Part shown: positions 1-64,000 of the stretch, piece after piece
Numbering within the stretch: the first letter of the stretch is position 1
Layout: the number at the start of each line of letters is the position of its first letter
Origin: an uncultured Pelagibacteraceae bacterium
Lineage (GTDB): Bacteria; Pseudomonadota; Alphaproteobacteria; Pelagibacterales; Pelagibacteraceae
Length of the DNA stretch: 64,000 bases
Assembly (NCBI GenBank): GCA_902540275.1
Contig: CACBMB010000006.1
Coordinates: 1-64,000 of the forward strand
Direction: 5' to 3'
The notes under the pieces: generated by a model
Seen by the model: only the letters and a program-made list of their open reading frames with translations
Database searches by the model: none
What the model was told of the DNA's origin: nothing
Translations under genes and position numbers: made by a program

Positions 1-1116
1 TAGATTATTTATCTTTCCATCAGATAAAGTTGGATATAGTTTCCTTTTTGAGAGAAAAGGCTCACATTTCACAGTTGAGATTGGTATAATCTCCTTATTA
101 AATTTTTCTATCACTTTTTTGATAATTTTATAACTATTTACAAGACCTTTTTTAGTGACAACATCAAAGTTATCATCAGAGGTATGGTATTCTTTATACT
201 CTCCATATTTAGTTCTCATTATCGAGGCAATTGGCAAGTCTATTCCAGGAGAATTATATTGTCTTTCATCACTCCCCCGATCTAAAAAAGTATAATTTTT
301 GTAATTTATTTTATTTTCTAAAAATAACTCCTTAGCAATATTGTTAGATAATGAGGATTGATTTTTACTTTCTAAAAAAGAATAATTTCTTTCATCGCCA
401 ACACAGGTTAAAACATAACCACCTATAACATTTTTTTTTAGTTTCTTTAAATTTTTGTGTAAATAGGCAATTGCACCAATTGTTTCAGGTACAAAAATAA
501 ATCTTAATGATAAATGATTTTTTTTTTTTGAAAAATGTTTTGCTAAAAATGTAGTGACTGTGGGACCTGAGATTTCATTATTTGCTAAGGAAGGGTGACA
601 TATATATGTATGAATAATTAATTCTTTCTTAGATTTTCCTTTTATAAATAATTCGCCATAATGTAGTTTACCATTTTTTTTAAAATTACTATTAATTTTA
701 ACTTTAAATTTTTGGTCTTTTAATTTTTTTTTTTCACTTTCTCTCATGCAAAAGCCCCAGTATTTTTTATAGTAAGATGTTACATAAGGAATTGTATCTA
801 CTTGTTTAGGCAAAGTATGAATGTGATTTAATAATTTTTGTTTTTTTATTATTTTATCTACTGGTATAGAATAATTTACAATATGAAGATTATTTTTTTT
901 AAAATCGATTATTTTTCTACCATTCAAGTTTGCAATATAAGCATCTCTAATATTCCATTCTGGGGGGATTTTCCAATCAAAAACTTTTGAACCTGAATTA
1001 AAACTTTTTATTTTTAAATTTGGTATTTTTTTTTTTATAATTTTTAGTGTTTTCACTACACCCTTACCTGTGATACTTCTATGTATTGGATACAATTGAT
1101 TAGCTAATTCAATCAT
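1..1116 (-). CDS. DUF4910 / M28-like aminopeptidase-fold protein (C-terminus beyond window)
   Basis: I translated this directly: the frame is open from an ATG at 1116 to the left edge, giving 372 residues, with an in-frame stop 9 bp upstream of the ATG. The start reads MIELANQLYPIHRSITGKG. A YICHPSLANNEISGP stretch and a DRGSDERQYNSPGIDLP stretch are the hallmark blocks of the DUF4910 family, whose fold is that of zinc M28 peptidases. Its His, Asp and Glu residues would bind zinc. Members are common in bacterial polysaccharide loci, where the substrate is unknown. It follows the SIS gene by 23 bp on the same strand, so the two are probably co-transcribed. Family call is confident; role in glycan synthesis is inferred only from context. 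Confidence 0.8.
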   Translation of the reverse strand, partial: MIELANQLYPIHRSITGKGVVKTLKIIKKKIPNLKIKSFNSGSKVFDWKIPPEWNIRDAYIANLNGRKIIDFKKNNLHIVNYSIPVDKIIKKQKLLNHIHTLPKQVDTIPYVTSYYKKYWGFCMRESEKKKLKDQKFKVKINSNFKKNGKLHYGELFIKGKSKKELIIHTYICHPSLANNEISGPTVTTFLAKHFSKKKNHLSLRFIFVPETIGAIAYLHKNLKKLKKNVIGGYVLTCVGDERNYSFLESKNQSSLSNNIAKELFLENKINYKNYTFLDRGSDERQYNSPGIDLPIASIMRTKYGEYKEYHTSDDNFDVVTKKGLVNSYKIIKKVIEKFNKEIIPISTVKCEPFLSKRKLYPTLSDGKINNL

Positions 1117-1139
1117 TAATATTTTCTAAATTACTAACC

Positions 1140-1688
1140 TTATAATTTTTTATCTTTTATTATTTTGTCTACAATCATTAATAATATAAAATGATGCAAT
1201 ATTTCAATGTGATTATACGATCTTGAGTTAATCCAGATTTTAACATCGTTAAATGATTTGTTCATTAAATTAGATTTTTTTAATCCAGTTAATACTGCAG
1301 TTCTAAGACCCATTAATCTTGCTTTTTTTTGTCCATTAACTAAATTTTTTGAATTTCCACTACAACTAATTAAAATTATTAAGTCTCCTTTATCTGCATA
1401 ATATTCTAAAGATTTTTTAATCCAGTTTTGATATCCAAAATCATTAGAAAAACAAGTAATTAAATCATATTCATTAAAGTTAATAGTCTTTATTCTTGCA
1501 TTTTTAGTTAAATCAACTGCTACATGAGATGCAGTTGCAGAACTTCCACCGTTACCACAAATGATTACTTTCTTCCCTTTTTTAGATGTATCAATGATCA
1601 ATTTTTCCAATTTTTTTATGTTTGTTAAATTCAATCTGCTTAATTGAGATTTAATTGTTTCAAGATAGTTTTTATAAAAATTTTTCAT
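1140..1688 (-). CDS. SIS-domain protein, phosphoheptose isomerase (GmhA)-like
   Basis: The product (182 aa from this start) has the sugar-isomerase fold. ICGNGGSSATASHVAVDL is the phosphosugar-binding loop, ISCSGNSKN is the second SIS Ser/Thr motif, and NHIEILHHF near the C-terminus supplies a possible catalytic His. GmhA converts sedoheptulose 7-phosphate to D-glycero-D-manno-heptose 7-phosphate in the cytosol, and the length matches GmhA (about 190 aa). The frame stays open upstream to an ATG at 1802, but the extra 38 residues are hydrophobic, not typical of GmhA, and would leave almost no divergent promoter. I therefore chose the Met at 1688. A role in heptose supply agrees with the HldE-like fusion at 3697. 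The exact substrate is not certain. Confidence 0.75.
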   Translation of the reverse strand: MKNFYKNYLETIKSQLSRLNLTNIKKLEKLIIDTSKKGKKVIICGNGGSSATASHVAVDLTKNARIKTINFNEYDLITCFSNDFGYQNWIKKSLEYYADKGDLIILISCSGNSKNLVNGQKKARLMGLRTAVLTGLKKSNLMNKSFNDVKIWINSRSYNHIEILHHFILLMIVDKIIKDKKL

Positions 1689-1790
1689 ATTAAATTTAAA
1701 AATTTTAATCAATTTATACTCTATACTTAATAATATACAAAAAACGACAATATTTATTAAATTTTTAAAGAGTAGCATAAAAAATTCTTC

Positions 1791-1833
1791 TTTACTGTTC
1801 AAGATTTGAACGTTATAAGTTCATTTTTTGAAC
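1791..1833 (+). promoter_or_regulatory. Promoter with two tandem 15-bp palindromic operators
   Basis: Two inverted repeats of identical design lie just before the MarR-type gene: GTTCA-AGATT-TGAAC at 1797-1811 and GTTCA-TTTTT-TGAAC at 1819-1833. Their starts are 22 bp apart, about two helical turns. A possible sigma-70 promoter, TTTACT (1791-1796) and TATAAG (1814-1819) with a 17-bp spacer, places the first palindrome exactly in the spacer and the second directly downstream of the -10. This is the layout expected for an autoregulated repressor. The palindromes are seen; the promoter and the binding protein are inferred. Confidence 0.6.
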
Positions 1834-1834
1834 A

Positions 1835-2146
1835 ATGAATAAAAATACTACAGATCAATTCAATGTTTTGAGGAAAATTCGCTCGAAACCCAAGTATTCT
1901 CAAAGAGAACTTGCATCTGAACTTGGTTTTAGCTTAGGAAAATTAAATTATTGTTTAAAAGCTTTAAAACAAAAAGGTCTTATTAAGATGCGAAATTTTC
2001 AAAAAAATCCTAATAAACTTGGCTATGTATATATTCTTACTCCAAAAGGAATTGCAACCAAAACAGAGCTAACCTTAAATTTTATGAAAAGAAAAATGAA
2101 AGAATATGATGAGCTTAAAGCCGAAATAGAAGAAGAAAGTAAATAG
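1835..2146 (+). CDS. EPS-associated MarR-family transcriptional regulator
   Basis: This 103-aa protein is a single winged-helix domain. A helix-turn-helix spans roughly residues 20-50 (SQRELASELGFSLGKLNYCL), followed by KALKQKGLIK and a wing ending in YILTPKGIATK, then a charged C-terminal helix. It matches in length and layout the small MarR-like regulators that head exopolysaccharide loci (EPS-associated MarR family). The start ATG at 1835 lies 1 bp after the second palindrome, which suggests the protein controls its own transcript and the downstream cluster. The NusG-like gene follows after 2 bp, so the two form a regulatory pair. DNA target and ligand are not known. Confidence 0.85.
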   Translation: MNKNTTDQFNVLRKIRSKPKYSQRELASELGFSLGKLNYCLKALKQKGLIKMRNFQKNPNKLGYVYILTPKGIATKTELTLNFMKRKMKEYDELKAEIEEESK

Positions 2147-2148
2147 TT

Positions 2149-2646
2149 GTGTGGACAATAATAAAAATAGATAGAAAAAAAATTTTTACATTAAAAAATG
2201 AATTTTTTAAAAAAATTGGAAGTGATGTAGTTTTTTATGCTCCTAAAATTAAACTACAAAAATATTTAAATTCAAAAATTTTGGTAAAAGAAAATTATTT
2301 ATTAGGTGATTATTTACTTTGTTTTCATAAAAAATTTAAAAATAATGCCGTCTTAACAACTTTAAAGTATTGCAAAGGTTTAAAATATTTTTTAGATCAT
2401 CTTAATTCCTCACAAACAGAAATAATTAATTTTGTTTCAAGATGTAAAAAAAATGAAGATAAGGATGGTTATATTAAACAGTCTTTTTTTAATTTTAAGA
2501 ATAAAAATAAATTTGAGTTTGTTTCAGGTCCTTTTACAAATTTAATATTTTCTGTTTTAGAAGAAAACAAAATATCCATTAAAGGTATAATGGGCAAACA
2601 TCAAATTTCAGTGTCTAAAGCGAATAATTTATTTAGACCTGTTTAA
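2149..2646 (+). CDS. NusG-paralogue transcription antiterminator (RfaH/UpxY-like)
   Basis: This 165-aa protein starts at GTG 2149 with MWTIIKI. That opening matches the first strand of the NGN domain of NusG-like factors (W-x-x-x-K), and LLGDYLLCFH corresponds to the later NGN strand. The C-terminal segment, FVSGPFTNLIFSVLEENKISI, resembles the KOW-type C-terminal domain. NusG paralogues such as RfaH and UpxY bind elongating RNA polymerase and let it read through long polysaccharide operons. Its place directly after the MarR-type gene and directly before a roughly 45 kb run of same-strand biosynthetic genes fits that role exactly. Sequence divergence is high, so the family call rests on layout plus context. 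Confidence 0.7.
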   Translation: MWTIIKIDRKKIFTLKNEFFKKIGSDVVFYAPKIKLQKYLNSKILVKENYLLGDYLLCFHKKFKNNAVLTTLKYCKGLKYFLDHLNSSQTEIINFVSRCKKNEDKDGYIKQSFFNFKNKNKFEFVSGPFTNLIFSVLEENKISIKGIMGKHQISVSKANNLFRPV

Positions 2647-2663
2647 GAAAAATATAATGATAT

Positions 2664-2696
2664 GTAAAAAAATCTTTTTTTACGTAGTGCGGAGCT
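2664..2696 (+). promoter_or_regulatory. Hairpin plus GC-rich ops/JUMPstart-like element
   Basis: The 50-bp gap after the NusG-like gene holds a perfect inverted repeat, GTAAAAAAA (2664-2672) and TTTTTTTAC (2675-2683). It is followed at once by GTAGTGCGGAGCT (2684-2696), a GC-rich block in an otherwise very AT-rich region, touching the ATG at 2697. RfaH is recruited by a short GC-rich ops element next to a pausing hairpin, so this is a candidate recruitment site for the NusG paralogue. Similarity to the E. coli ops sequence is only partial. GGAG is 2 nt from the start codon, too close for an ordinary ribosome-binding site. Confidence 0.4.
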
Positions 2697-3695
2697 ATGC
2701 CAAAAAAATATAAATTTCATAGTTTAGTTACAGGTGGTGCTGGTTTTATAGGTTCTCATTTGGTAGAAAAACTCATTAATAAAGGTCACGATGTTACAGT
2801 AATTGATAACTTAAGCACTGGAAGAATAGAAAATATAAAGAAAAATTTAAATAAAATAAAATTTTTCAAAAAGGACATTTCAAAATTCGATACAATAAAA
2901 AAACATTTCAAAAATATTGATTATGTTTTTCATTTAGCTGCACTAGCCGATATAGTTCCGAGTATTAATAAACCTAGAAATTATTTCAATTCAAATGTTT
3001 TAGGCACTTTAAATGTATTAGAGCTTTCAAAGATAAATAAAATAAAGAAATTTATCTACACAGCCTCGTCGTCTTGTTATGGTATTCCAAATAAATATCC
3101 AACAAATGAAAAAGAAAAAATTGATACCAAGTATCCTTATGCACTAACAAAAAAAAATGGTGAAGATCTAGTTTTGCACTGGAGTAAAATATATAAATTA
3201 AATATTTTATCTTTTAGATTGTTTAATGTATATGGAACAAAATCTAGAACATCAGGAACATATGGTGCTATGTTCGGAACATTTCTTAAACAAAAAATTA
3301 AAAATTCTCCATTTACTGTTGTAGGTAATGGAAAACAAAAAAGAGATTTTACTTATGTTACAGATGTTGTTAGTGCTCTAGTAAAAGGTATGAATTATAA
3401 GAATAAAAGCCAAGTCTTTAACGTTGGTAGCGGTCGTTCAGTTTCAATAAACTATATTTGTAAATTATTAGGAGGTAAAACTGTAAAAATCCCAAAAAGA
3501 CCTGGAGAGCCCGATATAACATTTGCCAATATTAGTAAAATTAAAAAAGAATTAAAATGGAAACCCAAAATAAGCATTGAAGATGGCGTTAAATTACTTT
3601 TAAAAGATATTAGTTATTGGAATAAAGCTCCATTATGGACACCGAAAAAAATAAAACTAGCCACAACTGATTGGTTTAAATTTCTCAAAGATTAA
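2697..3695 (+). CDS. NAD-dependent nucleotide-sugar epimerase (extended SDR, GalE/WbpP-like)
   Basis: This 332-aa extended SDR has the NAD-binding motif TGGAGFIGSHL (Gly13, 16, 19), DNLSTGR after the second strand, the ASSSCYG Ser block near residue 125 and the catalytic Y148-ALT-K152. That is the layout of UDP-glucose and UDP-GlcNAc 4-epimerases. It probably interconverts UDP-Glc/Gal or the HexNAc forms in the cytosol. It is the first biosynthetic gene after the regulatory module and is 1 bp from the next gene. Substrate cannot be fixed from sequence; a 4,6-dehydratase-like or decarboxylase-like member is less likely. Confidence 0.8.
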   Translation: MPKKYKFHSLVTGGAGFIGSHLVEKLINKGHDVTVIDNLSTGRIENIKKNLNKIKFFKKDISKFDTIKKHFKNIDYVFHLAALADIVPSINKPRNYFNSNVLGTLNVLELSKINKIKKFIYTASSSCYGIPNKYPTNEKEKIDTKYPYALTKKNGEDLVLHWSKIYKLNILSFRLFNVYGTKSRTSGTYGAMFGTFLKQKIKNSPFTVVGNGKQKRDFTYVTDVVSALVKGMNYKNKSQVFNVGSGRSVSINYICKLLGGKTVKIPKRPGEPDITFANISKIKKELKWKPKISIEDGVKLLLKDISYWNKAPLWTPKKIKLATTDWFKFLKD

Positions 3696-3696
3696 A

Positions 3697-5217
3697 ATGA
3701 AAAAAATATTTGATATAAACTCATTGCAAAGCAAAATTGAAAAACTAAAAAAAAAGAATAAAAAAATTGTTTTATGTCATGGTGTATTTGATTTAATCCA
3801 TCTAGGTCATATTAATCATCTTCAAAGTGCTAAGTCGTTTGGAGATATACTTGTAGTTTCATTGACCACAGATAAATATGTTAACAAAGGTCCAGGACGT
3901 CCATTTTTTAACGAAAAAAATAGAGCGAAAGTTATAAGTAATCTTAAGATGGTTGATTTTGTAGTCATTAACAATTCAGCTACAGCAGTAAGCTTAATTA
4001 CATTATTAAAACCCAATATATATTGTAAAGGGCCTGATTATAAAAAAAATAAGGATGATATTACTGGAGAAATAAAAAATGAAATAAAATCAATCAAACG
4101 TGTAAAAGGTAAAATAGTCTACACAGAAGGCATAACATTTAGTTCAAGTTCGTTATTAAATAAATTTTCAGATAATTTTTCAGATCAACAAAAAAAAAAA
4201 TTATCAAAAATTAATAGAAAATATAATTCAAAATATTTTGAAAAATTGTTTAGTAATTTTAATAAATTAAAAGTTTTAATTATTGGAGAAGCTATTATCG
4301 ATGAATATATCTTTTGCGACGCTTTAGGTAAATCGGGAAAAGAACCAGTCTTAGCTTTAAGAGAAATGAAATCAGAAAGATATATTGGTGGCTCTTTAGC
4401 TATTGCCCAAAATGTATCTCAATTTTGTGAAAATACAAAAATAATTACTATGCTTGGTAAAGATAATACTTATCTTAAAGAAATAAAATCTAAATTAAAT
4501 AAAAAAATAAAACTTAATTTTATAGAAAAAAAAAATTCAACCACAATTGTTAAAAAAAGATTTGTAGATTACTTAAGTTATAATAAATTACTAGGAGTTT
4601 ATAATTTAAATGATGATCTATTAAATCAAAATGATGAAGATAAGTTTCAAAAGATTTTGAGGAATCAAATACCAAAATTTGATTTAGTAATTGTGTCAGA
4701 TTATGGCCATGGACTAATTTCTAAAAAAACTTCAGATTTAATTTGTAAAAAATCAAAATTTTTGGCTTTGAATGCACAAATTAATTCTTCAAATGTTGGA
4801 TATCACACTATGAGAAACTATAAAAATTTAGAGTGTGTTATTATAAACGAAAGAGAAATAAGACATGAGTTCAGAGATAGATCAAATGACCTTAAAATAT
4901 TAATCAAAAAATTATCTAAAGAGCAAAAAATAAAAAATTTAATTGTAACGAGTGGTAAAAAGGGAGCAACACTTTACAATCTAGATAATAATAAGTTTGT
5001 ATATTCTGAAGCTTTAGCAAAAAATGTAGTTGACAAAATAGGAGCGGGTGACTCAATGTTAGCTCTGATTGCTCTATGTTTAAAATCTAAAGTTGATAAA
5101 TTATTGTCATTATTTATAGGATCGTTGGCTGCTTCTTATTCTACAGAAACTATGGCCAATAAAGAACACATAAATAAAATGAAAATATTAAAAGGTCTCG
5201 AGCATTTATTAAAATAA
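3697..5217 (+). CDS. Nucleotidyltransferase-PfkB kinase fusion (HldE-like, domains in reverse order)
   Basis: This is a 506-aa two-domain enzyme. The N-terminus is a cytidylyltransferase-fold domain (HGVFDLIHLGH, with HxGH at residues 35-38; CKGPDYKKN; ITFSSSSLLN) of the HldE/RfaE-C type. From about residue 185 it continues as a ribokinase/PfkB sugar kinase (GEAIIDEY, GGSLAIAQN, and GAGD at 449-452 with the base Asp452). E. coli HldE carries the same two activities with the kinase first. The reaction expected is heptose 7-phosphate kinase plus heptose 1-phosphate nucleotidyltransferase, fed by the SIS isomerase at 1140. An 11-A run (4190-4200) falls in the inter-domain linker. Kinase and transferase calls are firm; the heptose substrate is inferred. 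Confidence 0.8.
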   Translation: MKKIFDINSLQSKIEKLKKKNKKIVLCHGVFDLIHLGHINHLQSAKSFGDILVVSLTTDKYVNKGPGRPFFNEKNRAKVISNLKMVDFVVINNSATAVSLITLLKPNIYCKGPDYKKNKDDITGEIKNEIKSIKRVKGKIVYTEGITFSSSSLLNKFSDNFSDQQKKKLSKINRKYNSKYFEKLFSNFNKLKVLIIGEAIIDEYIFCDALGKSGKEPVLALREMKSERYIGGSLAIAQNVSQFCENTKIITMLGKDNTYLKEIKSKLNKKIKLNFIEKKNSTTIVKKRFVDYLSYNKLLGVYNLNDDLLNQNDEDKFQKILRNQIPKFDLVIVSDYGHGLISKKTSDLICKKSKFLALNAQINSSNVGYHTMRNYKNLECVIINEREIRHEFRDRSNDLKILIKKLSKEQKIKNLIVTSGKKGATLYNLDNNKFVYSEALAKNVVDKIGAGDSMLALIALCLKSKVDKLLSLFIGSLAASYSTETMANKEHINKMKILKGLEHLLK

Positions 5218-5232
5218 TTAAAAAGTATTGTC

Positions 5233-6213
5233 GTGAAAAAAATATTTATTACAGGTGGAGGAGGTTATGTTGGATCAGCCCTTGCAGATTATTTAGTTAC
5301 TAAAGATTATAAAGTGACTGCTTATGATTTGTTTCTTTATGGTGAAAATGTATTTTCAAGTAAATCAAATCTTAAAATAATCAAAGGGGATATAAGGAAT
5401 TTAGATTTGCTTAAATCAAGTATAGTTGGGCAGGACGCTGTTATTCATTTAGCATGCATATCGAATGACCCAAGTTTTGAATTAAATCCAGAGTTGGGTA
5501 AATCAATTAATTTGAATGCTTTTGAACCGCTTGTAAAAATTTCAAGAGATGCTGGGGTTAAAAGATTTATTTACGCATCATCTTCTAGCGTTTATGGGAT
5601 AAAAGAAGAGGCCAATGTCAACGAAGAGATGAATTTGGAGCCACTTACTGATTACTCAAAATTTAAAGTGGAATGTGAAAAAATATTATTTAAATATAAA
5701 AGTGAAAATTTTGATACTACTATTATAAGACCTGCAACTGTATGTGGATATTCTAAGCGACAAAGACTTGATGTTATAGTAAATATTTTAACTAATTTAG
5801 CTTATCACAATCGAGAAATTACAGTGTTTGGTGGTGAACAGTTAAGACCAAACATTCATATTAAAGATATGTTGAGGTCATATTTATGTTTATTGGAAGC
5901 TGACTCAAAAAAGGTAAATGGAGAAATATTTAATGCAGGTTGGCAAAATATGTCAGTAAATAATATAGCAGAAACTGTGAAAAATAATATTGGAAAAGAT
6001 GTTAAAATAATAAGAAGTATCTCAAATGACAATAGATCTTATCATATATCTTCTGAAAAAATTAAAAAAATTCTTAATTTTGAAACTAAATTTACAATTA
6101 AAGATGCTGTAAAAGATTTAGTGCAAGCTTTTGATAAAAAATTATTAATTAATACATTATCAGACGATATTTATTTTAATATAAAAAGAATGCAAAAAAT
6201 TAATTTAAAATAA
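5233..6213 (+). CDS. NAD-dependent epimerase/dehydratase (extended SDR)
   Basis: This 326-aa protein starts at GTG 5233, 15 bp after the preceding stop. The Rossmann motif ITGGGGYVGSAL (residues 6-17), the ACISNDPS block, ASSSSVYG near residue 117 and catalytic Y141-SKF-K145 define an extended SDR acting on a nucleotide-activated sugar. The C-terminal half has the usual substrate-binding segment (RPATVCGYS, RPNIHIKDM). It resembles the general bacterial NDP-sugar epimerase group found next to heptose or deoxyhexose genes. No specific substrate can be read from the sequence. Confidence 0.75.
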   Translation: MKKIFITGGGGYVGSALADYLVTKDYKVTAYDLFLYGENVFSSKSNLKIIKGDIRNLDLLKSSIVGQDAVIHLACISNDPSFELNPELGKSINLNAFEPLVKISRDAGVKRFIYASSSSVYGIKEEANVNEEMNLEPLTDYSKFKVECEKILFKYKSENFDTTIIRPATVCGYSKRQRLDVIVNILTNLAYHNREITVFGGEQLRPNIHIKDMLRSYLCLLEADSKKVNGEIFNAGWQNMSVNNIAETVKNNIGKDVKIIRSISNDNRSYHISSEKIKKILNFETKFTIKDAVKDLVQAFDKKLLINTLSDDIYFNIKRMQKINLK

Positions 6214-6254
6214 TTACTAATTGCTTTTTTTTAAATAATAGTTAATTAGACTTA

Positions 6255-7292
6255 ATGCAAAAATCAAAGTTATTAAAAATATATAAAAACTTTTTAAAGA
6301 TAAGACTTTGCCAAGAAAAGATTATTGATAAATATCATCCAGAAGACAAAATGAAATGCCCAATGCACTTATGTATTGGCCAGGAGTTAATGCCATCAGT
6401 GTTAGGATATTATTTGAAAAAAAATGACTCTATTTTTAGTCATCATAGATCTCATGGATATTTTCTAGCAAATAAAGGTTCAATGAAAGAAATGATATCA
6501 GAATTTTATGGTAAAGAAACTGGAACAAATGGAGGTCTGGCTGGATCTCAAGAACTTTCTTGTACAAAAACAAATTTTTATAGTGGTACAATTTTGTCAG
6601 GAGCTTTTGCAATGGCAGTGGGTGACGCTTTTGCAAAAATATCTAAAAAACAAAATAATATTTCAGTTGCAGTTATTGGTGATGGTGGAATGGAAGAAGG
6701 TATTACATTTGAAGCAATTAATTTAGCTCACTTAATGAAACTGCCAGTTTTATTTGTTTGTGAAAATAATATGTATTCCACACATACAAATATAAAAGAG
6801 AGGTCTAGAACATCATTAGTTTCAGATAGAGTTAAAGGTTTTAGAATTAAAACGATATTAGTCAAAAATCAAAATTTATATAAGCTGGACCATATTTTAA
6901 ATAAAACAATAAACAATATGAGAAAAAACAAAGAGCCAGTTTTTTTAGAGATCTTAACTTATAGATTTAATGGTCATGTTGGTCCAGAAGGAGATGATCA
7001 CTTTAATTACAGACCAAAAAAAGAGATTAATTATTGGAAGCACAGAGATCCTTTAGTCAAGTTAGAAAAACTAATTAATTCACAAAAAATTATAAAAGAA
7101 ATTAAAAATGATATCATAAAGGAGATTACTTCGAGTTTTAATTTTGCTGAAAAGAGTAAATTAGCAAAAAAATGGGAACAGTTCAATTTCAATAATGGAT
7201 ATTCAAAAGCAGTTAAGTCATTTTATAAAAAGAGAATTTTTTTCAGTAGCAAACAAGAAGATCATAAACCGTCTTCTGGAAAACCATATTAA
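6255..7292 (+). CDS. TPP-dependent dehydrogenase/transketolase-like E1 component, alpha subunit
   Basis: This 345-aa protein has the thiamine-diphosphate motif GDGGMEEGITFEAINLA beginning near residue 142 and ending in ENNMYS, together with HRSHGYFLANKG and GTNGGLAGS. It is thus the alpha subunit of a two-subunit 2-oxoacid dehydrogenase E1 type enzyme. The beta subunit follows after 2 bp. No lipoyl-acyltransferase (E2) or dihydrolipoyl dehydrogenase (E3) gene is nearby, so normal oxidative acyl transfer is unlikely. In polysaccharide loci such pairs may transfer a short carbon unit to, or from, a sugar. The cofactor is certain; the reaction is inferred. The 41-bp upstream gap has a T-run but no clear terminator. 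Confidence 0.85.
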   Translation: MQKSKLLKIYKNFLKIRLCQEKIIDKYHPEDKMKCPMHLCIGQELMPSVLGYYLKKNDSIFSHHRSHGYFLANKGSMKEMISEFYGKETGTNGGLAGSQELSCTKTNFYSGTILSGAFAMAVGDAFAKISKKQNNISVAVIGDGGMEEGITFEAINLAHLMKLPVLFVCENNMYSTHTNIKERSRTSLVSDRVKGFRIKTILVKNQNLYKLDHILNKTINNMRKNKEPVFLEILTYRFNGHVGPEGDDHFNYRPKKEINYWKHRDPLVKLEKLINSQKIIKEIKNDIIKEITSSFNFAEKSKLAKKWEQFNFNNGYSKAVKSFYKKRIFFSSKQEDHKPSSGKPY

Positions 7293-7294
7293 TT

Positions 7295-8287
7295 ATGATT
7301 AAAACAAATAGAATACTCTCTTTTTCTCAGGCTATAAAGGAGGCTCAAACACAAGCAATGAAGATAGATCCTAAGGTTTTTATTTTTGGGTTAGGTGTAG
7401 ATAAAACAGCACATATATTTTCAACAACAAAAAATTTAAAGCAAAAGTTTGGAAAAAAAAGAATATTTGACACACCAGCTTCGGAGCAAGCATTGACCAT
7501 GTTTGCAGCTGGGGCAGCAAATGCTGGAATGAGACCAATTTTAATTCATCAAAGACTTGATTTCATGGTTTACACTTTTGATCAACTTGTAAACTGGATT
7601 GCTTTATGGTCTTTTAAAAGTGCAGGTAAAAGTAAAATGCCTCTAGTAATAAGAGCTGTAGTAGGAAGAGGTTGGGGTCAAGGTCCACAGCATGCTAAGT
7701 GTTTACATTCAATGTTTGCTCATGTACCAGGCTTAAAAATTGTAATGCCTTCATCTCCGTCTGAAGCTAAAGGATTGTTGTTATCAAGCATATTTTCAAA
7801 TGATCCTGTAATTTTTATTGAGTATAGATCTCTGTATAATTCTAAAGAATTTGTCCCTCAGAAACCTTATTTTCTAGATATTGATACTCCAAATTTAAGA
7901 ATTAAAGGTAAAGATTTTACCGTAGTTTCTATTGGTGCCGGTGTTCTTACGAGTTTGAGAGCCTCAAAAATTCTTGAAAAAAATAATATTAGTTTTGATT
8001 TATTCGATTGTAGAAGCGCTAATTCTTTTAAAATGGCTAAAATTTTCAATTCATTAAAAAAAACAAAAAGATTGTTAGTCGTAGAAGATGGATGGTCTAA
8101 AATTAGTTTTTCATCTGAAGTTATCTCAAGAGTTGTAGAAAGTGGTATAAAATTAAAAAGTCCACCATCAAGAATTGCCTGGCCAAACTCACATATACCA
8201 ATGAGCACTAAACTAGAAAAAAATTTTTATTTTAGCGAAAATGAAATTGTAAATAAAATAAAAAATCAATTTATAAATACCTTATAA
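7295..8287 (+). CDS. TPP-dependent E1 component, beta (pyrimidine-binding) subunit
   Basis: This 330-aa protein pairs with the preceding alpha subunit. FDTPASEQALTMFAAGAANAG carries the conserved Glu that activates the thiamine aminopyrimidine, and RAVVGRGWGQGPQHAKCLHSMF and the KIVMPSSPSEAKGLL block are typical of the E1 beta pyrimidine domain. A transketolase C-terminal domain follows (VSIGAGVL, LVVEDGW). Length is normal for the family. The two subunits should form a heterotetramer in the cytosol. Their location among SDR sugar enzymes points to sugar modification rather than central metabolism. Confidence 0.85.
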   Translation: MIKTNRILSFSQAIKEAQTQAMKIDPKVFIFGLGVDKTAHIFSTTKNLKQKFGKKRIFDTPASEQALTMFAAGAANAGMRPILIHQRLDFMVYTFDQLVNWIALWSFKSAGKSKMPLVIRAVVGRGWGQGPQHAKCLHSMFAHVPGLKIVMPSSPSEAKGLLLSSIFSNDPVIFIEYRSLYNSKEFVPQKPYFLDIDTPNLRIKGKDFTVVSIGAGVLTSLRASKILEKNNISFDLFDCRSANSFKMAKIFNSLKKTKRLLVVEDGWSKISFSSEVISRVVESGIKLKSPPSRIAWPNSHIPMSTKLEKNFYFSENEIVNKIKNQFINTL

Positions 8288-8289
8288 AA

Positions 8290-9129
8290 ATGAAAATACT
8301 TCTTTTTGGTTACACCGGAAAACTTGGAAATGCCATATATTTTAGATTAAAAAAAAAAAATAAATTTTTTCTTTATAATTCAAAAAATTTAAATATTGCA
8401 AAAATAAATAAGATTAAATTAAGCAAAATCATAGAAAAACTAAATCCTGAAGTTGTAATTAACTGTATAGCATTTCAAGGTATAGAAAAGTCTAATAAAA
8501 AACGAACATTGTGTTTAAAAGTGAACTCATTATTTCCAAAATATTTAGCTCAATTACAAAATAAAAATTTTTTTTATTTAATACACTTTAGTAGTGAGAC
8601 TATTTTTAGTGACTCTAAAAAAGGAAAATTTATAGATGAAAAAGTGTCTCCTAGACCAAAAAGTTATTATGGATATACAAAACTTTATGGTGAAAATAGT
8701 ATAAAAAAATTTGGAAAAAATTATTTGATTATAAGATTACCTCTCTTATATGGAGGCAAAAACAGAAATCAACCCCTAGATAAAATTTTTAAAAAATTAA
8801 TAAAAAATCAAGATGTTTATATAAATGATGATTTGTATACAACACCAACCAATGTATCCGATGTTGCTAAAATTATTTCAAAGGTATTAAATAAAAAGAA
8901 ATTACAGTCAAAGAAAGTAGTAAATATATCAAATTCAGGGTATGTTAAATTCAGTCATTTTATCAAGGATTATGCAAAAAAACTTAAAAGTGAATCGACA
9001 ATATATCTTAAGAATAGTAAGTATTTTCATAAAAATAATTTGAGAAATTGGCATACTCCAATGACTACAAACTATAAAGAATTTAAGTTACGAAGTTGGA
9101 AAAAATCCTTAACTGAACATTTAAGCTAG
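8290..9129 (+). CDS. RmlD-like nucleotide-sugar 4-keto reductase (SDR)
   Basis: This 279-aa protein begins MKILLFGYTGKLGNAI, the RmlD-type nucleotide-binding loop (G7, G10, G13). It continues with VINCIAFQGIE, HFSSETIFSD and catalytic Y127-GYT-K131, then RLPLLYGG. This is the arrangement of dTDP-4-dehydrorhamnose reductases. In this cassette it would reduce a keto-sugar, perhaps the product of the TPP enzyme or of an SDR dehydratase. No RmlA, B or C gene is present, so dTDP-rhamnose itself is unlikely to be the product. A 12-A run (8349-8360) lies near the N-terminus. It is 2 bp from the gene before and 4 bp from the next. Confidence 0.75.
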   Translation: MKILLFGYTGKLGNAIYFRLKKKNKFFLYNSKNLNIAKINKIKLSKIIEKLNPEVVINCIAFQGIEKSNKKRTLCLKVNSLFPKYLAQLQNKNFFYLIHFSSETIFSDSKKGKFIDEKVSPRPKSYYGYTKLYGENSIKKFGKNYLIIRLPLLYGGKNRNQPLDKIFKKLIKNQDVYINDDLYTTPTNVSDVAKIISKVLNKKKLQSKKVVNISNSGYVKFSHFIKDYAKKLKSESTIYLKNSKYFHKNNLRNWHTPMTTNYKEFKLRSWKKSLTEHLS

Positions 9130-9133
9130 AAGC

Positions 9134-9775
9134 ATGAATACAAAAAAATTTAGTAAATCTGATGGAAATTTGAAAATAGTTATATATTTTAACAGTCAAA
9201 GTCTTAAAGTTGATTCTTTGGAATTTGAAATTATCAATAATCATTATAACCAATATAATAAACATTTAGAATTTTTAAGACAATTTGTTCAAAACAAAAA
9301 AATACAAGAAGTTTATGATCATGCCACACTTTATGTAATGGAAGAATTTTCCAAAATAACTTTAACAAAAATATTACTTGTTAAAAATCATAAAGAACAA
9401 TTTTATAGAGATTTAGAAAATTTACTAAGATCTATTGCAAGAGAAGTAGTGAGAGAATATCAGATAAAAAGATCTATAAATTTTTCTTATAAAGCAACCT
9501 CATCTGATTGGATTTTATTAAGTCAAAAAGAAAAAGAAAAAATTATTTTTGATAATTTTAAAAAACAAGTAAACTTATCAAAAGAAAATATTAAAATTTT
9601 AAATATTGAAAAAAATAAAATCACTCTAGAATTTTTAGGAGATATTAAACCAGAAATAAAAGCAAAAACTTTGCTTGACATGGAATACTTTTTAAGAAAG
9701 AATGTAGAATCGACACTTGAACTGTTTGTTGAAGAAATGCAAGATCAAAGCCAACTAAGGAGATTGTACAAATAA
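9134..9775 (+). CDS. Uncharacterised protein joined to a radical SAM gene
   Basis: I recognise no family in this 213-aa protein. It is soluble, has no signal peptide or membrane segment and contains no cysteine, so it cannot itself carry an Fe-S cluster. The middle (residues 90-125) is a strongly basic and acidic helical stretch. The C-terminus alternates strand and helix (ITLEFLGDIKPEIKAKTLLD), somewhat like a small alpha/beta domain. Its stop TAA is immediately followed by the ATG of the radical SAM gene (TAAATG), so the two are almost certainly translated together. A helper or substrate-binding partner for that enzyme is my inference. Confidence 0.75.
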   Translation: MNTKKFSKSDGNLKIVIYFNSQSLKVDSLEFEIINNHYNQYNKHLEFLRQFVQNKKIQEVYDHATLYVMEEFSKITLTKILLVKNHKEQFYRDLENLLRSIAREVVREYQIKRSINFSYKATSSDWILLSQKEKEKIIFDNFKKQVNLSKENIKILNIEKNKITLEFLGDIKPEIKAKTLLDMEYFLRKNVESTLELFVEEMQDQSQLRRLYK

Positions 9776-10930
9776 ATGACGTCAAAGCATGACAAGCATG
9801 GTTTATACACCAATTACGAAGAAACTCCAGATGAACTGATTTTGGATGGCACCAAGATATCTTGGCATCAAGAAAGAATTAAGAAGTGGGAAAAGGGAGA
9901 GAGAATTGCCCCTATAACGATAGACTTAGCTTTAACGAGAAGTTGTAATTATGGTTGTCATTTTTGTTACGCTATGGTTCAGGAAAACGATAGATCAACT
10001 ATCACTAAAGAACATATTGATAGTTTTTTAGAGGATGCCGCAGAAATTGGTGTCAAAGGTATAAGTCTTATTTCAGATGGCGAAAGCACAGTTTCTCCTC
10101 TTTACACACATTCAATTGTAAAAGGTGGTACGCTTGGGATATCTATGGCTTCAGGAACTAACGGTTTTTTACTAACACCGGAAAAACTCAATAAAATTTT
10201 GCCTCATTTAACATATTTGAGATTTAATATTTCAGCAGGAGAACCGGCAAGGTACGCTGAGATAATGGGTTGTAAAGAAAAATGGTTCCATAAAGTTGTA
10301 GAGAATATCAAAAGTGCAGTCAAAATAAAAAAAGAAAATAAACTTAAAGTTACTATAGGTATGCAAATGGTTTTTATGCCTCAATATTATGACCAACTAG
10401 TTCCTTTGGCAAAACTTGGAAAAGAATTAAGACCGGACTATTTAGTTATTAAACAATGTAGCGATAATGAAGATGGTTCATTGGGTGTGAAATACAGTGA
10501 TTATAAAAAACATTTTGAACTTTTAAAAGAAGCAGAGTCATATTCTGATGACGAGTACAAAGTTCACGTTAAGTGGAGCAAAATAGAATCTGAAGGTGTT
10601 AGAACATATCAAAGATGCTATGGACCACCTTTTTTCCTACAAGTTTCAGGAAGTGGATTAATCGCTCCTTGCGGTCAATTGTTTAACGAACAATACAAAA
10701 AATTTCACATGGGAAATATTACCCAAAAAAGATTTAAAGATATTTGGCAAAGCGATAGATACTGGGAAGTAATGCGCTATTTATCTTCACCAGAATTTAA
10801 TGCGCAAACTATGTGTGGAAATTTATGTCTTCAAGATAAAGTTAATCAATATCTTGATAATTATGTAAAAGACTCATTTGAAACGAAAAAACCAAAGGGT
10901 AAGACGCCTCAACATATAAATTTCATTTAA
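9776..10930 (+). CDS. Radical SAM / SPASM-type enzyme
   Basis: This 384-aa protein has the radical SAM cluster motif C57-x3-C61-x2-C64 (RSCNYGCHFCYAM) in the first third, then a GISLISDGEST block for SAM binding. Its C-terminal SPASM-like domain has cysteines at about 281, 299, 347 and 351 (IAPCGQLF, MCGNLCLQ) for an auxiliary Fe-S cluster. It would use a 5'-deoxyadenosyl radical for a difficult modification. The cassette suggests a sugar or sugar-linked substrate. Its DNA is less AT-rich than its neighbours: 40% GC in 9841-9900 against 8% in 8341-8400. Family call is firm, reaction unknown. Confidence 0.85.
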   Translation: MTSKHDKHGLYTNYEETPDELILDGTKISWHQERIKKWEKGERIAPITIDLALTRSCNYGCHFCYAMVQENDRSTITKEHIDSFLEDAAEIGVKGISLISDGESTVSPLYTHSIVKGGTLGISMASGTNGFLLTPEKLNKILPHLTYLRFNISAGEPARYAEIMGCKEKWFHKVVENIKSAVKIKKENKLKVTIGMQMVFMPQYYDQLVPLAKLGKELRPDYLVIKQCSDNEDGSLGVKYSDYKKHFELLKEAESYSDDEYKVHVKWSKIESEGVRTYQRCYGPPFFLQVSGSGLIAPCGQLFNEQYKKFHMGNITQKRFKDIWQSDRYWEVMRYLSSPEFNAQTMCGNLCLQDKVNQYLDNYVKDSFETKKPKGKTPQHINFI

Positions 10931-10949
10931 TAATTTTCAATCTTTAAAC

Positions 10950-10979
10950 TTGATTTTCAATAATGTTAAAAATTATAAA
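10950..10979 (+). promoter_or_regulatory. Possible sigma-70 promoter
   Basis: The 93-bp gap after the radical SAM gene is one of the longest on the plus strand. It contains TTGATT (10950-10955), an 18-bp spacer and TATAAA (10974-10979), 44 bp before the next ATG. In DNA this AT-rich such matches arise often by chance, so this is only a candidate internal promoter. Confidence 0.25.
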
Positions 10980-11023
10980 TAAATTTAGATGAATTTATTG
11001 TTAAAAAATTATAGATTTATTAG

Positions 11024-11320
11024 ATGTTTTTTTTAGACTTATTAGAACTTGAAAAAAGATATAATGATGTTTTGATATCAACAGCTAGAGGTTTCGAACT
11101 TGATCACGAATTTCTAGAAATATGGGTACCTGGAGTTTTTAAAGAAGAGTCTGTAAAAAATTTTTTTGAAGCGGCAAAAATATATAATGTTGAAAAGAAA
11201 TTTGGTTTAACGATAAACAAAAAGAGTATTAGCGAAAAAGATCTCGATAAAATAAAGTCTCTGCCTAAAGATTATACAGTTCAAGTTAAAGAAGCAATAC
11301 TTGAAATAAAGCTTACTTAA
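11024..11320 (+). CDS. Small uncharacterised protein (98 aa)
   Basis: This is a soluble, acidic and basic mixed protein without cysteine, signal peptide or membrane segment. The first half is predicted helical (LLELEKRYNDVLI; EESVKNFFEAAKIY) and the second half alternates short strands (FGLTINKK; YTVQVKEAILEIKLT). I recognise no domain. It lies between the radical SAM gene and the SDR/2OG-oxygenase group and is in the same direction. It may therefore belong to the same modification cassette, perhaps as a small accessory or carrier protein. The start ATG is the only one giving this frame after the 93-bp gap. Confidence 0.65.
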   Translation: MFFLDLLELEKRYNDVLISTARGFELDHEFLEIWVPGVFKEESVKNFFEAAKIYNVEKKFGLTINKKSISEKDLDKIKSLPKDYTVQVKEAILEIKLT

Positions 11321-11347
11321 AATAATTTATTAAAACTAAATTTGATA

Positions 11348-12094
11348 ATGAATAAGTTAATTAAAAATAAAAAAATTTTAATCACTGGTGCCTCTGGTAG
11401 TTTAGGTTCACAATTAGCTAAAGATTTTTCAAAGCTTAATGTTAACTTAATTTTACAAGGAAGATCGCTAACTAAACTTAAAAAAATAAAATTGAAAAAT
11501 AAAAATCGTCATAGCCTTTTGAGTCTAGATTTTAATCATGAGAATAGTATGACAGAATTAAATAATTTTTTTAAAAATGAATTTTATCCAGACATAGTTG
11601 TGCATTGTCTAGGAGGTTCATTTGGTATCAATCGCACATTTAGTAGTAGAGACGATTGGACAAAAGTTTGGAATATGAACTTAGGATATTCTCATGAAAT
11701 CAATAATACTGTTATCCCAAAAATGGTAAAAAAAAATTGGGGAAGAATAATTCATTTATCATCCATTTCTACTACTTTTATAAAAGGAAACGCTCCCTAT
11801 ATATCAGCGAAATATGCGTTAGAAGGCTATGTAAAATCAGTGAGTAAAGAAATTTCTAAAAATAATGTGATTATGTTGTGTGTATCACCAGGTATTATTG
11901 ATATAAAAAATAGATATTTCAACAAACTAAAAAAAGAAAAAAAAAATGAATTTAAAAATTTTATGAAAGCACACATTCCTATTAACCGAATGGCTTCACT
12001 AAAAGAGATTTCAAATTTAATATTATTTCTATCAAGTGACAATTCTTCATATATGCCAGGTTCTATTGTTAAGATAGATGGTCAAGGAAATTAA
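11348..12094 (+). CDS. Classical short-chain dehydrogenase/reductase
   Basis: This 248-aa protein has the classical SDR fold: ITGASGSLGSQLAKDF (TGxxxGxG, about residues 11-26), the HCLGGSFG strand in place of NNAG, HLSSIST with the catalytic Ser, and Y-ISA-K (PYISAKYAL). The tail ends MPGSIVKIDGQ, typical for this class. It should oxidise or reduce a hydroxyl or keto group with NAD(P)H. A TTG two codons upstream (11342) could also start it, but ATG 11348 gives the normal N-terminus. It abuts the 2OG oxygenase gene directly (TAAATG). Substrate is unknown. Confidence 0.8.
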   Translation: MNKLIKNKKILITGASGSLGSQLAKDFSKLNVNLILQGRSLTKLKKIKLKNKNRHSLLSLDFNHENSMTELNNFFKNEFYPDIVVHCLGGSFGINRTFSSRDDWTKVWNMNLGYSHEINNTVIPKMVKKNWGRIIHLSSISTTFIKGNAPYISAKYALEGYVKSVSKEISKNNVIMLCVSPGIIDIKNRYFNKLKKEKKNEFKNFMKAHIPINRMASLKEISNLILFLSSDNSSYMPGSIVKIDGQGN

Positions 12095-12853
12095 ATGATT
12101 GATTTTAGTAATGGTTATTGTGTCGTAGAAACTAAAAATCTTGAAATTTTAAAAGATTTAAGATCTAAAATTTATGATGAAGTAAAAAAAATATTTAATA
12201 TTAAAGAGTTAAATATTGATGAGGGATTTAATTTATTTCACAACCATATAAAAAATGAAACAGCAGGTTCTTTGAATTCAAAAAGAATTGAACTTATTAA
12301 AAATATAAATAAAAATATTGATATTACATATAAAATTTATGAGGCATTTGAGGATTATATAGTTGAACTTATAGGGCCAGACGTTCTTGGGCAAAAAATT
12401 GCTAATTTAGTGATTCAAATTCCTAACGATCAAAATCCAGGAGAAATACACAGAGATGCGCCTGCAAACTCACCTTATGAAATTGTAATGTGGGTTCCTT
12501 TAGTAGATAGCTATGGAACCAAAACAATGTCTATTTTAGATTATGAAAATACTAAGATTAATCTAAAAAATTTGAAAGAGAACAATAATTGGGAACAACT
12601 AGAAAAAAATGTTTATAATAAATCTCCTCAATTAGATGTAAAATTTGGTCAGGCCCTTATTTTTATGACTAGTTTATTACATGGAGCCAAAATAAATAAA
12701 GAAAAAACTACCAGATTTTCCTTAAATACTAGATTTAAAAATATTTTTGCTCCATCTGGATTAAAAAATCAATTACAATTTTTTAAGAAAATAAAGGAGT
12801 CAAATTTAGTTAAGTATGGATCACATATAGAATTAGAAGAACTACTTAAATGA
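12095..12853 (+). CDS. 2OG-Fe(II) oxygenase of the sporadic carbohydrate cluster type
   Basis: This 252-aa protein has the jelly-roll iron triad of 2-oxoglutarate dioxygenases: H119-R-D121 (EIHRDAPAN), distal H196 (LLHGAKIN), and R207 to bind 2-oxoglutarate. VMWVPLVDSYGTKTMSIL lies between them. The sequence and its partner, the LIC12192-family gene overlapping by 4 bp, match the pair that recurs in sporadic carbohydrate clusters of diverse bacteria. It probably hydroxylates or desaturates a sugar or lipid-linked sugar in the cytosol. The family call comes from motif layout and context; no substrate is known to me. Confidence 0.75.
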   Translation: MIDFSNGYCVVETKNLEILKDLRSKIYDEVKKIFNIKELNIDEGFNLFHNHIKNETAGSLNSKRIELIKNINKNIDITYKIYEAFEDYIVELIGPDVLGQKIANLVIQIPNDQNPGEIHRDAPANSPYEIVMWVPLVDSYGTKTMSILDYENTKINLKNLKENNNWEQLEKNVYNKSPQLDVKFGQALIFMTSLLHGAKINKEKTTRFSLNTRFKNIFAPSGLKNQLQFFKKIKESNLVKYGSHIELEELLK

Positions 12854-13242
12854 AAAATTTCTTCACGTGTATAGACATAACTCTTACTTCACCACAACCA
12901 GAACAATTATCACTATGCAGGCAACATGCAATTAATAATGGTGGAGAAGTTGTTTTTTATGGTAGTGAAGATCTATCATGTCATGAAAAACAAAGTTTTA
13001 TTTTATATAAATTGAAAAAAACAGATAACATTTCAGATGTAGTTTTTTTTACTATCAATCAATTTTGTTATGATACTAAAATAAATATTAAATTAATGAG
13101 TGACATCATTAATTCAAATTATGGTTTACATTTTGCCAGAGAAAATTTAATTTTTCAATCAAATGAAGATTTGTATAAATTTAGAGTTGAAATACTCGCA
13201 TATTTTCATTCATTTAAAAGACTAAGTAAAAGTATAAAATAA
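12850..13242 (+). CDS. LIC12192-family sporadic carbohydrate cluster protein
   Basis: This 130-aa protein overlaps the oxygenase gene by the ATGA of its start. It is soluble and has three early cysteines (C7, C23, C49), a GGEVVFYGSEDLSCHEKQ block and a C-terminal YGLHFARENLIF segment. Size, position and this block fit the small LIC12192-type family named from Leptospira, which travels with the 2OG oxygenase in surface carbohydrate clusters. The family function is unknown. The translational overlap suggests it works with, or stabilises, the oxygenase. Confidence 0.65.
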   Translation: MKNFFTCIDITLTSPQPEQLSLCRQHAINNGGEVVFYGSEDLSCHEKQSFILYKLKKTDNISDVVFFTINQFCYDTKINIKLMSDIINSNYGLHFARENLIFQSNEDLYKFRVEILAYFHSFKRLSKSIK

Positions 13243-13282
13243 TTTATAATTCAAAAGAACATTTCTAAAATTTCTTACTTAA

Positions 13283-14545
13283 ATGATAATCAAAAAATAT
13301 CTTAAAAAAGCTATAAAAGTAACTTTTTATTTATTTTCACCTATTATAATTTTATCAATTTTAATAACTCAACCCTTTATAAAAATAAGATTATCCTACC
13401 AATCTTCAGAAAGATTAGGAGATTTTGCTACACATATGGAGGTTTATTTGAGCGAAAAAAAAATTTATAATTCAAAAAATTATTTTGATATATTTATTCT
13501 CACAAATATAATTTCGAACGAAACTTTTACTAATTTATTAAAAAAAAAAGTTAGAATAATACCAGATTATATAGCATATCCTGTATTTCATATAATTCAA
13601 AAATTGGGAGGTAGATTTAAATTTTTTCAAAATTTTATACTTAATACAAAGTTTGATGATAATAATTTCTCAATAATGAGAACACCTTGTAACTTAATAC
13701 CAGATGAAAATTTTATAAAAAAAGGAAATGATTTTCTAAAAAGCATAAATGTCCCAAATGATGCCCAAATAATATGCCTAATTGTAAGAGAAAATGCGTA
13801 TTTAAAAAAAAAATTTCCTAATAAAAATTGGGATTATCACGAATATAGAAATTGCAATATTGAAAATTACAGAATGGCAATTAATGCTGCTACTGAAAGA
13901 GGTTATTATGTTTTTAGAATGGGCCAGTATGTAGAAAAAAAAGTTAAAATTGATGGAAATGATAAATTTATCGATTACAGTAGTAATTTTCGTTCAGATT
14001 TTCTTGATATTTACTTAGCTTATAGATGTAAATTTTGTATTACAACATCCACGGGATGGGACTGTGTACCTGCATTTACTTTTAGAAAACCTATCCTTTA
14101 TACCAATTATACACCGGTTGGAAATTTGTTAACCTATTCTCCTAATTTTCTTTTTTCAATTAAAACACATTACGATTATAAGAACCAAAAAAAATTAAGT
14201 TTGAAAGAAATTAGCCAAAGTCCTTTTGCATTTGCAAATAATACAAAATTATTTAAGGAGTCTAATATTGAATTAATTGAAAATAGCCCTGAGGATTTAA
14301 AAGATTTAACAATTGAGATGATAGAAAAATTAGATGGAAATATGAAAATTTCAGAGGAAGATGAAAGATTACAAAAAATTTTTTGGAAACAGTACGTAGA
14401 ATATTTTAACTTGAAAAATATAAAGCCAGAAATATCCAATAAAGTTAATCCCTTGTGGTGTTCATCTAAAAGATTATATAATAATAAAATTATATCGAGA
14501 TTTGGAAATCAGTTTTTAAAAAAAAACTTATTTCTAGTTGAATGA
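13283..14545 (+). CDS. TIGR04372-type putative glycosyltransferase
   Basis: This 420-aa protein has one N-terminal membrane segment (about residues 13-30, FYLFSPIIILSILITQPF) and then a cytosolic GT-B-like body. The features SSERLGDFATHMEVYL near residue 40, ICLIVRENAYL, NIENYRMAI and the CITTSTGWDCVPAFTFRKPILYTN block near residues 250-275 fit the TIGR04372 family found in LPS and other surface carbohydrate loci. It would transfer a sugar onto a lipid-linked glycan at the inner membrane face. It ends the first cassette; 26 bp separate it from the Leg genes. Confidence 0.7.
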   Translation: MIIKKYLKKAIKVTFYLFSPIIILSILITQPFIKIRLSYQSSERLGDFATHMEVYLSEKKIYNSKNYFDIFILTNIISNETFTNLLKKKVRIIPDYIAYPVFHIIQKLGGRFKFFQNFILNTKFDDNNFSIMRTPCNLIPDENFIKKGNDFLKSINVPNDAQIICLIVRENAYLKKKFPNKNWDYHEYRNCNIENYRMAINAATERGYYVFRMGQYVEKKVKIDGNDKFIDYSSNFRSDFLDIYLAYRCKFCITTSTGWDCVPAFTFRKPILYTNYTPVGNLLTYSPNFLFSIKTHYDYKNQKKLSLKEISQSPFAFANNTKLFKESNIELIENSPEDLKDLTIEMIEKLDGNMKISEEDERLQKIFWKQYVEYFNLKNIKPEISNKVNPLWCSSKRLYNNKIISRFGNQFLKKNLFLVE

Positions 14546-14571
14546 TAACATTTGTGAATTAAATTTAGTTT

Positions 14572-15573
14572 GTGAAAAAATTTTTTATAACTGGCGGTGA
14601 GGGATTTATTGGTTCTCATTTAATTGAGCAAATTATCAAAAATGGTGACCATGTAAATGCTCTGGTTAATTATAATTCATTTGGAAACATTGGATGGTTA
14701 GAAAATTGTATGAATCATAAGAATATAAATATTTTCTTTGGGGATTTAAAAGATCCAGACACATACTCAAAATTTTTAGTAAAATCTGATTATGTAATTA
14801 ATCTTGCATCATTAATTAGTGTCCCATATTCATACACTGCATCGAAATCAAATTTAGAAAACAATATTTTGGGATCTCATTTTTTATACAATTCATGCAT
14901 AAATTTAAAAATTAAAAAAATAATTCATGTTTCTTCTAGCGAAGTTTATGGCACTCCAAAAAAAATTCCTATTAACGAAACAACAATCTTCAATCCACAA
15001 TCTCCATACGCTGCAAGTAAAGCAGGAAGCGATCATGTGGCAAAGTCATATTTTTATTCTTATGGTTTGCCAATAGTTATTATACGACCATTTAATAATT
15101 TTGGACCAAGACAATCTTCTAGAGCAGTTATACCAACAATAATTTTTCAAGCACTGAAAGGAAATGAGATAAAACTCGGAAATATAAATACTCAAAGAGA
15201 CTTTTTGTTTGTTGAGGACACAGTTAGAGGATTACTCAGTACAATAAATTGCAACAATAATTTAGCAGGAGAAGAAATTAATTTAGGAACCAACTTTTGT
15301 TTTCAGATTAAAGAAATACTAAATTTAATTTCTTTAATAATTAATAAAAAGTTAAAAGTAAAACTTAATAAGAGTAAACTAAGACCAAAAAAAAGTGAAG
15401 TTGAGATATTGATTTGTGATTATTCTAAAGCAAAAAGAATTCTTAGATGGGAACCAAAATATAAAGGTAAAAATGGAATGAAGTTAGCACTGACCAAAAC
15501 TATAAATTGGTATCAAAAAAATTATCAAAATAAATTATTAAATTTTAAATCAAAAAAAGTTTTTTTTAAATAG
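14572..15573 (+). CDS. legB: LegB-like NDP-GlcNAc 4,6-dehydratase
   Basis: This 333-aa extended SDR starts at GTG 14572. ITGGEGFIGSHL (G8-G14) is followed by ALVNYNSFGNIGWLE, a signature of the LegB subgroup, then VSSSEVYGTPKKIPINE and Y146-AAS-K150. LegB removes water from GDP-GlcNAc (or UDP-GlcNAc) to make the 4-keto-6-deoxy sugar, the first committed step to legionaminic acid. The next genes encode aminotransferase, hydrolysing 2-epimerase, synthase and cytidylyltransferase in pathway order, which strongly supports the call. A GDP rather than UDP substrate is suggested by the PtmE-like gene at 19786. Confidence 0.82.
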   Translation: MKKFFITGGEGFIGSHLIEQIIKNGDHVNALVNYNSFGNIGWLENCMNHKNINIFFGDLKDPDTYSKFLVKSDYVINLASLISVPYSYTASKSNLENNILGSHFLYNSCINLKIKKIIHVSSSEVYGTPKKIPINETTIFNPQSPYAASKAGSDHVAKSYFYSYGLPIVIIRPFNNFGPRQSSRAVIPTIIFQALKGNEIKLGNINTQRDFLFVEDTVRGLLSTINCNNNLAGEEINLGTNFCFQIKEILNLISLIINKKLKVKLNKSKLRPKKSEVEILICDYSKAKRILRWEPKYKGKNGMKLALTKTINWYQKNYQNKLLNFKSKKVFFK

Positions 15574-15576
15574 AAT

Positions 15577-16725
15577 ATGATGATAGAAAAAAAAATTTAC
15601 TCATCAATTTTAAAAGCTTTACCAAAAAAAAATCGATATCCCTTAAGCGAACCCGAAATTAACAATGTTGATAAAAGAATTATTTTAGAGTGTTTAAAAA
15701 CTGGCTGGGTTTCTTCAAATGGTATATATTTACTTAAATTTAAAAAAAAAATTCAACAAATTTTAAAAAATAAATTTATAGTCCCTGTAATTAATGGTAC
15801 TTCAGCTTTACATCTTGCCCTAATTGCAGCTAAAATTAAAAAAAATGATGAAGTAATTATTCCAGATTTATCTTATGTTTCAGCAGCTAATTCAATTAAA
15901 TATTTAGGTGCTACTCCAAATCTTGTAGATATTGAAACAGACAGTTATTCTATATGTCCAAAAAAACTAGAGTTTTACATTAAAAAAATTTGCATAAAAA
16001 AAAATGGATTTTTGCTTAATAAGAATACTGGTCGATATATTAAAGCTTTAATTTTAGTCCATGTTTTTGGATATACTGGTAACATAATTAAAATAAAACA
16101 ATTGTGTAAAAAATATAATTTAAAATTTATTGAGGATTCATCTGAATGTCTTGGTTCTTTTTTTAAAAAAAAACATTTAGGGACATTTGGAGATTTTGGA
16201 GTTTTAAGTTTTAATGGTAATAAGATAATTACGACTGGGGGTGGTGGAGCAGTAATATGTAATTCCAAAAAAAATTATAAATTACTAAAACATATTAGTG
16301 CAAATAGTAAAATTAATCATAAATGGAAATTTTATCATGATCGTATAGGTTATAATTATAGATTATCAAATTTAGCAGCTTCCTTAGGCTATTCTCAAAT
16401 CTTAAGGTTAAACTATTTTTTAAAAAAAAGATCTAAATTATATACTAAATATTTAAAATATTTTTCTTCTATAAAAGAAATTCAAATGTATAAACCAATA
16501 AAAGACTCTAAACCAAATCATTGGTTAATGTCATTCAGAATTAACAAAAAATATGCAAATCAACAATCAAAGATATTAAGTTACTTAATTAAAAAGAAAA
16601 TTTTTGTAAGACCTCCTTGGGAATTGATGAGTAGCTTGCCTATGTATAAACGTTGTCCCAAAGATAAAAATATTAATGCTCAAAATGTTCAAAAAACAGT
16701 CATTTGTTTACCCTCGAGTTTATGA
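15577..16725 (+). CDS. legC: LegC-like 4-aminotransferase (DegT/DnrJ family)
   Basis: This 382-aa PLP enzyme of the DegT/DnrJ/EryC1 type has a GTSALHLALIAAKI block for PLP phosphate binding, IEDSSECLG with the Asp that pairs with the PLP nitrogen, and Lys216 in SFNGNKIITTGGGG for the Schiff base. It would aminate the 4-keto product of LegB using glutamate. It begins 3 bp after legB and overlaps the next gene by ATGA. The N-terminal part, with PLSEPEINNVDKRIILECLKTGWVSS, is typical of the LegC subgroup. Confidence is high for the family and good for the role. Confidence 0.82.
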   Translation: MMIEKKIYSSILKALPKKNRYPLSEPEINNVDKRIILECLKTGWVSSNGIYLLKFKKKIQQILKNKFIVPVINGTSALHLALIAAKIKKNDEVIIPDLSYVSAANSIKYLGATPNLVDIETDSYSICPKKLEFYIKKICIKKNGFLLNKNTGRYIKALILVHVFGYTGNIIKIKQLCKKYNLKFIEDSSECLGSFFKKKHLGTFGDFGVLSFNGNKIITTGGGGAVICNSKKNYKLLKHISANSKINHKWKFYHDRIGYNYRLSNLAASLGYSQILRLNYFLKKRSKLYTKYLKYFSSIKEIQMYKPIKDSKPNHWLMSFRINKKYANQQSKILSYLIKKKIFVRPPWELMSSLPMYKRCPKDKNINAQNVQKTVICLPSSL

Positions 16726-17816
16726 TAAATATAGCTATCTTTTCATCAAATAGGGCAGATCTTTCATTTTTATATAATTTGTGTAGATTATTTGAAAAAA
16801 ATAACAAATATAAAGTTAAGACCATCTTAAGTGAGACTTCTAAGATAGATTTTAGATATATTAAAAGAAAAAATATTATTCAAGCTAATCTTAAAAATAT
16901 CAATACAGGAAGATATAATTTAATTAAAATATTGAGTAAATTACTCAATAAATACACAAAGTTGTTAGCAAAAATAAAACCTAAATATTTAATAATCGTA
17001 GGAGATCGTTACGAGTCTTTTGCAATGACAATTGTTTGTAATTTTTTGAATATAAAAATTATTCATATTGCAGGAGGAGATATTACAAAAGGTGCTTATG
17101 ATGATGAAATAAGAACCTATATAAGCAAATCATCATATATAAATTTTGTTACAAATGATGAGTCAAAAAAAAATTTAAAAAATTTAATTAAGGATAACTC
17201 AAAAATTTTTGATTATGGTAGTCCATCTTTAGATTATATCAAAGAAATTAGAAATGTTAGCAAAAAAGAAATATCTCAAAGATTAAATCTTTCTTTCAAT
17301 AAAAATAATATTCTAGTAACTTTTCATCCAGAAACAAAATATTTAAATTCAACTCTAAGAAATTTAAAGAATTTATTAGCATCATTAATAAGTCTTGGAA
17401 ATGAATATAATATTTATTTTACAGGTTCTAATATCGATACTTTTGGAAAAATATTTAATAAAACAATAAAAGATACAGTTAACAGAAAAAATAACTTTTA
17501 TTTTTTTTCAAACTTAGGGAGCAAAAACTACATTCAGTTAGCGAAAAATTGCGATATAATTATTGGGAATTCATCCAGCATTGTATATGAGATGCCATTT
17601 TTAGGTTTAAAATCTATTTTAGTTGGTCGAAGACAAGATGGAAGATTTATGTCAAATAAGATAACTAAAATTGAGGCAAAAAAAAAAACAATTATTAAAA
17701 CTATAAAAAAAATTATCAGAAAAAAAAATCCCAAAAAAGAGTTAAAAACATTCGGTAACGGAAACTCCTCAAAGAAGATTTTTAAAAAGATACATAGTCT
17801 TATAAATGACAAATAA
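16722..17816 (+). CDS. legG: LegG/NeuC-like hydrolysing NDP-sugar 2-epimerase
   Basis: This 364-aa protein has the UDP-GlcNAc 2-epimerase (GT-B like) fold: IVGDRYESFAMTI, IHIAGGDITKGAYDDEIR, FHPETKYLNST and IGNSSSIVYEMPFLG. GDR and GGE/D-type motifs mark the hydrolysing branch (NeuC/LegG), which frees the 2-epimerised amino sugar from its nucleotide. I chose ATG 16722, which overlaps the legC stop as ATGA. A TTG at 16704 would add six residues not seen in the family. It precedes the synthase gene, overlapping it by 11 bp, as expected in a nonulosonate operon. Confidence 0.82.
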   Translation: MINIAIFSSNRADLSFLYNLCRLFEKNNKYKVKTILSETSKIDFRYIKRKNIIQANLKNINTGRYNLIKILSKLLNKYTKLLAKIKPKYLIIVGDRYESFAMTIVCNFLNIKIIHIAGGDITKGAYDDEIRTYISKSSYINFVTNDESKKNLKNLIKDNSKIFDYGSPSLDYIKEIRNVSKKEISQRLNLSFNKNNILVTFHPETKYLNSTLRNLKNLLASLISLGNEYNIYFTGSNIDTFGKIFNKTIKDTVNRKNNFYFFSNLGSKNYIQLAKNCDIIIGNSSSIVYEMPFLGLKSILVGRRQDGRFMSNKITKIEAKKKTIIKTIKKIIRKKNPKKELKTFGNGNSSKKIFKKIHSLINDK

Positions 17817-18873
17817 AATAAATCTTATTGCTGAAATAGGAGTAAATCATAATGGTAAAGTTAATGATGCTAAAAAAATGATTTTATTAGCAAAAAGAGC
17901 AAAATGCGATTTTGTAAAATTTCAATTATTTAAAGCTGAAAACTTAGTTAAAAAAAATACAATCTTGGCAAATTATCAAAAGAAGAATTCTTTAAATTCA
18001 AAAACTCAATTCGATATGCTCAAGAAGCTACAACTAAATTATAAACAGCTTGAACAGATCAAAAAATTTTGTGACAAAAATAAAATAGAATTTTTGTGTA
18101 CAGCCTTTGATTTAGAGGGAATTAAATATTTAAAAGAAAACCTAAAAATGAAATTTATAAAAATTTCTTCAACTGATTTAGATAATTATCCAATGTTATT
18201 TTATGCTGGAAAAAACTTCAACAAAATCTTTTTATCAACTGGTCTTTCAAATATGAAAAAAGTTGAAATGGCTTTAAAAATTTTATGTTATTCACAGAAG
18301 CTTCAAAATTTACAGGATTGCTCAAAAAAAATTTTTAAAAATAAAAAAATTGATTATTCTTTAATAAAAAAAAAAGTTGTATTATTTCAATGTACCTCAT
18401 CTTATCCTTGTAAAGATGAAGAGGTAAATCTTAATGTTTTAGAAACCTATAAAAAAAAATTTAATTTGGAGATTGGTTTCTCTGATCATTCATTAGGGAC
18501 AGAACTCGCTTTAGTTTCCGTTGGTTTTGGTTGTAGATATATTGAAAAACATTTTACATTAAATAAAAAATCCAAAGGTCCAGACCACGCAACATCGATA
18601 AACTATGATGAATTAGAATATTTAAGCACTGCGCTAAAAAAAGCAGGTAAAGCATTGGGAAATTTTAAAAAAAAATTAACTCCTAGTGAAATTAAAAATA
18701 AAAAAGCCGTTAAAAAAACTTACTATTTCAAAAATGAGGTTTTGAAAAAATCATATGTTGATTTAGACGATTTAATTTTTAAAAGACCTTTTGAGAAAGA
18801 AAATAGTACAAAAATTTTCAAAATTATTGGAAAAAAGTTAAAAAAAAATATTAAAAAAAATTCAATTCTTTAA
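17806..18873 (+). CDS. legI: LegI/NeuB-like nonulosonate synthase
   Basis: This 355-aa protein starts with the NeuB TIM-barrel motif IAEIGVNHNGKVNDAKKMI, followed by FVKFQLFKAENLV, FLCTAFDLEG and a metal/PEP-binding GFSDHSLGTELALVS and YIEKHFTLNK. A C-terminal SAF (antifreeze-like) segment from about residue 290 is present. It condenses the free 6-carbon amino sugar from LegG with phosphoenolpyruvate to give the nine-carbon acid. Full length and all main motifs are present. Legionaminic rather than sialic or pseudaminic acid is inferred from LegB and LegC. Confidence 0.87.
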   Translation: MTNKINLIAEIGVNHNGKVNDAKKMILLAKRAKCDFVKFQLFKAENLVKKNTILANYQKKNSLNSKTQFDMLKKLQLNYKQLEQIKKFCDKNKIEFLCTAFDLEGIKYLKENLKMKFIKISSTDLDNYPMLFYAGKNFNKIFLSTGLSNMKKVEMALKILCYSQKLQNLQDCSKKIFKNKKIDYSLIKKKVVLFQCTSSYPCKDEEVNLNVLETYKKKFNLEIGFSDHSLGTELALVSVGFGCRYIEKHFTLNKKSKGPDHATSINYDELEYLSTALKKAGKALGNFKKKLTPSEIKNKKAVKKTYYFKNEVLKKSYVDLDDLIFKRPFEKENSTKIFKIIGKKLKKNIKKNSIL

Positions 18874-18875
18874 AA

Positions 18876-19793
18876 ATGAAAGTAGGTATTTTTGCTGATG
18901 GAATTTGGGGGCTAAATTTTATAAAATTATTAAGCTCAGATAAAAATTTTATCATTAACTTCGTTGTTTTGAGACAAAAGATTGATCAAAATATATTTAA
19001 TTACTGTAACAAAAAAAATTTAAAATATTTTAGTTTTAAAAATATTAATAATAAAAAAAATATCAATATTTTAAACAAATTTAATTCAGATATTTCAATT
19101 TCAATGTCATATAATCAAATTTTTGATAAGAATTTTCTAAATATTTATAAAAATAGAATTATCAATTGTCATGCAGGAGCATTACCATTTTATAGAGGGA
19201 GATCTCCAATTAATTGGGCAATAATAAATGGAGAAAAAAAGATAGGCATTACAACTCATATTATTAATACAGGAATAGATAAAGGAGATATTTTGGACCA
19301 AAAATTTATAATTATTAAAAAAGAGGATAACTACAAATCAATTTTAAATAAATGTTACAAATTATGTCCAAAACAATTATATGGTGTATTAAAAAAATTA
19401 AAAAATAAATCAATCAAAAGCAAAAAACAATCACTTATATCAAAAAAAGGCAGTTATTATTTTAAAAGAAAAAAAGGGGATGAAATTATTAATTTTAATG
19501 AATCTTACATTAATGTAAATAATTTCATAAGGGGTTTAGTATTTCCTTCAGTTGGAGCTACCTTTTTTTATAATAAAAAAAAATTTAAAGTGAATTACTC
19601 AAATTTAGTAAAAAATAAGAAAATAAAAAATATTAAAAATGGCACAGTAATAGATGTCACAAAAACAAAATTAAAAATTAAATTACTTAATGCTATTATT
19701 TACTTTGGTAAAATTTATTATAAAAATAGTTATATAACTGACTTAAAAAAAAATTTTAAAAAGTATTCTATATTAAAAGGAAAAAATGTTTAA
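18876..19793 (+). CDS. Sugar N-formyltransferase (methionyl-tRNA formyltransferase family)
   Basis: This 305-aa protein has the formyltransferase core NCHAGALPFYRGRSPINWAI and THIINTGIDKGDIL, with the catalytic triad N97-H99-D135 where ArnA has N102-H104-D140. The enzyme moves a formyl group from 10-formyl-tetrahydrofolate to a sugar amine. The C-terminal part (residues 200-305) matches the small barrel seen in some formyltransferases. It lies between the synthase and the GDP-sugar gene, where no LegH-type N-acetyltransferase occurs, so it may formylate the 4-amino (later N-7) position of the nonulosonate. It overlaps the next gene by 8 bp. Confidence 0.8.
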   Translation: MKVGIFADGIWGLNFIKLLSSDKNFIINFVVLRQKIDQNIFNYCNKKNLKYFSFKNINNKKNINILNKFNSDISISMSYNQIFDKNFLNIYKNRIINCHAGALPFYRGRSPINWAIINGEKKIGITTHIINTGIDKGDILDQKFIIIKKEDNYKSILNKCYKLCPKQLYGVLKKLKNKSIKSKKQSLISKKGSYYFKRKKGDEIINFNESYINVNNFIRGLVFPSVGATFFYNKKKFKVNYSNLVKNKKIKNIKNGTVIDVTKTKLKIKLLNAIIYFGKIYYKNSYITDLKKNFKKYSILKGKNV

Positions 19794-20856
19794 AAAAATT
19801 AAGGCAAATATCATTCCTCAAAAGGCATCAATTGAAAAAGCGATTAATAAGATGGAGATATCTCAAAAAAAAATACTTTTAGTTGTGTCAAATAATAAAT
19901 TTTTAGGAACGGTCACAGACGGAGATTTCCGAAGATTTTTTTTAATGAAAAATAGAAATTTAAAGTCTTCAATATCCTCAATTGCAAATAAAAACCCTAC
20001 AATTCTAAAAATTTCAGAAATTAGTAAAAAAAATAAGATTAAAAATATATTTTTACATAAGGCAGTTAATTATATTCCAGTTCTGAATAAAAAAAATATT
20101 CCTGTAGGAATATTAGATAGAGAGAATTACTTTGATTTTGAGATTAAAAATAATTTTCCAATAATAATCATGGCTGGTGGATTTGGTAAAAGATTAGGAT
20201 CAATTACCAAAACTATCCCAAAGCCAGCTGTACAGATTAATGGTATACCAATGATAAATAAACTTATACAGAAATTGTATAAAGATAATTTTAAGGAGTT
20301 TTATATTTCTTTGTTTTATAAAAGTAATTTGATTAAAAATGCTCTTAAAAAGAATTTTAAAATAAATAATTTAATAAATATAAATTATTTTACAGAGATA
20401 AAACCTTTAGGAACAGCCGGTTCAATATTTAAAATAATTAAAAAATTTAAATTATCAGGACCAATAATGGTAATCAATTCAGATATTATGACAAATATTA
20501 ATTTCCAAGACGTAATTAATTATTATTATAAAAATAAATCAGATCATTTAGTTTGTGTAAAAGAAATTAAAACTTCAGTGCCTTACGGAATATGTAAAAT
20601 AAGAAAAGAAAAATTGATCAAAATAGAGGAAAAAATCGAGATATCAAACTATATCAATGCAGGGATATACATATTCAATTCATCAAAATTAAAGAAAATA
20701 AAAATAAAAAGTAAAATAGATATGGATAAACTTTTGCATCAACTAATCTCCAAAAAAAATAGAATTACTACTTTTCCTATCAATGAGTTTTGGATTGATT
20801 TGGGTACTCCCACAAATATTGATAGAGCCCAGATAATTGATGCACTTACTATCTAA
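19786..20856 (+). CDS. ptmE: CBS-domain sugar-1-phosphate nucleotidyltransferase (PtmE-like)
   Basis: This 356-aa protein joins an N-terminal CBS-domain pair (about residues 1-120; GTVTDGDFRRFFL, YIPVLNKKNIPVGILDREN) to a nucleotidyltransferase domain from about residue 124 (IIMAGGFGKRLGSITKTIPKP, INSDIMTNI, YINAGIYIF). This order is that of Campylobacter PtmE, glucosamine-1-phosphate guanylyltransferase, which supplies the GDP-sugar for legionaminic acid. The CBS pair may sense an adenine nucleotide or SAM. The call depends on architecture plus neighbours. A related NDP-sugar pyrophosphorylase for another sugar remains possible. Confidence 0.75.
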   Translation: MFKKIKANIIPQKASIEKAINKMEISQKKILLVVSNNKFLGTVTDGDFRRFFLMKNRNLKSSISSIANKNPTILKISEISKKNKIKNIFLHKAVNYIPVLNKKNIPVGILDRENYFDFEIKNNFPIIIMAGGFGKRLGSITKTIPKPAVQINGIPMINKLIQKLYKDNFKEFYISLFYKSNLIKNALKKNFKINNLININYFTEIKPLGTAGSIFKIIKKFKLSGPIMVINSDIMTNINFQDVINYYYKNKSDHLVCVKEIKTSVPYGICKIRKEKLIKIEEKIEISNYINAGIYIFNSSKLKKIKIKSKIDMDKLLHQLISKKNRITTFPINEFWIDLGTPTNIDRAQIIDALTI

Positions 20857-21533
20857 TGAAAATTAAAGACATATTTATTTTTGCAAGAGGAGGATCTAAA
20901 GAGATAAAAAATAAAAATATAATTAAGATTAAAGGTAAGCCTTTAATTTCATATTCAATTAATTTTGCCAAAAATTTAAAAATAAAAAATATTTTTATAT
21001 CAACTGATAGCAAAAAAATAAAAAGTATAGCAAAAAAAAAGAGAACTTTTCTAATAGATAGACCAAAGAATTTAGCGACTGACAAATCACCTGAGATTTA
21101 TTCATGGAAGCATGCAATCAATTGGTATGAAAATAAATTTAAAAAAAAATTAGAAATTTTCGTATCTTTACCAACCACATCTCCATTAAGAAAAAAAAAA
21201 GATTTTTTAAGTGCATTAAAATTATTTAACAGCTCAAGGTGTGATATGTTGGTAGCAATTTATAAACCAAATCATTTTCCATCTTTTAATATTGTAAAAA
21301 GAATGAAAAAAAATAATATTAAGATTTATGAAAGCAATAAATCGGTTACTAATAGACAAATAGTAAATAATGTATTTAACATTGCTACTTGTTTTTATAT
21401 TGCAAACAGAAATTATGTCATGAAAACTGATAATTTGTTTTCGGGAAATATAAAGGGCATAGAAGTTGATGAAGAAAGTGCTTTTGATTTAGATACAAAA
21501 TTTCAATTAAAAATTTTAAAAAAATTAATTTAA
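20856..21533 (+). CDS. legF: LegF/NeuA-like CMP-nonulosonate cytidylyltransferase
   Basis: This 225-aa protein has the N-terminal IFARGGSKEIKNKNI loop, the CTP-binding motif of CMP-sialic acid synthetases, here with Glu and Lys replacing the usual Gly and Pro. It also has FISTDSKKI, FVSLPTTSPLRKKKD and GIEVDEESAFDLDT near the C-terminus, which is the metal-binding end of the family. It would activate the nonulosonate as the CMP-sugar for transfer. It overlaps ptmE by one base and is followed directly by the PtmA-like gene. Family is firm; specificity follows from the operon. Confidence 0.82.
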   Translation: MKIKDIFIFARGGSKEIKNKNIIKIKGKPLISYSINFAKNLKIKNIFISTDSKKIKSIAKKKRTFLIDRPKNLATDKSPEIYSWKHAINWYENKFKKKLEIFVSLPTTSPLRKKKDFLSALKLFNSSRCDMLVAIYKPNHFPSFNIVKRMKKNNIKIYESNKSVTNRQIVNNVFNIATCFYIANRNYVMKTDNLFSGNIKGIEVDEESAFDLDTKFQLKILKKLI

Positions 21534-22319
21534 ATGTTAAAAAATCAATTCAATTTAAAAAATAAAAATATACTCGTTCTAGGTGGGTTTGGTCTTATTG
21601 GCTTTGAGACGGTACAAGGAATGTTACACCTGGGAGCAAATGTTTTAATTTTAGATAAAATATTTGATAAAAAAAAATTTAATAAATTAAAAATTGAATT
21701 TAAAAAAAAAATTTCATATAAAAAATTTGATTTATCTAAAAATAATATAAAAAAATTTAATAAAATTTTAGCAAATAGCACAGTTTATGTAAATTGTTCG
21801 TACCCAAAAACTTCAGACTGGAATCATAATAGTTTTTCTAGAATAACTGATAATGTATTAAAGAATAGTTTAAATGATAATTTAGTGCCATCAATCACAA
21901 CCGCAATAGCGTTTGCAGAATATTTGAAAAAAAATAAAAAAAGTGGTTCTATTATTCAACTTGGATCAATATATGGATTAGTTGGTCAGAATCCAAATGT
22001 ATATAAAAAAACTAAAATTTTAGAAAATAATAGCTACACATTAATTAAATCTGGTTTGTCACATTTTTCTAAACAAATGTGTTCATATTATTCAAAAGAT
22101 AAAATAAGAATAAATACTGTATGTCCAGGAGGAATAAAAAGTAAAAAAGACAAAAATCAGTCTAAAAAATTTATAAAAAACTACAGTTCAATAGTTCCCA
22201 TTGGAAGATTGGCTGAACCAAATGAGATTGCATCATGTATAATTTTTTTGTCAATGGATGCATCTTCTTATATCACAGGATCATCATTGATCGTTGATGG
22301 TGGATGGACATCAATATAA
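21534..22319 (+). CDS. ptmA: PtmA-like short-chain dehydrogenase
   Basis: This 261-aa SDR has VLGGFGLIGFETVQGML at the N-terminus, an NCSYPKTSDWNHNSF block, QLGSIYGLVGQ with the catalytic Ser and Y-TLI-K (NSYTLIKSGL). The tail is ASSYITGSSLIVDGGWTSI. The substituted loops, especially NCSYP in place of NNA, and the position after the CMP-sugar synthase match PtmA, an SDR of the Campylobacter legionaminic/flagellin-modification locus needed for the amino-sugar precursor. It abuts legF (TAAATG). The exact reaction is not established by sequence. Confidence 0.72.
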   Translation: MLKNQFNLKNKNILVLGGFGLIGFETVQGMLHLGANVLILDKIFDKKKFNKLKIEFKKKISYKKFDLSKNNIKKFNKILANSTVYVNCSYPKTSDWNHNSFSRITDNVLKNSLNDNLVPSITTAIAFAEYLKKNKKSGSIIQLGSIYGLVGQNPNVYKKTKILENNSYTLIKSGLSHFSKQMCSYYSKDKIRINTVCPGGIKSKKDKNQSKKFIKNYSSIVPIGRLAEPNEIASCIIFLSMDASSYITGSSLIVDGGWTSI

Positions 22320-22359
22320 CTCTTGATCTAATTGGAATTTATTATAGACATCAAAAAAT

Positions 22360-23190
22360 ATGATTAAATATTCAAATAAAGATGTAAAAATTTTAAAATC
22401 TTGGGGAATGTTTGAAGACCCCTTCAAAGCAGTTAAAGATTATTCTCATTTAAAATCAGATTTGAGATGGAAAAACAAAGAACATCTTGATGCATATCAT
22501 AAGTATTGGATAAGAAGAGAAAAATGGACAAAAAATGTTAATTTTGAAAAATACTATAAAAGTGCATCCAAACCAATTGATAGAAGAACTTGGGAATATT
22601 TAAGATTAAGAAAATCTTATTACATTATGCCATTAGGATGGAATAATATAGCTAAGGATGGAGTTAATATCTTGGATGTAGGATGTGGTGATGGTGATAT
22701 CACGCAGAATTTGATTGAGTATATATCAAAAAAATCAAAAAGGAATGTAAAAATAAATATTTATGGAATAGATATTAATGCTTCAAGAATTAATAATTGT
22801 AAAAAATTAGTTAAAGCAAAAGCGAAAAATATAGAATTAAATTTTATAGTAGATGATTTAGCTAAAAAAAATTATTCACGTTTTAAAAAAAATTTTTTTG
22901 ATTATTGTATATGCGTTGGGGTTCTTGAAATTTTAACAGAGGAAAAACTTAATATTTTTTTGAAAAATTTATCAAAAATTGTAAGTAAAGGTTTATATAT
23001 TGAAGATGTAGCTGAGACTTTTCCTGGAGGATGGCCGAGGCATAACTTAGGTTATTATTTATTAAAACATCAGTTTAAAATTAAAAAAAGGCATTTAATT
23101 TTTTCGGAACCATTTAAAAAGAATAAATTATCAGATCCTAAAAAAATTTGGCCAATAATTTTAGATCAAAATATTTGGGCAGAAAAGTAA
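22360..23190 (+). CDS. Class I SAM-dependent methyltransferase
   Basis: This 276-aa protein has a roughly 100-residue basic N-terminal region (WKNKEHLDAYHKYWIRREKW) before SAM motif I, ILDVGCGDGDITQNL. IYGIDINASRINNC (motif II acidic residue) and FDYCICVGVLEIL (motif IV) follow. It should methylate a glycan or nucleotide sugar. It comes 40 bp after the Leg operon and touches the deacetylase-like gene (TAAATG). No close family is recognised, so the target atom is unknown. Confidence 0.75.
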   Translation: MIKYSNKDVKILKSWGMFEDPFKAVKDYSHLKSDLRWKNKEHLDAYHKYWIRREKWTKNVNFEKYYKSASKPIDRRTWEYLRLRKSYYIMPLGWNNIAKDGVNILDVGCGDGDITQNLIEYISKKSKRNVKINIYGIDINASRINNCKKLVKAKAKNIELNFIVDDLAKKNYSRFKKNFFDYCICVGVLEILTEEKLNIFLKNLSKIVSKGLYIEDVAETFPGGWPRHNLGYYLLKHQFKIKKRHLIFSEPFKKNKLSDPKKIWPIILDQNIWAEK

Positions 23191-24111
23191 ATGAAGAAAA
23201 TTGTTGGACCCGCAGGCATAATGGTTCATGGGATTCATAAAGATAATCATAAACCTCAATCTCAGGGCTCTATTTCATTAAATAAACTTGAAAAAATAAT
23301 TAAGAAACTTAAAAAAAGAATTATAGACGCTGATAAATGGATTGAAAAATCCTTAAATAATAAATTAAAAAAAAATGATTTATGTTTGACTTTGGATGAC
23401 AATTTAAGATCTCAAATGAAATATGCTATACCGCTTTTAAAAAAATTAAAGATAAAAGCTTTTTTCTTTATATATACTTCCGTTTATGAAAAAAAAAATT
23501 ATGAATTTGAAATATTTAGATACTTTTATAATTTGAAATATCCTTCATTTAAAAATTTTTTTAACGATTTTTACAAATTTTTAATTAATTCAAAATATAA
23601 AAAAAAAATAATTAAAATTAATGATAACAAAATAAGTAATTACTTATCAAAATATGAATTTTATTCTAAAGAAGATAGATATTTCAGATATTTGAGAGAT
23701 GAATTCTTCAGCCCTAGTCAGTTTAAAGATATTTGTAATACATTTATGAAAAAAAAGAATTTTGATTACCAGAATAAAAAAATATTTAAGAAAATATGGA
23801 TTACAAAAAAAGAAATAAAAAAAATTACAAATATTGGACATCACGTTGGCCTTCATTCTCACGATCATAATAAAAATATTTTTAAAATGAGTTTTAAAAA
23901 ACAAATGTATCAATATAAAAAAAATTTTAATTATATAAAAAAAATAACAGGAATTTCTCCACTTTCTGCAAGTTATCCCTTTAACTCACATAATAAAGAT
24001 TCAAAATTAATTTTAAAAAAATTGAATATAAGCCATGTTTTTCTTGCAAGACATAAAATACCAGCTAGAAACTCCTTTGAAATAAATAGATACGATATTA
24101 AAGAGATATGA
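23191..24111 (+). CDS. Polysaccharide deacetylase-like (NodB-fold) protein
   Basis: This 306-aa protein has a divergent NodB homology domain. LCLTLDDNLRSQ carries the two Asp residues (D69, D70) of motif 1, with Asn replacing Gly after them. A GHHVGLHSHDHNKN segment has the metal-binding His pair, and ASYPFNSHNKDS corresponds to motif 3. The family removes N- or O-acetyl groups using a divalent metal. There is no signal peptide, so it would act in the cytosol on a precursor. It overlaps the amidinotransferase by 4 bp. This is notable because deacetylation exposes an amine, the kind of group that enzyme would modify. Confidence 0.75.
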   Translation: MKKIVGPAGIMVHGIHKDNHKPQSQGSISLNKLEKIIKKLKKRIIDADKWIEKSLNNKLKKNDLCLTLDDNLRSQMKYAIPLLKKLKIKAFFFIYTSVYEKKNYEFEIFRYFYNLKYPSFKNFFNDFYKFLINSKYKKKIIKINDNKISNYLSKYEFYSKEDRYFRYLRDEFFSPSQFKDICNTFMKKKNFDYQNKKIFKKIWITKKEIKKITNIGHHVGLHSHDHNKNIFKMSFKKQMYQYKKNFNYIKKITGISPLSASYPFNSHNKDSKLILKKLNISHVFLARHKIPARNSFEINRYDIKEI

Positions 24112-25280
24112 AGTTAAATAGTCATAATGAATGGGATAAATTAAAAGAGGTAATTGTTGGGTCAGCGAAAAATTCATGTGCAGTAATGACATGGAGAAAT
24201 CCAACGAAAGATTTGACTCATGATCTTATTAATAAAGCTTTATTGTTATCTAAAGAAGCTATGCCTCAAACTATAATTGATGAAACAGAAGAAGATTTAA
24301 ATGATTTGTCTAATATTTTATCAAATTTTGGTGCAAAAGTATTTAGACCTAAGGTACATAATTTAGAAAAATTTTATTCTTCACCTCATTGGTATACAAC
24401 TGGAAATAATTCTTACAATGCAAGAGATTTGAATTTGGTGGTAGGAGATTATTTAATAGAGTCGCCTTCTCAGCATGCTAGTAGGTATTATGAAACAACC
24501 ACTTATTATGACATTTTCTATGAAAACTACTTTGATAAAGGTTTTAAATGGATTGCTGGACCTAAGCCCTTACTGAATTATAACGTTTTAGAACCAATGC
24601 AAGTGAATGAAGATACTATCGAAGCAAAAAGATACTCAGAATTAACTAAAGGCACAAAAGAAACTTTTCATAAATTGACAGAGAAAGAAATATTATTCGA
24701 GGCTGCAAATACTTTAAGAATGGGTAAAGATTTGCTTTATTTAGCTTCATCATCTGGGAATATTAAGGGGGCAAAATGGTTAAAACAGGTTTTGCCTGAA
24801 GAATACAGAGTTCATATAACAAGCGAAATATATAGATCAAGCCATATAGACTCAACAGTTCTATGCTTGAGGCCCGGGTTAGTATTGTTAAATAGTATTA
24901 GAGTAAATGAGGATAATTGCCCTAAAATTTTTGAGAAATGGGATAAAATTTGGTTCTCTGATGTAGCACCAACATCTGATAAGGAGCTTGAATATCAGTC
25001 AAATGTTAGGACGCCAATATCAAAAAAATTAATTCAGCTTGGTTTTGATAATAATTTACAGGATATTTCGTCACCGTGGGTAGGTATGAACCTACTATCA
25101 TTAGATCAAAATACAATAGTGGTAGATGAACGACAAAAACAACTTATAAAGAAATTAGAAGAATACAAATTCAATATTATTACTGCAAGATTGAGACACA
25201 TGTATACGATGGGCGGCGGACTACACTGTTCTACTTTAGATACAGTTAGAGACAGTAAATTTGAAAATTATTTTGACTAA
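24108..25280 (+). CDS. L-arginine:X amidinotransferase (GATM/StrB1-like)
   Basis: This 390-aa protein is full length for glycine amidinotransferase-type enzymes. FEAANTLRMGKDLLY, EYRVHITSE, SSHIDSTVLCLRPGLVLLNS and MYTMGGGLHCSTLD line up with GATM blocks, giving the catalytic triad Asp208, His246 and Cys374. The family moves the amidino group of arginine to an amine, making a guanidino product. StrB1 does this on an aminocyclitol. Here it sits between a deacetylase and methyltransferases in a glycan cluster, so a guanidino sugar is likely. Its DNA is less AT-rich (42% GC in 25201-25260). Family is very firm; acceptor is inferred. Confidence 0.88.
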   Translation: MKLNSHNEWDKLKEVIVGSAKNSCAVMTWRNPTKDLTHDLINKALLLSKEAMPQTIIDETEEDLNDLSNILSNFGAKVFRPKVHNLEKFYSSPHWYTTGNNSYNARDLNLVVGDYLIESPSQHASRYYETTTYYDIFYENYFDKGFKWIAGPKPLLNYNVLEPMQVNEDTIEAKRYSELTKGTKETFHKLTEKEILFEAANTLRMGKDLLYLASSSGNIKGAKWLKQVLPEEYRVHITSEIYRSSHIDSTVLCLRPGLVLLNSIRVNEDNCPKIFEKWDKIWFSDVAPTSDKELEYQSNVRTPISKKLIQLGFDNNLQDISSPWVGMNLLSLDQNTIVVDERQKQLIKKLEEYKFNIITARLRHMYTMGGGLHCSTLDTVRDSKFENYFD

Positions 25281-25283
25281 ATT

Positions 25284-26480
25284 GTGAAAAAAATTTTTTC
25301 AACTGAAAAAAAAGTTTTGAGAGATTTTCAAGACCAAAATCCATCGCAATATTATTCAAATCAGAAAAGATTATATCTTAGGTACAAAAAAAATTTTGAA
25401 TATAATTATACTTACCTATTTAAATTACCATTAAAAATATTCAAAGGTTGTGATTTAATCGACTTTGGAGCAGGAACTGGTGATAACACATTGTTTTTAG
25501 CTCAAAGTGGTGCAAATTGTACATTAGTAGATATGAATCAACATGCAGTTGAAAAATCTAAAAAATTATTTAAACATTTTTTAAACAAAGATGAATTTGC
25601 AAAACATAAATTTATAGTTTCATCAATTTTTAATTTTAAATTAAAAAAAAGATTTGATTTTGTTCAAAGTAGAGGAGCTTTAGCCCATACTGAAAATCCG
25701 CGCTTGGCTTTTAAGAAATGTGCTTCGTTTTTAAAGAAGGGTGGAATGATAATCTATGGAGACCCAAATCAATTTGGTGGTTTTCAAAATATGCTTCAAA
25801 GGTATATCATTTATTTTTTATCTAATGATAAAAATGATATGATTAGAAATTGTGAGTTATTATTTAAAAACGATATAGATAGGTCTAAAAAATATACTAA
25901 TAGGACTAGAGAGGAAATTATTACAGATAGATGGATAGTTTATAAACAAAACGATCCAAGCTTTGATGATGTAATGGAATGGTTTAAAAGCGAAAATATT
26001 TCATTATATTCATCATATCCACCATCAAATCAATTTTCTATCGACTCACATATGAATTTTCCAAAAAAAAAATTATATGATTTAAAAGGAATTAATACAA
26101 TAAACGAATTACTTTGGATGAGAAAAAATAAAGATGATTTTAATATAATAAATAACTTTATAAATAAAAATAAAAAATTTATAAAAAGTCAAAAAATACT
26201 ATCAAAAATTTTTTCAGATATGAGAGTTGATCTTATTCCAAAAAATAAAAAAATTGAAAGTGTATTAAATAATTATTTTAAATCATTACATGGAATAAAA
26301 ACATTAGAAAATGAAGAGATTGAAAGTACTAAAATTTTCATAAAAGAAATAAAAAGCTTGTTAAATTTTGTCAAGAGTAAAAATATTGGTGGTATATTAA
26401 GAGCAATCAATAGATCAAAATATCTTTTTAAAGGGAATGCTGGTGTTAGGCATGTAGATTATATTGGAATTAAAAATTAA
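25284..26480 (+). CDS. SAM-dependent methyltransferase with long C-terminal region
   Basis: This 398-aa protein starts at GTG 25284, 3 bp after the amidinotransferase. LIDFGAGTGDNTLFLA (motif I, about residue 60) and LVDMNQHAVEKS form the SAM site, and SRGALAHTENPRLAF is the post-motif region. Residues from about 200 onward are a Lys- and Asn-rich helical extension with no recognised domain. It may methylate the amidinotransferase product or the sugar carrying it. Acceptor atom is unknown. Confidence 0.75.
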   Translation: MKKIFSTEKKVLRDFQDQNPSQYYSNQKRLYLRYKKNFEYNYTYLFKLPLKIFKGCDLIDFGAGTGDNTLFLAQSGANCTLVDMNQHAVEKSKKLFKHFLNKDEFAKHKFIVSSIFNFKLKKRFDFVQSRGALAHTENPRLAFKKCASFLKKGGMIIYGDPNQFGGFQNMLQRYIIYFLSNDKNDMIRNCELLFKNDIDRSKKYTNRTREEIITDRWIVYKQNDPSFDDVMEWFKSENISLYSSYPPSNQFSIDSHMNFPKKKLYDLKGINTINELLWMRKNKDDFNIINNFINKNKKFIKSQKILSKIFSDMRVDLIPKNKKIESVLNNYFKSLHGIKTLENEEIESTKIFIKEIKSLLNFVKSKNIGGILRAINRSKYLFKGNAGVRHVDYIGIKN

Positions 26481-26486
26481 CTATAT

Positions 26487-27218
26487 ATGACCAAAATAAT
26501 TAGAACACACGATGACTTTTATCTTAAAGATATAAGGAAAGAAAAAACTAAAGAATATTTTAAATTTTTGTTAAAAATTTTAAATAAAAATAAATTAATT
26601 CATTCAAAAAAAAATATGAAAATTATTGACATAGGGTGTGCTACAGGTGAATTAATTTATTTTTTAAAAAAAAGATTAAAAAATGCTGATTTTTTTGGCC
26701 TAGATGTGCACCCAAATTTAATCAAATTTGCAAAAAAAGATAAAGACTTAAAAGATGTAAACTTTTCAGTAGGAAATATTGTTAATGCGCCAAAAAGAAT
26801 TCACTTAAAAAAATTTGATATAGTTCTTTTTATTGCGGTTCATAGTATTTGGGATGATATTGATACATGGTTTTCAAACTTGATAAAATATGTAAAAAAA
26901 GGTGGTACGATTTACATCTTTGGTTTATTTAATCCCAATCCAATTGATACGTTTGTAAAAGTAAGAAGAAGCGATTCTAAAAAGAAAACTTTAGAACCTG
27001 GATGGAATCTAATTTCAATCAATACCTACAAAAAATATTTTAGATCAAAAAAAATAAAAAAGTATAAATTTTATCCTTGGGAAATTAAACTTTCACTTCA
27101 TAGAAACAAAACTGATCCAATGCGATCTTATACTCAAAGAATGCATAACAAGAAATATCAACTTACCAGTGGAATTGGTTTAATTCACAGTCTCAGATTA
27201 TTAGAAATAAAGTTTTAA
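26487..27218 (+). CDS. Class I SAM-dependent methyltransferase
   Basis: This 243-aa protein has IIDIGCATGELIYFLKKRL (motif I), FFGLDVHPNLIKFA (motif II) and FDIVLFIAVHSIWDDIDTW (motif IV) in normal order. The C-terminal part (from residue 170) has a KTDPMRSYTQRMHNKKYQ stretch, which is likely the substrate-binding segment. It is the third methyltransferase in this 5 kb region, with 6 bp upstream and 21 bp downstream spacing, so all are co-transcribed with the amidinotransferase. The target is unknown. Confidence 0.75.
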   Translation: MTKIIRTHDDFYLKDIRKEKTKEYFKFLLKILNKNKLIHSKKNMKIIDIGCATGELIYFLKKRLKNADFFGLDVHPNLIKFAKKDKDLKDVNFSVGNIVNAPKRIHLKKFDIVLFIAVHSIWDDIDTWFSNLIKYVKKGGTIYIFGLFNPNPIDTFVKVRRSDSKKKTLEPGWNLISINTYKKYFRSKKIKKYKFYPWEIKLSLHRNKTDPMRSYTQRMHNKKYQLTSGIGLIHSLRLLEIKF

Positions 27219-27239
27219 ATTTTAAATTTTCAAAATAAC

Positions 27240-28970
27240 ATGATTAATAAATTAAAGATTTACCTTGGTAGAGATAAATATCATATGATTTATGTTTTAA
27301 TATTTATTTCTACAATAGGGGCATTGTTTGAAATATTTGCACTAACTTCTTTAGCTTTATTTGTGACTATGTTAGTAGATATTAATCTATTTTTAGACAA
27401 TTTATATTTTGAAGAACTTAAAGAATATTTATTAAAATTATCAAAAAAAGAATTAATTTATCAAGTTTCTTACTTTATTATTGCAATAGTTTTACTTAAA
27501 ACTGTTATTGTAACTTCTATAAATTATTTTGAAATTAATTTTTTAGCAAAAATAAAACTTAAAAATAGTGTTTCGTTGTTTAGTTATTATATTACTAGAG
27601 ATTATAAATTTTATCTTAATAAATACTTGCCAGAGATGTTGACAAATACGTTTCATGAGATGGAAAGAGCCCACAGTTTTTTAATTCAGGTATTTATGTT
27701 TACTCGTGAAATTCTTTTATCAATTTTTATTTTTTACATATTAATAAATAAAAGCCCAACTATAACTTTTGTTTGTTTTATAACATTTTCAATTTTTGGA
27801 GTAATTTATTTCATTTTGATTAAAAATTTTCTTTCAAGAAAAAGTGATGAAACAGTAAAATTTACAAATAAATTATTTAATTTATTTACTAATGCCTTGG
27901 AGGACATTAGATTTATTAAAGTAATTAATGGTGAAGAAAAGTATATTGCTAATAATCTATCTTTCCAAAGCAAAGTGGTGAGTGCTGAAAAATACTTTAC
28001 ATTTTTTACAAGATTACCTCGAGCAATACTAGAACTATTTGGAATTTTAACTTTTATTATTGCTATTTTTTATTTTTTACAAATTGATGATAATACAGCA
28101 TTAGTAATTTCGGAGTTATCCATATTTGGATTTGCAATTTTAAGATTGATACCTGTATTTAGTTTAATAGTTGGAAATGTTTCTGAAATGAAATATTTTC
28201 AAAAGTCATTTTATAAAATTACTGATGAAATTTCTATTTTTGATCATGAAACAAAAAATTTAGTTAAAAAATTAAATTTAGAAAGTAAAACTAGTGAGAG
28301 TATTAGCAAAATTGACTCAATTGAGTTAAAGGACATAGATTTTAAATACGATATATCTTCAGACTTTGTATTAAAAAATTTATCTATAACTTTCGAAAAC
28401 AAAAAAATTACTGGTATTATGGGCCCATCTGGTTCAGGAAAAAGCACATTAATTAGTATTTTATTAGGATTATTAAAACCTCAAAACGGAAAAGTTATAT
28501 TTAAATCTAAGGATAAAGATATAAGTAAAAGTATCCCACAAAATATTTTTGGATACGTTCCACAAAATATTTTTTTAATTGATGATACTTTAAGAAATAA
28601 TATAGCACTTGGTATCCCGGAAGATGAAATCAATGATGAAAGAATTATAGAGTGTTTAAAATCTGCAAATATATATAATCAATTTAAAGATAGTTCTGAT
28701 GGTCTTAATACAAGATTAGGATATAGAGGTCTAAAGTTATCAGGGGGACAAATTCAAAGAATTGGAATAGCCAGAGCGATGTATTTTAAACCAAAATTTA
28801 TTATTTTAGATGAGTCTACAAATGCATTAGATAAAAATACAGAAGATTATATACTTAAAGAGATTTCAGTTTTAAAAAAAGATATTGGTTTTATTATCAT
28901 TTCTCACAGAGAAAACACAATGTCGATTTGTGATAAAGTTTTTACAATTGATAAAGGTAAAATAAAATAG
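27240..28970 (+). CDS. ABC-type lipid-linked glycan flippase (PglK/MsbA-like)
   Basis: This 576-aa half-transporter has about six membrane segments in residues 1-320 and an ATP-binding domain from about 360. Walker A GPSGSGKST lies near 395-403, the Q-loop is YVPQNIF, the signature LSGGQIQRIGIARA is near 500, and Walker B FIILDEST with an H-loop ISHRE follows. Such exporters flip undecaprenyl-linked oligosaccharides (PglK/WlaB) or lipid A. Being inside a glycan cluster with no neighbouring secretion genes, it is probably a flippase for one of the glycans. It overlaps the next gene by 1 bp. A Wzx flippase is separately present at the right edge. Confidence 0.85.
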   Translation: MINKLKIYLGRDKYHMIYVLIFISTIGALFEIFALTSLALFVTMLVDINLFLDNLYFEELKEYLLKLSKKELIYQVSYFIIAIVLLKTVIVTSINYFEINFLAKIKLKNSVSLFSYYITRDYKFYLNKYLPEMLTNTFHEMERAHSFLIQVFMFTREILLSIFIFYILINKSPTITFVCFITFSIFGVIYFILIKNFLSRKSDETVKFTNKLFNLFTNALEDIRFIKVINGEEKYIANNLSFQSKVVSAEKYFTFFTRLPRAILELFGILTFIIAIFYFLQIDDNTALVISELSIFGFAILRLIPVFSLIVGNVSEMKYFQKSFYKITDEISIFDHETKNLVKKLNLESKTSESISKIDSIELKDIDFKYDISSDFVLKNLSITFENKKITGIMGPSGSGKSTLISILLGLLKPQNGKVIFKSKDKDISKSIPQNIFGYVPQNIFLIDDTLRNNIALGIPEDEINDERIIECLKSANIYNQFKDSSDGLNTRLGYRGLKLSGGQIQRIGIARAMYFKPKFIILDESTNALDKNTEDYILKEISVLKKDIGFIIISHRENTMSICDKVFTIDKGKIK

Positions 28971-30118
28971 TGAATTTTATTAAAAGACTCTTAAGATCAA
29001 AATTCACTTTTGAAATCCCTAAAAAAGAAAAAATATTATTTATAGGGAGTAATAATGTTGATTTGTTTGCAGAACAAATTCTTGAAAAAAATCATAGTAT
29101 TTGTGAGATAGATAAACTTAATTTTTGGATTTCAATAATTTCTGTATTCAAAACATATTCAAGTGAGCCAAGAGTTAATTACTACATAAATTATATAAAA
29201 TTTACTGACCCAAAATTAGTAATAACGTTTCTTGATAACTATCATTATTTTTATTTATTAAAAAAATTTTTTAATAAAAAAATGTTTATTTCAATTCAGA
29301 ATGGTTGGAGAGGAGGAATCGGAGATTTCTTTGAGGAGTCCACATTAAAAAAATTTAGTAATTTAAAAGCAGATTACATTTTAACTTTTAACGAAATAAT
29401 TGGTAAAAAATTTCAAGAAAATGTCCAATGTAAAAATTTGGTAATTGGTTCATTTAGAAATAATATATTTAATATTAAAAAATTTTCACGTAAAAATTCG
29501 TTAGCATTTATCTCGAGTTATATTAAAAGAGATATGGATTTTTTTCACAACACAAAGCTCAGCAAAATTTATTTTAAAGACTATTTTTTATCTGATAAAT
29601 ACATTGTTGACTTTTTGTCTAATTATTGTTTAAAAAATAGTTTAGAGTTTTTTGTAATAGCTCGAAGGAATAATGATGATGAGTTTAATTACTTTTCAAA
29701 AAATAACACAAAACTGAGTATACTTCCAAAAAAAAATAGATACTGTAGCTATGAATATGTAGATGAATTTAAACAAGTTATTGGGACAGATACATCTCTA
29801 GGATATGAGTCTTTGTTTAGAGGAAATAAAGTGGGTTTTTACAATATCAGAAAACATTTTATTTCACAGTTTACTAATGAAAAGCTAGATTGTCATAATT
29901 TTTTGTGGCCTAGTTTTATTAAAAAAGAAGGTCCATTTTGGACCCATGAAAAAAATGTTAATTCCATGAAAAGAGTTGTAGATTTTGTAGTTCGCTCATC
30001 AGATGTTGAATGGAAACAAGCATTTAGTATAATACCTAAAGAAAATTATATAATTCATGATTTTAAAAATACAATTTTAAAGAATTTGGTTTATAAAAAT
30101 TTAAATGTTTCAAAATAA
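28970..30118 (+). CDS. Surface carbohydrate biosynthesis protein (putative glycosyltransferase)
   Basis: This 382-aa soluble protein starts at GTG 28970, overlapping the flippase stop by one base. It looks like a GT-B-fold member of the surface carbohydrate biosynthesis family: ISIQNGWRGGIGDFFEES, LTFNEIIGKKF, LEFFVIARRNNDDE, VIGTDTSLGYESLFRGNKVGFYN and a WPSFIKKEGPFWT block. The TDTSLGYE motif is the sugar-nucleotide/phosphate-binding part. It overlaps the PseB-like gene by 14 bp. Donor and acceptor are unknown. I call it a glycosyltransferase on fold resemblance. Confidence 0.65.
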   Translation: MNFIKRLLRSKFTFEIPKKEKILFIGSNNVDLFAEQILEKNHSICEIDKLNFWISIISVFKTYSSEPRVNYYINYIKFTDPKLVITFLDNYHYFYLLKKFFNKKMFISIQNGWRGGIGDFFEESTLKKFSNLKADYILTFNEIIGKKFQENVQCKNLVIGSFRNNIFNIKKFSRKNSLAFISSYIKRDMDFFHNTKLSKIYFKDYFLSDKYIVDFLSNYCLKNSLEFFVIARRNNDDEFNYFSKNNTKLSILPKKNRYCSYEYVDEFKQVIGTDTSLGYESLFRGNKVGFYNIRKHFISQFTNEKLDCHNFLWPSFIKKEGPFWTHEKNVNSMKRVVDFVVRSSDVEWKQAFSIIPKENYIIHDFKNTILKNLVYKNLNVSK

Positions 30119-31085
30119 AACAATATTGATAACTGGTGGCACAGGTACACTAGGTAATGCTTTGGTCAAAAAAATACTTACTAAAAAAGTTAAAAAGTTG
30201 ATTATTTTTAGTAGAGATGAGCTTAAACAGCATGAAATGCATATAAAGTATAATTCCGATAAATTAAGATTTTTTTTAGGAGATATTAGAGACTCAAGTA
30301 GATTATTCAGAGCTTTAAATGGGGTAAATATTGTAATTCATGCAGCTGCATTGAAACAAGTTCCAGCTTCTGAGTATAACCCAACTGAATTTATAGATAC
30401 TAATATTATTGGTGCCAAAAATTTACTTGAACAGAGTTTTAATAACAAAGTTGAAAAAATAGTAGCTTTATCCACAGATAAGGCAGCTGCACCAATAAAT
30501 TTGTATGGAGCAACAAAATTGTGTAGTGACAAATTATTCGTGTCATCAAATCAGTATTATGGAAATAAAATGGTCTCTTCAGTTGTAAGATATGGAAATG
30601 TGATGAATTCTCGAGGATCAGTTTTGCCAATATTTATCTCAAAAGCAAAAAGGAACGAATATTTTCCTATAACAGATGAAAATATGACTCGATTTAACAT
30701 TTCAATAGAAGATGGAGTTGATATGATTTTATATGCAATCAAAAATGCAATAGGAGGTGAAATATTTGTACCAAAATTAAAATCTTATCGAATAATGGAT
30801 TTAGCGAAAGCAGTTAAATCAGACTTTGAATATAAAATAGTTGGAATTAGACCTGGAGAAAAATTACATGAGGATATAATTACAAAAAGTGATGGAGTAA
30901 CATCTATAGATTTAGGTAAATATTATGCAATACTGCCCGCAAGTGGCAAGGTAAATATTAAAAATTATAAAACTCATTTAAAATTTAAAAAGCTTCCTAA
31001 AAATTTTTCTTATAATTCTGGAGAAAATAATTATCTATCGGTAAGTGAACTAAAAAAAATTATAAATAAATTTAAGATAAAATAA
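30105..31085 (+). CDS. pseB: PseB-like UDP-GlcNAc 4,6-dehydratase (5-inverting)
   Basis: This 326-aa extended SDR has ITGGTGTLGNALVKKIL, FSRDELKQHEM, FLGDIRDSSRL, HAAALKQVPASEYNP and STDKAAAPINLYGATKLCSDK. All these blocks are diagnostic of the inverting dehydratases PseB/FlaA1/CapE. It turns UDP-GlcNAc into the 4-keto-6-deoxy-L-arabino sugar. Pseudaminic acid would need PseC, PseG, PseI and PseF, and none of the usual set follows. Instead an aldo/keto reductase, an aminotransferase fusion and a GNAT enzyme follow, so the product pathway may differ. Enzyme call is firm, and its pathway is open. Confidence 0.85.
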   Translation: MFQNKTILITGGTGTLGNALVKKILTKKVKKLIIFSRDELKQHEMHIKYNSDKLRFFLGDIRDSSRLFRALNGVNIVIHAAALKQVPASEYNPTEFIDTNIIGAKNLLEQSFNNKVEKIVALSTDKAAAPINLYGATKLCSDKLFVSSNQYYGNKMVSSVVRYGNVMNSRGSVLPIFISKAKRNEYFPITDENMTRFNISIEDGVDMILYAIKNAIGGEIFVPKLKSYRIMDLAKAVKSDFEYKIVGIRPGEKLHEDIITKSDGVTSIDLGKYYAILPASGKVNIKNYKTHLKFKKLPKNFSYNSGENNYLSVSELKKIINKFKIK

Positions 31086-31109
31086 ATTAAAACATAATAA
31101 ATAGTTTTA

Positions 31110-32837
31110 ATGTCTTTTCATTTGGTAACAACGTCTGATCATGAGCTGAGAAGCTCAATTAAAAAAAATATTTTTTTAGGAACATGGTGTGTTCCTTACA
31201 GTGAGCAAATTTCAAGTGAAGGAAAAAAATATATTTATGTATCACCTAAATCAATTGATAAAAATACATTAGATAATGATTTCGAAAAATCGATAAAATA
31301 TTTTGATATTATATCAAAAGATATATTTGAAATATTAAATAAACAAAATAACGAAAATTATACCAATCGGCAATGGACAATAATGTTAGGAAAGTTTATA
31401 CATGAATATATATCTGTAATAATTAATAGATACGATAACATAGAAAGAGCTATAAAAAATAATCAAATATCATCATCAACATTTTTTAATTTCGATAATT
31501 TTGACCTAAGCTGTAAAGATTATACAAATTTTAATGATAATTGTGATGATCATTTATGGAATAATGCGATTTATTATAAGATATTAAACTACATAGATAA
31601 TGATATTCAAAAAATTATTTTAAAAAAAGAAAAAAAAAGAAAAAAAAGAAAACAAGAATTTAGTATAAAAAAATTTGTAAAAAAAAAAATAAATTTCATA
31701 TTTAAAAATAAAATTCTCAGCTCGAAATCATTTATATCAAACACGTATTTAAATAGAAAAGATGAATTAAATTTACTTTTATCATTTAAACAACCACCAA
31801 TATTTTTAGATAATAATATAAGATATAATAATACAGATTTTTTACTACGTTCTAACTTAAGTAAATTGCTTTTAAAAAAAAATAAAAAAAATTTAGAGAG
31901 TGCTATTAGAGGAATTTTTTTTCATATTTTTCCAAACATTTATTTAGAATCTTATGCTAATTTAAAAAATAAAATGAATTCATCAATATTGCCTAAAAAC
32001 CCAAATTTAATTTTTAATTCTAATGATTATGTAGAAAATGAACTGTTTAAAATTTATTGCGCAAATAAAATTGATAATTCTAAATATATAATTGGTCAAC
32101 ACGGATGTAATTATGGTAGTGCAAGATATCAAACTGATCAAATTTTTCTTTTAAAGACTGTAGATAAATTCATCACCTGGGGATGGAGAGAAAATGAAAA
32201 AACAGAAAAAGGTTTTTTATTTCCCAAACTTACTCCAATAAAAAATAGGGGAAATAAAATCACTTACATGATTAGATTTATAAAACATAATCGGACAACC
32301 TATGATATTTACCATGAACTTGAAAATGAGTTTAAAAATGATTTTGATTTTATTGATAAACTTAATAAGGAGTTAGTAAATAATTTACAGGTAAAAATGC
32401 ATCCAGGTGATGGCAGGTTCTATGATTTTCAAACAAAATTAAGGTGGCAAGATGCCTTACCACATGTAAAGGTAGTTAATCCTAATATAAAATTTGATAA
32501 GTTTAAAGATAATTCTAAGTTATTTATATTTAATTATGAAAGTACAGGCTTCTTACAATTAATAAATATTAATTTTCCAACTTTACTAATATTAAGAGAT
32601 TTTGAAATTCAAAAAAAAGATAATTATAAAAAATATTATGACTCCCTTCTGAATTCAAAAATTTTACATTTAACCAATGAAAGTTTAGTTAATCATTTAG
32701 ATGATATAAAAGATAATATTGAAACATGGTGGAATTCATCTAAAACACAAAATGATTTAAAAAATTTTATAAAACTTTTCGCTAATAACGAAAATAGTAC
32801 ACCAGAAAATTTAAAGAATATATTATTAAAAGATTAA
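31110..32837 (+). CDS. LIC12162-family putative transferase
   Basis: This 575-aa soluble protein begins FHLVTTSDHELRSS and continues with FLGTWCVPYSE, the opening of the LIC12162 transferase family (named from Leptospira). Later KYIIGQHGCNYGSARYQTDQ, FITWGWRENEKTEKGF and KMHPGDGR are present. The last third has a GT-B-like FIFNYESTGFLQLININFPTLL block. A Lys-rich KKEKKRKKRKQE stretch near residue 175 is probably a flexible loop. Members occur in surface carbohydrate clusters; the group transferred is unknown. Confidence 0.75.
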   Translation: MSFHLVTTSDHELRSSIKKNIFLGTWCVPYSEQISSEGKKYIYVSPKSIDKNTLDNDFEKSIKYFDIISKDIFEILNKQNNENYTNRQWTIMLGKFIHEYISVIINRYDNIERAIKNNQISSSTFFNFDNFDLSCKDYTNFNDNCDDHLWNNAIYYKILNYIDNDIQKIILKKEKKRKKRKQEFSIKKFVKKKINFIFKNKILSSKSFISNTYLNRKDELNLLLSFKQPPIFLDNNIRYNNTDFLLRSNLSKLLLKKNKKNLESAIRGIFFHIFPNIYLESYANLKNKMNSSILPKNPNLIFNSNDYVENELFKIYCANKIDNSKYIIGQHGCNYGSARYQTDQIFLLKTVDKFITWGWRENEKTEKGFLFPKLTPIKNRGNKITYMIRFIKHNRTTYDIYHELENEFKNDFDFIDKLNKELVNNLQVKMHPGDGRFYDFQTKLRWQDALPHVKVVNPNIKFDKFKDNSKLFIFNYESTGFLQLININFPTLLILRDFEIQKKDNYKKYYDSLLNSKILHLTNESLVNHLDDIKDNIETWWNSSKTQNDLKNFIKLFANNENSTPENLKNILLKD

Positions 32838-32885
32838 ATGATATTTTTTAATAATAGATAAGGATAATTATAATTAATCAAACAT

Positions 32886-33776
32886 ATGTTAGATAAAAAG
32901 ATTATCTTAGGAGGAGCACAATTTGGAAATTCGTACGGTATTTTTTCAAGAAAAACTAAAATGAAAAGTGAACACGAGATAAAAAAAATTTTCAATTTTT
33001 CAATTAGAAAAAAAATTAAATATATAGATACCGCATATGATTATGGAAATAGTGAGAAAGTTATAGGAAAATATTCAAAGACTAAATTCAAAATTATATC
33101 TAAAATTAAAGTTTCGAAAAATATACCAGAAAAAAAAATCGAAGAGTTGATTAAAAAAAAAGTAAAAAATTCTCTAAAAAGGCTAAAGGTTAAAAATTTA
33201 GATGCACTATTGCTACATAATTTTGATAATTTTTTAGAAAACAAAAAAAATTTAAGAAAAATATTTCATATTTTTTTAGATTTAAAAAAAAAAAAAATTA
33301 TTAAAAAAATTGGTATTTCAACTTATTATCCAGAAAAAGTTCACAAATATTATAAAATTTTTAATTTTAAGATTGTACAAACACCTTTTAATATTTTTGA
33401 CCAAAGATTGTCTCAAAGTAAAATTTATAGATTAAATAAATTTAAAAATATTGAAATTCATGTTAGATCTATTTTTTTGCAAGGAGTATTGATTAAAAAT
33501 AACTATCCTAATTTTTTCAATAAATGGAAAGTAAAGTTAGATAAATATTTTAATTTTATAGAAAATAATAATATTAATGCTTTAAATTATTGTCTTTATT
33601 TCGTATTAAGCAATAAAAGAATAAATAAGATAGTTATTGGATTTCAAAATTTGTCTCAGTTAAAAGAGATTTTTATTAATTCTAATAGGCTCAACTTTAA
33701 TAAAAAAAAAAATATATATAAAGATTTTAAGTCTAAAGACTTAAACTTAATAATTCCTAGTAAATGGAAAATTTGA
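32886..33776 (+). CDS. Aldo/keto reductase
   Basis: This 296-aa protein has a TIM-barrel AKR pattern: GGAQFGNSYGIF, IDTAYDYGNSEKVIG with catalytic Asp and Tyr, ISKIKV with Lys, LLHNFDNF with His, and KKIGISTYYPEKVHKYY. It would reduce a keto-sugar or oxidise an alcohol with NADPH. It lies in the unit downstream of the PseB-like dehydratase and 1 bp before the nucleotidyltransferase fusion. A 14-A run at 33284-33297 is the longest homopolymer I saw in the window, yet the frame is intact. Confidence 0.8.
   Translation: MLDKKIILGGAQFGNSYGIFSRKTKMKSEHEIKKIFNFSIRKKIKYIDTAYDYGNSEKVIGKYSKTKFKIISKIKVSKNIPEKKIEELIKKKVKNSLKRLKVKNLDALLLHNFDNFLENKKNLRKIFHIFLDLKKKKIIKKIGISTYYPEKVHKYYKIFNFKIVQTPFNIFDQRLSQSKIYRLNKFKNIEIHVRSIFLQGVLIKNNYPNFFNKWKVKLDKYFNFIENNNINALNYCLYFVLSNKRINKIVIGFQNLSQLKEIFINSNRLNFNKKKNIYKDFKSKDLNLIIPSKWKI
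33284..33297 (+). repeat. 14-A homopolymer inside an aldo/keto reductase gene
   Basis: An uninterrupted run of fourteen A falls in the coding frame, within a Lys-rich stretch. Runs this long are prone to slippage of DNA polymerase and RNA polymerase and could switch the gene. In DNA this AT-rich, chance and Lys-rich coding also make long A-runs. Confidence 0.6.
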
Positions 33777-33777
33777 A

Positions 33778-35823
33778 ATGAAGAATAAAATACACGTAAT
33801 TATTCAAGCTAGACTAGGATCAACTAGATTAAATGAAAAAGTTTTAAAGCGGATTGGAAAATATAATTCTTTAGAATTAATTTACAAAAGAGTTTCTCAG
33901 TCGAAACTAGTAGATGATATAATTTTTGCAATCCCAAAAAATAAAAAAAATTTTAAATTAAAAAGATATATTAAAGACAAAATAAATTGTAAAATTTATC
34001 TTGGATCAGAAAAAAATGTTTTGAATAGATATTATCTAGCGGCAAAAAAATATAAATCAGATATCATTGTAAGAATCACATCTGATTGTCCTATCGTAGA
34101 TTATTCAATAATAGATACTTACATTAAAATTTTGAAAAGAGAAAATCTTGACTATGTCTATAATTGTTCACCACATTCTTATCCTGATGGTTTAGATGTG
34201 GAGGTATTTACATTTAAAGCGATAGAATATGCCAATCTAAATGTGAATTATCAAACTCAAAAAGAACACGTCACAAAGTACTTTAGAGACAACATTGAAA
34301 AATTTAAAACTAAACATATTAGTTGTCCTATTAAAAATATATCGAACTTAAGAATAACTCTTGATAATTCATTAGATTTAAAAGTTATAAAAAACATTTA
34401 TAAATCATTCCATCCAAATATATATTTTAACTGGAAAGAAGTAGTAGATTTATATATTAAAAATAAAAAAATGTTTAAATTTAATATTAATCGAAAATCT
34501 AAAAAAAAAAGTCAATTGGATAGAAACCAAAAACTCTGGAAAAAAGCAAAAATGATTATTCCAAGCGGCAATATGCTTTTGTCAAAAAATCCAGAATTAT
34601 ATTTACCAAATAAGTGGCCAACATATTTTAAAAAAAGTAAAAAAATAAATATTTGGGATTTGGAAAATACCAAATTTGTTGACATGTCACTAATGGGAGT
34701 GGGCACAAATATTTTAGGTTATTCAAATGATCATGTGGATAATGCTGTTAAAAGAGTGATTGAGAAAGGCACAATGAGCACTTTAAATTGTTATGAGGAA
34801 GTTTTTTTGGCTGAAAAATTAATTTCAATGCACAAGTGGTCAAAAATGGTTAAATTTGCAAGAACAGGTGGGGAGGCTAATGCAATATCAATTAGAATTG
34901 CTAGGGCTGCGTCTTCAAAAGACAATGTAGCAATTTGTGGTTATCATGGTTGGCATGATTGGTATTTATCATCAAATTTAAAAAATAAAAATAATCTAGA
35001 TTCACACCTGACTCAGTCATTTAATCCTTTAGGCGTGCCAAAAGGACTTAAAAATACTTCATTTACTTTTAATTACGGAGATTTTGAAAAATTAAAAAAA
35101 TTAATAAAAGAGAAAAATATTGGCATAATAAAAATGGAGGTTTGCAGAAGTTCAAAACCTAATATTTCTTTTTTAAAAAAAGTAAGAGATATTTCAAACA
35201 AAAATAATATAGTTTTAATATTTGACGAATGCACATCAGGCTTTAGAGAAAATTTTGGAGGTTTGCAAAAAAAGATAGGTGTTAATCCTGATATTCTTAT
35301 ATTGGGAAAAGCATTAGGTAATGGTTATCCAATTACTGCAATTATTGGAAAAGAAGAAGTCATGAAATATGCAGAAAAAACTTTCATAAGTAGTACTTTC
35401 TGGACTGATAGGGTTGGGCCAGCAGCCGCACTGAAAACATTAGAAATTATGGAAAATAGTAAATCGTGGCAAATCATTACCGAATTAGGAAAATATGTGA
35501 ATAAACAATGGATTAAAATTGCAAAAAATAACAATATTAAAATTAACATTGAGGGCTTGCCATCAATATCTAGATTTTCGATAAAAAGTGATAATTTTGA
35601 TGCTTATAAAACTTATATTTCGCAAGAAATGCTAAAAAAAAATATATTAGCTTCAAATATATTTTATTTAAGTATTTTCCATAAAAAAAAAGATATTAAC
35701 AGATATTTAGATATTTTGAATGATATATTTTATACGATTGGTAGATGTGACAGAGGTAATGAAGACATTTACAAAAAATTAGAAAGTTCTGTAGCAAAAA
35801 AACCATTTGAAAGATTAAATTAA
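33778..35823 (+). CDS. Cytidylyltransferase-class III aminotransferase fusion
   Basis: This 681-aa two-domain protein starts with a SpsF/NeuA-type nucleotidyltransferase (IIQARLGSTRLNEKVLKRIG; RITSDCPIVDYS; HSYPDGLDVEVF) over about residues 1-235. A linker leads to a PLP-dependent class III aminotransferase of glutamate-1-semialdehyde aminomutase type. That domain has GVGTNILGYSNDHV, FARTGGEANAISIRIARA, YHGWHDWY, FDECTSGF with the PLP Asp, and Lys511 in LGKALGNGYP. The two activities in one chain suggest that amination and nucleotide activation of the same sugar acid are coupled. Substrate is unknown; both folds are firm. Confidence 0.82.
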   Translation: MKNKIHVIIQARLGSTRLNEKVLKRIGKYNSLELIYKRVSQSKLVDDIIFAIPKNKKNFKLKRYIKDKINCKIYLGSEKNVLNRYYLAAKKYKSDIIVRITSDCPIVDYSIIDTYIKILKRENLDYVYNCSPHSYPDGLDVEVFTFKAIEYANLNVNYQTQKEHVTKYFRDNIEKFKTKHISCPIKNISNLRITLDNSLDLKVIKNIYKSFHPNIYFNWKEVVDLYIKNKKMFKFNINRKSKKKSQLDRNQKLWKKAKMIIPSGNMLLSKNPELYLPNKWPTYFKKSKKINIWDLENTKFVDMSLMGVGTNILGYSNDHVDNAVKRVIEKGTMSTLNCYEEVFLAEKLISMHKWSKMVKFARTGGEANAISIRIARAASSKDNVAICGYHGWHDWYLSSNLKNKNNLDSHLTQSFNPLGVPKGLKNTSFTFNYGDFEKLKKLIKEKNIGIIKMEVCRSSKPNISFLKKVRDISNKNNIVLIFDECTSGFRENFGGLQKKIGVNPDILILGKALGNGYPITAIIGKEEVMKYAEKTFISSTFWTDRVGPAAALKTLEIMENSKSWQIITELGKYVNKQWIKIAKNNNIKINIEGLPSISRFSIKSDNFDAYKTYISQEMLKKNILASNIFYLSIFHKKKDINRYLDILNDIFYTIGRCDRGNEDIYKKLESSVAKKPFERLN

Positions 35824-35854
35824 AGACTTAAAAAATTCAGTAATTAAAATTAAA

Positions 35855-36547
35855 ATGCTAAAAATTTTTAAAAGGGGCGAAACAATTGACTTAGCAATAC
35901 CAACAGAGAAATTCGCTTTAAAATCAAAGTGGTATACCTGGTTTAATAGGCCTGATATGACAAGATATCTTTTTTATGGATTTAAAAAAAATACTCCAAG
36001 ACTACAGGCTAAATTTTATCGGAATATTGGTAAGGATAGAAAAGTTTTTATAATTCAGACTAAAAGAAAAATTCCATGTGGAGTTATTTCCTTTTCCAAG
36101 ATAAATATGATTAATAAATCCGCTGATTGGGCGATTGTTAAAGACAACAAGATAGAACCAGAAAATAGAGGGATTTCTGCATTAGAAAGCGTAGCGTTAT
36201 TAATTGAGTATGGTTTTGAGAAATTGGGTTTAAAAAGAATTAGTTGTAGTCAGCATGTTGAATTGAAAGGATGGCAAAACAGATTGGAATTACTTGGGTT
36301 TAAATTAGAGGGAATTCATGAAAAAAAATATGTTTATGTTAATAAAGTAGCAGATACTCAAACTTTATCATGTCAATATGAGGATTTTATTAAAATTAAA
36401 AAATCAAGAAAAAATAAAATTTGGGATGGAAAATTAAATATGATCAATAGGATTAAAAAACTTCCAAAAAAAACATTTAGATCGAAATTAGACGATTTTT
36501 ATGAAACCCAACGAAAAAAATATTACAAAAAAGTCTTTCAAATTTAA
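35855..36547 (+). CDS. GNAT-family N-acyltransferase
   Basis: This 230-aa protein matches the GNAT fold (about residues 15-165): MTRYLFYGF, KIPCGVISFSKINMINKSADWAIV for strands 3-4, ENRGISALESVALLIEYGFEKLGLKRI in place of the acetyl-CoA pyrophosphate loop, and NRLELLGFKLEGIHEKKYV near the end of the domain. It is somewhat PseH-like. A 60-residue basic tail follows. It could acetylate the amine made by the aminotransferase fusion just upstream (31 bp). The acyl donor and acceptor are inferred. Confidence 0.72.
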   Translation: MLKIFKRGETIDLAIPTEKFALKSKWYTWFNRPDMTRYLFYGFKKNTPRLQAKFYRNIGKDRKVFIIQTKRKIPCGVISFSKINMINKSADWAIVKDNKIEPENRGISALESVALLIEYGFEKLGLKRISCSQHVELKGWQNRLELLGFKLEGIHEKKYVYVNKVADTQTLSCQYEDFIKIKKSRKNKIWDGKLNMINRIKKLPKKTFRSKLDDFYETQRKKYYKKVFQI

Positions 36548-36568
36548 ATAAATTTAAAAAAAAATTTA

Positions 36569-37297
36569 ATGAGGCTATTTTTTAATAAATTATTAAAACT
36601 TATAATATTAAAATTAAAAAGAATTTATCATGAAATTTTTATTTTTAAATTTTTTGATAATGAAAAAATTTTTTCTAATATTTACAAAAATAATTACTGG
36701 GGTTCAAAAACTTCAAAATCTGGTCCTGGATCTGATTTTATTAATACAATTAAAATTAGAAAGGAATTACCAATCATTATTAAAAAATATAAAATTAATT
36801 CTATTTATGATGCTCCATGTGGAGATTTTTTTTGGATGAAAAAAGTAGTAGATAAAGTTAAAATTAAATATATTGGATCAGATATAGTTCCAGAATTGAT
36901 AGCAATAAATAATACCAAATTTTCCTCTAAATATCACAAGTTTTTAAATAAAGATTTAAGTAAAAGTAAATTTCCTAAATCTGATTTATGGATTTGTCGG
37001 GCCTTATTGTTTCATTTAGATTATAAAACTATTAAAAAAATATTTAAAAATCTTAGAAAATCAAAGATTAAATATATCTTAATAACAAATTCATTTACTA
37101 AAAAAAAATTTAAAAATATAGATATTTTAAATGGAAATTATAGACAATTAGATTTATTTAAACATCCTTTTAATTTTAAAGAAAATTATATTTATAAATT
37201 TAACGATACTTTTCATCCAATTACAAAAAAAGTAGATCAACAAATGATTCTTTGGAGAAAAAAAGATCTAATTGAAAACTTAAAATATTTCATATGA
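36569..37297 (+). CDS. Class I SAM-dependent methyltransferase
   Basis: This 242-aa protein has a basic amphipathic N-terminus (residues 1-30), then NNYWGSKTSKSGPGSDF, SIYDAPCGDFFWMKKV as motif I with Cys in the usual Gly-x-Gly area, YIGSDIVPELIA and DLWICRALLFHLDYKTI. This is the pattern of a small group of sugar-cluster methyltransferases. It overlaps the following glycosyltransferase by ATGA. The atypical glycine motif lowers certainty a little; target unknown. Confidence 0.7.
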   Translation: MRLFFNKLLKLIILKLKRIYHEIFIFKFFDNEKIFSNIYKNNYWGSKTSKSGPGSDFINTIKIRKELPIIIKKYKINSIYDAPCGDFFWMKKVVDKVKIKYIGSDIVPELIAINNTKFSSKYHKFLNKDLSKSKFPKSDLWICRALLFHLDYKTIKKIFKNLRKSKIKYILITNSFTKKKFKNIDILNGNYRQLDLFKHPFNFKENYIYKFNDTFHPITKKVDQQMILWRKKDLIENLKYFI

Positions 37298-38484
37298 TAA
37301 TTGGATATTTTGTTGAAAATTACAGAAAAGGGGGTGTTAATACTTTTTTACAAAATTTATTTGCCAAAAAAAAGAGTGCAAATCAAATTTATTTGATAAC
37401 AAATAAAAATAATCCAGGGCTTGATATTATAAAAAAAAAAAATGTCAAAATAGTATATTATTCTATTTTTTCGTGGGATAGCATTTTTAATAAATATGAA
37501 AATATTTATTTATTATTTATTTTTAAATTATTTTATTCTTTATTTTTTCCTGTAACTTTTTTATACCAAAGTCTCAAATTATATTCTGCTTTAAAAAAAA
37601 TTAAATTAGATAAGATGATGATTGTAAATGGAGGATATCCAGGTGGCGATTTATGCTTAGCAGCTGTTTTTGTTTGGTCAAAAATTTATCCAAATAATAG
37701 AGTTTGGATGAATTTTCATAATTTTGCTTTGTCAAATTATAAATCACCTTTATTAAATTTTTATAAAAATTTAATTGATAAGTTAATTTTAAACTTAATT
37801 GAGGGTTTTATTTCTGTTTCAAAAATTTCTACAGCCTCAATTAAAAAAAGAAAATATTTAAAAAAAGTAAACAGATTTACAATTTATAATGGTCATTCTT
37901 TTAAAAAAGAAAATAAAAAAATAAATTTAAAAAAAAAATTCAATTTGCCTAAAAAAGCAAAAATTTTGTTAATGTTAGCCGAGTATGATTTAAGAAAAGG
38001 ACATGATTATATAATCAAAGTGATGGAAAAAATCGTTAAAAAAGATAAGAATATTTTTTTATTTATTTTTGGAGACGGAAACAAAAAATTAGTCCAACAA
38101 TTATTAGAAAATTCTAGTGTCTCAAAAAATATTTTTCTAAAAAACTTTGAAAAAAAAAAATTTAGTTTAATTCAACAATCTGACATTATAGTAATACCAT
38201 CACAAAAATTCGAATCTTTTGGTTACACTGCGATTGAGGCAATGAGCTTAAAAAAAGCAGTAGTAGCAACAGATTTTGGCGGAGTAAAGGAGATCATATT
38301 AAACGGTAAAACTGGTTTTTTAGTTAACAAAAATAAGCCCGAATTTTTTGCAAAAAGAGTACTTAAATTATTAAATGATAAAAAGTTAAAAAAAAGAATA
38401 GAGAATAAGTCGTATCTCCATTATAAAAATTTTTTTACTAGTGAAAGAATGATAAAAAATTATAACCAAATATTAAAACGATAA
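37294..38484 (+). CDS. Glycosyltransferase, GT4 family
   Basis: This 396-aa protein has a GT-B fold. ENYRKGGVNTFLQNLF is the acceptor-side N-terminal motif, LNLIEGFISVSKIS ends the first domain, and LMLAEYDLRKGHDYIIKVM and LFIFGDGNKKL lie in the donor domain. SDIIVIPSQKFESFGYTAIEAMSLKKAVVAT is the E-x7-E region that binds the sugar nucleotide. It is a retaining enzyme adding a sugar to a lipid-linked chain at the inner membrane. It carries a 12-A run (37431-37442). Specificity cannot be read. Confidence 0.82.
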   Translation: MIIGYFVENYRKGGVNTFLQNLFAKKKSANQIYLITNKNNPGLDIIKKKNVKIVYYSIFSWDSIFNKYENIYLLFIFKLFYSLFFPVTFLYQSLKLYSALKKIKLDKMMIVNGGYPGGDLCLAAVFVWSKIYPNNRVWMNFHNFALSNYKSPLLNFYKNLIDKLILNLIEGFISVSKISTASIKKRKYLKKVNRFTIYNGHSFKKENKKINLKKKFNLPKKAKILLMLAEYDLRKGHDYIIKVMEKIVKKDKNIFLFIFGDGNKKLVQQLLENSSVSKNIFLKNFEKKKFSLIQQSDIIVIPSQKFESFGYTAIEAMSLKKAVVATDFGGVKEIILNGKTGFLVNKNKPEFFAKRVLKLLNDKKLKKRIENKSYLHYKNFFTSERMIKNYNQILKR

Positions 38485-38488
38485 AGTT

Positions 38489-39172
38489 ATGAAAGCGATT
38501 ATTTTGGCAGGAGGTAAAGGTACTAGACTTGCTGAGTTCACAAAGCTAATTCCAAAACCAATGGTGAAAATAAGAAAAAAACCAATTATTGTTTATATAA
38601 TTGAACATTTTTTTAGATATGGTGTAAATGAAATAATAATTGCGAGTGGATATAAACATCAAATAATTAGAGATTATTTTAAAAACAAAAGATTTTACAA
38701 GAATAAAAATATTTCGATTATTAATACTGGTCTAAATACTCTTACAGGAAAAAGAATTAAGAAATTGAAAAAGTATTTATCTAAAGATGAAAATTTTTTT
38801 GTTACTTATGGAGATGGTGTAAGCAATGTAAATTTGACTAAATTACTTAAATTTCACATAAAGAATAAAAAGATTGCAACATTAACTGCAGTTCATCCAC
38901 CAGCTAGATTTGGTGAATTAGAACTATCTGGATCAAAACTTATCAAGTTTGATGAAAAGCCTCAATTAACTAAAGGATGGATAAATGGAGGTTTTTTTGT
39001 ATTTAATTCAAAAATATTTGATTATTTAGGTAATAAAAACGAAATGCTTGAGAGAGAGCCTGTGCAGAGATTATTGAAGAAAAAAAATTTTATGGCTTAT
39101 AAACATAATGGTTTTTGGATGTGTATGGATACCTCTAGAGATAAAAAAGTTTTAGAAAAAATTTTAAAATAG
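38489..39172 (+). CDS. rfbF: Glucose-1-phosphate cytidylyltransferase-like (RfbF family)
   Basis: This 227-aa nucleotidyltransferase has IILAGGKGTRLAEFTKLIPKP, VTYGDGVSNVNLTKLL, LTAVHPPARFGEL, FDEKPQLTKGWINGGFFVFN, LEREPVQRLLKK and FWMCMDTSRDKK. All of these are RfbF signatures. RfbF makes CDP-glucose from glucose 1-phosphate and CTP, the start of CDP-deoxysugar routes. The matching dehydratase candidate is 6.5 kb downstream (45658). It is somewhat shorter than typical RfbF (about 255 aa). Product is likely CDP-glucose but not proven. Confidence 0.78.
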   Translation: MKAIILAGGKGTRLAEFTKLIPKPMVKIRKKPIIVYIIEHFFRYGVNEIIIASGYKHQIIRDYFKNKRFYKNKNISIINTGLNTLTGKRIKKLKKYLSKDENFFVTYGDGVSNVNLTKLLKFHIKNKKIATLTAVHPPARFGELELSGSKLIKFDEKPQLTKGWINGGFFVFNSKIFDYLGNKNEMLEREPVQRLLKKKNFMAYKHNGFWMCMDTSRDKKVLEKILK

Positions 39173-39213
39173 TTTAAGTTATATATAAATAGGATAAATA
39201 AATTTTAAAACTA

Positions 39214-40224
39214 ATGGAAAACAAAGATAAACTATTACTGAACTCTACTGAACTAACTGGTATTTTAGGAAAAAATGAGATGGAAAAACTCTCAAAAGTT
39301 GTTGAAGAAAAAGCCTGGAATAATTACAGAAAAAAATATGATTTAGCTTCTAATTTAGTAAATTTGGATTTTCCTATTCAATTAGATTTTGAATTAAATG
39401 CATCTTGTAATCTAAAATGCCCAATGTGCCCTATCTCTGCTGAGTCGCCTAAAGGTAAAGGTAAATCGACATGGTTTGATTTTGAATTTTTTAAAGAGTT
39501 AATTGATTATTCTGTTAAAAATGGGACTAGAGCTATAAAGTTAAATTATATAAATGAACCATTAATAAGAAACGATTTTATAAAATTTATAGAATATGCA
39601 AAATTAAGAGGAATACTTGATATTTATTTTAGTACTAATGGAATTTTATTAACAGAAAAGGTTTCTGAAAATTTAATTGAGGCTGGACTTACAAGGCTTC
39701 AGGTTTCTATTGATGCTGTTACACAAGAAACTTATGACAAAGTAAGACCAGGAGGAAGTTTAAAAAAAGTAATTAATAATTTGGAAAAATTTTTAACTAT
39801 TAGAAAGAAATTAAAAAGTCCCACGCCGTTGATTAGAGTAAATTTTGTTAAAACAACAAATAATGAATTTGAGTTAGAAGATTTTTTAAATTTTTGGAAC
39901 AATAAAGTTGATATGATTGGTGTTCAAGAATTTATTAAACCAACAAAAGTTAAAAAAGAGATAAAAAGTAAAAAAACAATTAAAAGAAAAGATTTTAAAT
40001 GCTCATTTCCATTTAAGCAGCTAGTCATAAATAATGAAAGACAAGTTTTACCATGCTGTACTTTTTGGGGAGAAGAATTGGCTTTGCAAACAATAGATAA
40101 GCCTGAGGATTTAAAAGTTGCTTGGAATAGTAAAAAAATTAGAGAATTAAGACAAAAACATCTCGATGGTAAATATTCTGAGATTCCTCAGTGTAAAAGT
40201 TGTGTTGAGGGTGGTTTAGATTAG
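39214..40224 (+). CDS. Radical SAM / SPASM domain protein
   Basis: This 336-aa protein has C65-x3-C69-x2-C72 (NASCNLKCPMCPIS) for the SAM-bound 4Fe-4S cluster, STNGILL and LQVSIDAVTQETYDKVRPGG in the barrel. A C-terminal SPASM-type domain has cysteines at 263, 281, 282, 327 and 330 (CSFPFKQL, VLPCCTFW, CKSCVEGG). A 40-residue helical N-terminus precedes the barrel. It lies in a mixed glycosyltransferase/methyltransferase stretch, so it may modify a sugar or amino-acyl decoration. Reaction unknown. Confidence 0.82.
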   Translation: MENKDKLLLNSTELTGILGKNEMEKLSKVVEEKAWNNYRKKYDLASNLVNLDFPIQLDFELNASCNLKCPMCPISAESPKGKGKSTWFDFEFFKELIDYSVKNGTRAIKLNYINEPLIRNDFIKFIEYAKLRGILDIYFSTNGILLTEKVSENLIEAGLTRLQVSIDAVTQETYDKVRPGGSLKKVINNLEKFLTIRKKLKSPTPLIRVNFVKTTNNEFELEDFLNFWNNKVDMIGVQEFIKPTKVKKEIKSKKTIKRKDFKCSFPFKQLVINNERQVLPCCTFWGEELALQTIDKPEDLKVAWNSKKIRELRQKHLDGKYSEIPQCKSCVEGGLD

Positions 40225-40233
40225 TAAATAAAA

Positions 40234-41085
40234 GTGAATATTTTTTCAAAATTTATTCAAAAAATCAACGCAATACCAAAAATTTACAATAACTTTGGTT
40301 TAGATGGATTATTATTCTCAACATTAAGAAACATTGGTTTTGATATAAAATATCAATCCATAATAGATAAAAGAAAAGAGAGTATAGAAAAAAAAATTAT
40401 GATTAAAACAAATAAAACAATCATAGATGGTCCCTATAAAAATACACAGTTTAGTTGCAAAACTAATTGGGGTGGTTACGACTGGTCTTCTAAATTACTA
40501 GGATATTATGAAAATCAAGTACAAAATAAAATTATTGATATTAAAAATAAGTATGATTTAAAAAATATAATTAATTTTGGTGGAAGTGATGGTTATCATG
40601 TAATTGGTTTACTAAAAAACAGTCATTTCGAAAAAGGGCTTATTTTTGAAAAGGATAATAAAAATATCGAATATCTATATGAAAATATTCAACTTAATAA
40701 TATCAAATCAAACATTTTTTTAGAAAAAGAAGCTAATTTTAAAAAAATTAAAGAATATTTTGATGATGATGAAATGAGTAAAACTTTATATTTAATAGAT
40801 ATAGAAGGAGAAGAATACAATATAATTAATAAAAACAATTTAGAGCATTATAAAAAAAGTATTTTAATTATAGAAGATCATAATTTTCTTATAGATGATG
40901 AAAAAAAAAAATTAGATTTTTTGGAAAATTTAAAACAAAATTTTAATGTAGAAATTTTAAAAAATTCTTCACGTAATCCATTTAAGCACCATATTATTGA
41001 CGATTTTAATGATGATGATAGATGGTTGATAATGAGCGAAGGAAGAGAAAAAAATATGAATTGGTTAGTTTGTGTTCCTAAATAG
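40234..41085 (+). CDS. FkbM-like methyltransferase-fold protein
   Basis: This 283-aa protein starts at GTG 40234, 9 bp after the radical SAM gene. The first 100 residues are a basic helical region. INFGGSDGYHVIGLL corresponds to the SAM-binding glycine loop, FEKDNKNIEYLYENI to motif II, and LYLIDIEGEEYNII to the D-x-E-G-x-E signature of FkbM-type enzymes. An acidic C-terminal DDFNDDDRW segment follows. I infer O-methyltransferase activity from these motifs; a non-catalytic relative is possible. Confidence 0.6.
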   Translation: MNIFSKFIQKINAIPKIYNNFGLDGLLFSTLRNIGFDIKYQSIIDKRKESIEKKIMIKTNKTIIDGPYKNTQFSCKTNWGGYDWSSKLLGYYENQVQNKIIDIKNKYDLKNIINFGGSDGYHVIGLLKNSHFEKGLIFEKDNKNIEYLYENIQLNNIKSNIFLEKEANFKKIKEYFDDDEMSKTLYLIDIEGEEYNIINKNNLEHYKKSILIIEDHNFLIDDEKKKLDFLENLKQNFNVEILKNSSRNPFKHHIIDDFNDDDRWLIMSEGREKNMNWLVCVPK

Positions 41086-41126
41086 TCATAAAAAAAAATA
41101 AATTCTAATTTTTTAATTTAAAAAAA

Positions 41127-42041
41127 ATGCAAAAACAAAAAAAAGTGAGTATTATTATGAATTGTCATAACGGTGAAAAATATTTGAATGAATCTTTAAA
41201 TTCAGTAATAAATCAAAATTATAAAAATTGGGAAGTCATTTTTTTTGATAATTGTTCTACTGATAAAAGTCATAGAATTTGCAAAAAATTTAAAGATAAA
41301 AGAATAAAATATTTTAGATCCAAAAAAAAGATTCAACTTGGTTTGGCAAGAAAAAAAGCTTTATCAAAAGTTACTGGAGATTTTATAACTTTTTTAGATG
41401 TAGATGATTTGTGGAATAAAAATAAATTAATTAAACAATTGAAACCTTTTGAAGATAAATCAGTAGGATTCTGTATTTCAAACTCAATTTTTTTTAACGA
41501 AAATAAAAAGAAACATTTTTATGATAAAGATAAAAATTTTAAAAAAAAAGTTTTTTATGATTTGATTGAGAATTATTTTATCAGTTTTGATACAGTTATT
41601 ATCAAAAGAAAATTTTTAAAAAAATTGAGTCATACTATTGATGATAGATTTAATGTAATTCATGATATGGACTTACTTGTGAGATTAAGCGCAATATGTG
41701 AAATGAGCTATGTACCTTTACCATTATCTAAGTGGAGAATGTCAATAGAAAGTGATAGTTTCAATAAATTTAAACAAATAATCCAAGAAAAAAAAATTTT
41801 TATAAAAAAAATAACTCAAAATAATAAGAAAAATAAAAGATTTTTAATCAGTAAAGAGAAATTTATAGATATTTTAATTAGACAAGAAATTTTTTTTTAC
41901 ATATCAAAAAAAAATTACTCAAAAGTTTTTAAACTTATCGGTAAATTGAAGATTAATTTAAAGAACATTTTTCTATTCATAATAATTTTTTTACCATTCA
42001 AAAAATATATCTATAATAATATTCTCAATCTTAAATATTAA
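41127..42041 (+). CDS. Glycosyltransferase, GT2 family
   Basis: This 304-aa protein has the GT-A N-terminal pattern SIIMNCHNGEKYLNESLNSV, IFFDNCSTDKSHRI and FLDVDDLWNKNKL (the DxD metal site), then FDTVIIKRKFLKK and HDMDLLVRLSAI. The C-terminus is Lys-rich and ends in a hydrophobic stretch (LFIIIFLPFKKYIY) that may anchor the protein to the membrane. It is an inverting sugar transferase on the lipid-linked glycan. It overlaps the next gene by one base (TAATG). Confidence 0.82.
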   Translation: MQKQKKVSIIMNCHNGEKYLNESLNSVINQNYKNWEVIFFDNCSTDKSHRICKKFKDKRIKYFRSKKKIQLGLARKKALSKVTGDFITFLDVDDLWNKNKLIKQLKPFEDKSVGFCISNSIFFNENKKKHFYDKDKNFKKKVFYDLIENYFISFDTVIIKRKFLKKLSHTIDDRFNVIHDMDLLVRLSAICEMSYVPLPLSKWRMSIESDSFNKFKQIIQEKKIFIKKITQNNKKNKRFLISKEKFIDILIRQEIFFYISKKNYSKVFKLIGKLKINLKNIFLFIIIFLPFKKYIYNNILNLKY

Positions 42042-43018
42042 TGAAATTTTATTATTCACATGGGCGGACTGCTTTTAAATATGGCTTGATTAACTTGGGC
42101 ATAAAAAAAAATGATCAAATATTAATGCCTGAATATTTATGCGATGTTTTAATAGATCCTCTAGAAGATTTGGGAATTAAACCAAATTTTTACAAAATTA
42201 ATAAAGATTTTACAACAGATTGGAAGAATTTAAATAAAAAGGCCAAAGGAAAAATTAAAGCATTATTATTTATTAATTATTTCGGATATGAGGAAAATAA
42301 AAAAAAATTCAAGGATTTTTGTAAAAAAAGAAAAATTTTTTTGATCGAAGATAATTGTCATTCGTTAAAGTTTAATGATGATAAAAAAAATGAATTTTCA
42401 GATTTTACATTTTATTCAACAAAAAAAATTATAAAGAATTCTTTTACGGGTGGTATTTTAAAAATTAAAAAAAAAAGTATAAAAAAACCTAATGTTATAA
42501 AATTGAATAAATATAAAATAAATGTTTATGAGGCAATAAATCATTTTTTAGAAAATAATTTTTTTATTATAAAACAATTTTTAAAATATTTTTTTTTAAA
42601 AAGACCTAATTATGAAAAAATTGATGATATTAAAAATAAAAAATTAACAAATGATTTTCTTATGGATGATTATTCAAAGAAGATTTTACTTAAAAGAAGT
42701 TTTCAAAATATCAAAACTATAAGATTAAAAAATTTAAATGTGTGGAAAAAAATTTGTTTGAGGAATAAATCAATAGTTCAAATAAAAAGACAATTGAATA
42801 AAAATACTATACCTTGGTTATATCCAGTCTATGTAGACGATAACAAATTAAGAAAAAAAATATTTTTATTTGGTTGGAAAAATGGATATTCAATAATTTC
42901 GTGGCCTAGTTTACCAAAAGAATTGATAAATTCACGTAATAAAAGATTATGGTCTAAGCTTGTTTGTTTTGATACTGATAAAGCCCCTCAAGATTATAAA
43001 ACAATTAATTTTTCTTAA
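42041..43018 (+). CDS. DegT/DnrJ-like PLP-fold protein (divergent)
   Basis: This 325-aa protein has HGRTAFKYGLINLGIKKNDQILMPEYLCDV at the N-terminus, LFINYFGYEENKKKFKDF, LIEDNCHSLKF with the PLP Asp, and FTFYSTKKIIKNSFTGGIL where the PLP Lys is expected. These match DegT/DnrJ/EryC1 aminotransferases. It is about 50 residues shorter than the family norm and the middle is diverged and Lys-rich, so activity is less sure. It would aminate a keto-sugar if functional. Confidence 0.65.
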   Translation: MKFYYSHGRTAFKYGLINLGIKKNDQILMPEYLCDVLIDPLEDLGIKPNFYKINKDFTTDWKNLNKKAKGKIKALLFINYFGYEENKKKFKDFCKKRKIFLIEDNCHSLKFNDDKKNEFSDFTFYSTKKIIKNSFTGGILKIKKKSIKKPNVIKLNKYKINVYEAINHFLENNFFIIKQFLKYFFLKRPNYEKIDDIKNKKLTNDFLMDDYSKKILLKRSFQNIKTIRLKNLNVWKKICLRNKSIVQIKRQLNKNTIPWLYPVYVDDNKLRKKIFLFGWKNGYSIISWPSLPKELINSRNKRLWSKLVCFDTDKAPQDYKTINFS

Positions 43019-43041
43019 GATTATTTGACCAAATTTAAAAT

Positions 43042-44091
43042 ATGAAAAATATAGAAATTAAAATATATAAAAATTTTTCTAATGATTTAATGGAGAGTTG
43101 GAAACAACTTGAAACTATGTCTCAAAATTATTTTTTTCAATCTTATGAATGGCAAAAAATGTGGTTTGAAAAACAGTTTTTATATAATAATCAAATTCAA
43201 AATTATAGTATTTCAATTTTAAGAGACAATAAAATCATAATGATACTTCCATTGAATATTAATCATAAATATGGTGTTAAAATTTTAAGTTGGTCTGGTT
43301 TTCCTTTTTCTGATTATAATGCACCTCTAGTAAAAAATGGTGAAAATATAAATCAAGAGGATTTTTTGTTTATATGGAATAAATTAATTAGTAAAAGGGA
43401 TTTTGATTGCATAATTTTAGATAACCAGCCTGAAAAAATTATTGATTTAGAAAATCCTTTTTTTAAATTTTTAAACAACAAAATTAATAATCATTTCTAT
43501 GGCATTTCTTTCTCAAAAAAATTTGATATAAAAAAAAAAGAGTTGGATAATATTAAATATCAAACAAATAGACTAAAAAATTTAGGAAAATTAGACTTTA
43601 AGTTTGCACAAGATAAAAACGAAATTGAAAAAATAATAGACTTTATAATTTTAAATAAATCTAATCAATTCAAAAGAACAAACGCATGGAATCTATTTAA
43701 CTTAAAAATTCATAAAGATTTTTTTGTTTCAAGTAATCAAAACTTAAAAGAGAACATAAGTTTGTGTTATTTATCATTAGATGATGAAATAATAGCAGCT
43801 CAATCAGGTTTTAAATATAAAAAAAGATATTATTATCTTTTTCCTGCATATAAATATGAATACAGTAAATTTTCACCAGGAAAAATATTACTTGAAAAAT
43901 TGATATCAAAAAATAAATTTAATTTAATCAATTATTTTGACTTAACTATCGGCTCAGAAAAGTATAAAGAAAATTTTTCTAATACAAGAATAGCATCTGC
44001 AATTTTCTTAAAATCCAATAACTTAAAAGGCTTAATATATATTCTTTTTTTGAAATTTAAATTTATTATAAAATTAATATTAAGAAAATAA
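43042..44091 (+). CDS. GNAT/FemAB-like acyltransferase (BcsL/CelD type)
   Basis: This 349-aa protein matches the double-GNAT layout of the CelD/BcsL group. SYEWQKMWFEKQF and ILSWSGFPFSDYNAPLV lie in the first half, and DDEIIAAQSGFKYKKRYYYLFPAYKYEYSKFSPGKILLEKLI in the second, where the acyl-CoA site would lie. It ends in a hydrophobic basic tail. Members are found in cellulose and exopolysaccharide loci and likely acylate a sugar or amino-sugar. The deacetylase gene follows after 4 bp. Acceptor unknown. Confidence 0.7.
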   Translation: MKNIEIKIYKNFSNDLMESWKQLETMSQNYFFQSYEWQKMWFEKQFLYNNQIQNYSISILRDNKIIMILPLNINHKYGVKILSWSGFPFSDYNAPLVKNGENINQEDFLFIWNKLISKRDFDCIILDNQPEKIIDLENPFFKFLNNKINNHFYGISFSKKFDIKKKELDNIKYQTNRLKNLGKLDFKFAQDKNEIEKIIDFIILNKSNQFKRTNAWNLFNLKIHKDFFVSSNQNLKENISLCYLSLDDEIIAAQSGFKYKKRYYYLFPAYKYEYSKFSPGKILLEKLISKNKFNLINYFDLTIGSEKYKENFSNTRIASAIFLKSNNLKGLIYILFLKFKFIIKLILRK

Positions 44092-44095
44092 ACTT

Positions 44096-44947
44096 ATGAT
44101 CAATCATAAATCTATTAGATATTTTGAAAAAATAATTTTGATTGTAAGTAAACTATTTAAGTTTTTAGATAGTAAAGATACTCTAAGAATTCTAGTTTAT
44201 CATCATATAGAAAAAAAAGATTTCAAAAAATTCTACGATCAACTTAAAATTTTGAAAAACAAGTGGAACTTTATAACCCCTGTTGAATTTGAAAATCATA
44301 TCTATGGAAAAAAAAAACTTAAGGGTAAAAATTTATTATTAACATTTGATGATGGCTTTAAATCTAACTATACAGTTGAAAAAAATATCTTGAGAAAACT
44401 TAATATCAAAAGTATTTTTTTTGTTCCATCAGATTTTATAAAAATTAGATCAACTAAAAAATCAAAAAAATTTATAAATGAAAATATATTAGATAATAAT
44501 ATTGATAATCACGAAAAAAAACTTAGCAATATGACCATTCAAAATCTCAAATCTTTGTTGAGAAGTGGAAATTTAATAGGCTGTCATACAAAAACTCATG
44601 CAAATTTAGGAGTGATTAATGAAAAATCAAAGCTAAAAAATGAAATTTTGCAAAGTGCAAAATATTTAGAAAGTTCATTGAAAGTAAAGATAAATCATTT
44701 TGCTTATACTTATGGAAATTATGATAGCATAAACAATGAGTCTCTTAAGATGACTTTTTCTAAATATAAATTTGTATATTCTTGTTTAAGAGGTAATAAT
44801 TTTTTTAATAAAAGAAAATCAATCATCAAAAGAGATACAATTTATCTTGATAGTAGTAATGATCTATCTGAAATATTTCTTTCAGGTTTAATTGATTTGA
44901 GATACTTTTTTCAAATTCAATCTATTAATAAAAGAATATCAAAATAA
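44096..44947 (+). CDS. Polysaccharide deacetylase (NodB domain)
   Basis: This 283-aa protein has canonical NodB motifs: LVYHHIEKKD early, LLTFDDGFKSNYTV (motif 1 with both Asp), LIGCHTKTHANLG (motif 2, H-x3-H), and FAYTYGNYDS (motif 3). It would remove acetyl groups from a polymer or lipid-linked sugar. I see no clear signal peptide. It abuts the nucleotidyltransferase gene (TAAATG). Unlike the protein at 23191, its catalytic motifs are textbook. Confidence 0.8.
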   Translation: MINHKSIRYFEKIILIVSKLFKFLDSKDTLRILVYHHIEKKDFKKFYDQLKILKNKWNFITPVEFENHIYGKKKLKGKNLLLTFDDGFKSNYTVEKNILRKLNIKSIFFVPSDFIKIRSTKKSKKFINENILDNNIDNHEKKLSNMTIQNLKSLLRSGNLIGCHTKTHANLGVINEKSKLKNEILQSAKYLESSLKVKINHFAYTYGNYDSINNESLKMTFSKYKFVYSCLRGNNFFNKRKSIIKRDTIYLDSSNDLSEIFLSGLIDLRYFFQIQSINKRISK

Positions 44948-45661
44948 ATGACTAAAAAAAGTATTATTAAATTCAAAAAAGAATTAACAGTTGTTATTCT
45001 TTGCGGTGGAAAGGGATTAAGGCTTAGACCTATAACAAAAGAAATTCCAAAACCATTAGTTAAGGTTAAAAATAAAAGTATTTTAGAAAATATAATAAGA
45101 TATTTTTTAAAATTTAATGTTAACGATTTTATAATTGCCACTGGGTATAAACACAAAATTATAGACAAATTTATAAGAAAAAAATTTAAAAATTCTAATA
45201 TAAGAACTTTTTATACCGGTATTAATTCTGATATAGTTGAGAGAATTAATAAATCTACCAAACTTTCCAAAAAAAATATGCTGATATGCTATGGTGATAC
45301 GTTGATTGATATAGATTTGGATAATTATATAAAGTTTTTTCAAAAAAATGTTAATAAAATAACTGTAGCCTCATATCAATTGAAAACTGGTTTTGGAATA
45401 TTCGAACTCCAAAACAAAAATCAAATAGTTGATTTTAAAGAAAAACCAGTTTTGGATATTTGGTTTAACGTAGGTTACTTTTTTATCTCAAAAAATAATT
45501 TTAAGTATCTTAATAAATTTAAAAAATTTAAAGAACTTTTGATGTATTTGTCAAAAAAAAAAATTATGAAAACTTTCAAACATCACGGTAATCATGTTAC
45601 AATCAATACCTTGGCGGAATTAGAAAAAGCTAAAAAAATATCAGTAAATTTTATAAAATGA
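44948..45661 (+). CDS. NDP-sugar nucleotidyltransferase (RfbF-like, second copy)
   Basis: This 237-aa protein has VVILCGGKGLRLRPITKEIPKPLVKVKN, CYGDTLIDIDLDNYIKF, FKEKPVLDIWFNVGYFFIS and a FKHHGNHVTINTLAE end. It belongs to the same sugar-1-phosphate nucleotidyltransferase family as the gene at 38489 but is diverged in the ERE/PPARFG blocks, so its sugar differs. It overlaps the dehydratase-like SDR by ATGA, which suggests that its product is passed on to that enzyme. Confidence 0.75.
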   Translation: MTKKSIIKFKKELTVVILCGGKGLRLRPITKEIPKPLVKVKNKSILENIIRYFLKFNVNDFIIATGYKHKIIDKFIRKKFKNSNIRTFYTGINSDIVERINKSTKLSKKNMLICYGDTLIDIDLDNYIKFFQKNVNKITVASYQLKTGFGIFELQNKNQIVDFKEKPVLDIWFNVGYFFISKNNFKYLNKFKKFKELLMYLSKKKIMKTFKHHGNHVTINTLAELEKAKKISVNFIK

Positions 45662-46683
45662 GGAAAAAAGATTTTTGGAAAAATAAGAATGTTTTTATAA
45701 CCGGTGTCGGTGGTTTTGTTGGTTCAAATCTTGCAAAAGATCTTTTAAAAAATAAAGCAACAATTATTGGTTTAACCAAAAATAAGAATATGGATAGCCT
45801 TCTTTATTTAGAAGGTTTAGAAAAAAAAATAAAATTAATATTTGGCGAAATTACAAATAAAAATTTACTTAAGAAGATTTTATCAAGATATAATATTGAT
45901 ATCTGTTTCCATTTAGCTGCACAAGTTGAAGTTGGATTAGCAAGAAAATATCCCTATCAAACCTGGGAAACAAATATTAGAGGAACTTATACTCTATTAG
46001 AGGCTTTGAGAGAAAATAAAAAAAAAATTAAGTCAATTATAATTGCATCTTCTGATAAAGCGTATGGAAATTATCCATCTAAACTTCTTCCTTATAAAGA
46101 AAATTATGAACTAAAAGCAAATTATCCATATGATACCTCTAAAGCCTGTGCGGACATGATTGCTAAATCTTACTCTTCAAAACTTTTCAACTTACCAATT
46201 GTTATAACGAGATTTGCAAATATTTATGGTCCAGGGCAATTAAATTTTTCAGCTTTAATTCCCGATGTCATTAGATCTTGTTTACTAGGTAAAACTTTTG
46301 TCATGCGAAGTGATGGACAGTCAATTCGCGATTTTGTCCATGTAAATGATATTGTAGAAATTTATAAGTTACTTTCAAAAAATTTATATTTAAATCCAAA
46401 AAAATTTTCTGGAGAAGTATTTAATGCTGGGACGAATATAAAGCATAAAATAAAAGATATTGTAAAAAAAATATTTTTTTTAACTAAAAAAGAAAAGGAG
46501 TTAAAAAAAGTTTTTAAAAAGATAAAAACAAATAAAACAAAAGGTGAAATTTCTATTCAATACATGGATTATGAAAAATTAAAATTATTTTTAAATTGGA
46601 AACCAAAGTTTAAACTTGAACAAGCTTTACCAGAATTAATACTATGGTACAAAAAATATTTTAAAAACAATAATTCAATATGA
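45658..46683 (+). CDS. CDP-glucose 4,6-dehydratase-like extended SDR
   Basis: This 341-aa protein begins DFWKNKNVFITGVGGFVGSNL, the FW-x-x-K/R-x-V opening of RfbG. HLAAQVEVGLARKYPYQTWETNIRGTYTLLEALR, ASSDKAYGN and Y-DTS-K (PYDTSKACAD) fit CDP-glucose 4,6-dehydratase and close relatives. The product would be a 4-keto-6-deoxy sugar. With the nucleotidyltransferase directly upstream it forms a two-step sugar activation pair. CDP specificity is inferred. It overlaps the next gene by ATGA. Confidence 0.75.
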   Translation: MRKKDFWKNKNVFITGVGGFVGSNLAKDLLKNKATIIGLTKNKNMDSLLYLEGLEKKIKLIFGEITNKNLLKKILSRYNIDICFHLAAQVEVGLARKYPYQTWETNIRGTYTLLEALRENKKKIKSIIIASSDKAYGNYPSKLLPYKENYELKANYPYDTSKACADMIAKSYSSKLFNLPIVITRFANIYGPGQLNFSALIPDVIRSCLLGKTFVMRSDGQSIRDFVHVNDIVEIYKLLSKNLYLNPKKFSGEVFNAGTNIKHKIKDIVKKIFFLTKKEKELKKVFKKIKTNKTKGEISIQYMDYEKLKLFLNWKPKFKLEQALPELILWYKKYFKNNNSI

Positions 46684-47807
46684 ATTTAGCTATAGATATG
46701 ATAGCCACTACTTTAGGAAGTGGTACAAAAACATATAATATTAATTTTTGTAAACATCTAAATAATTTTGAAACTCAAAAAAAAATATTTATTTTTATTA
46801 CAAAAAATTATTTAAATGAGATAGATTTACCTAAAAGTCCCAATATTCGATATATAGTTAAACCATCGTTCTTAACAAATATATTTTTTAGAATAATTTG
46901 GATGCAGCTGATTTTACCTTTTGAGTTAAAATTTTTAAGGATCAATCAATTATTTTCACCAATGAATATGGGACCACTTTGTTTGAAATTTTTTAATATT
47001 AAGTTTGTTTTGGCCCTACATTCAAATTTACCTTGGGCTTTTTTTTCTAAAATGCCAGGCAATATTTTTAGAAATTATTTCACAAAATTACTAATGCATC
47101 TTTCTATAAGTATGTGTGATAAATTAATTGTTGATTCAGATTTTGCAAAAAATGAAATAATAAAGCTACTTAATATAAAAAAAGAAAAAGTATTTTCAAT
47201 TTATCTTGGAGTAGATGAAAAATATCTGAATCAAAATAAAAATGATTTTTTTATAGATGATTTTGATTATAAGAATTATTTTTTAACTGTTATGTCATGT
47301 GTGAAATATCATAATATTTTGAATATACTTAAAGGATTTAAATTATTAAAAAATGATAAACAATTAGATTTAAGATTTGTTTTTGTCTTACAAATATTAG
47401 ATCAAAAATATTTTGATGAAATTAAGAAATTTGTTTTAGAAAATTTTGAAAAAGGGGAAATAATTTTCTTTCACAATTTAGATAATAAATATTTAATAAA
47501 TCTATATAGAAATGCAAAATTTTACATTTTCTCATCTTATTGCGAGGTCTTTGGTTTGACTTCATTAGAGGCAATGTCACAAGGATGTCCAGTTTTAGTT
47601 TCTAATAGGTCAGCTTTACCTGAAGTTAATTCTAATGGCGCAGATTATTTTAATCCAGATAATGAAAATGAAATAAGAGATGTTATGGATAAAATCTTAA
47701 ATAATAGAATTCATAGAGAAGAAATTCTACAAAAGGCAAACATACATTATAAAAAATTTAATTGGGATAGAACAGTTAACGAAACAATGAAAGTTTTGTT
47801 AAATTAA
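46680..47807 (+). CDS. Glycosyltransferase, GT4 family
   Basis: This 375-aa GT-B protein has ATTLGSGTKTYNINFCK in the N-terminal loop, ALHSNLPWAFF, DKLIVDSDFAKNEIIKLL, VFSIYLGVDEKYL and the C-terminal YIFSSYCEVFGLTSLEAMSQGCPVLVSNRSALPEV with the E-x7-E donor site. It transfers a sugar to a lipid-linked glycan. It is the last gene of the long plus-strand run, and its stop overlaps the convergent carbamoyltransferase stop by 9 bp. Confidence 0.82.
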   Translation: MNLAIDMIATTLGSGTKTYNINFCKHLNNFETQKKIFIFITKNYLNEIDLPKSPNIRYIVKPSFLTNIFFRIIWMQLILPFELKFLRINQLFSPMNMGPLCLKFFNIKFVLALHSNLPWAFFSKMPGNIFRNYFTKLLMHLSISMCDKLIVDSDFAKNEIIKLLNIKKEKVFSIYLGVDEKYLNQNKNDFFIDDFDYKNYFLTVMSCVKYHNILNILKGFKLLKNDKQLDLRFVFVLQILDQKYFDEIKKFVLENFEKGEIIFFHNLDNKYLINLYRNAKFYIFSSYCEVFGLTSLEAMSQGCPVLVSNRSALPEVNSNGADYFNPDNENEIRDVMDKILNNRIHREEILQKANIHYKKFNWDRTVNETMKVLLN

Positions 47808-49523
47808 TTTTTTTACAAAAAAATTATTGATAAATATAGCATCCATATCTGTTCTTAAAATACATTCAAGCGCTTCCTCAGGCTTACAAACTATCGGTTC
47901 ATTTTCATTAAAAGATGTATTTAAGAGAATTGGAACGTTTGTTAATTTATAAAAATAATTAATTAGTCCATAAAATTTAATATTTAAACTTTTGTTAACA
48001 GTTTGTAATCTTGCAGTATTATCACAATGAGTAACCGCAGGAATTATTTTACGTTTATCCTCTCGAACTTTGGCTAAAGACGACATGTAAGGGTTAAAAA
48101 ACTCACTCTCAAACCATTCTGATTGAAATTCCTCTAAAACTGATGGTGCAAAAGGCCTAAAAGACTCTCTTCGTTTAATTTTCTTATTTATTACTTCCTT
48201 CATATTTGGATTTCTAGGATCAGCTAATATAGATCTATTACCTAAAGCTCTTGGTCCAAATTCCATTTTTCCCTGAAACCAACCAATTACTTTTCCATCT
48301 AAAATATATTTTGATGCAGTTTTAAATAATTCTTCATCAGAATTTAAAAAATTATAAGTAAGCTTTTTTCTATATTCATTTTTTTCTAAAATCTCTTTTA
48401 TTTGATTTTTATTAAATTCTCTTCCTAAAAAAGGGGATCTAATATTAGTAAGTTTTTGATTGTATTTTGATGCAACAACAAAAGCAGCTCCTAACGAACC
48501 ACCATTATCACCTGGAGCACAATTGATAAAAACTTTTTCAAATATATCACTTTTATCGGTAATAAACTTATTAGCACTTGAATTTAAAGCACAGCCACCT
48601 GAAAATACAATATTTTTTGAATATTTTTTTTTTATTATTGAATTAATGATTTTTTTAAAAAAATATTCATAAACTTTTTGTACAGAACTTGCAAAATTTT
48701 TTTGAAAATTTTCATCATTCATTTCTTCAGAAAAAAGTTTTTCAAGTTTTGTATTAAAAATTTTATCAATTATTAGATTTTCATCGGCAATATATCTAAA
48801 ATTTTTTTTCTGATGATTAAAAAAATCTAAATTTAGACTAAACAATTTTTTATTATCTATAAATAGGTTTTCTTTAATTTTATCAAAATAAAATGGTTTA
48901 CCATAAGCTGCTAATCCCATAATTTTATATTCATCTCCATAATTTTTAAAACCTAAAAATTGTGTCATAGCATGATAAAATATACCCAAAGAATTAGGAA
49001 AAAAATTTTTGTTCTTAATCACAATTTTATTGTTTTCACATTTCGCATAAGCAAAAGATACAAAGTCTCCTGAACCATCTATTGATAAACCATTAGCCTT
49101 TTTTAATTCTGAAGGATAAAATGCTGATGCAATATGAGCTAGATGATGTTCAATGTAATGAAATTTTACTTTATTATTTAAATTCAATTTTTCTTTTAGC
49201 ACCTTGTATAGATTCCTTTTTTTTAAAAATCTTTTTGTTAATGAATCGTTTTTTAATGAGAAATTTTTGAAATAATGAACACCTTTAGGTATTATGTTGC
49301 TAAAAGGCTTAGTGTTAAATGCTATATCTGTAATATCTTTTTCTTCTACATTTCCAATAGATAAACATTCTTGAATAGCTTTAGATGGAAATCCTGCATA
49401 ATGTTTTATTCTGTTAATTCTTTCTTCCTCAATAGCTGCAATTAATTTTCCATTCATTATTAAACAAGCAGACGAGTCAGCATGAAAAGCATTTATACCA
49501 AGTATAATTTTAGGGTAGTTCAT
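47799..49523 (-). CDS. Carbamoyltransferase (NodU/CmcH/TobZ family)
   Basis: This 574-aa protein has ILGINAFHADSSACLIMNGKL and AAIEEERINRIKHYAGFP at the N-terminus, IEHHLAHIASAFYPSE with the metal-binding His residues, and LSIDGSGDF. The C-terminal YrdC-like domain has FQGKMEFGPRALGNRSILADPR and VPILLNTSFNENEP. The enzyme makes carbamoyl-adenylate from carbamoyl phosphate and ATP and moves the carbamoyl group to a hydroxyl, here probably on a sugar. Full length. It is the last of three minus-strand genes, 10 bp after the previous one. Confidence 0.87.
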   Translation of the reverse strand: MNYPKIILGINAFHADSSACLIMNGKLIAAIEEERINRIKHYAGFPSKAIQECLSIGNVEEKDITDIAFNTKPFSNIIPKGVHYFKNFSLKNDSLTKRFLKKRNLYKVLKEKLNLNNKVKFHYIEHHLAHIASAFYPSELKKANGLSIDGSGDFVSFAYAKCENNKIVIKNKNFFPNSLGIFYHAMTQFLGFKNYGDEYKIMGLAAYGKPFYFDKIKENLFIDNKKLFSLNLDFFNHQKKNFRYIADENLIIDKIFNTKLEKLFSEEMNDENFQKNFASSVQKVYEYFFKKIINSIIKKKYSKNIVFSGGCALNSSANKFITDKSDIFEKVFINCAPGDNGGSLGAAFVVASKYNQKLTNIRSPFLGREFNKNQIKEILEKNEYRKKLTYNFLNSDEELFKTASKYILDGKVIGWFQGKMEFGPRALGNRSILADPRNPNMKEVINKKIKRRESFRPFAPSVLEEFQSEWFESEFFNPYMSSLAKVREDKRKIIPAVTHCDNTARLQTVNKSLNIKFYGLINYFYKLTNVPILLNTSFNENEPIVCKPEEALECILRTDMDAIFINNFFVKKLI

Positions 49524-49533
49524 ATAACTTTAT

Positions 49534-50442
49534 TTACCTTTTTAATTTTTTTATACTATTTGGGGAGTCGAAATCTAATTTAATAAATTTTTTTTTAAAC
49601 AAAATAATTTTTTTTGTCATTTTTATTTTTGTAATAATTTTGACATGATTTGAAATGCATTCTAATATAAAAAAACTATAAAGATTTTCACCTGACACAA
49701 TAGTATATTTTGCTTTAGATTGAAGTAAATTAATTTTTTTGTTATTTAAATAACCATAATTTTTTACTGATGGTATATTCAATTTTTCACCAACCACACA
49801 AATCGTAAAATTATACTTTTTTAGTCTTTTGATGAAATCATACGGAAAAAAGTCTGATTTATTTTTATGTTTTCTATAATAGATTATAAAATCAATATCT
49901 TTTTTTATTTTTAGTTTTTTTTTAAATGAAAAATTTTTGATGACAAAATTAAAATTACTTTTTTTAATAGTTGATTTAAATAGATATTTTTTAAGTAGGT
50001 CAGTTGAAAATATTATTTTTGTATTTCTAAAATTTAGAAAAAATTCACTTATCTTATAAAATAAGGGGAAAATTAAACCACGAATTATTAAACTATTGAA
50101 ATTTGATTTAGAAAAATTTGCCCCTCCTGTAATAGGTCCTAAAATTGTTTTAGGAGGAAGTAGAATGAAAATTAAAAAATTCCAAAAAGGAAGATAATTA
50201 AGGTAACAAACTTTTTGTTTTTTTAAATACTTTTTCCAACAATAAATTATCCCTAAAAAAGTTGATAAATATTTCTGATTTAAAATTTTTTTTTGATTAA
50301 ACGATATAAAATAATTTTTTTTATCATCTAAGTTTTCTATAAATAGTCTTGCCAATTTTCCTTCTCCAGAATTTTCTGAATAATCACATGTCCATACAAA
50401 TAATTTTTTTTTAGTCAATTTTAATAAATATTGTTTTTTCAA
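49534..50442 (-). CDS. Putative glycosyltransferase (GT4-like)
   Basis: This 302-aa protein looks like a shortened GT-B enzyme: VWTCDYSENSGEGKLARLF near the N-terminus, a GPITGGANF loop, RNTKIIFSTDLLKKYLF, then YYRKHKNKSDFFPY and YTIVSGENLYSFFILECISN, which takes the place of the donor-binding E-rich region. It is about 70-100 residues shorter than typical GT4 enzymes and very Lys-rich. It overlaps the upstream GT2-WecG fusion by 32 bp. Function as a transferase is likely but not secure. Confidence 0.6.
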   Translation of the reverse strand: MKKQYLLKLTKKKLFVWTCDYSENSGEGKLARLFIENLDDKKNYFISFNQKKILNQKYLSTFLGIIYCWKKYLKKQKVCYLNYLPFWNFLIFILLPPKTILGPITGGANFSKSNFNSLIIRGLIFPLFYKISEFFLNFRNTKIIFSTDLLKKYLFKSTIKKSNFNFVIKNFSFKKKLKIKKDIDFIIYYRKHKNKSDFFPYDFIKRLKKYNFTICVVGEKLNIPSVKNYGYLNNKKINLLQSKAKYTIVSGENLYSFFILECISNHVKIITKIKMTKKIILFKKKFIKLDFDSPNSIKKLKR

Positions 50443-51886
50443 AAATTTTATTAATATATTTTCCTTTTAAATAATAAAAAAAGGTCTCAATAATTCTTTT
50501 TGATCGTCTGAAGAAATCATTTCTAAGTCTCCATAAAAATTCATAATTTTTTAATATTTCAGGGACTTGTGTTTCCTCACCTGAGGCTATTGCTACAGAT
50601 GCTCCAATACAAATAATTTTATAGTTTGAATTTCTTTTAGATAGGTAATCAGCAAGCTTTTCTTGTTTGGGGGTTGGTAAAGTTATTAAGGTAAGGGTTT
50701 TTCTAGTTAAGGTAATTTTTGTTTTTACTATTTTTTCAATAGAACCAAATGGTAATTTTTGATTTATTACTTTTAATTTAAATTTTTTTTCTAAAAATTT
50801 TTTTGAAAAATCCGACAAATTACCCAATACTAGAATATTATTTATGTTTTTTGGAATTTTAATATTTCTAATTAATTCTCTTCCAGGAATTTTTTTAATA
50901 TCAATATGGTTTTTTAACCAAATACCATCTGGCCAATGAAATAAAATTTTGTTAGTAAAAACCTCTTTATTAGCAAAATAACCTAAAAAGGCTAAATTCA
51001 TACCAGACAAAATAAAGTTTTTTTTAAATGGTATATTTTTAATTTTGCTTAAGATTTTAAAACTATTTTCTTGATAATAATTTTTTTGATGTAAAAAATG
51101 AAATAATCTAAAAGACCTGTTTATTTGCTCTTTGTTGTAAATGAACAATTGATTAATTTTAACTGGAATTCGCATTATTATAAAAAATATATTTGATTTA
51201 AGTTTGTTAATTTGGAAAGACTTCAAAATTTCAGTTGTTGAAATCCAGTAACTTTTGAGATTTTTTCCTGAAATACCACCAGATCTCATTCTTACAATTG
51301 TAAGATCTATTATTTTAAATTTTAACTTTTGGATAAAAAAGTATCTTAAAAAAAGTTCAAAATCTGCCGCAATTTTAAAATTTTCATTATACAGTCCGTA
51401 TTTTAAATAGATTTTTTTACTAATAAGAGATGCTGGATGAGGAGGCATTAAACCAAATTTCATTTTCCAATTTTTAAAATTTGATGCTGAATAAAATCTA
51501 GTTATATTGAAATAATCTGAGTTATCAAAATAAGCAACGTTTCCTAAAAAAATATTTATTTTTTTATTTTTTAAAATCATTTTGACTAAATCTTTAATAA
51601 TTTCATTTGATTGAAATATATCGTCTGAATTAAGAATACATATGAATTTTCCTGTAGATTTTTTAATTGCAAAATTAATAGATTTATAAATACCAAAATT
51701 TTTTTTTACAAAAATCTTCTTTCTTTTATTTGGGTAATCTTTTAAAATTGAAAGAGTTTCATCTGTTGAACCGCCATCAACGATTATATGCTCAATATTT
51801 TTATAAGTTTGAGAAATAACAGAATTTAAAGTATCTCTTATCGTCTGAGCACTATTTAGTGATACTGTAATAATTGAAATTTTCAT
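50411..51886 (-). CDS. GT2 glycosyltransferase fused to a WecG/TagA-type domain
   Basis: This 491-aa protein joins two transferases. Residues 1 to about 240 form a GT2 enzyme (SIITVSLNSAQTIRDTLNSV, HIIVDGGSTDETL, CILNSDDIFQ). Residues about 310-480 resemble WecG/TagA/CpsF (GT26): WPDGIWLKNHIDIKKIPGREL, TLPTPKQEKLADYL, IICIGASVAIASGEETQVPE and LWRLRNDFFRRSKRI. GT26 members add N-acetylmannosamine or similar residues early in glycan assembly. The Asp in the PDG block is kept. A single chain with both activities suggests successive sugar additions. The fusion is seen; the order of reactions is inferred. Confidence 0.72.
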   Translation of the reverse strand: MKISIITVSLNSAQTIRDTLNSVISQTYKNIEHIIVDGGSTDETLSILKDYPNKRKKIFVKKNFGIYKSINFAIKKSTGKFICILNSDDIFQSNEIIKDLVKMILKNKKINIFLGNVAYFDNSDYFNITRFYSASNFKNWKMKFGLMPPHPASLISKKIYLKYGLYNENFKIAADFELFLRYFFIQKLKFKIIDLTIVRMRSGGISGKNLKSYWISTTEILKSFQINKLKSNIFFIIMRIPVKINQLFIYNKEQINRSFRLFHFLHQKNYYQENSFKILSKIKNIPFKKNFILSGMNLAFLGYFANKEVFTNKILFHWPDGIWLKNHIDIKKIPGRELIRNIKIPKNINNILVLGNLSDFSKKFLEKKFKLKVINQKLPFGSIEKIVKTKITLTRKTLTLITLPTPKQEKLADYLSKRNSNYKIICIGASVAIASGEETQVPEILKNYEFLWRLRNDFFRRSKRIIETFFYYLKGKYINKIFEKTIFIKID

Positions 51887-51895
51887 TTTATATAA

Positions 51896-51924
51896 TTATT
51901 GCATAATAAGACTTTTAATATAAT
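51896..51924 (+). promoter_or_regulatory. Candidate sigma-70 promoter for the gmd operon
   Basis: In the 56-bp gap between divergent genes, TTATTG (51896-51901) and a consensus TATAAT (51919-51924) are separated by 17 bp. Transcription would begin near 51931, about 12 nt before the ATG. The perfect -10 in a divergent gap makes this the best promoter candidate of the right half. Confidence 0.45.
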
Positions 51925-51942
51925 AGTGATATTATTTATTTT

Positions 51943-53025
51943 ATGAAATTTAAAAAAGCACTTATCACTGGAATAACTGGACAAGATGGCTCTTACTTGG
52001 CAGAATTTTTACTGAAAAAAAAATATATTGTTCATGGCATAAAAAGAAAATCCTCATCTTTTAATACATCAAGAATTGATCATATATATGCAAATAAAAG
52101 TTTTAAAAACAAATTTTTTTTACATTATGGAGATCTGCTTGACCCTAATTCTTTAACTGATTTGATTAGCAAGATAAAACCTGATGAAGTTTACAATCTT
52201 GCTGCACAAAGTCATGTTGGTGTAAGTTTTCAGTTACCAAATTACACCTCTCAGGTTAACTCGATTGGAACATTAAATTTACTTCACGCAATTTATGATT
52301 GTAGACTAGCTTCGAAAACAAAATTTTATCAAGCTTCCACTTCAGAACTTTACGGAGAAATTCAAGAGTCGAGACAATCCGAAAAAACAAGCTTTTATCC
52401 CAAAAGTCCATATGCTACCTCAAAGTTATTTGCATATTGGATCACTAAAAATTATAGAGAGTCTTATAAGATGTTTGCTTCTAATGGAATACTTTTTAAT
52501 CATGAGTCTCCAAGAAGAGGGGAAACTTTTGTTACAAGAAAAATTACCATGGGTATAAGCAAGATAATACATGGTCTAGAAAAATGTTTGTATTTAGGAA
52601 ATATTTATTCTTTAAGAGATTGGGGTCATGCTAGAGATTATGTTGAAATGTGTTGGAAAGTTTTACAATATAATAAACCTGATGATTTTGTAATAGCAAC
52701 TGAAAAACAATATTCTGTAAAATTTTTTGTAGAGCAGTGTTTTAAATATCTTGGAATTAAAATTAAATGGTCTGGAACAGGTTTAAAAGAATATGGAAAA
52801 ATAATTAATTGTAATTTTGAGAAATATTCTTCCTTAAAAAAAAATATGGTAGTAATTAAAATTAGTAATAAATATTTCCGTCCAAATGAAGTGAATAATT
52901 TGATTGGTAATGCCTCTAAAGCCAAGAAATTATTAAAATGGAAACCCAAAACAAATATTCATCAATTGATAAAAGAGATGATGGATACTGATTTAGAATA
53001 CACTAGAAAATTAAAATTAAAATAG
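51943..53025 (+). CDS. gmd: GDP-mannose 4,6-dehydratase
   Basis: This 360-aa protein has ALITGITGQDGSYLAEFLL and HGIKRKSSSFNTSRIDHIY, the exact Gmd opening. LHYGDLLDPNSLTDL, NLAAQSHVGVSFQLP, ASTSELYGE, Y-ATS-K (PYATSKLFAYW), FNHESPRRGETFVTRKIT and SLRDWGHARDYVEMCWK follow. It converts GDP-D-mannose to GDP-4-keto-6-deoxy-D-mannose using bound NADP. Full length. With the following fcl gene it gives GDP-L-fucose. No GDP-mannose pyrophosphorylase was seen in this window. Confidence 0.93.
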   Translation: MKFKKALITGITGQDGSYLAEFLLKKKYIVHGIKRKSSSFNTSRIDHIYANKSFKNKFFLHYGDLLDPNSLTDLISKIKPDEVYNLAAQSHVGVSFQLPNYTSQVNSIGTLNLLHAIYDCRLASKTKFYQASTSELYGEIQESRQSEKTSFYPKSPYATSKLFAYWITKNYRESYKMFASNGILFNHESPRRGETFVTRKITMGISKIIHGLEKCLYLGNIYSLRDWGHARDYVEMCWKVLQYNKPDDFVIATEKQYSVKFFVEQCFKYLGIKIKWSGTGLKEYGKIINCNFEKYSSLKKNMVVIKISNKYFRPNEVNNLIGNASKAKKLLKWKPKTNIHQLIKEMMDTDLEYTRKLKLK

Positions 53026-53030
53026 AAGCC

Positions 53031-53960
53031 TTGAGATTAAAAGTTTTAATTGCTGGTCAAGAAGGTATGGTTGGTAAAACCATTTATAATTTTTTAAAAA
53101 AAAAAAAATATAAAATTATTGAATGTAAAAGAAAAGACTTAGATTTTACTGATCAAGCCTCGGTTGAAAAATGGTTTAAAAAAAATAAGCCAAATATTGT
53201 AATCAATGCTGCAGGTAAAGTAGGAGGTATATTAGATAATAAAAATTTCCAATCCGACTATATTTATACCAATTCTATGATTGGACTAAATATTATTAAC
53301 GCTTCTTTTAGGTATGATGTAAAAAAACTAATCAATCTTGGTTCAGCATGTATATATCCAAAAAAAACAAAACAACCAATTAATGAAAATTCTCTACTTT
53401 CATCACAATTAGAGGAGACTAATGAAGGTTATGCTTTAGCAAAAATTTTATCTTTAAAATATTCACAACATTTAAGAAAAAAAAATAAGAGAGAATTTAT
53501 TTCTTTGATGCCTGCTAATTTATATGGAATTGGAGATAACTTTGATCTTAAATCAAGTCATGTTTTACCAGCTTTAGTAAAAAAATTTACAATTGCAAAA
53601 ATTAAGAATCTTCCAAATGTTGAGGTTTGGGGTTCAGGAAAAGTTAAGAGAGAATTTTTGAATGTTGAAGATTTATCTTCAGCCATTTATTTTACAATGA
53701 AAAAAAAAATAGATTACGATTTCATTAATGTGGGTGGAGGAGAGCACTATTCTATAAAGAAAATAGCTACAATGTTAAAAAAAATAATTGGATATAAAGG
53801 TAATATCGTTTTTAATCAAAAGTATCCTGATGGGGTAAAAAAGAGAAAACTTGACTCGACTAAAATTAAGAGATTGGGATGGAAACCTAGAATTGGATTA
53901 AGAAAAGGATTAGAGAAATATTGTAATTATTATCTTAATGAAATTTATCCCACTGAGTAG
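53031..53960 (+). CDS. fcl: GDP-L-fucose synthase
   Basis: This 309-aa protein starts at TTG 53031, 5 bp after gmd. VLIAGQEGMVGKTI is the nucleotide loop, NAAGKVGGI is the family block, NLGSACIYPKKTKQPINE contains the catalytic Ser, and GY-ALA-K supplies Tyr and Lys. SLMPANLYGIGDNFDLKSSHV and REFLNVEDL follow. It epimerises C3 and C5 and reduces the Gmd product to GDP-L-fucose with NADPH. A 13-A run (53096-53108) is near the N-terminus. Its end overlaps the convergent WecA-like gene by 26 bp. Confidence 0.9.
   Translation: MRLKVLIAGQEGMVGKTIYNFLKKKKYKIIECKRKDLDFTDQASVEKWFKKNKPNIVINAAGKVGGILDNKNFQSDYIYTNSMIGLNIINASFRYDVKKLINLGSACIYPKKTKQPINENSLLSSQLEETNEGYALAKILSLKYSQHLRKKNKREFISLMPANLYGIGDNFDLKSSHVLPALVKKFTIAKIKNLPNVEVWGSGKVKREFLNVEDLSSAIYFTMKKKIDYDFINVGGGEHYSIKKIATMLKKIIGYKGNIVFNQKYPDGVKKRKLDSTKIKRLGWKPRIGLRKGLEKYCNYYLNEIYPTE
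53096..53108 (+). repeat. 13-A homopolymer inside fcl
   Basis: Thirteen consecutive A fall near codons 22-26 of GDP-L-fucose synthase, in a Lys run. A one-base slip here would truncate the enzyme early, so expression of fucose could be switched. The reading frame is intact in this copy. Confidence 0.6.
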
Positions 53961-54969
53961 TTTTCTTTTTTTTTATAAATAGGATTAATGTAAAATAAAC
54001 TAGTGTAGTAATCATAATTATAAATATGATATTAATTTTTAAATACTCTAAAAAAATGGGAAAAATAATTAAGAGCAAGATAATTGTTATTGTAAATTTG
54101 TAAGAATATTTTCTTAAAAGGAGATGATGTATGTGGTTTCTATCAGAGCTTAATGGATTTTTTTTCCTATAAATTCTGGACACAAATAATCTGATTAAAT
54201 CTAGTCCGGGAATTAACATAAATAGTGTTATTTGATCTGCATAAATCATATAATTAAGATTATATGATATTATAAAAAAATAACTTATGAAATAACCTAA
54301 TAAAAGTGAACCACTATCACCTAAAAAACTTCTATTTTTGAAATTAAGATATGAGAAAAAAATTAATGTGATAATTAATATTTTTAATAACAGTGAGTTT
54401 ACAAAAAAAATTACTAAAATTAAAAAAATTATCAAACTATATAAGCTTGCCTGTAAATTTATTCCATCAAACATATTGAAGGCATTCAAAAAAACCAAAA
54501 AACAAAAGACTGAAAAAAATATACTGAATTGATCTAAAAAAAAATTTCTCTCTAAAAAAGAAAATCTAATGTTATTTAGTATTAAATTATTATTCAATAT
54601 TAGAAGAAAAGTTATTATAAAAATTGATAAAATAAATTTTGTATTAGGTTTAATATTAATTTTATCGTCTATAATACCGATAGAGAAAATAAAAAAAGAG
54701 GTAATCATAAAATAATTTAATGTATCGATGTCTTTAAAAAATATTTCTTGGTCTAATATTTCATTAAAAAAAAGAACCAAGATATAATAAATGGATATAT
54801 TCAAAAAAATTATTAAACCACCAGCTAATGGTGTAGGTTTAGGGTGTAATTTTCTAATATTATCTGGTTTATCAATAATAAAATGAAAAATTTTCAATTT
54901 ATTAAAATTTGTTACAATAATTAGATTAACAAGAATAAAAAAAATTAATATTGAATAAGAAGAAATCAT
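53935..54969 (-). CDS. Undecaprenyl-phosphate sugar-1-phosphate transferase (WecA/MraY family)
   Basis: This 344-aa membrane protein has about ten hydrophobic segments. Family motifs are HPKPTPLAGGLIIF near residue 43, IGIIDDKINIKPN with D101-D102, NAFNMFDGINLQ with N165 and D168, NRSFLGDSGSLLLGYF, and the cytoplasmic RNHIHHLLL. This enzyme starts glycan assembly by moving HexNAc-1-phosphate (or similar) onto undecaprenyl phosphate. It overlaps the upstream Wzy-like gene by ATGA. Sugar specificity is not readable. Confidence 0.87.
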   Translation of the reverse strand: MISSYSILIFFILVNLIIVTNFNKLKIFHFIIDKPDNIRKLHPKPTPLAGGLIIFLNISIYYILVLFFNEILDQEIFFKDIDTLNYFMITSFFIFSIGIIDDKINIKPNTKFILSIFIITFLLILNNNLILNNIRFSFLERNFFLDQFSIFFSVFCFLVFLNAFNMFDGINLQASLYSLIIFLILVIFFVNSLLLKILIITLIFFSYLNFKNRSFLGDSGSLLLGYFISYFFIISYNLNYMIYADQITLFMLIPGLDLIRLFVSRIYRKKNPLSSDRNHIHHLLLRKYSYKFTITIILLLIIFPIFLEYLKINIIFIIMITTLVYFTLILFIKKKKTTQWDKFH

Positions 54970-56306
54970 TTAAGTAATTTTTTTTTCTTAAAAACATTTA
55001 TAACACTTAAAAAAGTTAAAAGAATAATTAAATCAATACTGAAAACGGCATAGGATGTCTCAAGTATTGATCTTAGTAATAGGATCATAACAATTAGACT
55101 ACTGTAAAAATTAAGATAATTATTATTTTTTATGTTTAAAAAATTTTTTATTAATCTTACGAGTATCATTAAAGAAAAAAAAACATAAAATATAAAACCC
55201 AAAATTCCAGATGAAATTAATGCGTATATTAAGCCATTAGATGCTGATTGATTTATTAAGTATCTATCTGCTTGAGAACCATAGCCTAAAAGTAGTGATT
55301 TAAATTTTATTTTATCAAAAATTTTTTGCCAGTCATCGAATCTTCCTGAACTAAAAGTATCAAATCTTCTAAGAGGTAAAGATTTGTCTATTTGTATATA
55401 TACATATTTTTTTTCAAATCTATCAACACTTTCAACTTCAGAAATAGCTTCATTTAATCTGAATTCGTATCTCTTTTCAGAATTATAAAACATTACTGAT
55501 GAAGAAAATATTAATGGTATAACAAAATAAATAGATAAAAACTTAAGTAAATTCTTTAAATTAAATTTATTTTCGTGAATAAAAATCAAGATTAAACTTA
55601 TTATTGTTAAAAGAATAATTAATCGACTTTGATAAAGTAGAATAACCGATAAAAAGAAAATTTTAAAAACTTCGATGATAAAATTTTTTTTTACAATCAT
55701 TTTTTTTATAACAAATAATATTAATAATAAAACTAAGCATGAACGAGCAATGCCAGATGAACGAGGTGAGTCTTTATTAAAAAAAAACTCATTATTTTCA
55801 GTAAAATGACCATATAAATTACTTTTTCCCTCTAAATATTCACTAATCAAATTAAAAAAAGTTAAAACAAATACCATTGATAGAATTAAAAAAGATATAA
55901 AAATGAAAACTTTTTTTTCCTGATTAGAAAAAAAGAAATCAATTAAAATTATTGTCAAAATTATAGTTAGACTGCTTATGATAAAAGATATATTTTCAAA
56001 TGAATTTGAAGTGATGATTAAACCATTAATTTGAAATAAAAAGTAAAGAATTAAAAAAAAATAAGTTAAATTGTTGTAAAAGCCGAATTTGATTTTTGCA
56101 AGTAATATAATCCCAATAATAGAAAAAAAACACAAATAAATAAGTGAATGTCTTGAAAAATTAACAACCTCAATTAAACCAACCTTATTTTTTTGTAATA
56201 TCAAAAGATCATTAAAAGTAGTGGAAATTGAAAACCAACAAATTGTGAAAGAAAAAATTAGAAATAATTTTATTAAAATTTTTTTATTTATCTTATTTAT
56301 TGACAT
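54966..56306 (-). CDS. O-antigen ligase/polymerase-like membrane protein (Wzy/WaaL)
   Basis: This 446-aa polytopic protein has roughly 11-12 hydrophobic segments and one large periplasmic loop (about residues 275-335; YNSEKRYEFRLNEAISEVES, SGRFDDWQKIFDKIK, LLGYGSQADRYLINQSASNGL). The loop ends in an ASNGLIYALISSGILGFIFYVFF segment typical of the Wzy/WaaL superfamily. It would polymerise repeat units or join them to a carrier in the periplasm. A neighbour of the same class (56297) overlaps by 10 bp, so one may be polymerase and the other ligase. Confidence 0.72.
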   Translation of the reverse strand: MSINKINKKILIKLFLIFSFTICWFSISTTFNDLLILQKNKVGLIEVVNFSRHSLIYLCFFSIIGIILLAKIKFGFYNNLTYFFLILYFLFQINGLIITSNSFENISFIISSLTIILTIILIDFFFSNQEKKVFIFISFLILSMVFVLTFFNLISEYLEGKSNLYGHFTENNEFFFNKDSPRSSGIARSCLVLLLILFVIKKMIVKKNFIIEVFKIFFLSVILLYQSRLIILLTIISLILIFIHENKFNLKNLLKFLSIYFVIPLIFSSSVMFYNSEKRYEFRLNEAISEVESVDRFEKKYVYIQIDKSLPLRRFDTFSSGRFDDWQKIFDKIKFKSLLLGYGSQADRYLINQSASNGLIYALISSGILGFIFYVFFSLMILVRLIKNFLNIKNNNYLNFYSSLIVMILLLRSILETSYAVFSIDLIILLTFLSVINVFKKKKLLK

Positions 56307-57619
56307 TTTAAATCATTTTTTTTTATAATATATAACCAAAAACCCAGTGGAAAAAATATAATTAAGCTTATCCAGTTATTAAAAAAACTACCTGATGGAA
56401 TAAGTGGTAATAAATTTATAATCAAACTTAAATTAATAAAATAATAAGATTTTAAGAAATAATTTTTATTATTATTAAAAAGTATTTTAATGTTGGTGAA
56501 AAACAAAAAAACGAATAAAAATGAAATCATCAAAAATCCAAAAATTCCTATTTCTGATAAAATTTGAACGTAGGTATTATGTGGATGAGTTGAACAAACT
56601 AATTCATTATTTCTTTTGGTTTTAATTATTTTTTTTTTATTTTTAATATTTGAGCATTGATGAAAAAAAGTTTTTATACCAGATCCAAAAAAAATATTTT
56701 CTTTAAAAATTACCAAACCAGTATAACTTAGATTTTCATGTTCTTCTGAGTAATATCTAATGATTTGACTGTTATCCTTTTTTACTAATGAAATTAATCC
56801 AGTTTGTTTCAAGGTAAAGTTTATATACTTATCCACCAATCTTTTATCAGGATTAAAATTAAAAAGAAAAATAAAAACAACTGAAATTAAAATTAAAAAA
56901 TATATTTTTCTATTACTAATTAAGATATAAAAAAAATAAATAACAAATAATAAAAATAATGCAGTTCTCTCTGATGTTAAAAAGATTATAGATCCAAAGA
57001 AAATTAATATTATAATTTCAAAATATATAGAATTTTTTGATTTATAAAAAGCAATCAAACTTAATATGAGAGGTAAAAATCTTACAAGATAACTGCCAAG
57101 TTTTTTTTCTTCTCCAAAAAAACTTGTTAGATAAATTAACGAATCTCTTTGAAGTGTTCCTTCTTTGGGATATCCAAATAAATTAAAACCTAGTATTTGC
57201 TGAATAATGGAGTCACAAATGACTACTCCCAAAGAAATAAAAATTGAGAAAAAAAATATTTTAAAATAATAATCATATTTTGTGAGTAAATAAAATATTG
57301 TTAATGATAATAAAAAATATCTAAAATAAAAAAAAGATGCTAAAAATGATACATCTTTGTAGTTACTTAAAAGTAGGCTTAATAATATTATTACATAAAA
57401 TGTTAAAAAAAAAATTATTTCTTTTTTGATTGATTTGAAAAAATTTATATTTTTTTTTGTCAAAAAATAATACATTAAAATCAAACTACTGACAGAAGCC
57501 AATAGATCGGCAAAAAAAATACTTATAGCAAGTGATAATGGAATAAGTGTGATATTAAATATAAGTATTTTATCTAAAAAATCGGTTTTTTCTTTTAAAT
57601 TATAAAGTAATTGTCTCAT
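56297..57619 (-). CDS. O-antigen ligase-like membrane protein (WaaL/Wzy_C)
   Basis: This 440-aa polytopic protein has about 11-12 hydrophobic segments. The large periplasmic loop (residues about 255-345) is followed by CSTHPHNTYVQILSEIGIFGFLMIS, the hallmark of O-antigen ligase domain proteins, in which the His acts in transfer. It would move an undecaprenyl-linked glycan to lipid A-core or another acceptor. It starts the three-gene minus-strand unit with the WecA-like gene. Ligase and polymerase cannot be told apart by sequence alone. Confidence 0.78.
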   Translation of the reverse strand: MRQLLYNLKEKTDFLDKILIFNITLIPLSLAISIFFADLLASVSSLILMYYFLTKKNINFFKSIKKEIIFFLTFYVIILLSLLLSNYKDVSFLASFFYFRYFLLSLTIFYLLTKYDYYFKIFFFSIFISLGVVICDSIIQQILGFNLFGYPKEGTLQRDSLIYLTSFFGEEKKLGSYLVRFLPLILSLIAFYKSKNSIYFEIIILIFFGSIIFLTSERTALFLLFVIYFFYILISNRKIYFLILISVVFIFLFNFNPDKRLVDKYINFTLKQTGLISLVKKDNSQIIRYYSEEHENLSYTGLVIFKENIFFGSGIKTFFHQCSNIKNKKKIIKTKRNNELVCSTHPHNTYVQILSEIGIFGFLMISFLFVFLFFTNIKILFNNNKNYFLKSYYFINLSLIINLLPLIPSGSFFNNWISLIIFFPLGFWLYIIKKNDLKCQ

Positions 57620-57659
57620 TTAATACCTATTGAATTGCAGAGTATTTAACAATTTGAAT

Positions 57660-57688
57660 TTGTTCATTTTAAGAATTTTTACTATTAA
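57660..57688 (+). promoter_or_regulatory. Possible sigma-70 promoter
   Basis: The 97-bp gap between divergent genes contains TTGTTC (57660-57665) and TATTAA (57683-57688) with 17 bp between, 28 bp before the ATG at 57717. A divergent gap needs a promoter in each direction, but this match is weak. Confidence 0.25.
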
Positions 57689-57716
57689 TTTTTTATTTTT
57701 AAGATAATAACTCTTT

Positions 57717-58730
57717 ATGGTAAAGATATTAATATGTGGTGCGGGTGGCTTTATTGGAGGACATTTAGCTTCTAAATTTATTGGAGAAAATAATATCAAA
57801 GTAGTCTGTGCAGATATAAAACCTATTGAATATTGGTTTCAAAATTTTGAAAACTCTGAAAATCATAGCTTAGATCTTAAAGATTACAAAAATGCTTTAA
57901 AAATTACTGAGGGTGTTGATTATATCTTTAATTTTGCTTGCAATATGGGTGGTATGGGATTTATTGAAAATAATAAGGCTGAATGTATGCTTTCTGTTTT
58001 AGTAAATACAAATTTGTTAAGAGCAGCAATTAAAAATAATTGTAAAAAATTTTTTTTTTCTTCTAGTGCCTGTGTTTATAATTCATCTAAACAAGACAAA
58101 ACATTTGTAAAAGGTTTAAGAGAAGAAGATGCATATCCTGCAGATCCCGAAGATGGATATGGTTGGGAAAAACTTTTTAGTGAAAGGATGTGTAGACATT
58201 TTTCAGAGGATTTTGGATTAGAAACAAGGGTAGTTAGATATCACAATATCTATGGACCAATCGGCACTTTTGATGGCGGTAGGGAAAAAGCACCTGCTGC
58301 TTTATGTAGAAAGATTATCCTGGCAAAAAAAAATAAAAAAAAAATAATTGATGTTTGGGGAGATGGTGAACAGACCAGAAGTTTTCTATATATTGACGAC
58401 TGTATAAAAGGAACAATGGATGTTTTCGAGAGTAATAATCAAGAAGTATTCAATATTGGTAGTGAAGAACAGGTATCAATAAATGAGATGATTAAAATTA
58501 TTGAGGATATAGCTGAATATAAAGTTGAAAAGAATTATCAATTAGAAAAACCTAAAGGGGTTAGAGGAAGGTCAAGTGACAACTCTTATGTTAGTAAAAA
58601 AATTGGCTGGAAACCTAATTTTACTCTTAAAGAAGGTCTTGAAAAAACATATTCTTGGATTGAGCAACAAATACTCTCTGGATCGAATATTGAAAAATTT
58701 TGTAAAGGCAACATTGAAAAAAATGACTAA
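57717..58730 (+). CDS. GDP-mannose 3,5-epimerase-like SDR
   Basis: This 337-aa protein is strikingly like plant GDP-mannose 3,5-epimerase. ILICGAGGFIGGHLASKF, NFACNMGGMGFIENNKAE, FFSSSACVYNSS, AYPADPEDGYGWEKLFSERM with Y-GWE-K, RYHNIYGPIGTFDGGREKAPAALCRK, VWGDGEQTRSFLYIDDC and NIGSEEQVSINEM all line up. That enzyme inverts C3 and C5 of GDP-D-mannose to give GDP-L-galactose (and GDP-L-gulose). Only the C-terminus is diverged. It supplies a rare sugar next to GDP-fucose genes. Confidence in the reaction is good. Confidence 0.82.
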   Translation: MVKILICGAGGFIGGHLASKFIGENNIKVVCADIKPIEYWFQNFENSENHSLDLKDYKNALKITEGVDYIFNFACNMGGMGFIENNKAECMLSVLVNTNLLRAAIKNNCKKFFFSSSACVYNSSKQDKTFVKGLREEDAYPADPEDGYGWEKLFSERMCRHFSEDFGLETRVVRYHNIYGPIGTFDGGREKAPAALCRKIILAKKNKKKIIDVWGDGEQTRSFLYIDDCIKGTMDVFESNNQEVFNIGSEEQVSINEMIKIIEDIAEYKVEKNYQLEKPKGVRGRSSDNSYVSKKIGWKPNFTLKEGLEKTYSWIEQQILSGSNIEKFCKGNIEKND

Positions 58731-58737
58731 ATGAATT

Positions 58738-59601
58738 ATGAAAACTTTGTGGCAAGTATCCTTTAGGCCAATAGGAAAATCAAAAGTTAATGACACATAC
58801 CAAAGTTTTTTTGTTGATTCTGTGAAAAGCTTGAACAGAGATGTAACTTTTAGCCTTACTCAATTTGATGAAGAAAATGTAAAAAAATTTATTGATGATA
58901 AAAATATAAAAAGTTTTTATACCAATATTTCAAAAAAAGAATTACCCAATGGCAAGAAGTATTCTAACAAATTAATGTTAGATAATGCATTAAGTCAATT
59001 TTTGAATAATGATAATTTTGATTATCTGATTTACTCTACAGCAGATATAATAGTCCCAAACAATTTATTTCAAGTTTTATCAAAAATAAATGAAAAAAAT
59101 TTTTGTGCTTTGATTTATCCCAATACACATATCACAAATGGAGTTGTCAAAAATAATTTTTGGCCACATTATGGAATAGATTTAATCGTTTTCAAGATAT
59201 CAAAAGAAAAAGCTCGTAAATTTCAGGAAATTATTAAACCTTATAAACAATATGATTGGGGTATAACCGAGAATTTTTATTTAGCTGTAAGTGAAGCTTT
59301 AAATTTGAAAACATTTAACTTATTTAAATATTGTAATGTGATGAAATTTGATAATGATTTTGAAGCTTTTACAGAAGACAGGAGTTGGCAAATAAAATCA
59401 TGGAGGGAAAATCAAGGTTATCTGCTTGATTTTTTAAAATATAATAATTTAAGTCAATTATATGCATATGGATCCTATTATTATCTTATTTATAAATTTT
59501 TTAAATTTAGAGATCTAAATTTTAATTTATTATTGTCATATTTAATTTTTTATCCATATAATTTAATAAAAAAAATATTTAATTTTTTTAAAAAAAATTA
59601 A
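58738..59601 (+). CDS. Putative GT-A-like glycosyltransferase
   Basis: I recognise no exact family in this 287-aa protein. FDYLIYSTADIIVPNNLFQVL near residue 95 looks like the GT-A metal/nucleotide site (a D-x-x-x type motif), and NNFWPHYGIDLIVFK and QYDWGITENFYLAVSEAL fit the acceptor half of such enzymes. The C-terminus is hydrophobic and basic (LLSYLIFYPYNLIKKIFNFF), likely membrane associated. It sits between the 3,5-epimerase and an SDR gene, so it may transfer the sugar made there. Transferase role is inferred. Confidence 0.6.
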   Translation: MKTLWQVSFRPIGKSKVNDTYQSFFVDSVKSLNRDVTFSLTQFDEENVKKFIDDKNIKSFYTNISKKELPNGKKYSNKLMLDNALSQFLNNDNFDYLIYSTADIIVPNNLFQVLSKINEKNFCALIYPNTHITNGVVKNNFWPHYGIDLIVFKISKEKARKFQEIIKPYKQYDWGITENFYLAVSEALNLKTFNLFKYCNVMKFDNDFEAFTEDRSWQIKSWRENQGYLLDFLKYNNLSQLYAYGSYYYLIYKFFKFRDLNFNLLLSYLIFYPYNLIKKIFNFFKKN

Positions 59602-59618
59602 ATAAAAATATTTATTTA

Positions 59619-60470
59619 ATGAGAAAAAAAATTTTAATTTTAGGATCTAAAGGACAGATTGGAAGTCACTTGGTTGATTTCTTAAAGAAAATGAAAAGTT
59701 TTCAAATAATAGAATTTGATTTAGTTCAGGGTAAAAAATTTGATATTAGAAATTTTAATAATAACAATTTAGAAAAATGCATACAAAAAAGTGATTTTGT
59801 TTTTTTTTTAGCTTTTGATGTTGGTGGCTCAAGATATTTAAAGAAATATCAATCAACATATAATTTTTTGATTAATAATTTACTTATTTTAAGTAATGTT
59901 TTTAGGTTGTTAAAAAAACATAGAAAAAAATTTATTTTTGCTAGTAGTCAAATGTCAAATATGGATTTTTCACCTTATGGTACATTAAAGCGGCTGGGTG
60001 AAGAAGTTACTAAATCATTGAATGGAATTTATGTAAAATTTTGGAACGTTTATGGAATTGAAAGAGATATAAAAAAATCGCACGTTGTAACTGATTTTGT
60101 TTTAAAAGCTCTCAAAAATAAACATATAAAGATGCTTACAAGTGGAAGAGAAAGTAGGGAATTTTTGTATGCAGATGATTGTTCGGAGGGTCTTTATATA
60201 ATTATGAAAAAATTTAATTTTTTTTCAAAAAAAAATAAAGAGCTTCATCTTACAACTGGCAAAAGAATCAAAGTAATTGATATAGCCAAATTAATAAAAA
60301 AAATATTATTACGAAAAAAAATCAAAATATCCATAAGATCATCAAATAAAAAAGATGATTTACAAAACAATAAAAATAATACTCCAAATAGATTCTTTTT
60401 TAAATTTTGGAAACCAAGATATAGTATTGAAGAAGGTATAGAAAAAATTATTAATTTTTATTTAAGATAA
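59619..60470 (+). CDS. NAD-dependent epimerase/dehydratase (extended SDR)
   Basis: This 283-aa protein has ILILGSKGQIGSHLVDFL, a FFLAFDVGGSRYLKKYQS block, FASSQMSNMDFS in place of the usual Ser motif, and SPY-GTL-K (Tyr and Lys of the active site). KFWNVYGIERD, SREFLYADDCSEGLYIIM and KFWKPRYSIEEG complete the fold. It belongs to the SDR group that modifies nucleotide sugars, with a shorter than usual length. The role is likely epimerisation or reduction of a GDP-sugar of this unit; no exact substrate. Confidence 0.72.
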   Translation: MRKKILILGSKGQIGSHLVDFLKKMKSFQIIEFDLVQGKKFDIRNFNNNNLEKCIQKSDFVFFLAFDVGGSRYLKKYQSTYNFLINNLLILSNVFRLLKKHRKKFIFASSQMSNMDFSPYGTLKRLGEEVTKSLNGIYVKFWNVYGIERDIKKSHVVTDFVLKALKNKHIKMLTSGRESREFLYADDCSEGLYIIMKKFNFFSKKNKELHLTTGKRIKVIDIAKLIKKILLRKKIKISIRSSNKKDDLQNNKNNTPNRFFFKFWKPRYSIEEGIEKIINFYLR

Positions 60471-60478
60471 ATAATCTA

Positions 60479-61768
60479 GTGAAAAATTTTTTTAATCAAA
60501 AGCAAGTAGATAATTATATTTTTAGTATCACTTTAGTTTTCTTTTTAATTATAAATTTAATTTATTTCCATACAAATTTAGTAGCAAATTCTGAAGCAAA
60601 TGTTTATGCTTTTAATGAACTATTTATTAATTACCAATCAGGTTTAATTAGAAGAGGTCTTTTAGGTGAAATAGCTTGGCAACTAAATAAAATTTTTCAA
60701 ATAGATCCAAGAGCTTTTTTTAGCTACTTATTTTTAATAATATATTTTTTTCAAATTTTTTTATTTTTTTATTTAATTAAAAAATATATTGTATCTAAAA
60801 TTTTTTTTATTTTTATCTCTTTTTCACCATCAATACTTTTATTTCATATCTACAGTCCTGATTTATTTTTTCTTAAAGATGCGATCATCAAATTAGCTTT
60901 TTTATTTCATGCATTCCTTTTTTATAAATTTAATGTTATTAAAAAAAATAAAGAAGAATATTTAAAATATTTAAAATTTGCTTTAATCCCAATTTTATTT
61001 TTTGTAATTTTGATACACGAGTATCAAGTTTTCTCATTAAGTTTACATATTCTAATTTCTATTGGTATTGTTAAAGATAAAAAAGAAATGAAGGAAGTAA
61101 GTTTAATATACACACCACTTTTAATTTCAATTTTTTTGATAATTTTATTTTTTGGAAACCAATCGCAATTTGAAAATCTAAGTCAAGTTTTAAACATATT
61201 TAATGTAGAATTAAATCCTTATATTGGTGGGGGATTATATCATTATATTGGCGGTTTCTATAAATGGCATTTTTATTATTTTTCCTATCAAGATTTTATA
61301 AATTTATTTTTAAGTTTTATATTAAGTTTTTTAATTTTTTTAATTTTATTTCAATACTTTATAGAAAAAAAAATAATATTTTTTCAATCAAAATATCAAA
61401 AAAAATATTTGCTTTACTTCTTACCCGTTTTAATTCCTATAATTTTAACTAGTGATCATGGGAGGAATTTAGCTTTTTTATCCTTTTATTTAGTTACATT
61501 TTTTTCCATTTTAAAAATAGATATTCTAAAATTTAAAAAAGAAATTAATCGTATTTTAAAAAATCTATTTAAAAAATATGCTGTATTTATTTTTATATTT
61601 TTTTATTTATTTCTTTGGAAGTTAGATCAAGTAGCTGGTTTTAGGCTTGAAGGAAAACCTAATGGAATTTTTAAAAGTTCTTTATTCGCAGAATTTGTAA
61701 AACTTATTAAGTTTATTTATTCATATATTGACCTAAACATAATTGATTTGCCAGAAATCAAATTATAA
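60479..61768 (+). CDS. Polytopic membrane protein of polysaccharide loci (unknown)
   Basis: This 429-aa protein starts at GTG 60479, 8 bp after the SDR. It has about ten hydrophobic segments and a conserved-looking periplasmic loop, NSEANVYAFNELFINYQSGLIRRGLLGE, near residues 37-64, then YLFLIIYFFQIFLFFYL. GLIRRGLLG resembles a motif of uncharacterised Wzy-like or GT-C-like membrane proteins in surface glycan clusters. I cannot assign a reaction. Polymerase or mannosyltransferase-like roles are possible. Its stop overlaps the convergent O-methyltransferase stop by 7 bp. Confidence 0.65.
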   Translation: MKNFFNQKQVDNYIFSITLVFFLIINLIYFHTNLVANSEANVYAFNELFINYQSGLIRRGLLGEIAWQLNKIFQIDPRAFFSYLFLIIYFFQIFLFFYLIKKYIVSKIFFIFISFSPSILLFHIYSPDLFFLKDAIIKLAFLFHAFLFYKFNVIKKNKEEYLKYLKFALIPILFFVILIHEYQVFSLSLHILISIGIVKDKKEMKEVSLIYTPLLISIFLIILFFGNQSQFENLSQVLNIFNVELNPYIGGGLYHYIGGFYKWHFYYFSYQDFINLFLSFILSFLIFLILFQYFIEKKIIFFQSKYQKKYLLYFLPVLIPIILTSDHGRNLAFLSFYLVTFFSILKIDILKFKKEINRILKNLFKKYAVFIFIFFYLFLWKLDQVAGFRLEGKPNGIFKSSLFAEFVKLIKFIYSYIDLNIIDLPEIKL

Positions 61769-62689
61769 TTTTTTTCCTATTAAGAAATAATGATTTTGTT
61801 TATTAAACCAATTGCCATGATAAAACTGATTTTTAATAATCTTTATTTCAAATCTTTTAGATAATAATTTTCTTATATCTTTGAAATATTCCAAATTGTT
61901 TAAGTTTTCAAATTTTTCCTGAAAACTTATAAATATATATTTACTATTTTTTATTTTAATTAAAAATTTTTTTCTATAATTAATAGGGGTTTCTGAAAGT
62001 GACCAGTTTGCCAAAAATAGATCATAATTGTTTTTTAAGTCCTTAACATCTGAGGTAAGGAAGAAATTATTTCTTTTTGAGAATCCTGCATTAAGTTTAT
62101 TATGTTTTAAATAATAAAACTGTAAGAGATTTACAAAATTTGTATCAAAACAAGTGAATTTTATTCTCTTATTAATTTTAGAAAAAATTCTTGCCATACA
62201 ACCATAGCCTCCACCAAATTCAAAAACACTTTTTATTTTTTTTTTTATATAAATATTTAATTCTTTTTCTAGGATATAAAGATGATACGCATGGTTAATT
62301 CTATTTCCTGAGCTCTCTAAATATAAAAAGTATCTTATTGGATTTCCGATATGATCTTCTTTAATTAAATATTTGAAATATTTCCAATTTTTCGATTTTT
62401 TAATTTCTTTGAGTTCTTGGTATATAAAAAGTCTATTGTGTAAAAAAAACATTTTTTGGATAAAGTTATATCTAAGAAAATTTTTAATATTTTTACTTTT
62501 AAGCAAAGTATGAATTTTATCATTAAATTCTATATGAGTTTTCTTTAGGTTTTTCTTATCAAAATTAATTTTTGTTAATTTTTTATAAATTAATTTTCTT
62601 AATTCTAAATCTTTTTTAATTGATATTTTTTTGTTTGGATACCAAGCGCTTAAATAACTAAGTATTTTTCTTAATATATTACTAATCAT
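61763..62689 (-). CDS. Putative sugar O-methyltransferase
   Basis: This 308-aa protein has a 100-residue basic N-terminal region, then SVFEFGGGYGCMARIF (SAM motif I), FTCFDTNFVNLLQFYYL and a DLFLANWSLSETPINYRKK block typical of putative sugar O-methyltransferases. KYIFISFQEKFEN and NHYFLIGKKL end the chain. It probably methylates a sugar hydroxyl of the glycan in the cytosol. It overlaps the Wzx gene by 8 bp on the same strand, so they are co-expressed. Confidence 0.72.
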   Translation of the reverse strand: MISNILRKILSYLSAWYPNKKISIKKDLELRKLIYKKLTKINFDKKNLKKTHIEFNDKIHTLLKSKNIKNFLRYNFIQKMFFLHNRLFIYQELKEIKKSKNWKYFKYLIKEDHIGNPIRYFLYLESSGNRINHAYHLYILEKELNIYIKKKIKSVFEFGGGYGCMARIFSKINKRIKFTCFDTNFVNLLQFYYLKHNKLNAGFSKRNNFFLTSDVKDLKNNYDLFLANWSLSETPINYRKKFLIKIKNSKYIFISFQEKFENLNNLEYFKDIRKLLSKRFEIKIIKNQFYHGNWFNKQNHYFLIGKKL

Positions 62690-64000
62690 TATTTCTAAAT
62701 AAATTTAATATTAGAGGTAATAACATCAAATAATATAAATAATAATTATAGAATGATAATAAGAGCATAATTAGAAAATATATTGGATAAAGATAAAGAG
62801 AGTTATTTCGTTGAATTTTCAAATTCAAAAGTTTTAATCTCAAGAATAGTAAGATTAGTTCTTTGATTAAAATCAAGGTACCTATTAATAATAAAGGAAA
62901 ATTTTCACTTGTTAAAAAATATAGTGTGATTAAGAAAAATGGCATTAAAAAAAATTCAATTTTTAAATTTCTATTTAATGTTTTTGTAGCTTCAAATTTG
63001 GTTATTAAGATATGTGATGCGCAAGAATAGATAACACTTAAAGAAAAAATCTTGGTTAAATTAAGAATAGTATCGTTATAAGAAGCACCTAACCAAAATT
63101 TAAGTAAGATAGGGTAGATTGGTATCATCAAAAAAATTACTATTGGAATAAATTTGATAAATATTTGTAAAGAGAAATTAAAACTTAAATTATCAATTTT
63201 TTTTTTTGATAAGTTTGGTAAAAGAAAAGCGCTAAAACTTTTTGAAATTATACTTAATTTTCCTGTTAATTGCTGAGGTATTGAATAAGTTGCAACAGCT
63301 ATAGGTCCTAAAAAAATTTTTATTAAATATTTGTCAAATAAATCGTATAATTGAATTAGTAAACTATTTAGTGTAATCCATCTTGAATTTTTTTTTAAAT
63401 TATTAGCTAAAATTCTATTGTCCGATTTTTTGATTAAATTGTAATATTTCACAATAATCATCATCATTAATGTTGAAATAAGTTTTATCAAAATTGAAAT
63501 AAAAATTAAATTTTCTAAATTGAAATTTTTATATATTAATAAAATAGATGGAATAGAAAGACTAAAGCTATAAAAAAATAAATTAAAAAAACTTAATAAT
63601 TTAAATTTTCTATTTCCTTGCAGGATTCCTTCCAAAGAAATGAAGAAAATTGAAATTATTGATCCAAATAATAAGTATAAAGTAAATTTATAAAATTCTG
63701 AATAATCAAAGATCAAATATTTTTTAAAAAGATATAAAAAAATAATTAAGATTAAAATTATAAGAGATATATTTGTTGTGTAACTTAACGCTTTAAAGCT
63801 AATTTCTTTTTTTTTATTTGGAATATTATTAATACTTATTACAGTAGATTTTCCTATTCCAAAGTTAAGATTAACAGAAAACATTAAAATAAAATGGAAA
63901 ATAATATAATTTCCATAATTTTCTGATCCTGCTTGATTTAAATGAATAGGTATTGATAAAAGGGATATAAATATTGAAATTATACCTGGGGCTGAAAGAA
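62682..64000 (-). CDS. wzx: Oligosaccharide flippase, Wzx family (N-terminus beyond window)
   Basis: The frame is open to the right edge. I translated 64000-63885 as well, which reads LSAPGIISIFISLLSIP then a HLNQAGSENYGNYIIFH stretch. This is the standard Wzx N-terminal block, so the ATG at 63884 is internal. At least 439 residues are present, with about 12-13 hydrophobic segments. Features such as KIFLGPIAVATYSIPQQLTGKLS are typical of the family. Wzx moves undecaprenyl-linked repeat units across the inner membrane. It fits the WecA- and Wzy-like genes of this side. Confidence 0.85.
   Translation of the reverse strand, partial: LSAPGIISIFISLLSIPIHLNQAGSENYGNYIIFHFILMFSVNLNFGIGKSTVISINNIPNKKKEISFKALSYTTNISLIILILIIFLYLFKKYLIFDYSEFYKFTLYLLFGSIISIFFISLEGILQGNRKFKLLSFFNLFFYSFSLSIPSILLIYKNFNLENLIFISILIKLISTLMMMIIVKYYNLIKKSDNRILANNLKKNSRWITLNSLLIQLYDLFDKYLIKIFLGPIAVATYSIPQQLTGKLSIISKSFSAFLLPNLSKKKIDNLSFNFSLQIFIKFIPIVIFLMIPIYPILLKFWLGASYNDTILNLTKIFSLSVIYSCASHILITKFEATKTLNRNLKIEFFLMPFFLITLYFLTSENFPLLLIGTLILIKELILLFLRLKLLNLKIQRNNSLYLYPIYFLIMLLLSFYNYYLYYLMLLPLILNLFRNND

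Follow-up and report, generated by a model that had tools for sequence, protein, structure and literature searches.

The window, the whole stretch of DNA analyzed here, comprises 64,000 nt of contig CACBMB010000006.1 (GCA_902540275.1) from an uncultured Pelagibacteraceae bacterium. All nine ORFs which the initial annotation had assigned to a carbohydrate cassette (6255-13242, + strand) are present, and their tight spacing was confirmed, with gaps of 2, 2, 4, 0, 93, 21, 0, and -4 nt. By placing the start of the pathway at 6255, that annotation omitted four neighbors from the same system (1140, 2697, 3697, and 5233). The features are as follows:

1140-1802, - strand: GmhA-like SIS-domain sugar-phosphate isomerase, a member of the conserved core (NCBIfam gmhA, 89.6 bits)
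2697-3695, + strand: NAD-dependent epimerase/dehydratase Epi2697 (Pfam)
3697-5217, + strand: HldE-like bifunctional enzyme (HldE'), nucleotidyltransferase followed by PfkB kinase, the reversed order
5233-6213, + strand: NAD-dependent epimerase Epi5233 (Pfam)
6255-7292, + strand: ThDP enzyme, E1 alpha subunit (Pfam E1_dh; GDG...NN motif present)
7295-8287, + strand: ThDP enzyme, E1 beta subunit (Pfam Transket_pyr and Transketolase_C)
8290-9129, + strand: RmlD-like reductase, accessory tailoring (Pfam RmlD_sub_bind)
9134-9775, + strand: C-terminal part of the accessory protein ACC, with a predicted IscU/NifU-like fold devoid of cluster cysteines and a predicted Nfu-like C-terminal domain
9776-10930, + strand: SPASM/twitch-like radical SAM enzyme (rSAM) carrying a single 4-Cys site for an auxiliary cluster (Pfam Radical_SAM and SPASM)
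11024-11320, + strand: N-terminal part of ACC, a separate ORF across the rSAM gene from 9134
11342-12094, + strand: SDR-family reductase, tailoring (Pfam adh_short_C2)
12095-12853, + strand: 2OG-Fe(II) oxygenase TIGR04324 with HxD...H triad
12850-13242, + strand: TIGR04323-like (LIC12192) protein, the partner of the oxygenase, with a predicted serine-recombinase catalytic-domain fold

The rSAM enzyme encoded at 9776 has a CxxxCxxC motif at residues 57-64, a SPASM domain, and a BtrN-type four-Cys auxiliary site. BtrN is a SPASM/twitch enzyme with a four-Cys auxiliary site which oxidizes a carbinol to a ketone. It was the top solved-structure match, which is weak and partial (21.8 bits, E 8.6e-4) and covers residues 279-352, the region of the auxiliary cluster. 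While the two cysteine arrangements are common to both enzymes, 9776 exceeds the solved BtrN chains (269-270 aa) in length by about 115 residues, has a dedicated accessory protein, and shows only 22 bits of similarity. The best NCBIfam match is a tungsten-cofactor maturase model, with 76 bits against a cut-off of 380. From 124 relatives, the best 80 were kept; in 70 of these best 80 loci the identity to the window rSAM is at least 60%. The survey covers 83 rSAM loci with about 16 phylum-level labels, 40 of them fully flanked (at least 8 kb on each side). CxxxCxxC occurs in 83/83, and C281, C299, C347, and C351 are all kept in 74/83. The nine rSAMs without auxiliary Cys form one clade in the tree, so their losses correspond to one event. 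In the same tree, the window rSAM groups with copies from Campylobacterota and Elusimicrobia, apart from the SAR11 clade (support 88 only).

The three proteins initially listed as uncharacterized are better described as one split accessory protein (9134 and 11024) and the separate, resolvase-fold protein 12850; Pfam yielded no family above cut-off for any of them, nor for 12095. The protein from 9134 aligns to positions 139-352 of the 355-position ACC profile, and that from 11024 is 36-40% identical over 47-50 aa to fused homologs of about 380 aa. Judged by these alignments, the two ORFs are the halves of one protein. A separate N-terminal ORF (>60 bits) is found at 18/83 loci. Structure prediction, suggested initially for 9134 and 11024, was run on the full-length homolog L063 (pLDDT 91.3) and returned IscU/NifU-like and Nfu-like folds: the four Foldseek matches at E<=0.001 are all IscU/SufU, the predicted fold of residues 115-255 matches IscU 2z7e_B (Z 12.5, rmsd 2.9 A, 123 aligned), and that of residues 267-355 matches the NFU1 CTD (Z 8.8, rmsd 3.5, 80 aligned), with RbfA/RimP-like folds also resembling the C-terminal domain (Z 6-7). 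IscU/NifU scaffolds have three conserved cluster-binding cysteines. While ACC has the predicted folds of IscU/SufU/NifU scaffolds and of the Nfu C-terminal domain, it differs by an extra N-terminal domain and by the lack of cluster-ligand cysteines: among 38 fused ACC sequences, in columns occupied in L063, the best Cys column reaches 27/38 and the next 5, and both window halves contain zero cysteines. The partner of each of the nine rSAMs that lack auxiliary Cys consists of the C-terminal domain alone. A perfect link between NifU-like domain and auxiliary cluster was rejected, as L051, L096, L114, and viral loci break the correlation.

The upstream genes resemble those of the HldE/GmhA heptose pathway in domains and families, but the domain order of 3697 is reversed and the scores stay below the curated equivalog cut-offs, both for its two domains (139.8/345 and 115.7/181.5 bits) and for 1140 as a sedoheptulose-7-phosphate isomerase (TIGR00441, cut-off 209.45). 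For a GmhB/HisB-type phosphatase, the TIGR01656 model gave one weak, partial match in the own, 94%-complete genome. Given these scores, it is uncertain that the substrate is a heptose. The HldE-like gene is found at 60/83 rSAM loci and at 37/40 of those fully flanked, while Epi5233, Epi2697, and GmhA families occur at 46/83, 41/83, and 33/83, respectively.

The 6255/7295 pair, an E1 alpha plus E1 beta pair with ThDP motif, corresponds to the alphaKADH2 type. It is distinct from the housekeeping pyruvate dehydrogenase, an assignment which was rejected because AceE (1426.5 bits) is encoded elsewhere in the genome; a search for a second E1 alpha gave nothing beyond one 22-bit match. A ThDP enzyme of any kind is present at 65/83 rSAM loci and at 37/40 of the fully flanked ones. 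Among the latter, 29 have E1 only, three have only an acetolactate synthase (ALS)/YerE-like enzyme, three have only a split transketolase (TK), two have two kinds, and in three no ThDP enzyme was found (ALS-like counts were made with a verified ThDP protein and later with a rebuilt profile). Thus, three ThDP classes interchange in one slot of the set. The ALS-like slot enzyme P0002 (577 aa) has acetolactate synthase 5ahk and the "thiamine pyrophosphate-binding protein" 8rph as best solved relatives. The same three classes are listed in a review of ThDP enzymes which branch keto-sugars: YerE-like, alphaKADH2 (E1 alpha/beta), and split TK, the last as a proposal; branching by TK is unproven in published work, and the 13 split-TK candidates known all come from Streptomycetes (PMC12247030). 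By description, 6255/7295 resembles AviB1/AviB2 (avilamycin eurekanate) and Pau11/Pau12 (paulomycose), two-subunit pyruvate-dehydrogenase-like ThDP enzymes in sugar clusters. According to the available portions of PMC4425429 and PMC4753412, AviO2, a non-heme iron enzyme, participates together with AviB1/AviB2, and a ketoreductase acts after branching by Pau11/Pau12; these are systems for Streptomyces antibiotics, and those portions mention neither HldE/GmhA-like genes nor an rSAM. The ALS/YerE-like enzymes are likened, again by description, to YerE (yersiniose A), which branches a CDP-keto-sugar in LPS; YerE differs in being a single protein acting on CDP-3,6-dideoxy-4-keto-glucose, with no rSAM mentioned.

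The oxygenase 12095 belongs to TIGR04324 (185.1 bits, cut-off 150). Its neighbor 12850 had been called a LIC12192-family protein, which is right in kind, but at 23.0 bits (E 6e-5) it remains below the TIGR04323 cut-off of 55 and is best described as a divergent relative and the usual partner of such oxygenases. The two families were said to recur together and indeed do so without exception (13/13 and 3/3 loci). Where examined, the setting of these "sporadic carbohydrate cluster" families is the same HldE-like/Epi5233/ThDP core. The pair was found on this core without rSAM at 13/28 loci examined, and together with rSAM at 3/83, the window being one of the three. The model of 12850 (pLDDT 84, from 14 sequences) predicts a serine-recombinase catalytic-domain fold: the top 25 structure matches are all recombinases, the best with Z 12.5 (rmsd 5.7, 124 aligned), and 4bqq_A with Z 12.4 (rmsd 3.3, 126 aligned). 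Matches of this model to ribosome-associated GTPases and periplasmic binding proteins (Z 7-9) were taken as a general Rossmann-like resemblance. Serine recombinases have a conserved N-terminal catalytic serine; no invariant Ser was found in the first 40 columns of the 14 sequences. Our literature search retrieved no description of the SpoChoClust/LIC12192 families.

The nine ORFs represent a local version of a gene set that many bacterial groups and phages share. They had been regarded as one complete pathway whose neighborhood might be conserved; the core does recur widely with rSAM, but the whole nine-gene set does not, given the rarity of the oxygenase/12850 pair and of an RmlD homolog (6/83 rSAM loci). 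The notion that carbon-unit transfer and radical chemistry belong to one recurring set is upheld by the frequencies of HldE-like and ThDP genes at fully flanked loci. Roughly two in three of the fully flanked related loci contain two DegT aminotransferases; none lies beside the window rSAM. In the cultured organism Azospirillum oryzae, the operon reads, with NCBI names: epimerase, SDR, PfkB kinase, SIS, SDR, E1 alpha, transketolase C-terminal protein (E1 beta), DegT, DegT, hypothetical (the accessory gene), and radical SAM. Among 297 genomes of the order, eight of 12 rSAM matches were counted as orthologs, leaving out the weak ones in G168, G103, G273, and G216 (42.7-86.6 bits). HldE-like enzymes are encoded in 7/8 rSAM genomes versus 35/289 others (Fisher 5e-6) and E1 alpha in 4/8 versus 23/289 (Fisher 0.003). 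The 35 and 23 genomes without rSAM indicate that the core is wider than rSAM. The rSAM-free control consisted of 28 of the 35 HldE-like genomes, leaving out G055, G067, G082, G091, G103, G159, and G197; G055 was examined separately as L041.

The set, mostly without epimerase, recurs in uncultured phage contigs. From 47 viral loci, 46 had a full rSAM match, and 43 were distinct after removal of identical copies; GmhA was found in 25 of these. In the 27 distinct contigs where rSAM is preceded by at least 5 kb and followed by at least 4 kb, HldE-like genes are present in 25, ThDP enzymes in 26, GmhA-like genes in 19, the accessory domain in 24, Epi5233 in four, and DegT in four. The association of rSAM, the accessory C-terminal domain, and HldE-like, GmhA-like, and ThDP enzymes is thus strong in bacteria and phage contigs. 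Viral ACC partners are mostly <120 aa, and the four auxiliary Cys are kept in 42/43 distinct viral rSAMs. As few phage loci gave matches to the four SDR-type profiles (Epi2697, Epi5233, RmlD, and SDR11342), the strongest candidate left for a ketone-former there is rSAM. Host SDRs could, however, be borrowed by phages. Some phage rSAM copies lie among head genes. In 50,697 records of cultured phages, no match to the L207 viral rSAM (1e-30) or to HldE-like (1e-15) was detected, and no literature description of phage AMGs with these enzymes was found.

We tentatively propose, with somewhat less than even confidence, that the window carries a cassette variant for a C-branched, heptose-like surface sugar, with every reaction and product putative. 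Going by their families, and despite their scores, the GmhA-like and HldE-like enzymes would provide a nucleotide-activated sugar. The rSAM with ACC would convert one carbinol to a ketone as BtrN does, and 6255/7295 may use a 2-oxo acid as donor of a two-carbon unit to this ketone, leaving a tertiary-alcohol branch; we infer the latter step from the precedents of AviB1/AviB2, YerE, and the proposed split TK. RmlD-like 8290 and SDR 11342 would be reduction steps, and oxygenase 12095 with 12850 a second oxidation. Gene context does not dictate whether the rSAM or the ThDP enzyme acts first. The more general version is doubtful, though conceivable: rSAM and its cysteine-less IscU/Nfu-fold partner would form the ketone on an NDP-heptose-like sugar, and one of three interchangeable ThDP carboligases would branch it, in bacteria with about 16 phylum-level labels and in tailed phages, the 2OG oxygenase with its resolvase-fold partner replacing rSAM in some bacteria.

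The ThDP enzyme might instead act first, in a transketolase- or DXS-like manner, to form a ketose phosphate which is isomerized by the GmhA-like and activated by the HldE-like enzyme, with rSAM tailoring later. A split TK would suit such S7P-type formation directly, and these three enzymes are the common minimal set of the phage cassettes. We nevertheless consider this order unlikely, because the same slot is also filled by acetolactate-synthase-like enzymes and because, to our knowledge, 1-deoxy-ketoses cannot be isomerized to aldoses at C1. To the same degree unlikely is that the locus is a hypervariable glycan island with unrelated sugar modules side by side, the nine genes not being one pathway. 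The slightly elevated GC of the cassette (0.271 vs. 0.235 for the window), the usual separation of the oxygenase and rSAM pairs, and the placement of the window rSAM outside the SAR11 clade would fit such an island; against it, both pairs are found elsewhere on the same HldE-like/Epi5233/ThDP core.

It is less probable still that rSAM and ACC mature a protein or peptide, such as a phage virion protein or a partner enzyme (its cluster or one of its side chains), and that their link to the sugar genes is purely physical. Maturases are common among SPASM proteins, and the best NCBIfam model is one too, despite its low score; the Fe-S scaffold folds predicted for ACC and the phage copies among head genes point the same way. 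However, HldE-like, GmhA-like, and ThDP genes accompany rSAM in unrelated hosts and phages, and a non-systematic look at the locus maps revealed no conserved small substrate peptide. Sulfur insertion yielding a thiosugar is very unlikely. It would follow LipA with NfuA, where an auxiliary cluster is sacrificed and then refilled, here by the NifU/Nfu-like partner. The predicted IscU/NifU-like and Nfu-like folds and the truncated partners of all nine rSAMs without auxiliary Cys are consistent with this, but the partner has no scaffold cysteines, short partners accompany four kept Cys at the loci named above, and the nine losses count as one event.

The proposed C-branched sugar pathway would bring together, in one testable scheme, two orphan families of the "sporadic carbohydrate cluster" kind, a highly conserved rSAM family that has no name, and an accessory family without its own Pfam name, and it points to radical chemistry as a way to the ketone which ThDP branching enzymes require. 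Our literature search found no description of the gene set, including radical SAM in the context of HldE, NifU, or SAR11. No link to bradyrhizose is claimed; the gdh primer peptides and DNA published in the available portion of PMC4743980 were not found in the loci, save for an FLPYK motif in L057. Undescribed C-branched sugars are predicted as possible in Azospirillum, Nisaea, Herbaspirillum, and SAR11. Candidate split-gene transketolases are added outside Streptomyces, and the same sugar cassette is carried by uncultured phages. In some phage loci, methyltransferase and glycosyltransferase-like genes adjoin the set.

The window (GC content 0.235; host genome of 1.2 Mb) is a long island for glycan biosynthesis. 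The nine genes which the initial annotation read as a complete pathway for an unusual sugar exist and are closely spaced. The range assigned to them, 6255-13242, is too narrow, because four further genes outside it belong to the same set:

1140-1802, minus strand: GmhA-like isomerase
2697: epimerase (Epi2697)
3697: HldE-like enzyme, nucleotidyltransferase domain first and kinase domain second, the reverse of the order in HldE
5233: epimerase (Epi5233)

Among 297 genomes of the order, eight carry an orthologue of the radical SAM protein encoded at 9776 (rSAM), four weaker matches being left out of this count. A profile built from an alignment of eight sequences was used to scan 84,980 species genomes and retrieved 124 relatives. 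The best 80 of the 124 were kept, 70 of them at 60-71% identity. Their hosts carry about 16 phylum-level labels, mostly from metagenome bins where binning errors are possible, and include isolates of Azospirillum, Nisaea, Herbaspirillum, and Malaciobacter. Adding the window and two further SAR11 loci to these 80 gives the 83 rSAM loci compared here. A divergent rSAM (L039:8851-10287, 38% identical) has an N-terminal extension which by eye resembles the C-terminal domain of the accessory protein described below, as if fused.

Neighbours were counted by six-frame profile searches with self-chosen bit thresholds. Among the 40 of the 83 loci which are fully flanked (at least 8 kb on either side), the HldE-like enzyme and a thiamine diphosphate (ThDP) enzyme are each found near rSAM in 37, followed by Epi5233 (32), E1 alpha (31), E1 beta (30), the aminotransferases DegT-a (27) and DegT-b (26), Epi2697 (25), and the GmhA-like isomerase (20). 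In 23/83 loci, HldE-like, Epi5233, E1 alpha, E1 beta, and both DegT genes are present as a full set of six. The lysine of the HPLKN motif, the PLP lysine, is kept in both DegT families (53/53 and 40/40). The canonical gene order, with NCBI names, is seen on the complete Azospirillum oryzae plasmid NZ_CP054615.1. Near the sugar cassette of this plasmid (L253:20334-22055) are also PqqD-family and lasso-peptide B2-type genes, a 2OG oxygenase, and an asparagine-synthetase-like gene.

As a control, we used the 297 genomes of the order, many of which are incomplete: the HldE-like enzyme occurs in 42 (7/8 rSAM genomes vs. 35/289 others, Fisher 5e-6) and E1 alpha in 27 (4/8 vs. 23/289, Fisher 0.003). 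Thus, rSAM is tied to the HldE-like/E1 core, yet the core also exists without rSAM. In the tree, the window rSAM clusters with copies from Campylobacterota and Elusimicrobia, outside a ten-row SAR11 clade (with a support of 88 only), a position which fits horizontal gain.

The proteins encoded at 9134 and 11024 are two halves of one accessory protein: a single protein of 379-383 aa holds both parts in loci L034 and L035, and a separate N-terminal ORF is present in 18/83 rSAM loci, the window included. The accessory gene was detected in 71/83 loci; weaker short forms lie immediately upstream of rSAM in L096, L051, and L114, and none was found in the remaining loci of the 83, some of which lie at contig ends. 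In the AlphaFold2 model of the fused protein from L063 (pLDDT 91.3), residues 115-255 form an IscU/SufU/NifU-like domain (2z7e_B, Z 12.5, rmsd 2.9, 123 aligned) and residues 267-355 an Nfu-like C-terminal domain (2m5o, Z 8.8, rmsd 3.5, 80 aligned), for which other folds, e.g. RbfA, reach Z about 7. What long and short forms share is this C-terminal domain. Sequence matches agree with the predicted NifU/IscU fold: searched against PDB sequences, the accessory profile gave just four matches at E<=10, all NifU/IscU (E 0.03-0.6), and Pfam NifU_N matches 2/38 members (best E 0.001). The scaffold cysteines are not conserved in the family, and the 9134 and 11024 proteins have no cysteine at all; for this reason, we regard the protein as a predicted scaffold-like fold put to another use.

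The radical-SAM cysteines are conserved in 83/83 loci and four auxiliary cysteines in 74/83. All four are missing together in the other nine, where the accessory protein is cut down to its C-terminal domain in every case (9/9). These nine rSAMs form a single clade, so the loss was probably one event. Short accessory proteins are also found alongside rSAMs keeping all four auxiliary cysteines.

The rSAM also occurs in viruses, with 47 IMG/VR contigs found in a scan. Among 43 distinct viral copies, HldE-like was found with 34, ThDP with 37, GmhA-like with 25, and the accessory domain with 35; for the 27 well-flanked copies, the values are 25, 26, 19, and 24, and Epi5233 and DegT are found with 4 each. 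Terminase, portal, and major head protein surround the cassette in L207, while L206 has a portal protein and L231 a major head protein. Among 79 large proteins encoded outside the cassette in 40 viral loci, several have matches in terminase, portal, and head families (counted per family, not per locus). Genes next to the set include a methyltransferase in 13 viral loci and, in some, glycosyltransferase-like genes identified by weak PHROG matches. Many E1 alpha and E1 beta proteins of the viral contigs (L206-L252) are miniature, those of the main phage group having a median length of 199 aa for E1 alpha (cluster of 27 loci) and 197 aa for E1 beta (26 loci), and the one phage E1 beta scanned has a Transket_pyr domain only. 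No match was found among 50,697 records of cultured phages. Radical SAM cassettes and rfaE have been reported from pelagimyophages (PMC7029224), and another study described a phage carrying paaD along with 12 radical SAM genes (PMC5332604); the passages on these genes do not draw the present link.

The ThDP enzyme belongs to one of three classes (examples checked by Pfam): among the 40 fully flanked loci, 29 have E1 alpha/beta only, 3 an acetolactate-synthase-like enzyme only, and 3 a split transketolase only; two kinds are present in 2, and none was found in 3. ThDP sugar branching itself is already known. According to a 2025 review (PMC12247030), YerE-like decarboxylases and alphaKADH2 (E1 alpha/beta type) accept ketones and branch sugars, and split-gene transketolases are proposed to do so, in vitro proof still lacking. 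It is mainly because the three classes of the cassette are the known or proposed ketone-branching classes of this review that we read it as a C-branching pathway. For avilamycin, AviB1/AviB2 are described together with the non-heme iron enzyme AviO2 (PMC4425429). Separately, L172-L177, from alphaproteobacterial genomes of 3-8 Mb, are TIGR04323/TIGR04324 clusters with split transketolase and are candidate split-transketolase branching systems outside Streptomyces.

From the observed associations, predicted folds, and motifs, we infer the following steps. The GmhA-like and HldE-like enzymes would make an NDP-heptose-like sugar, from which rSAM would produce a ketone; this role is given to rSAM because the SDR profiles tried matched in few phage loci and because it resembles BtrN within the auxiliary region. 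The ThDP enzyme would then attach a C2 unit to the ketone, and reductases or aminotransferases, together with the oxygenase pair, would complete the sugar. As a whole, this four-step chain is tentative, and we rate it somewhat short of even; that the genes for rSAM and its accessory protein function jointly with the HldE-like and ThDP genes is very probable. In searches of published open-access papers, we found no description of ThDP branching coupled to a radical SAM enzyme whose partner has an IscU fold, built on an HldE/GmhA-like core and shared by bacteria and phages.

The oxygenase pair consists of 12095, a TIGR04324 protein, and its partner 12850. In its model (pLDDT 84, 14 sequences), 12850 folds like the catalytic domain of serine recombinases; the sequences share no invariant N-terminal serine. 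Of the 35 genomes with HldE-like but no rSAM, 28 were examined at this locus: the oxygenase is present in 13, each time with the partner. Both occur in only 3/83 rSAM loci (the window, L090, and L113). Restricted to SAR11, the contrast is modest (13/28 rSAM-free vs. 3/18 rSAM loci, Fisher 0.038, a few of the 28 coming from elsewhere in the order). L172-L176, which come from other alphaproteobacteria, likewise combine the pair with this core of Epi2697, HldE-like, Epi5233, ThDP, and DegT genes. A ThDP enzyme is also present in 13 of 16 oxygenase-pair loci, which were partly chosen for carrying these families (none in L042, L181, and L182). The two pairs, that of the oxygenase and that of rSAM, thus resemble alternative modules for oxidation on one shared core, with the window as a hybrid.

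Elsewhere in the window, a 390-aa protein amid glycan genes (24108-25280) is amidinotransferase-like by eye and matches no NCBIfam model at 1e-20. Another radical SAM protein, the second of the window (39214-40224), has maturase and MoaA-like models as its nearest, all under cut-off. The region 14572-21533 carries a legionaminic-acid-like nonulosonate set:

LegB-like: 350 bits, under the 475 cut-off
LegC family: 429 bits, over the 420 cut-off
NeuC: 283 bits, over the 236 cut-off
NeuB-like: 326 bits, under the 400 cut-off
PseF-like gene: 108 bits, under the 206 cut-off
formyltransferase-like gene and nucleotidyltransferase
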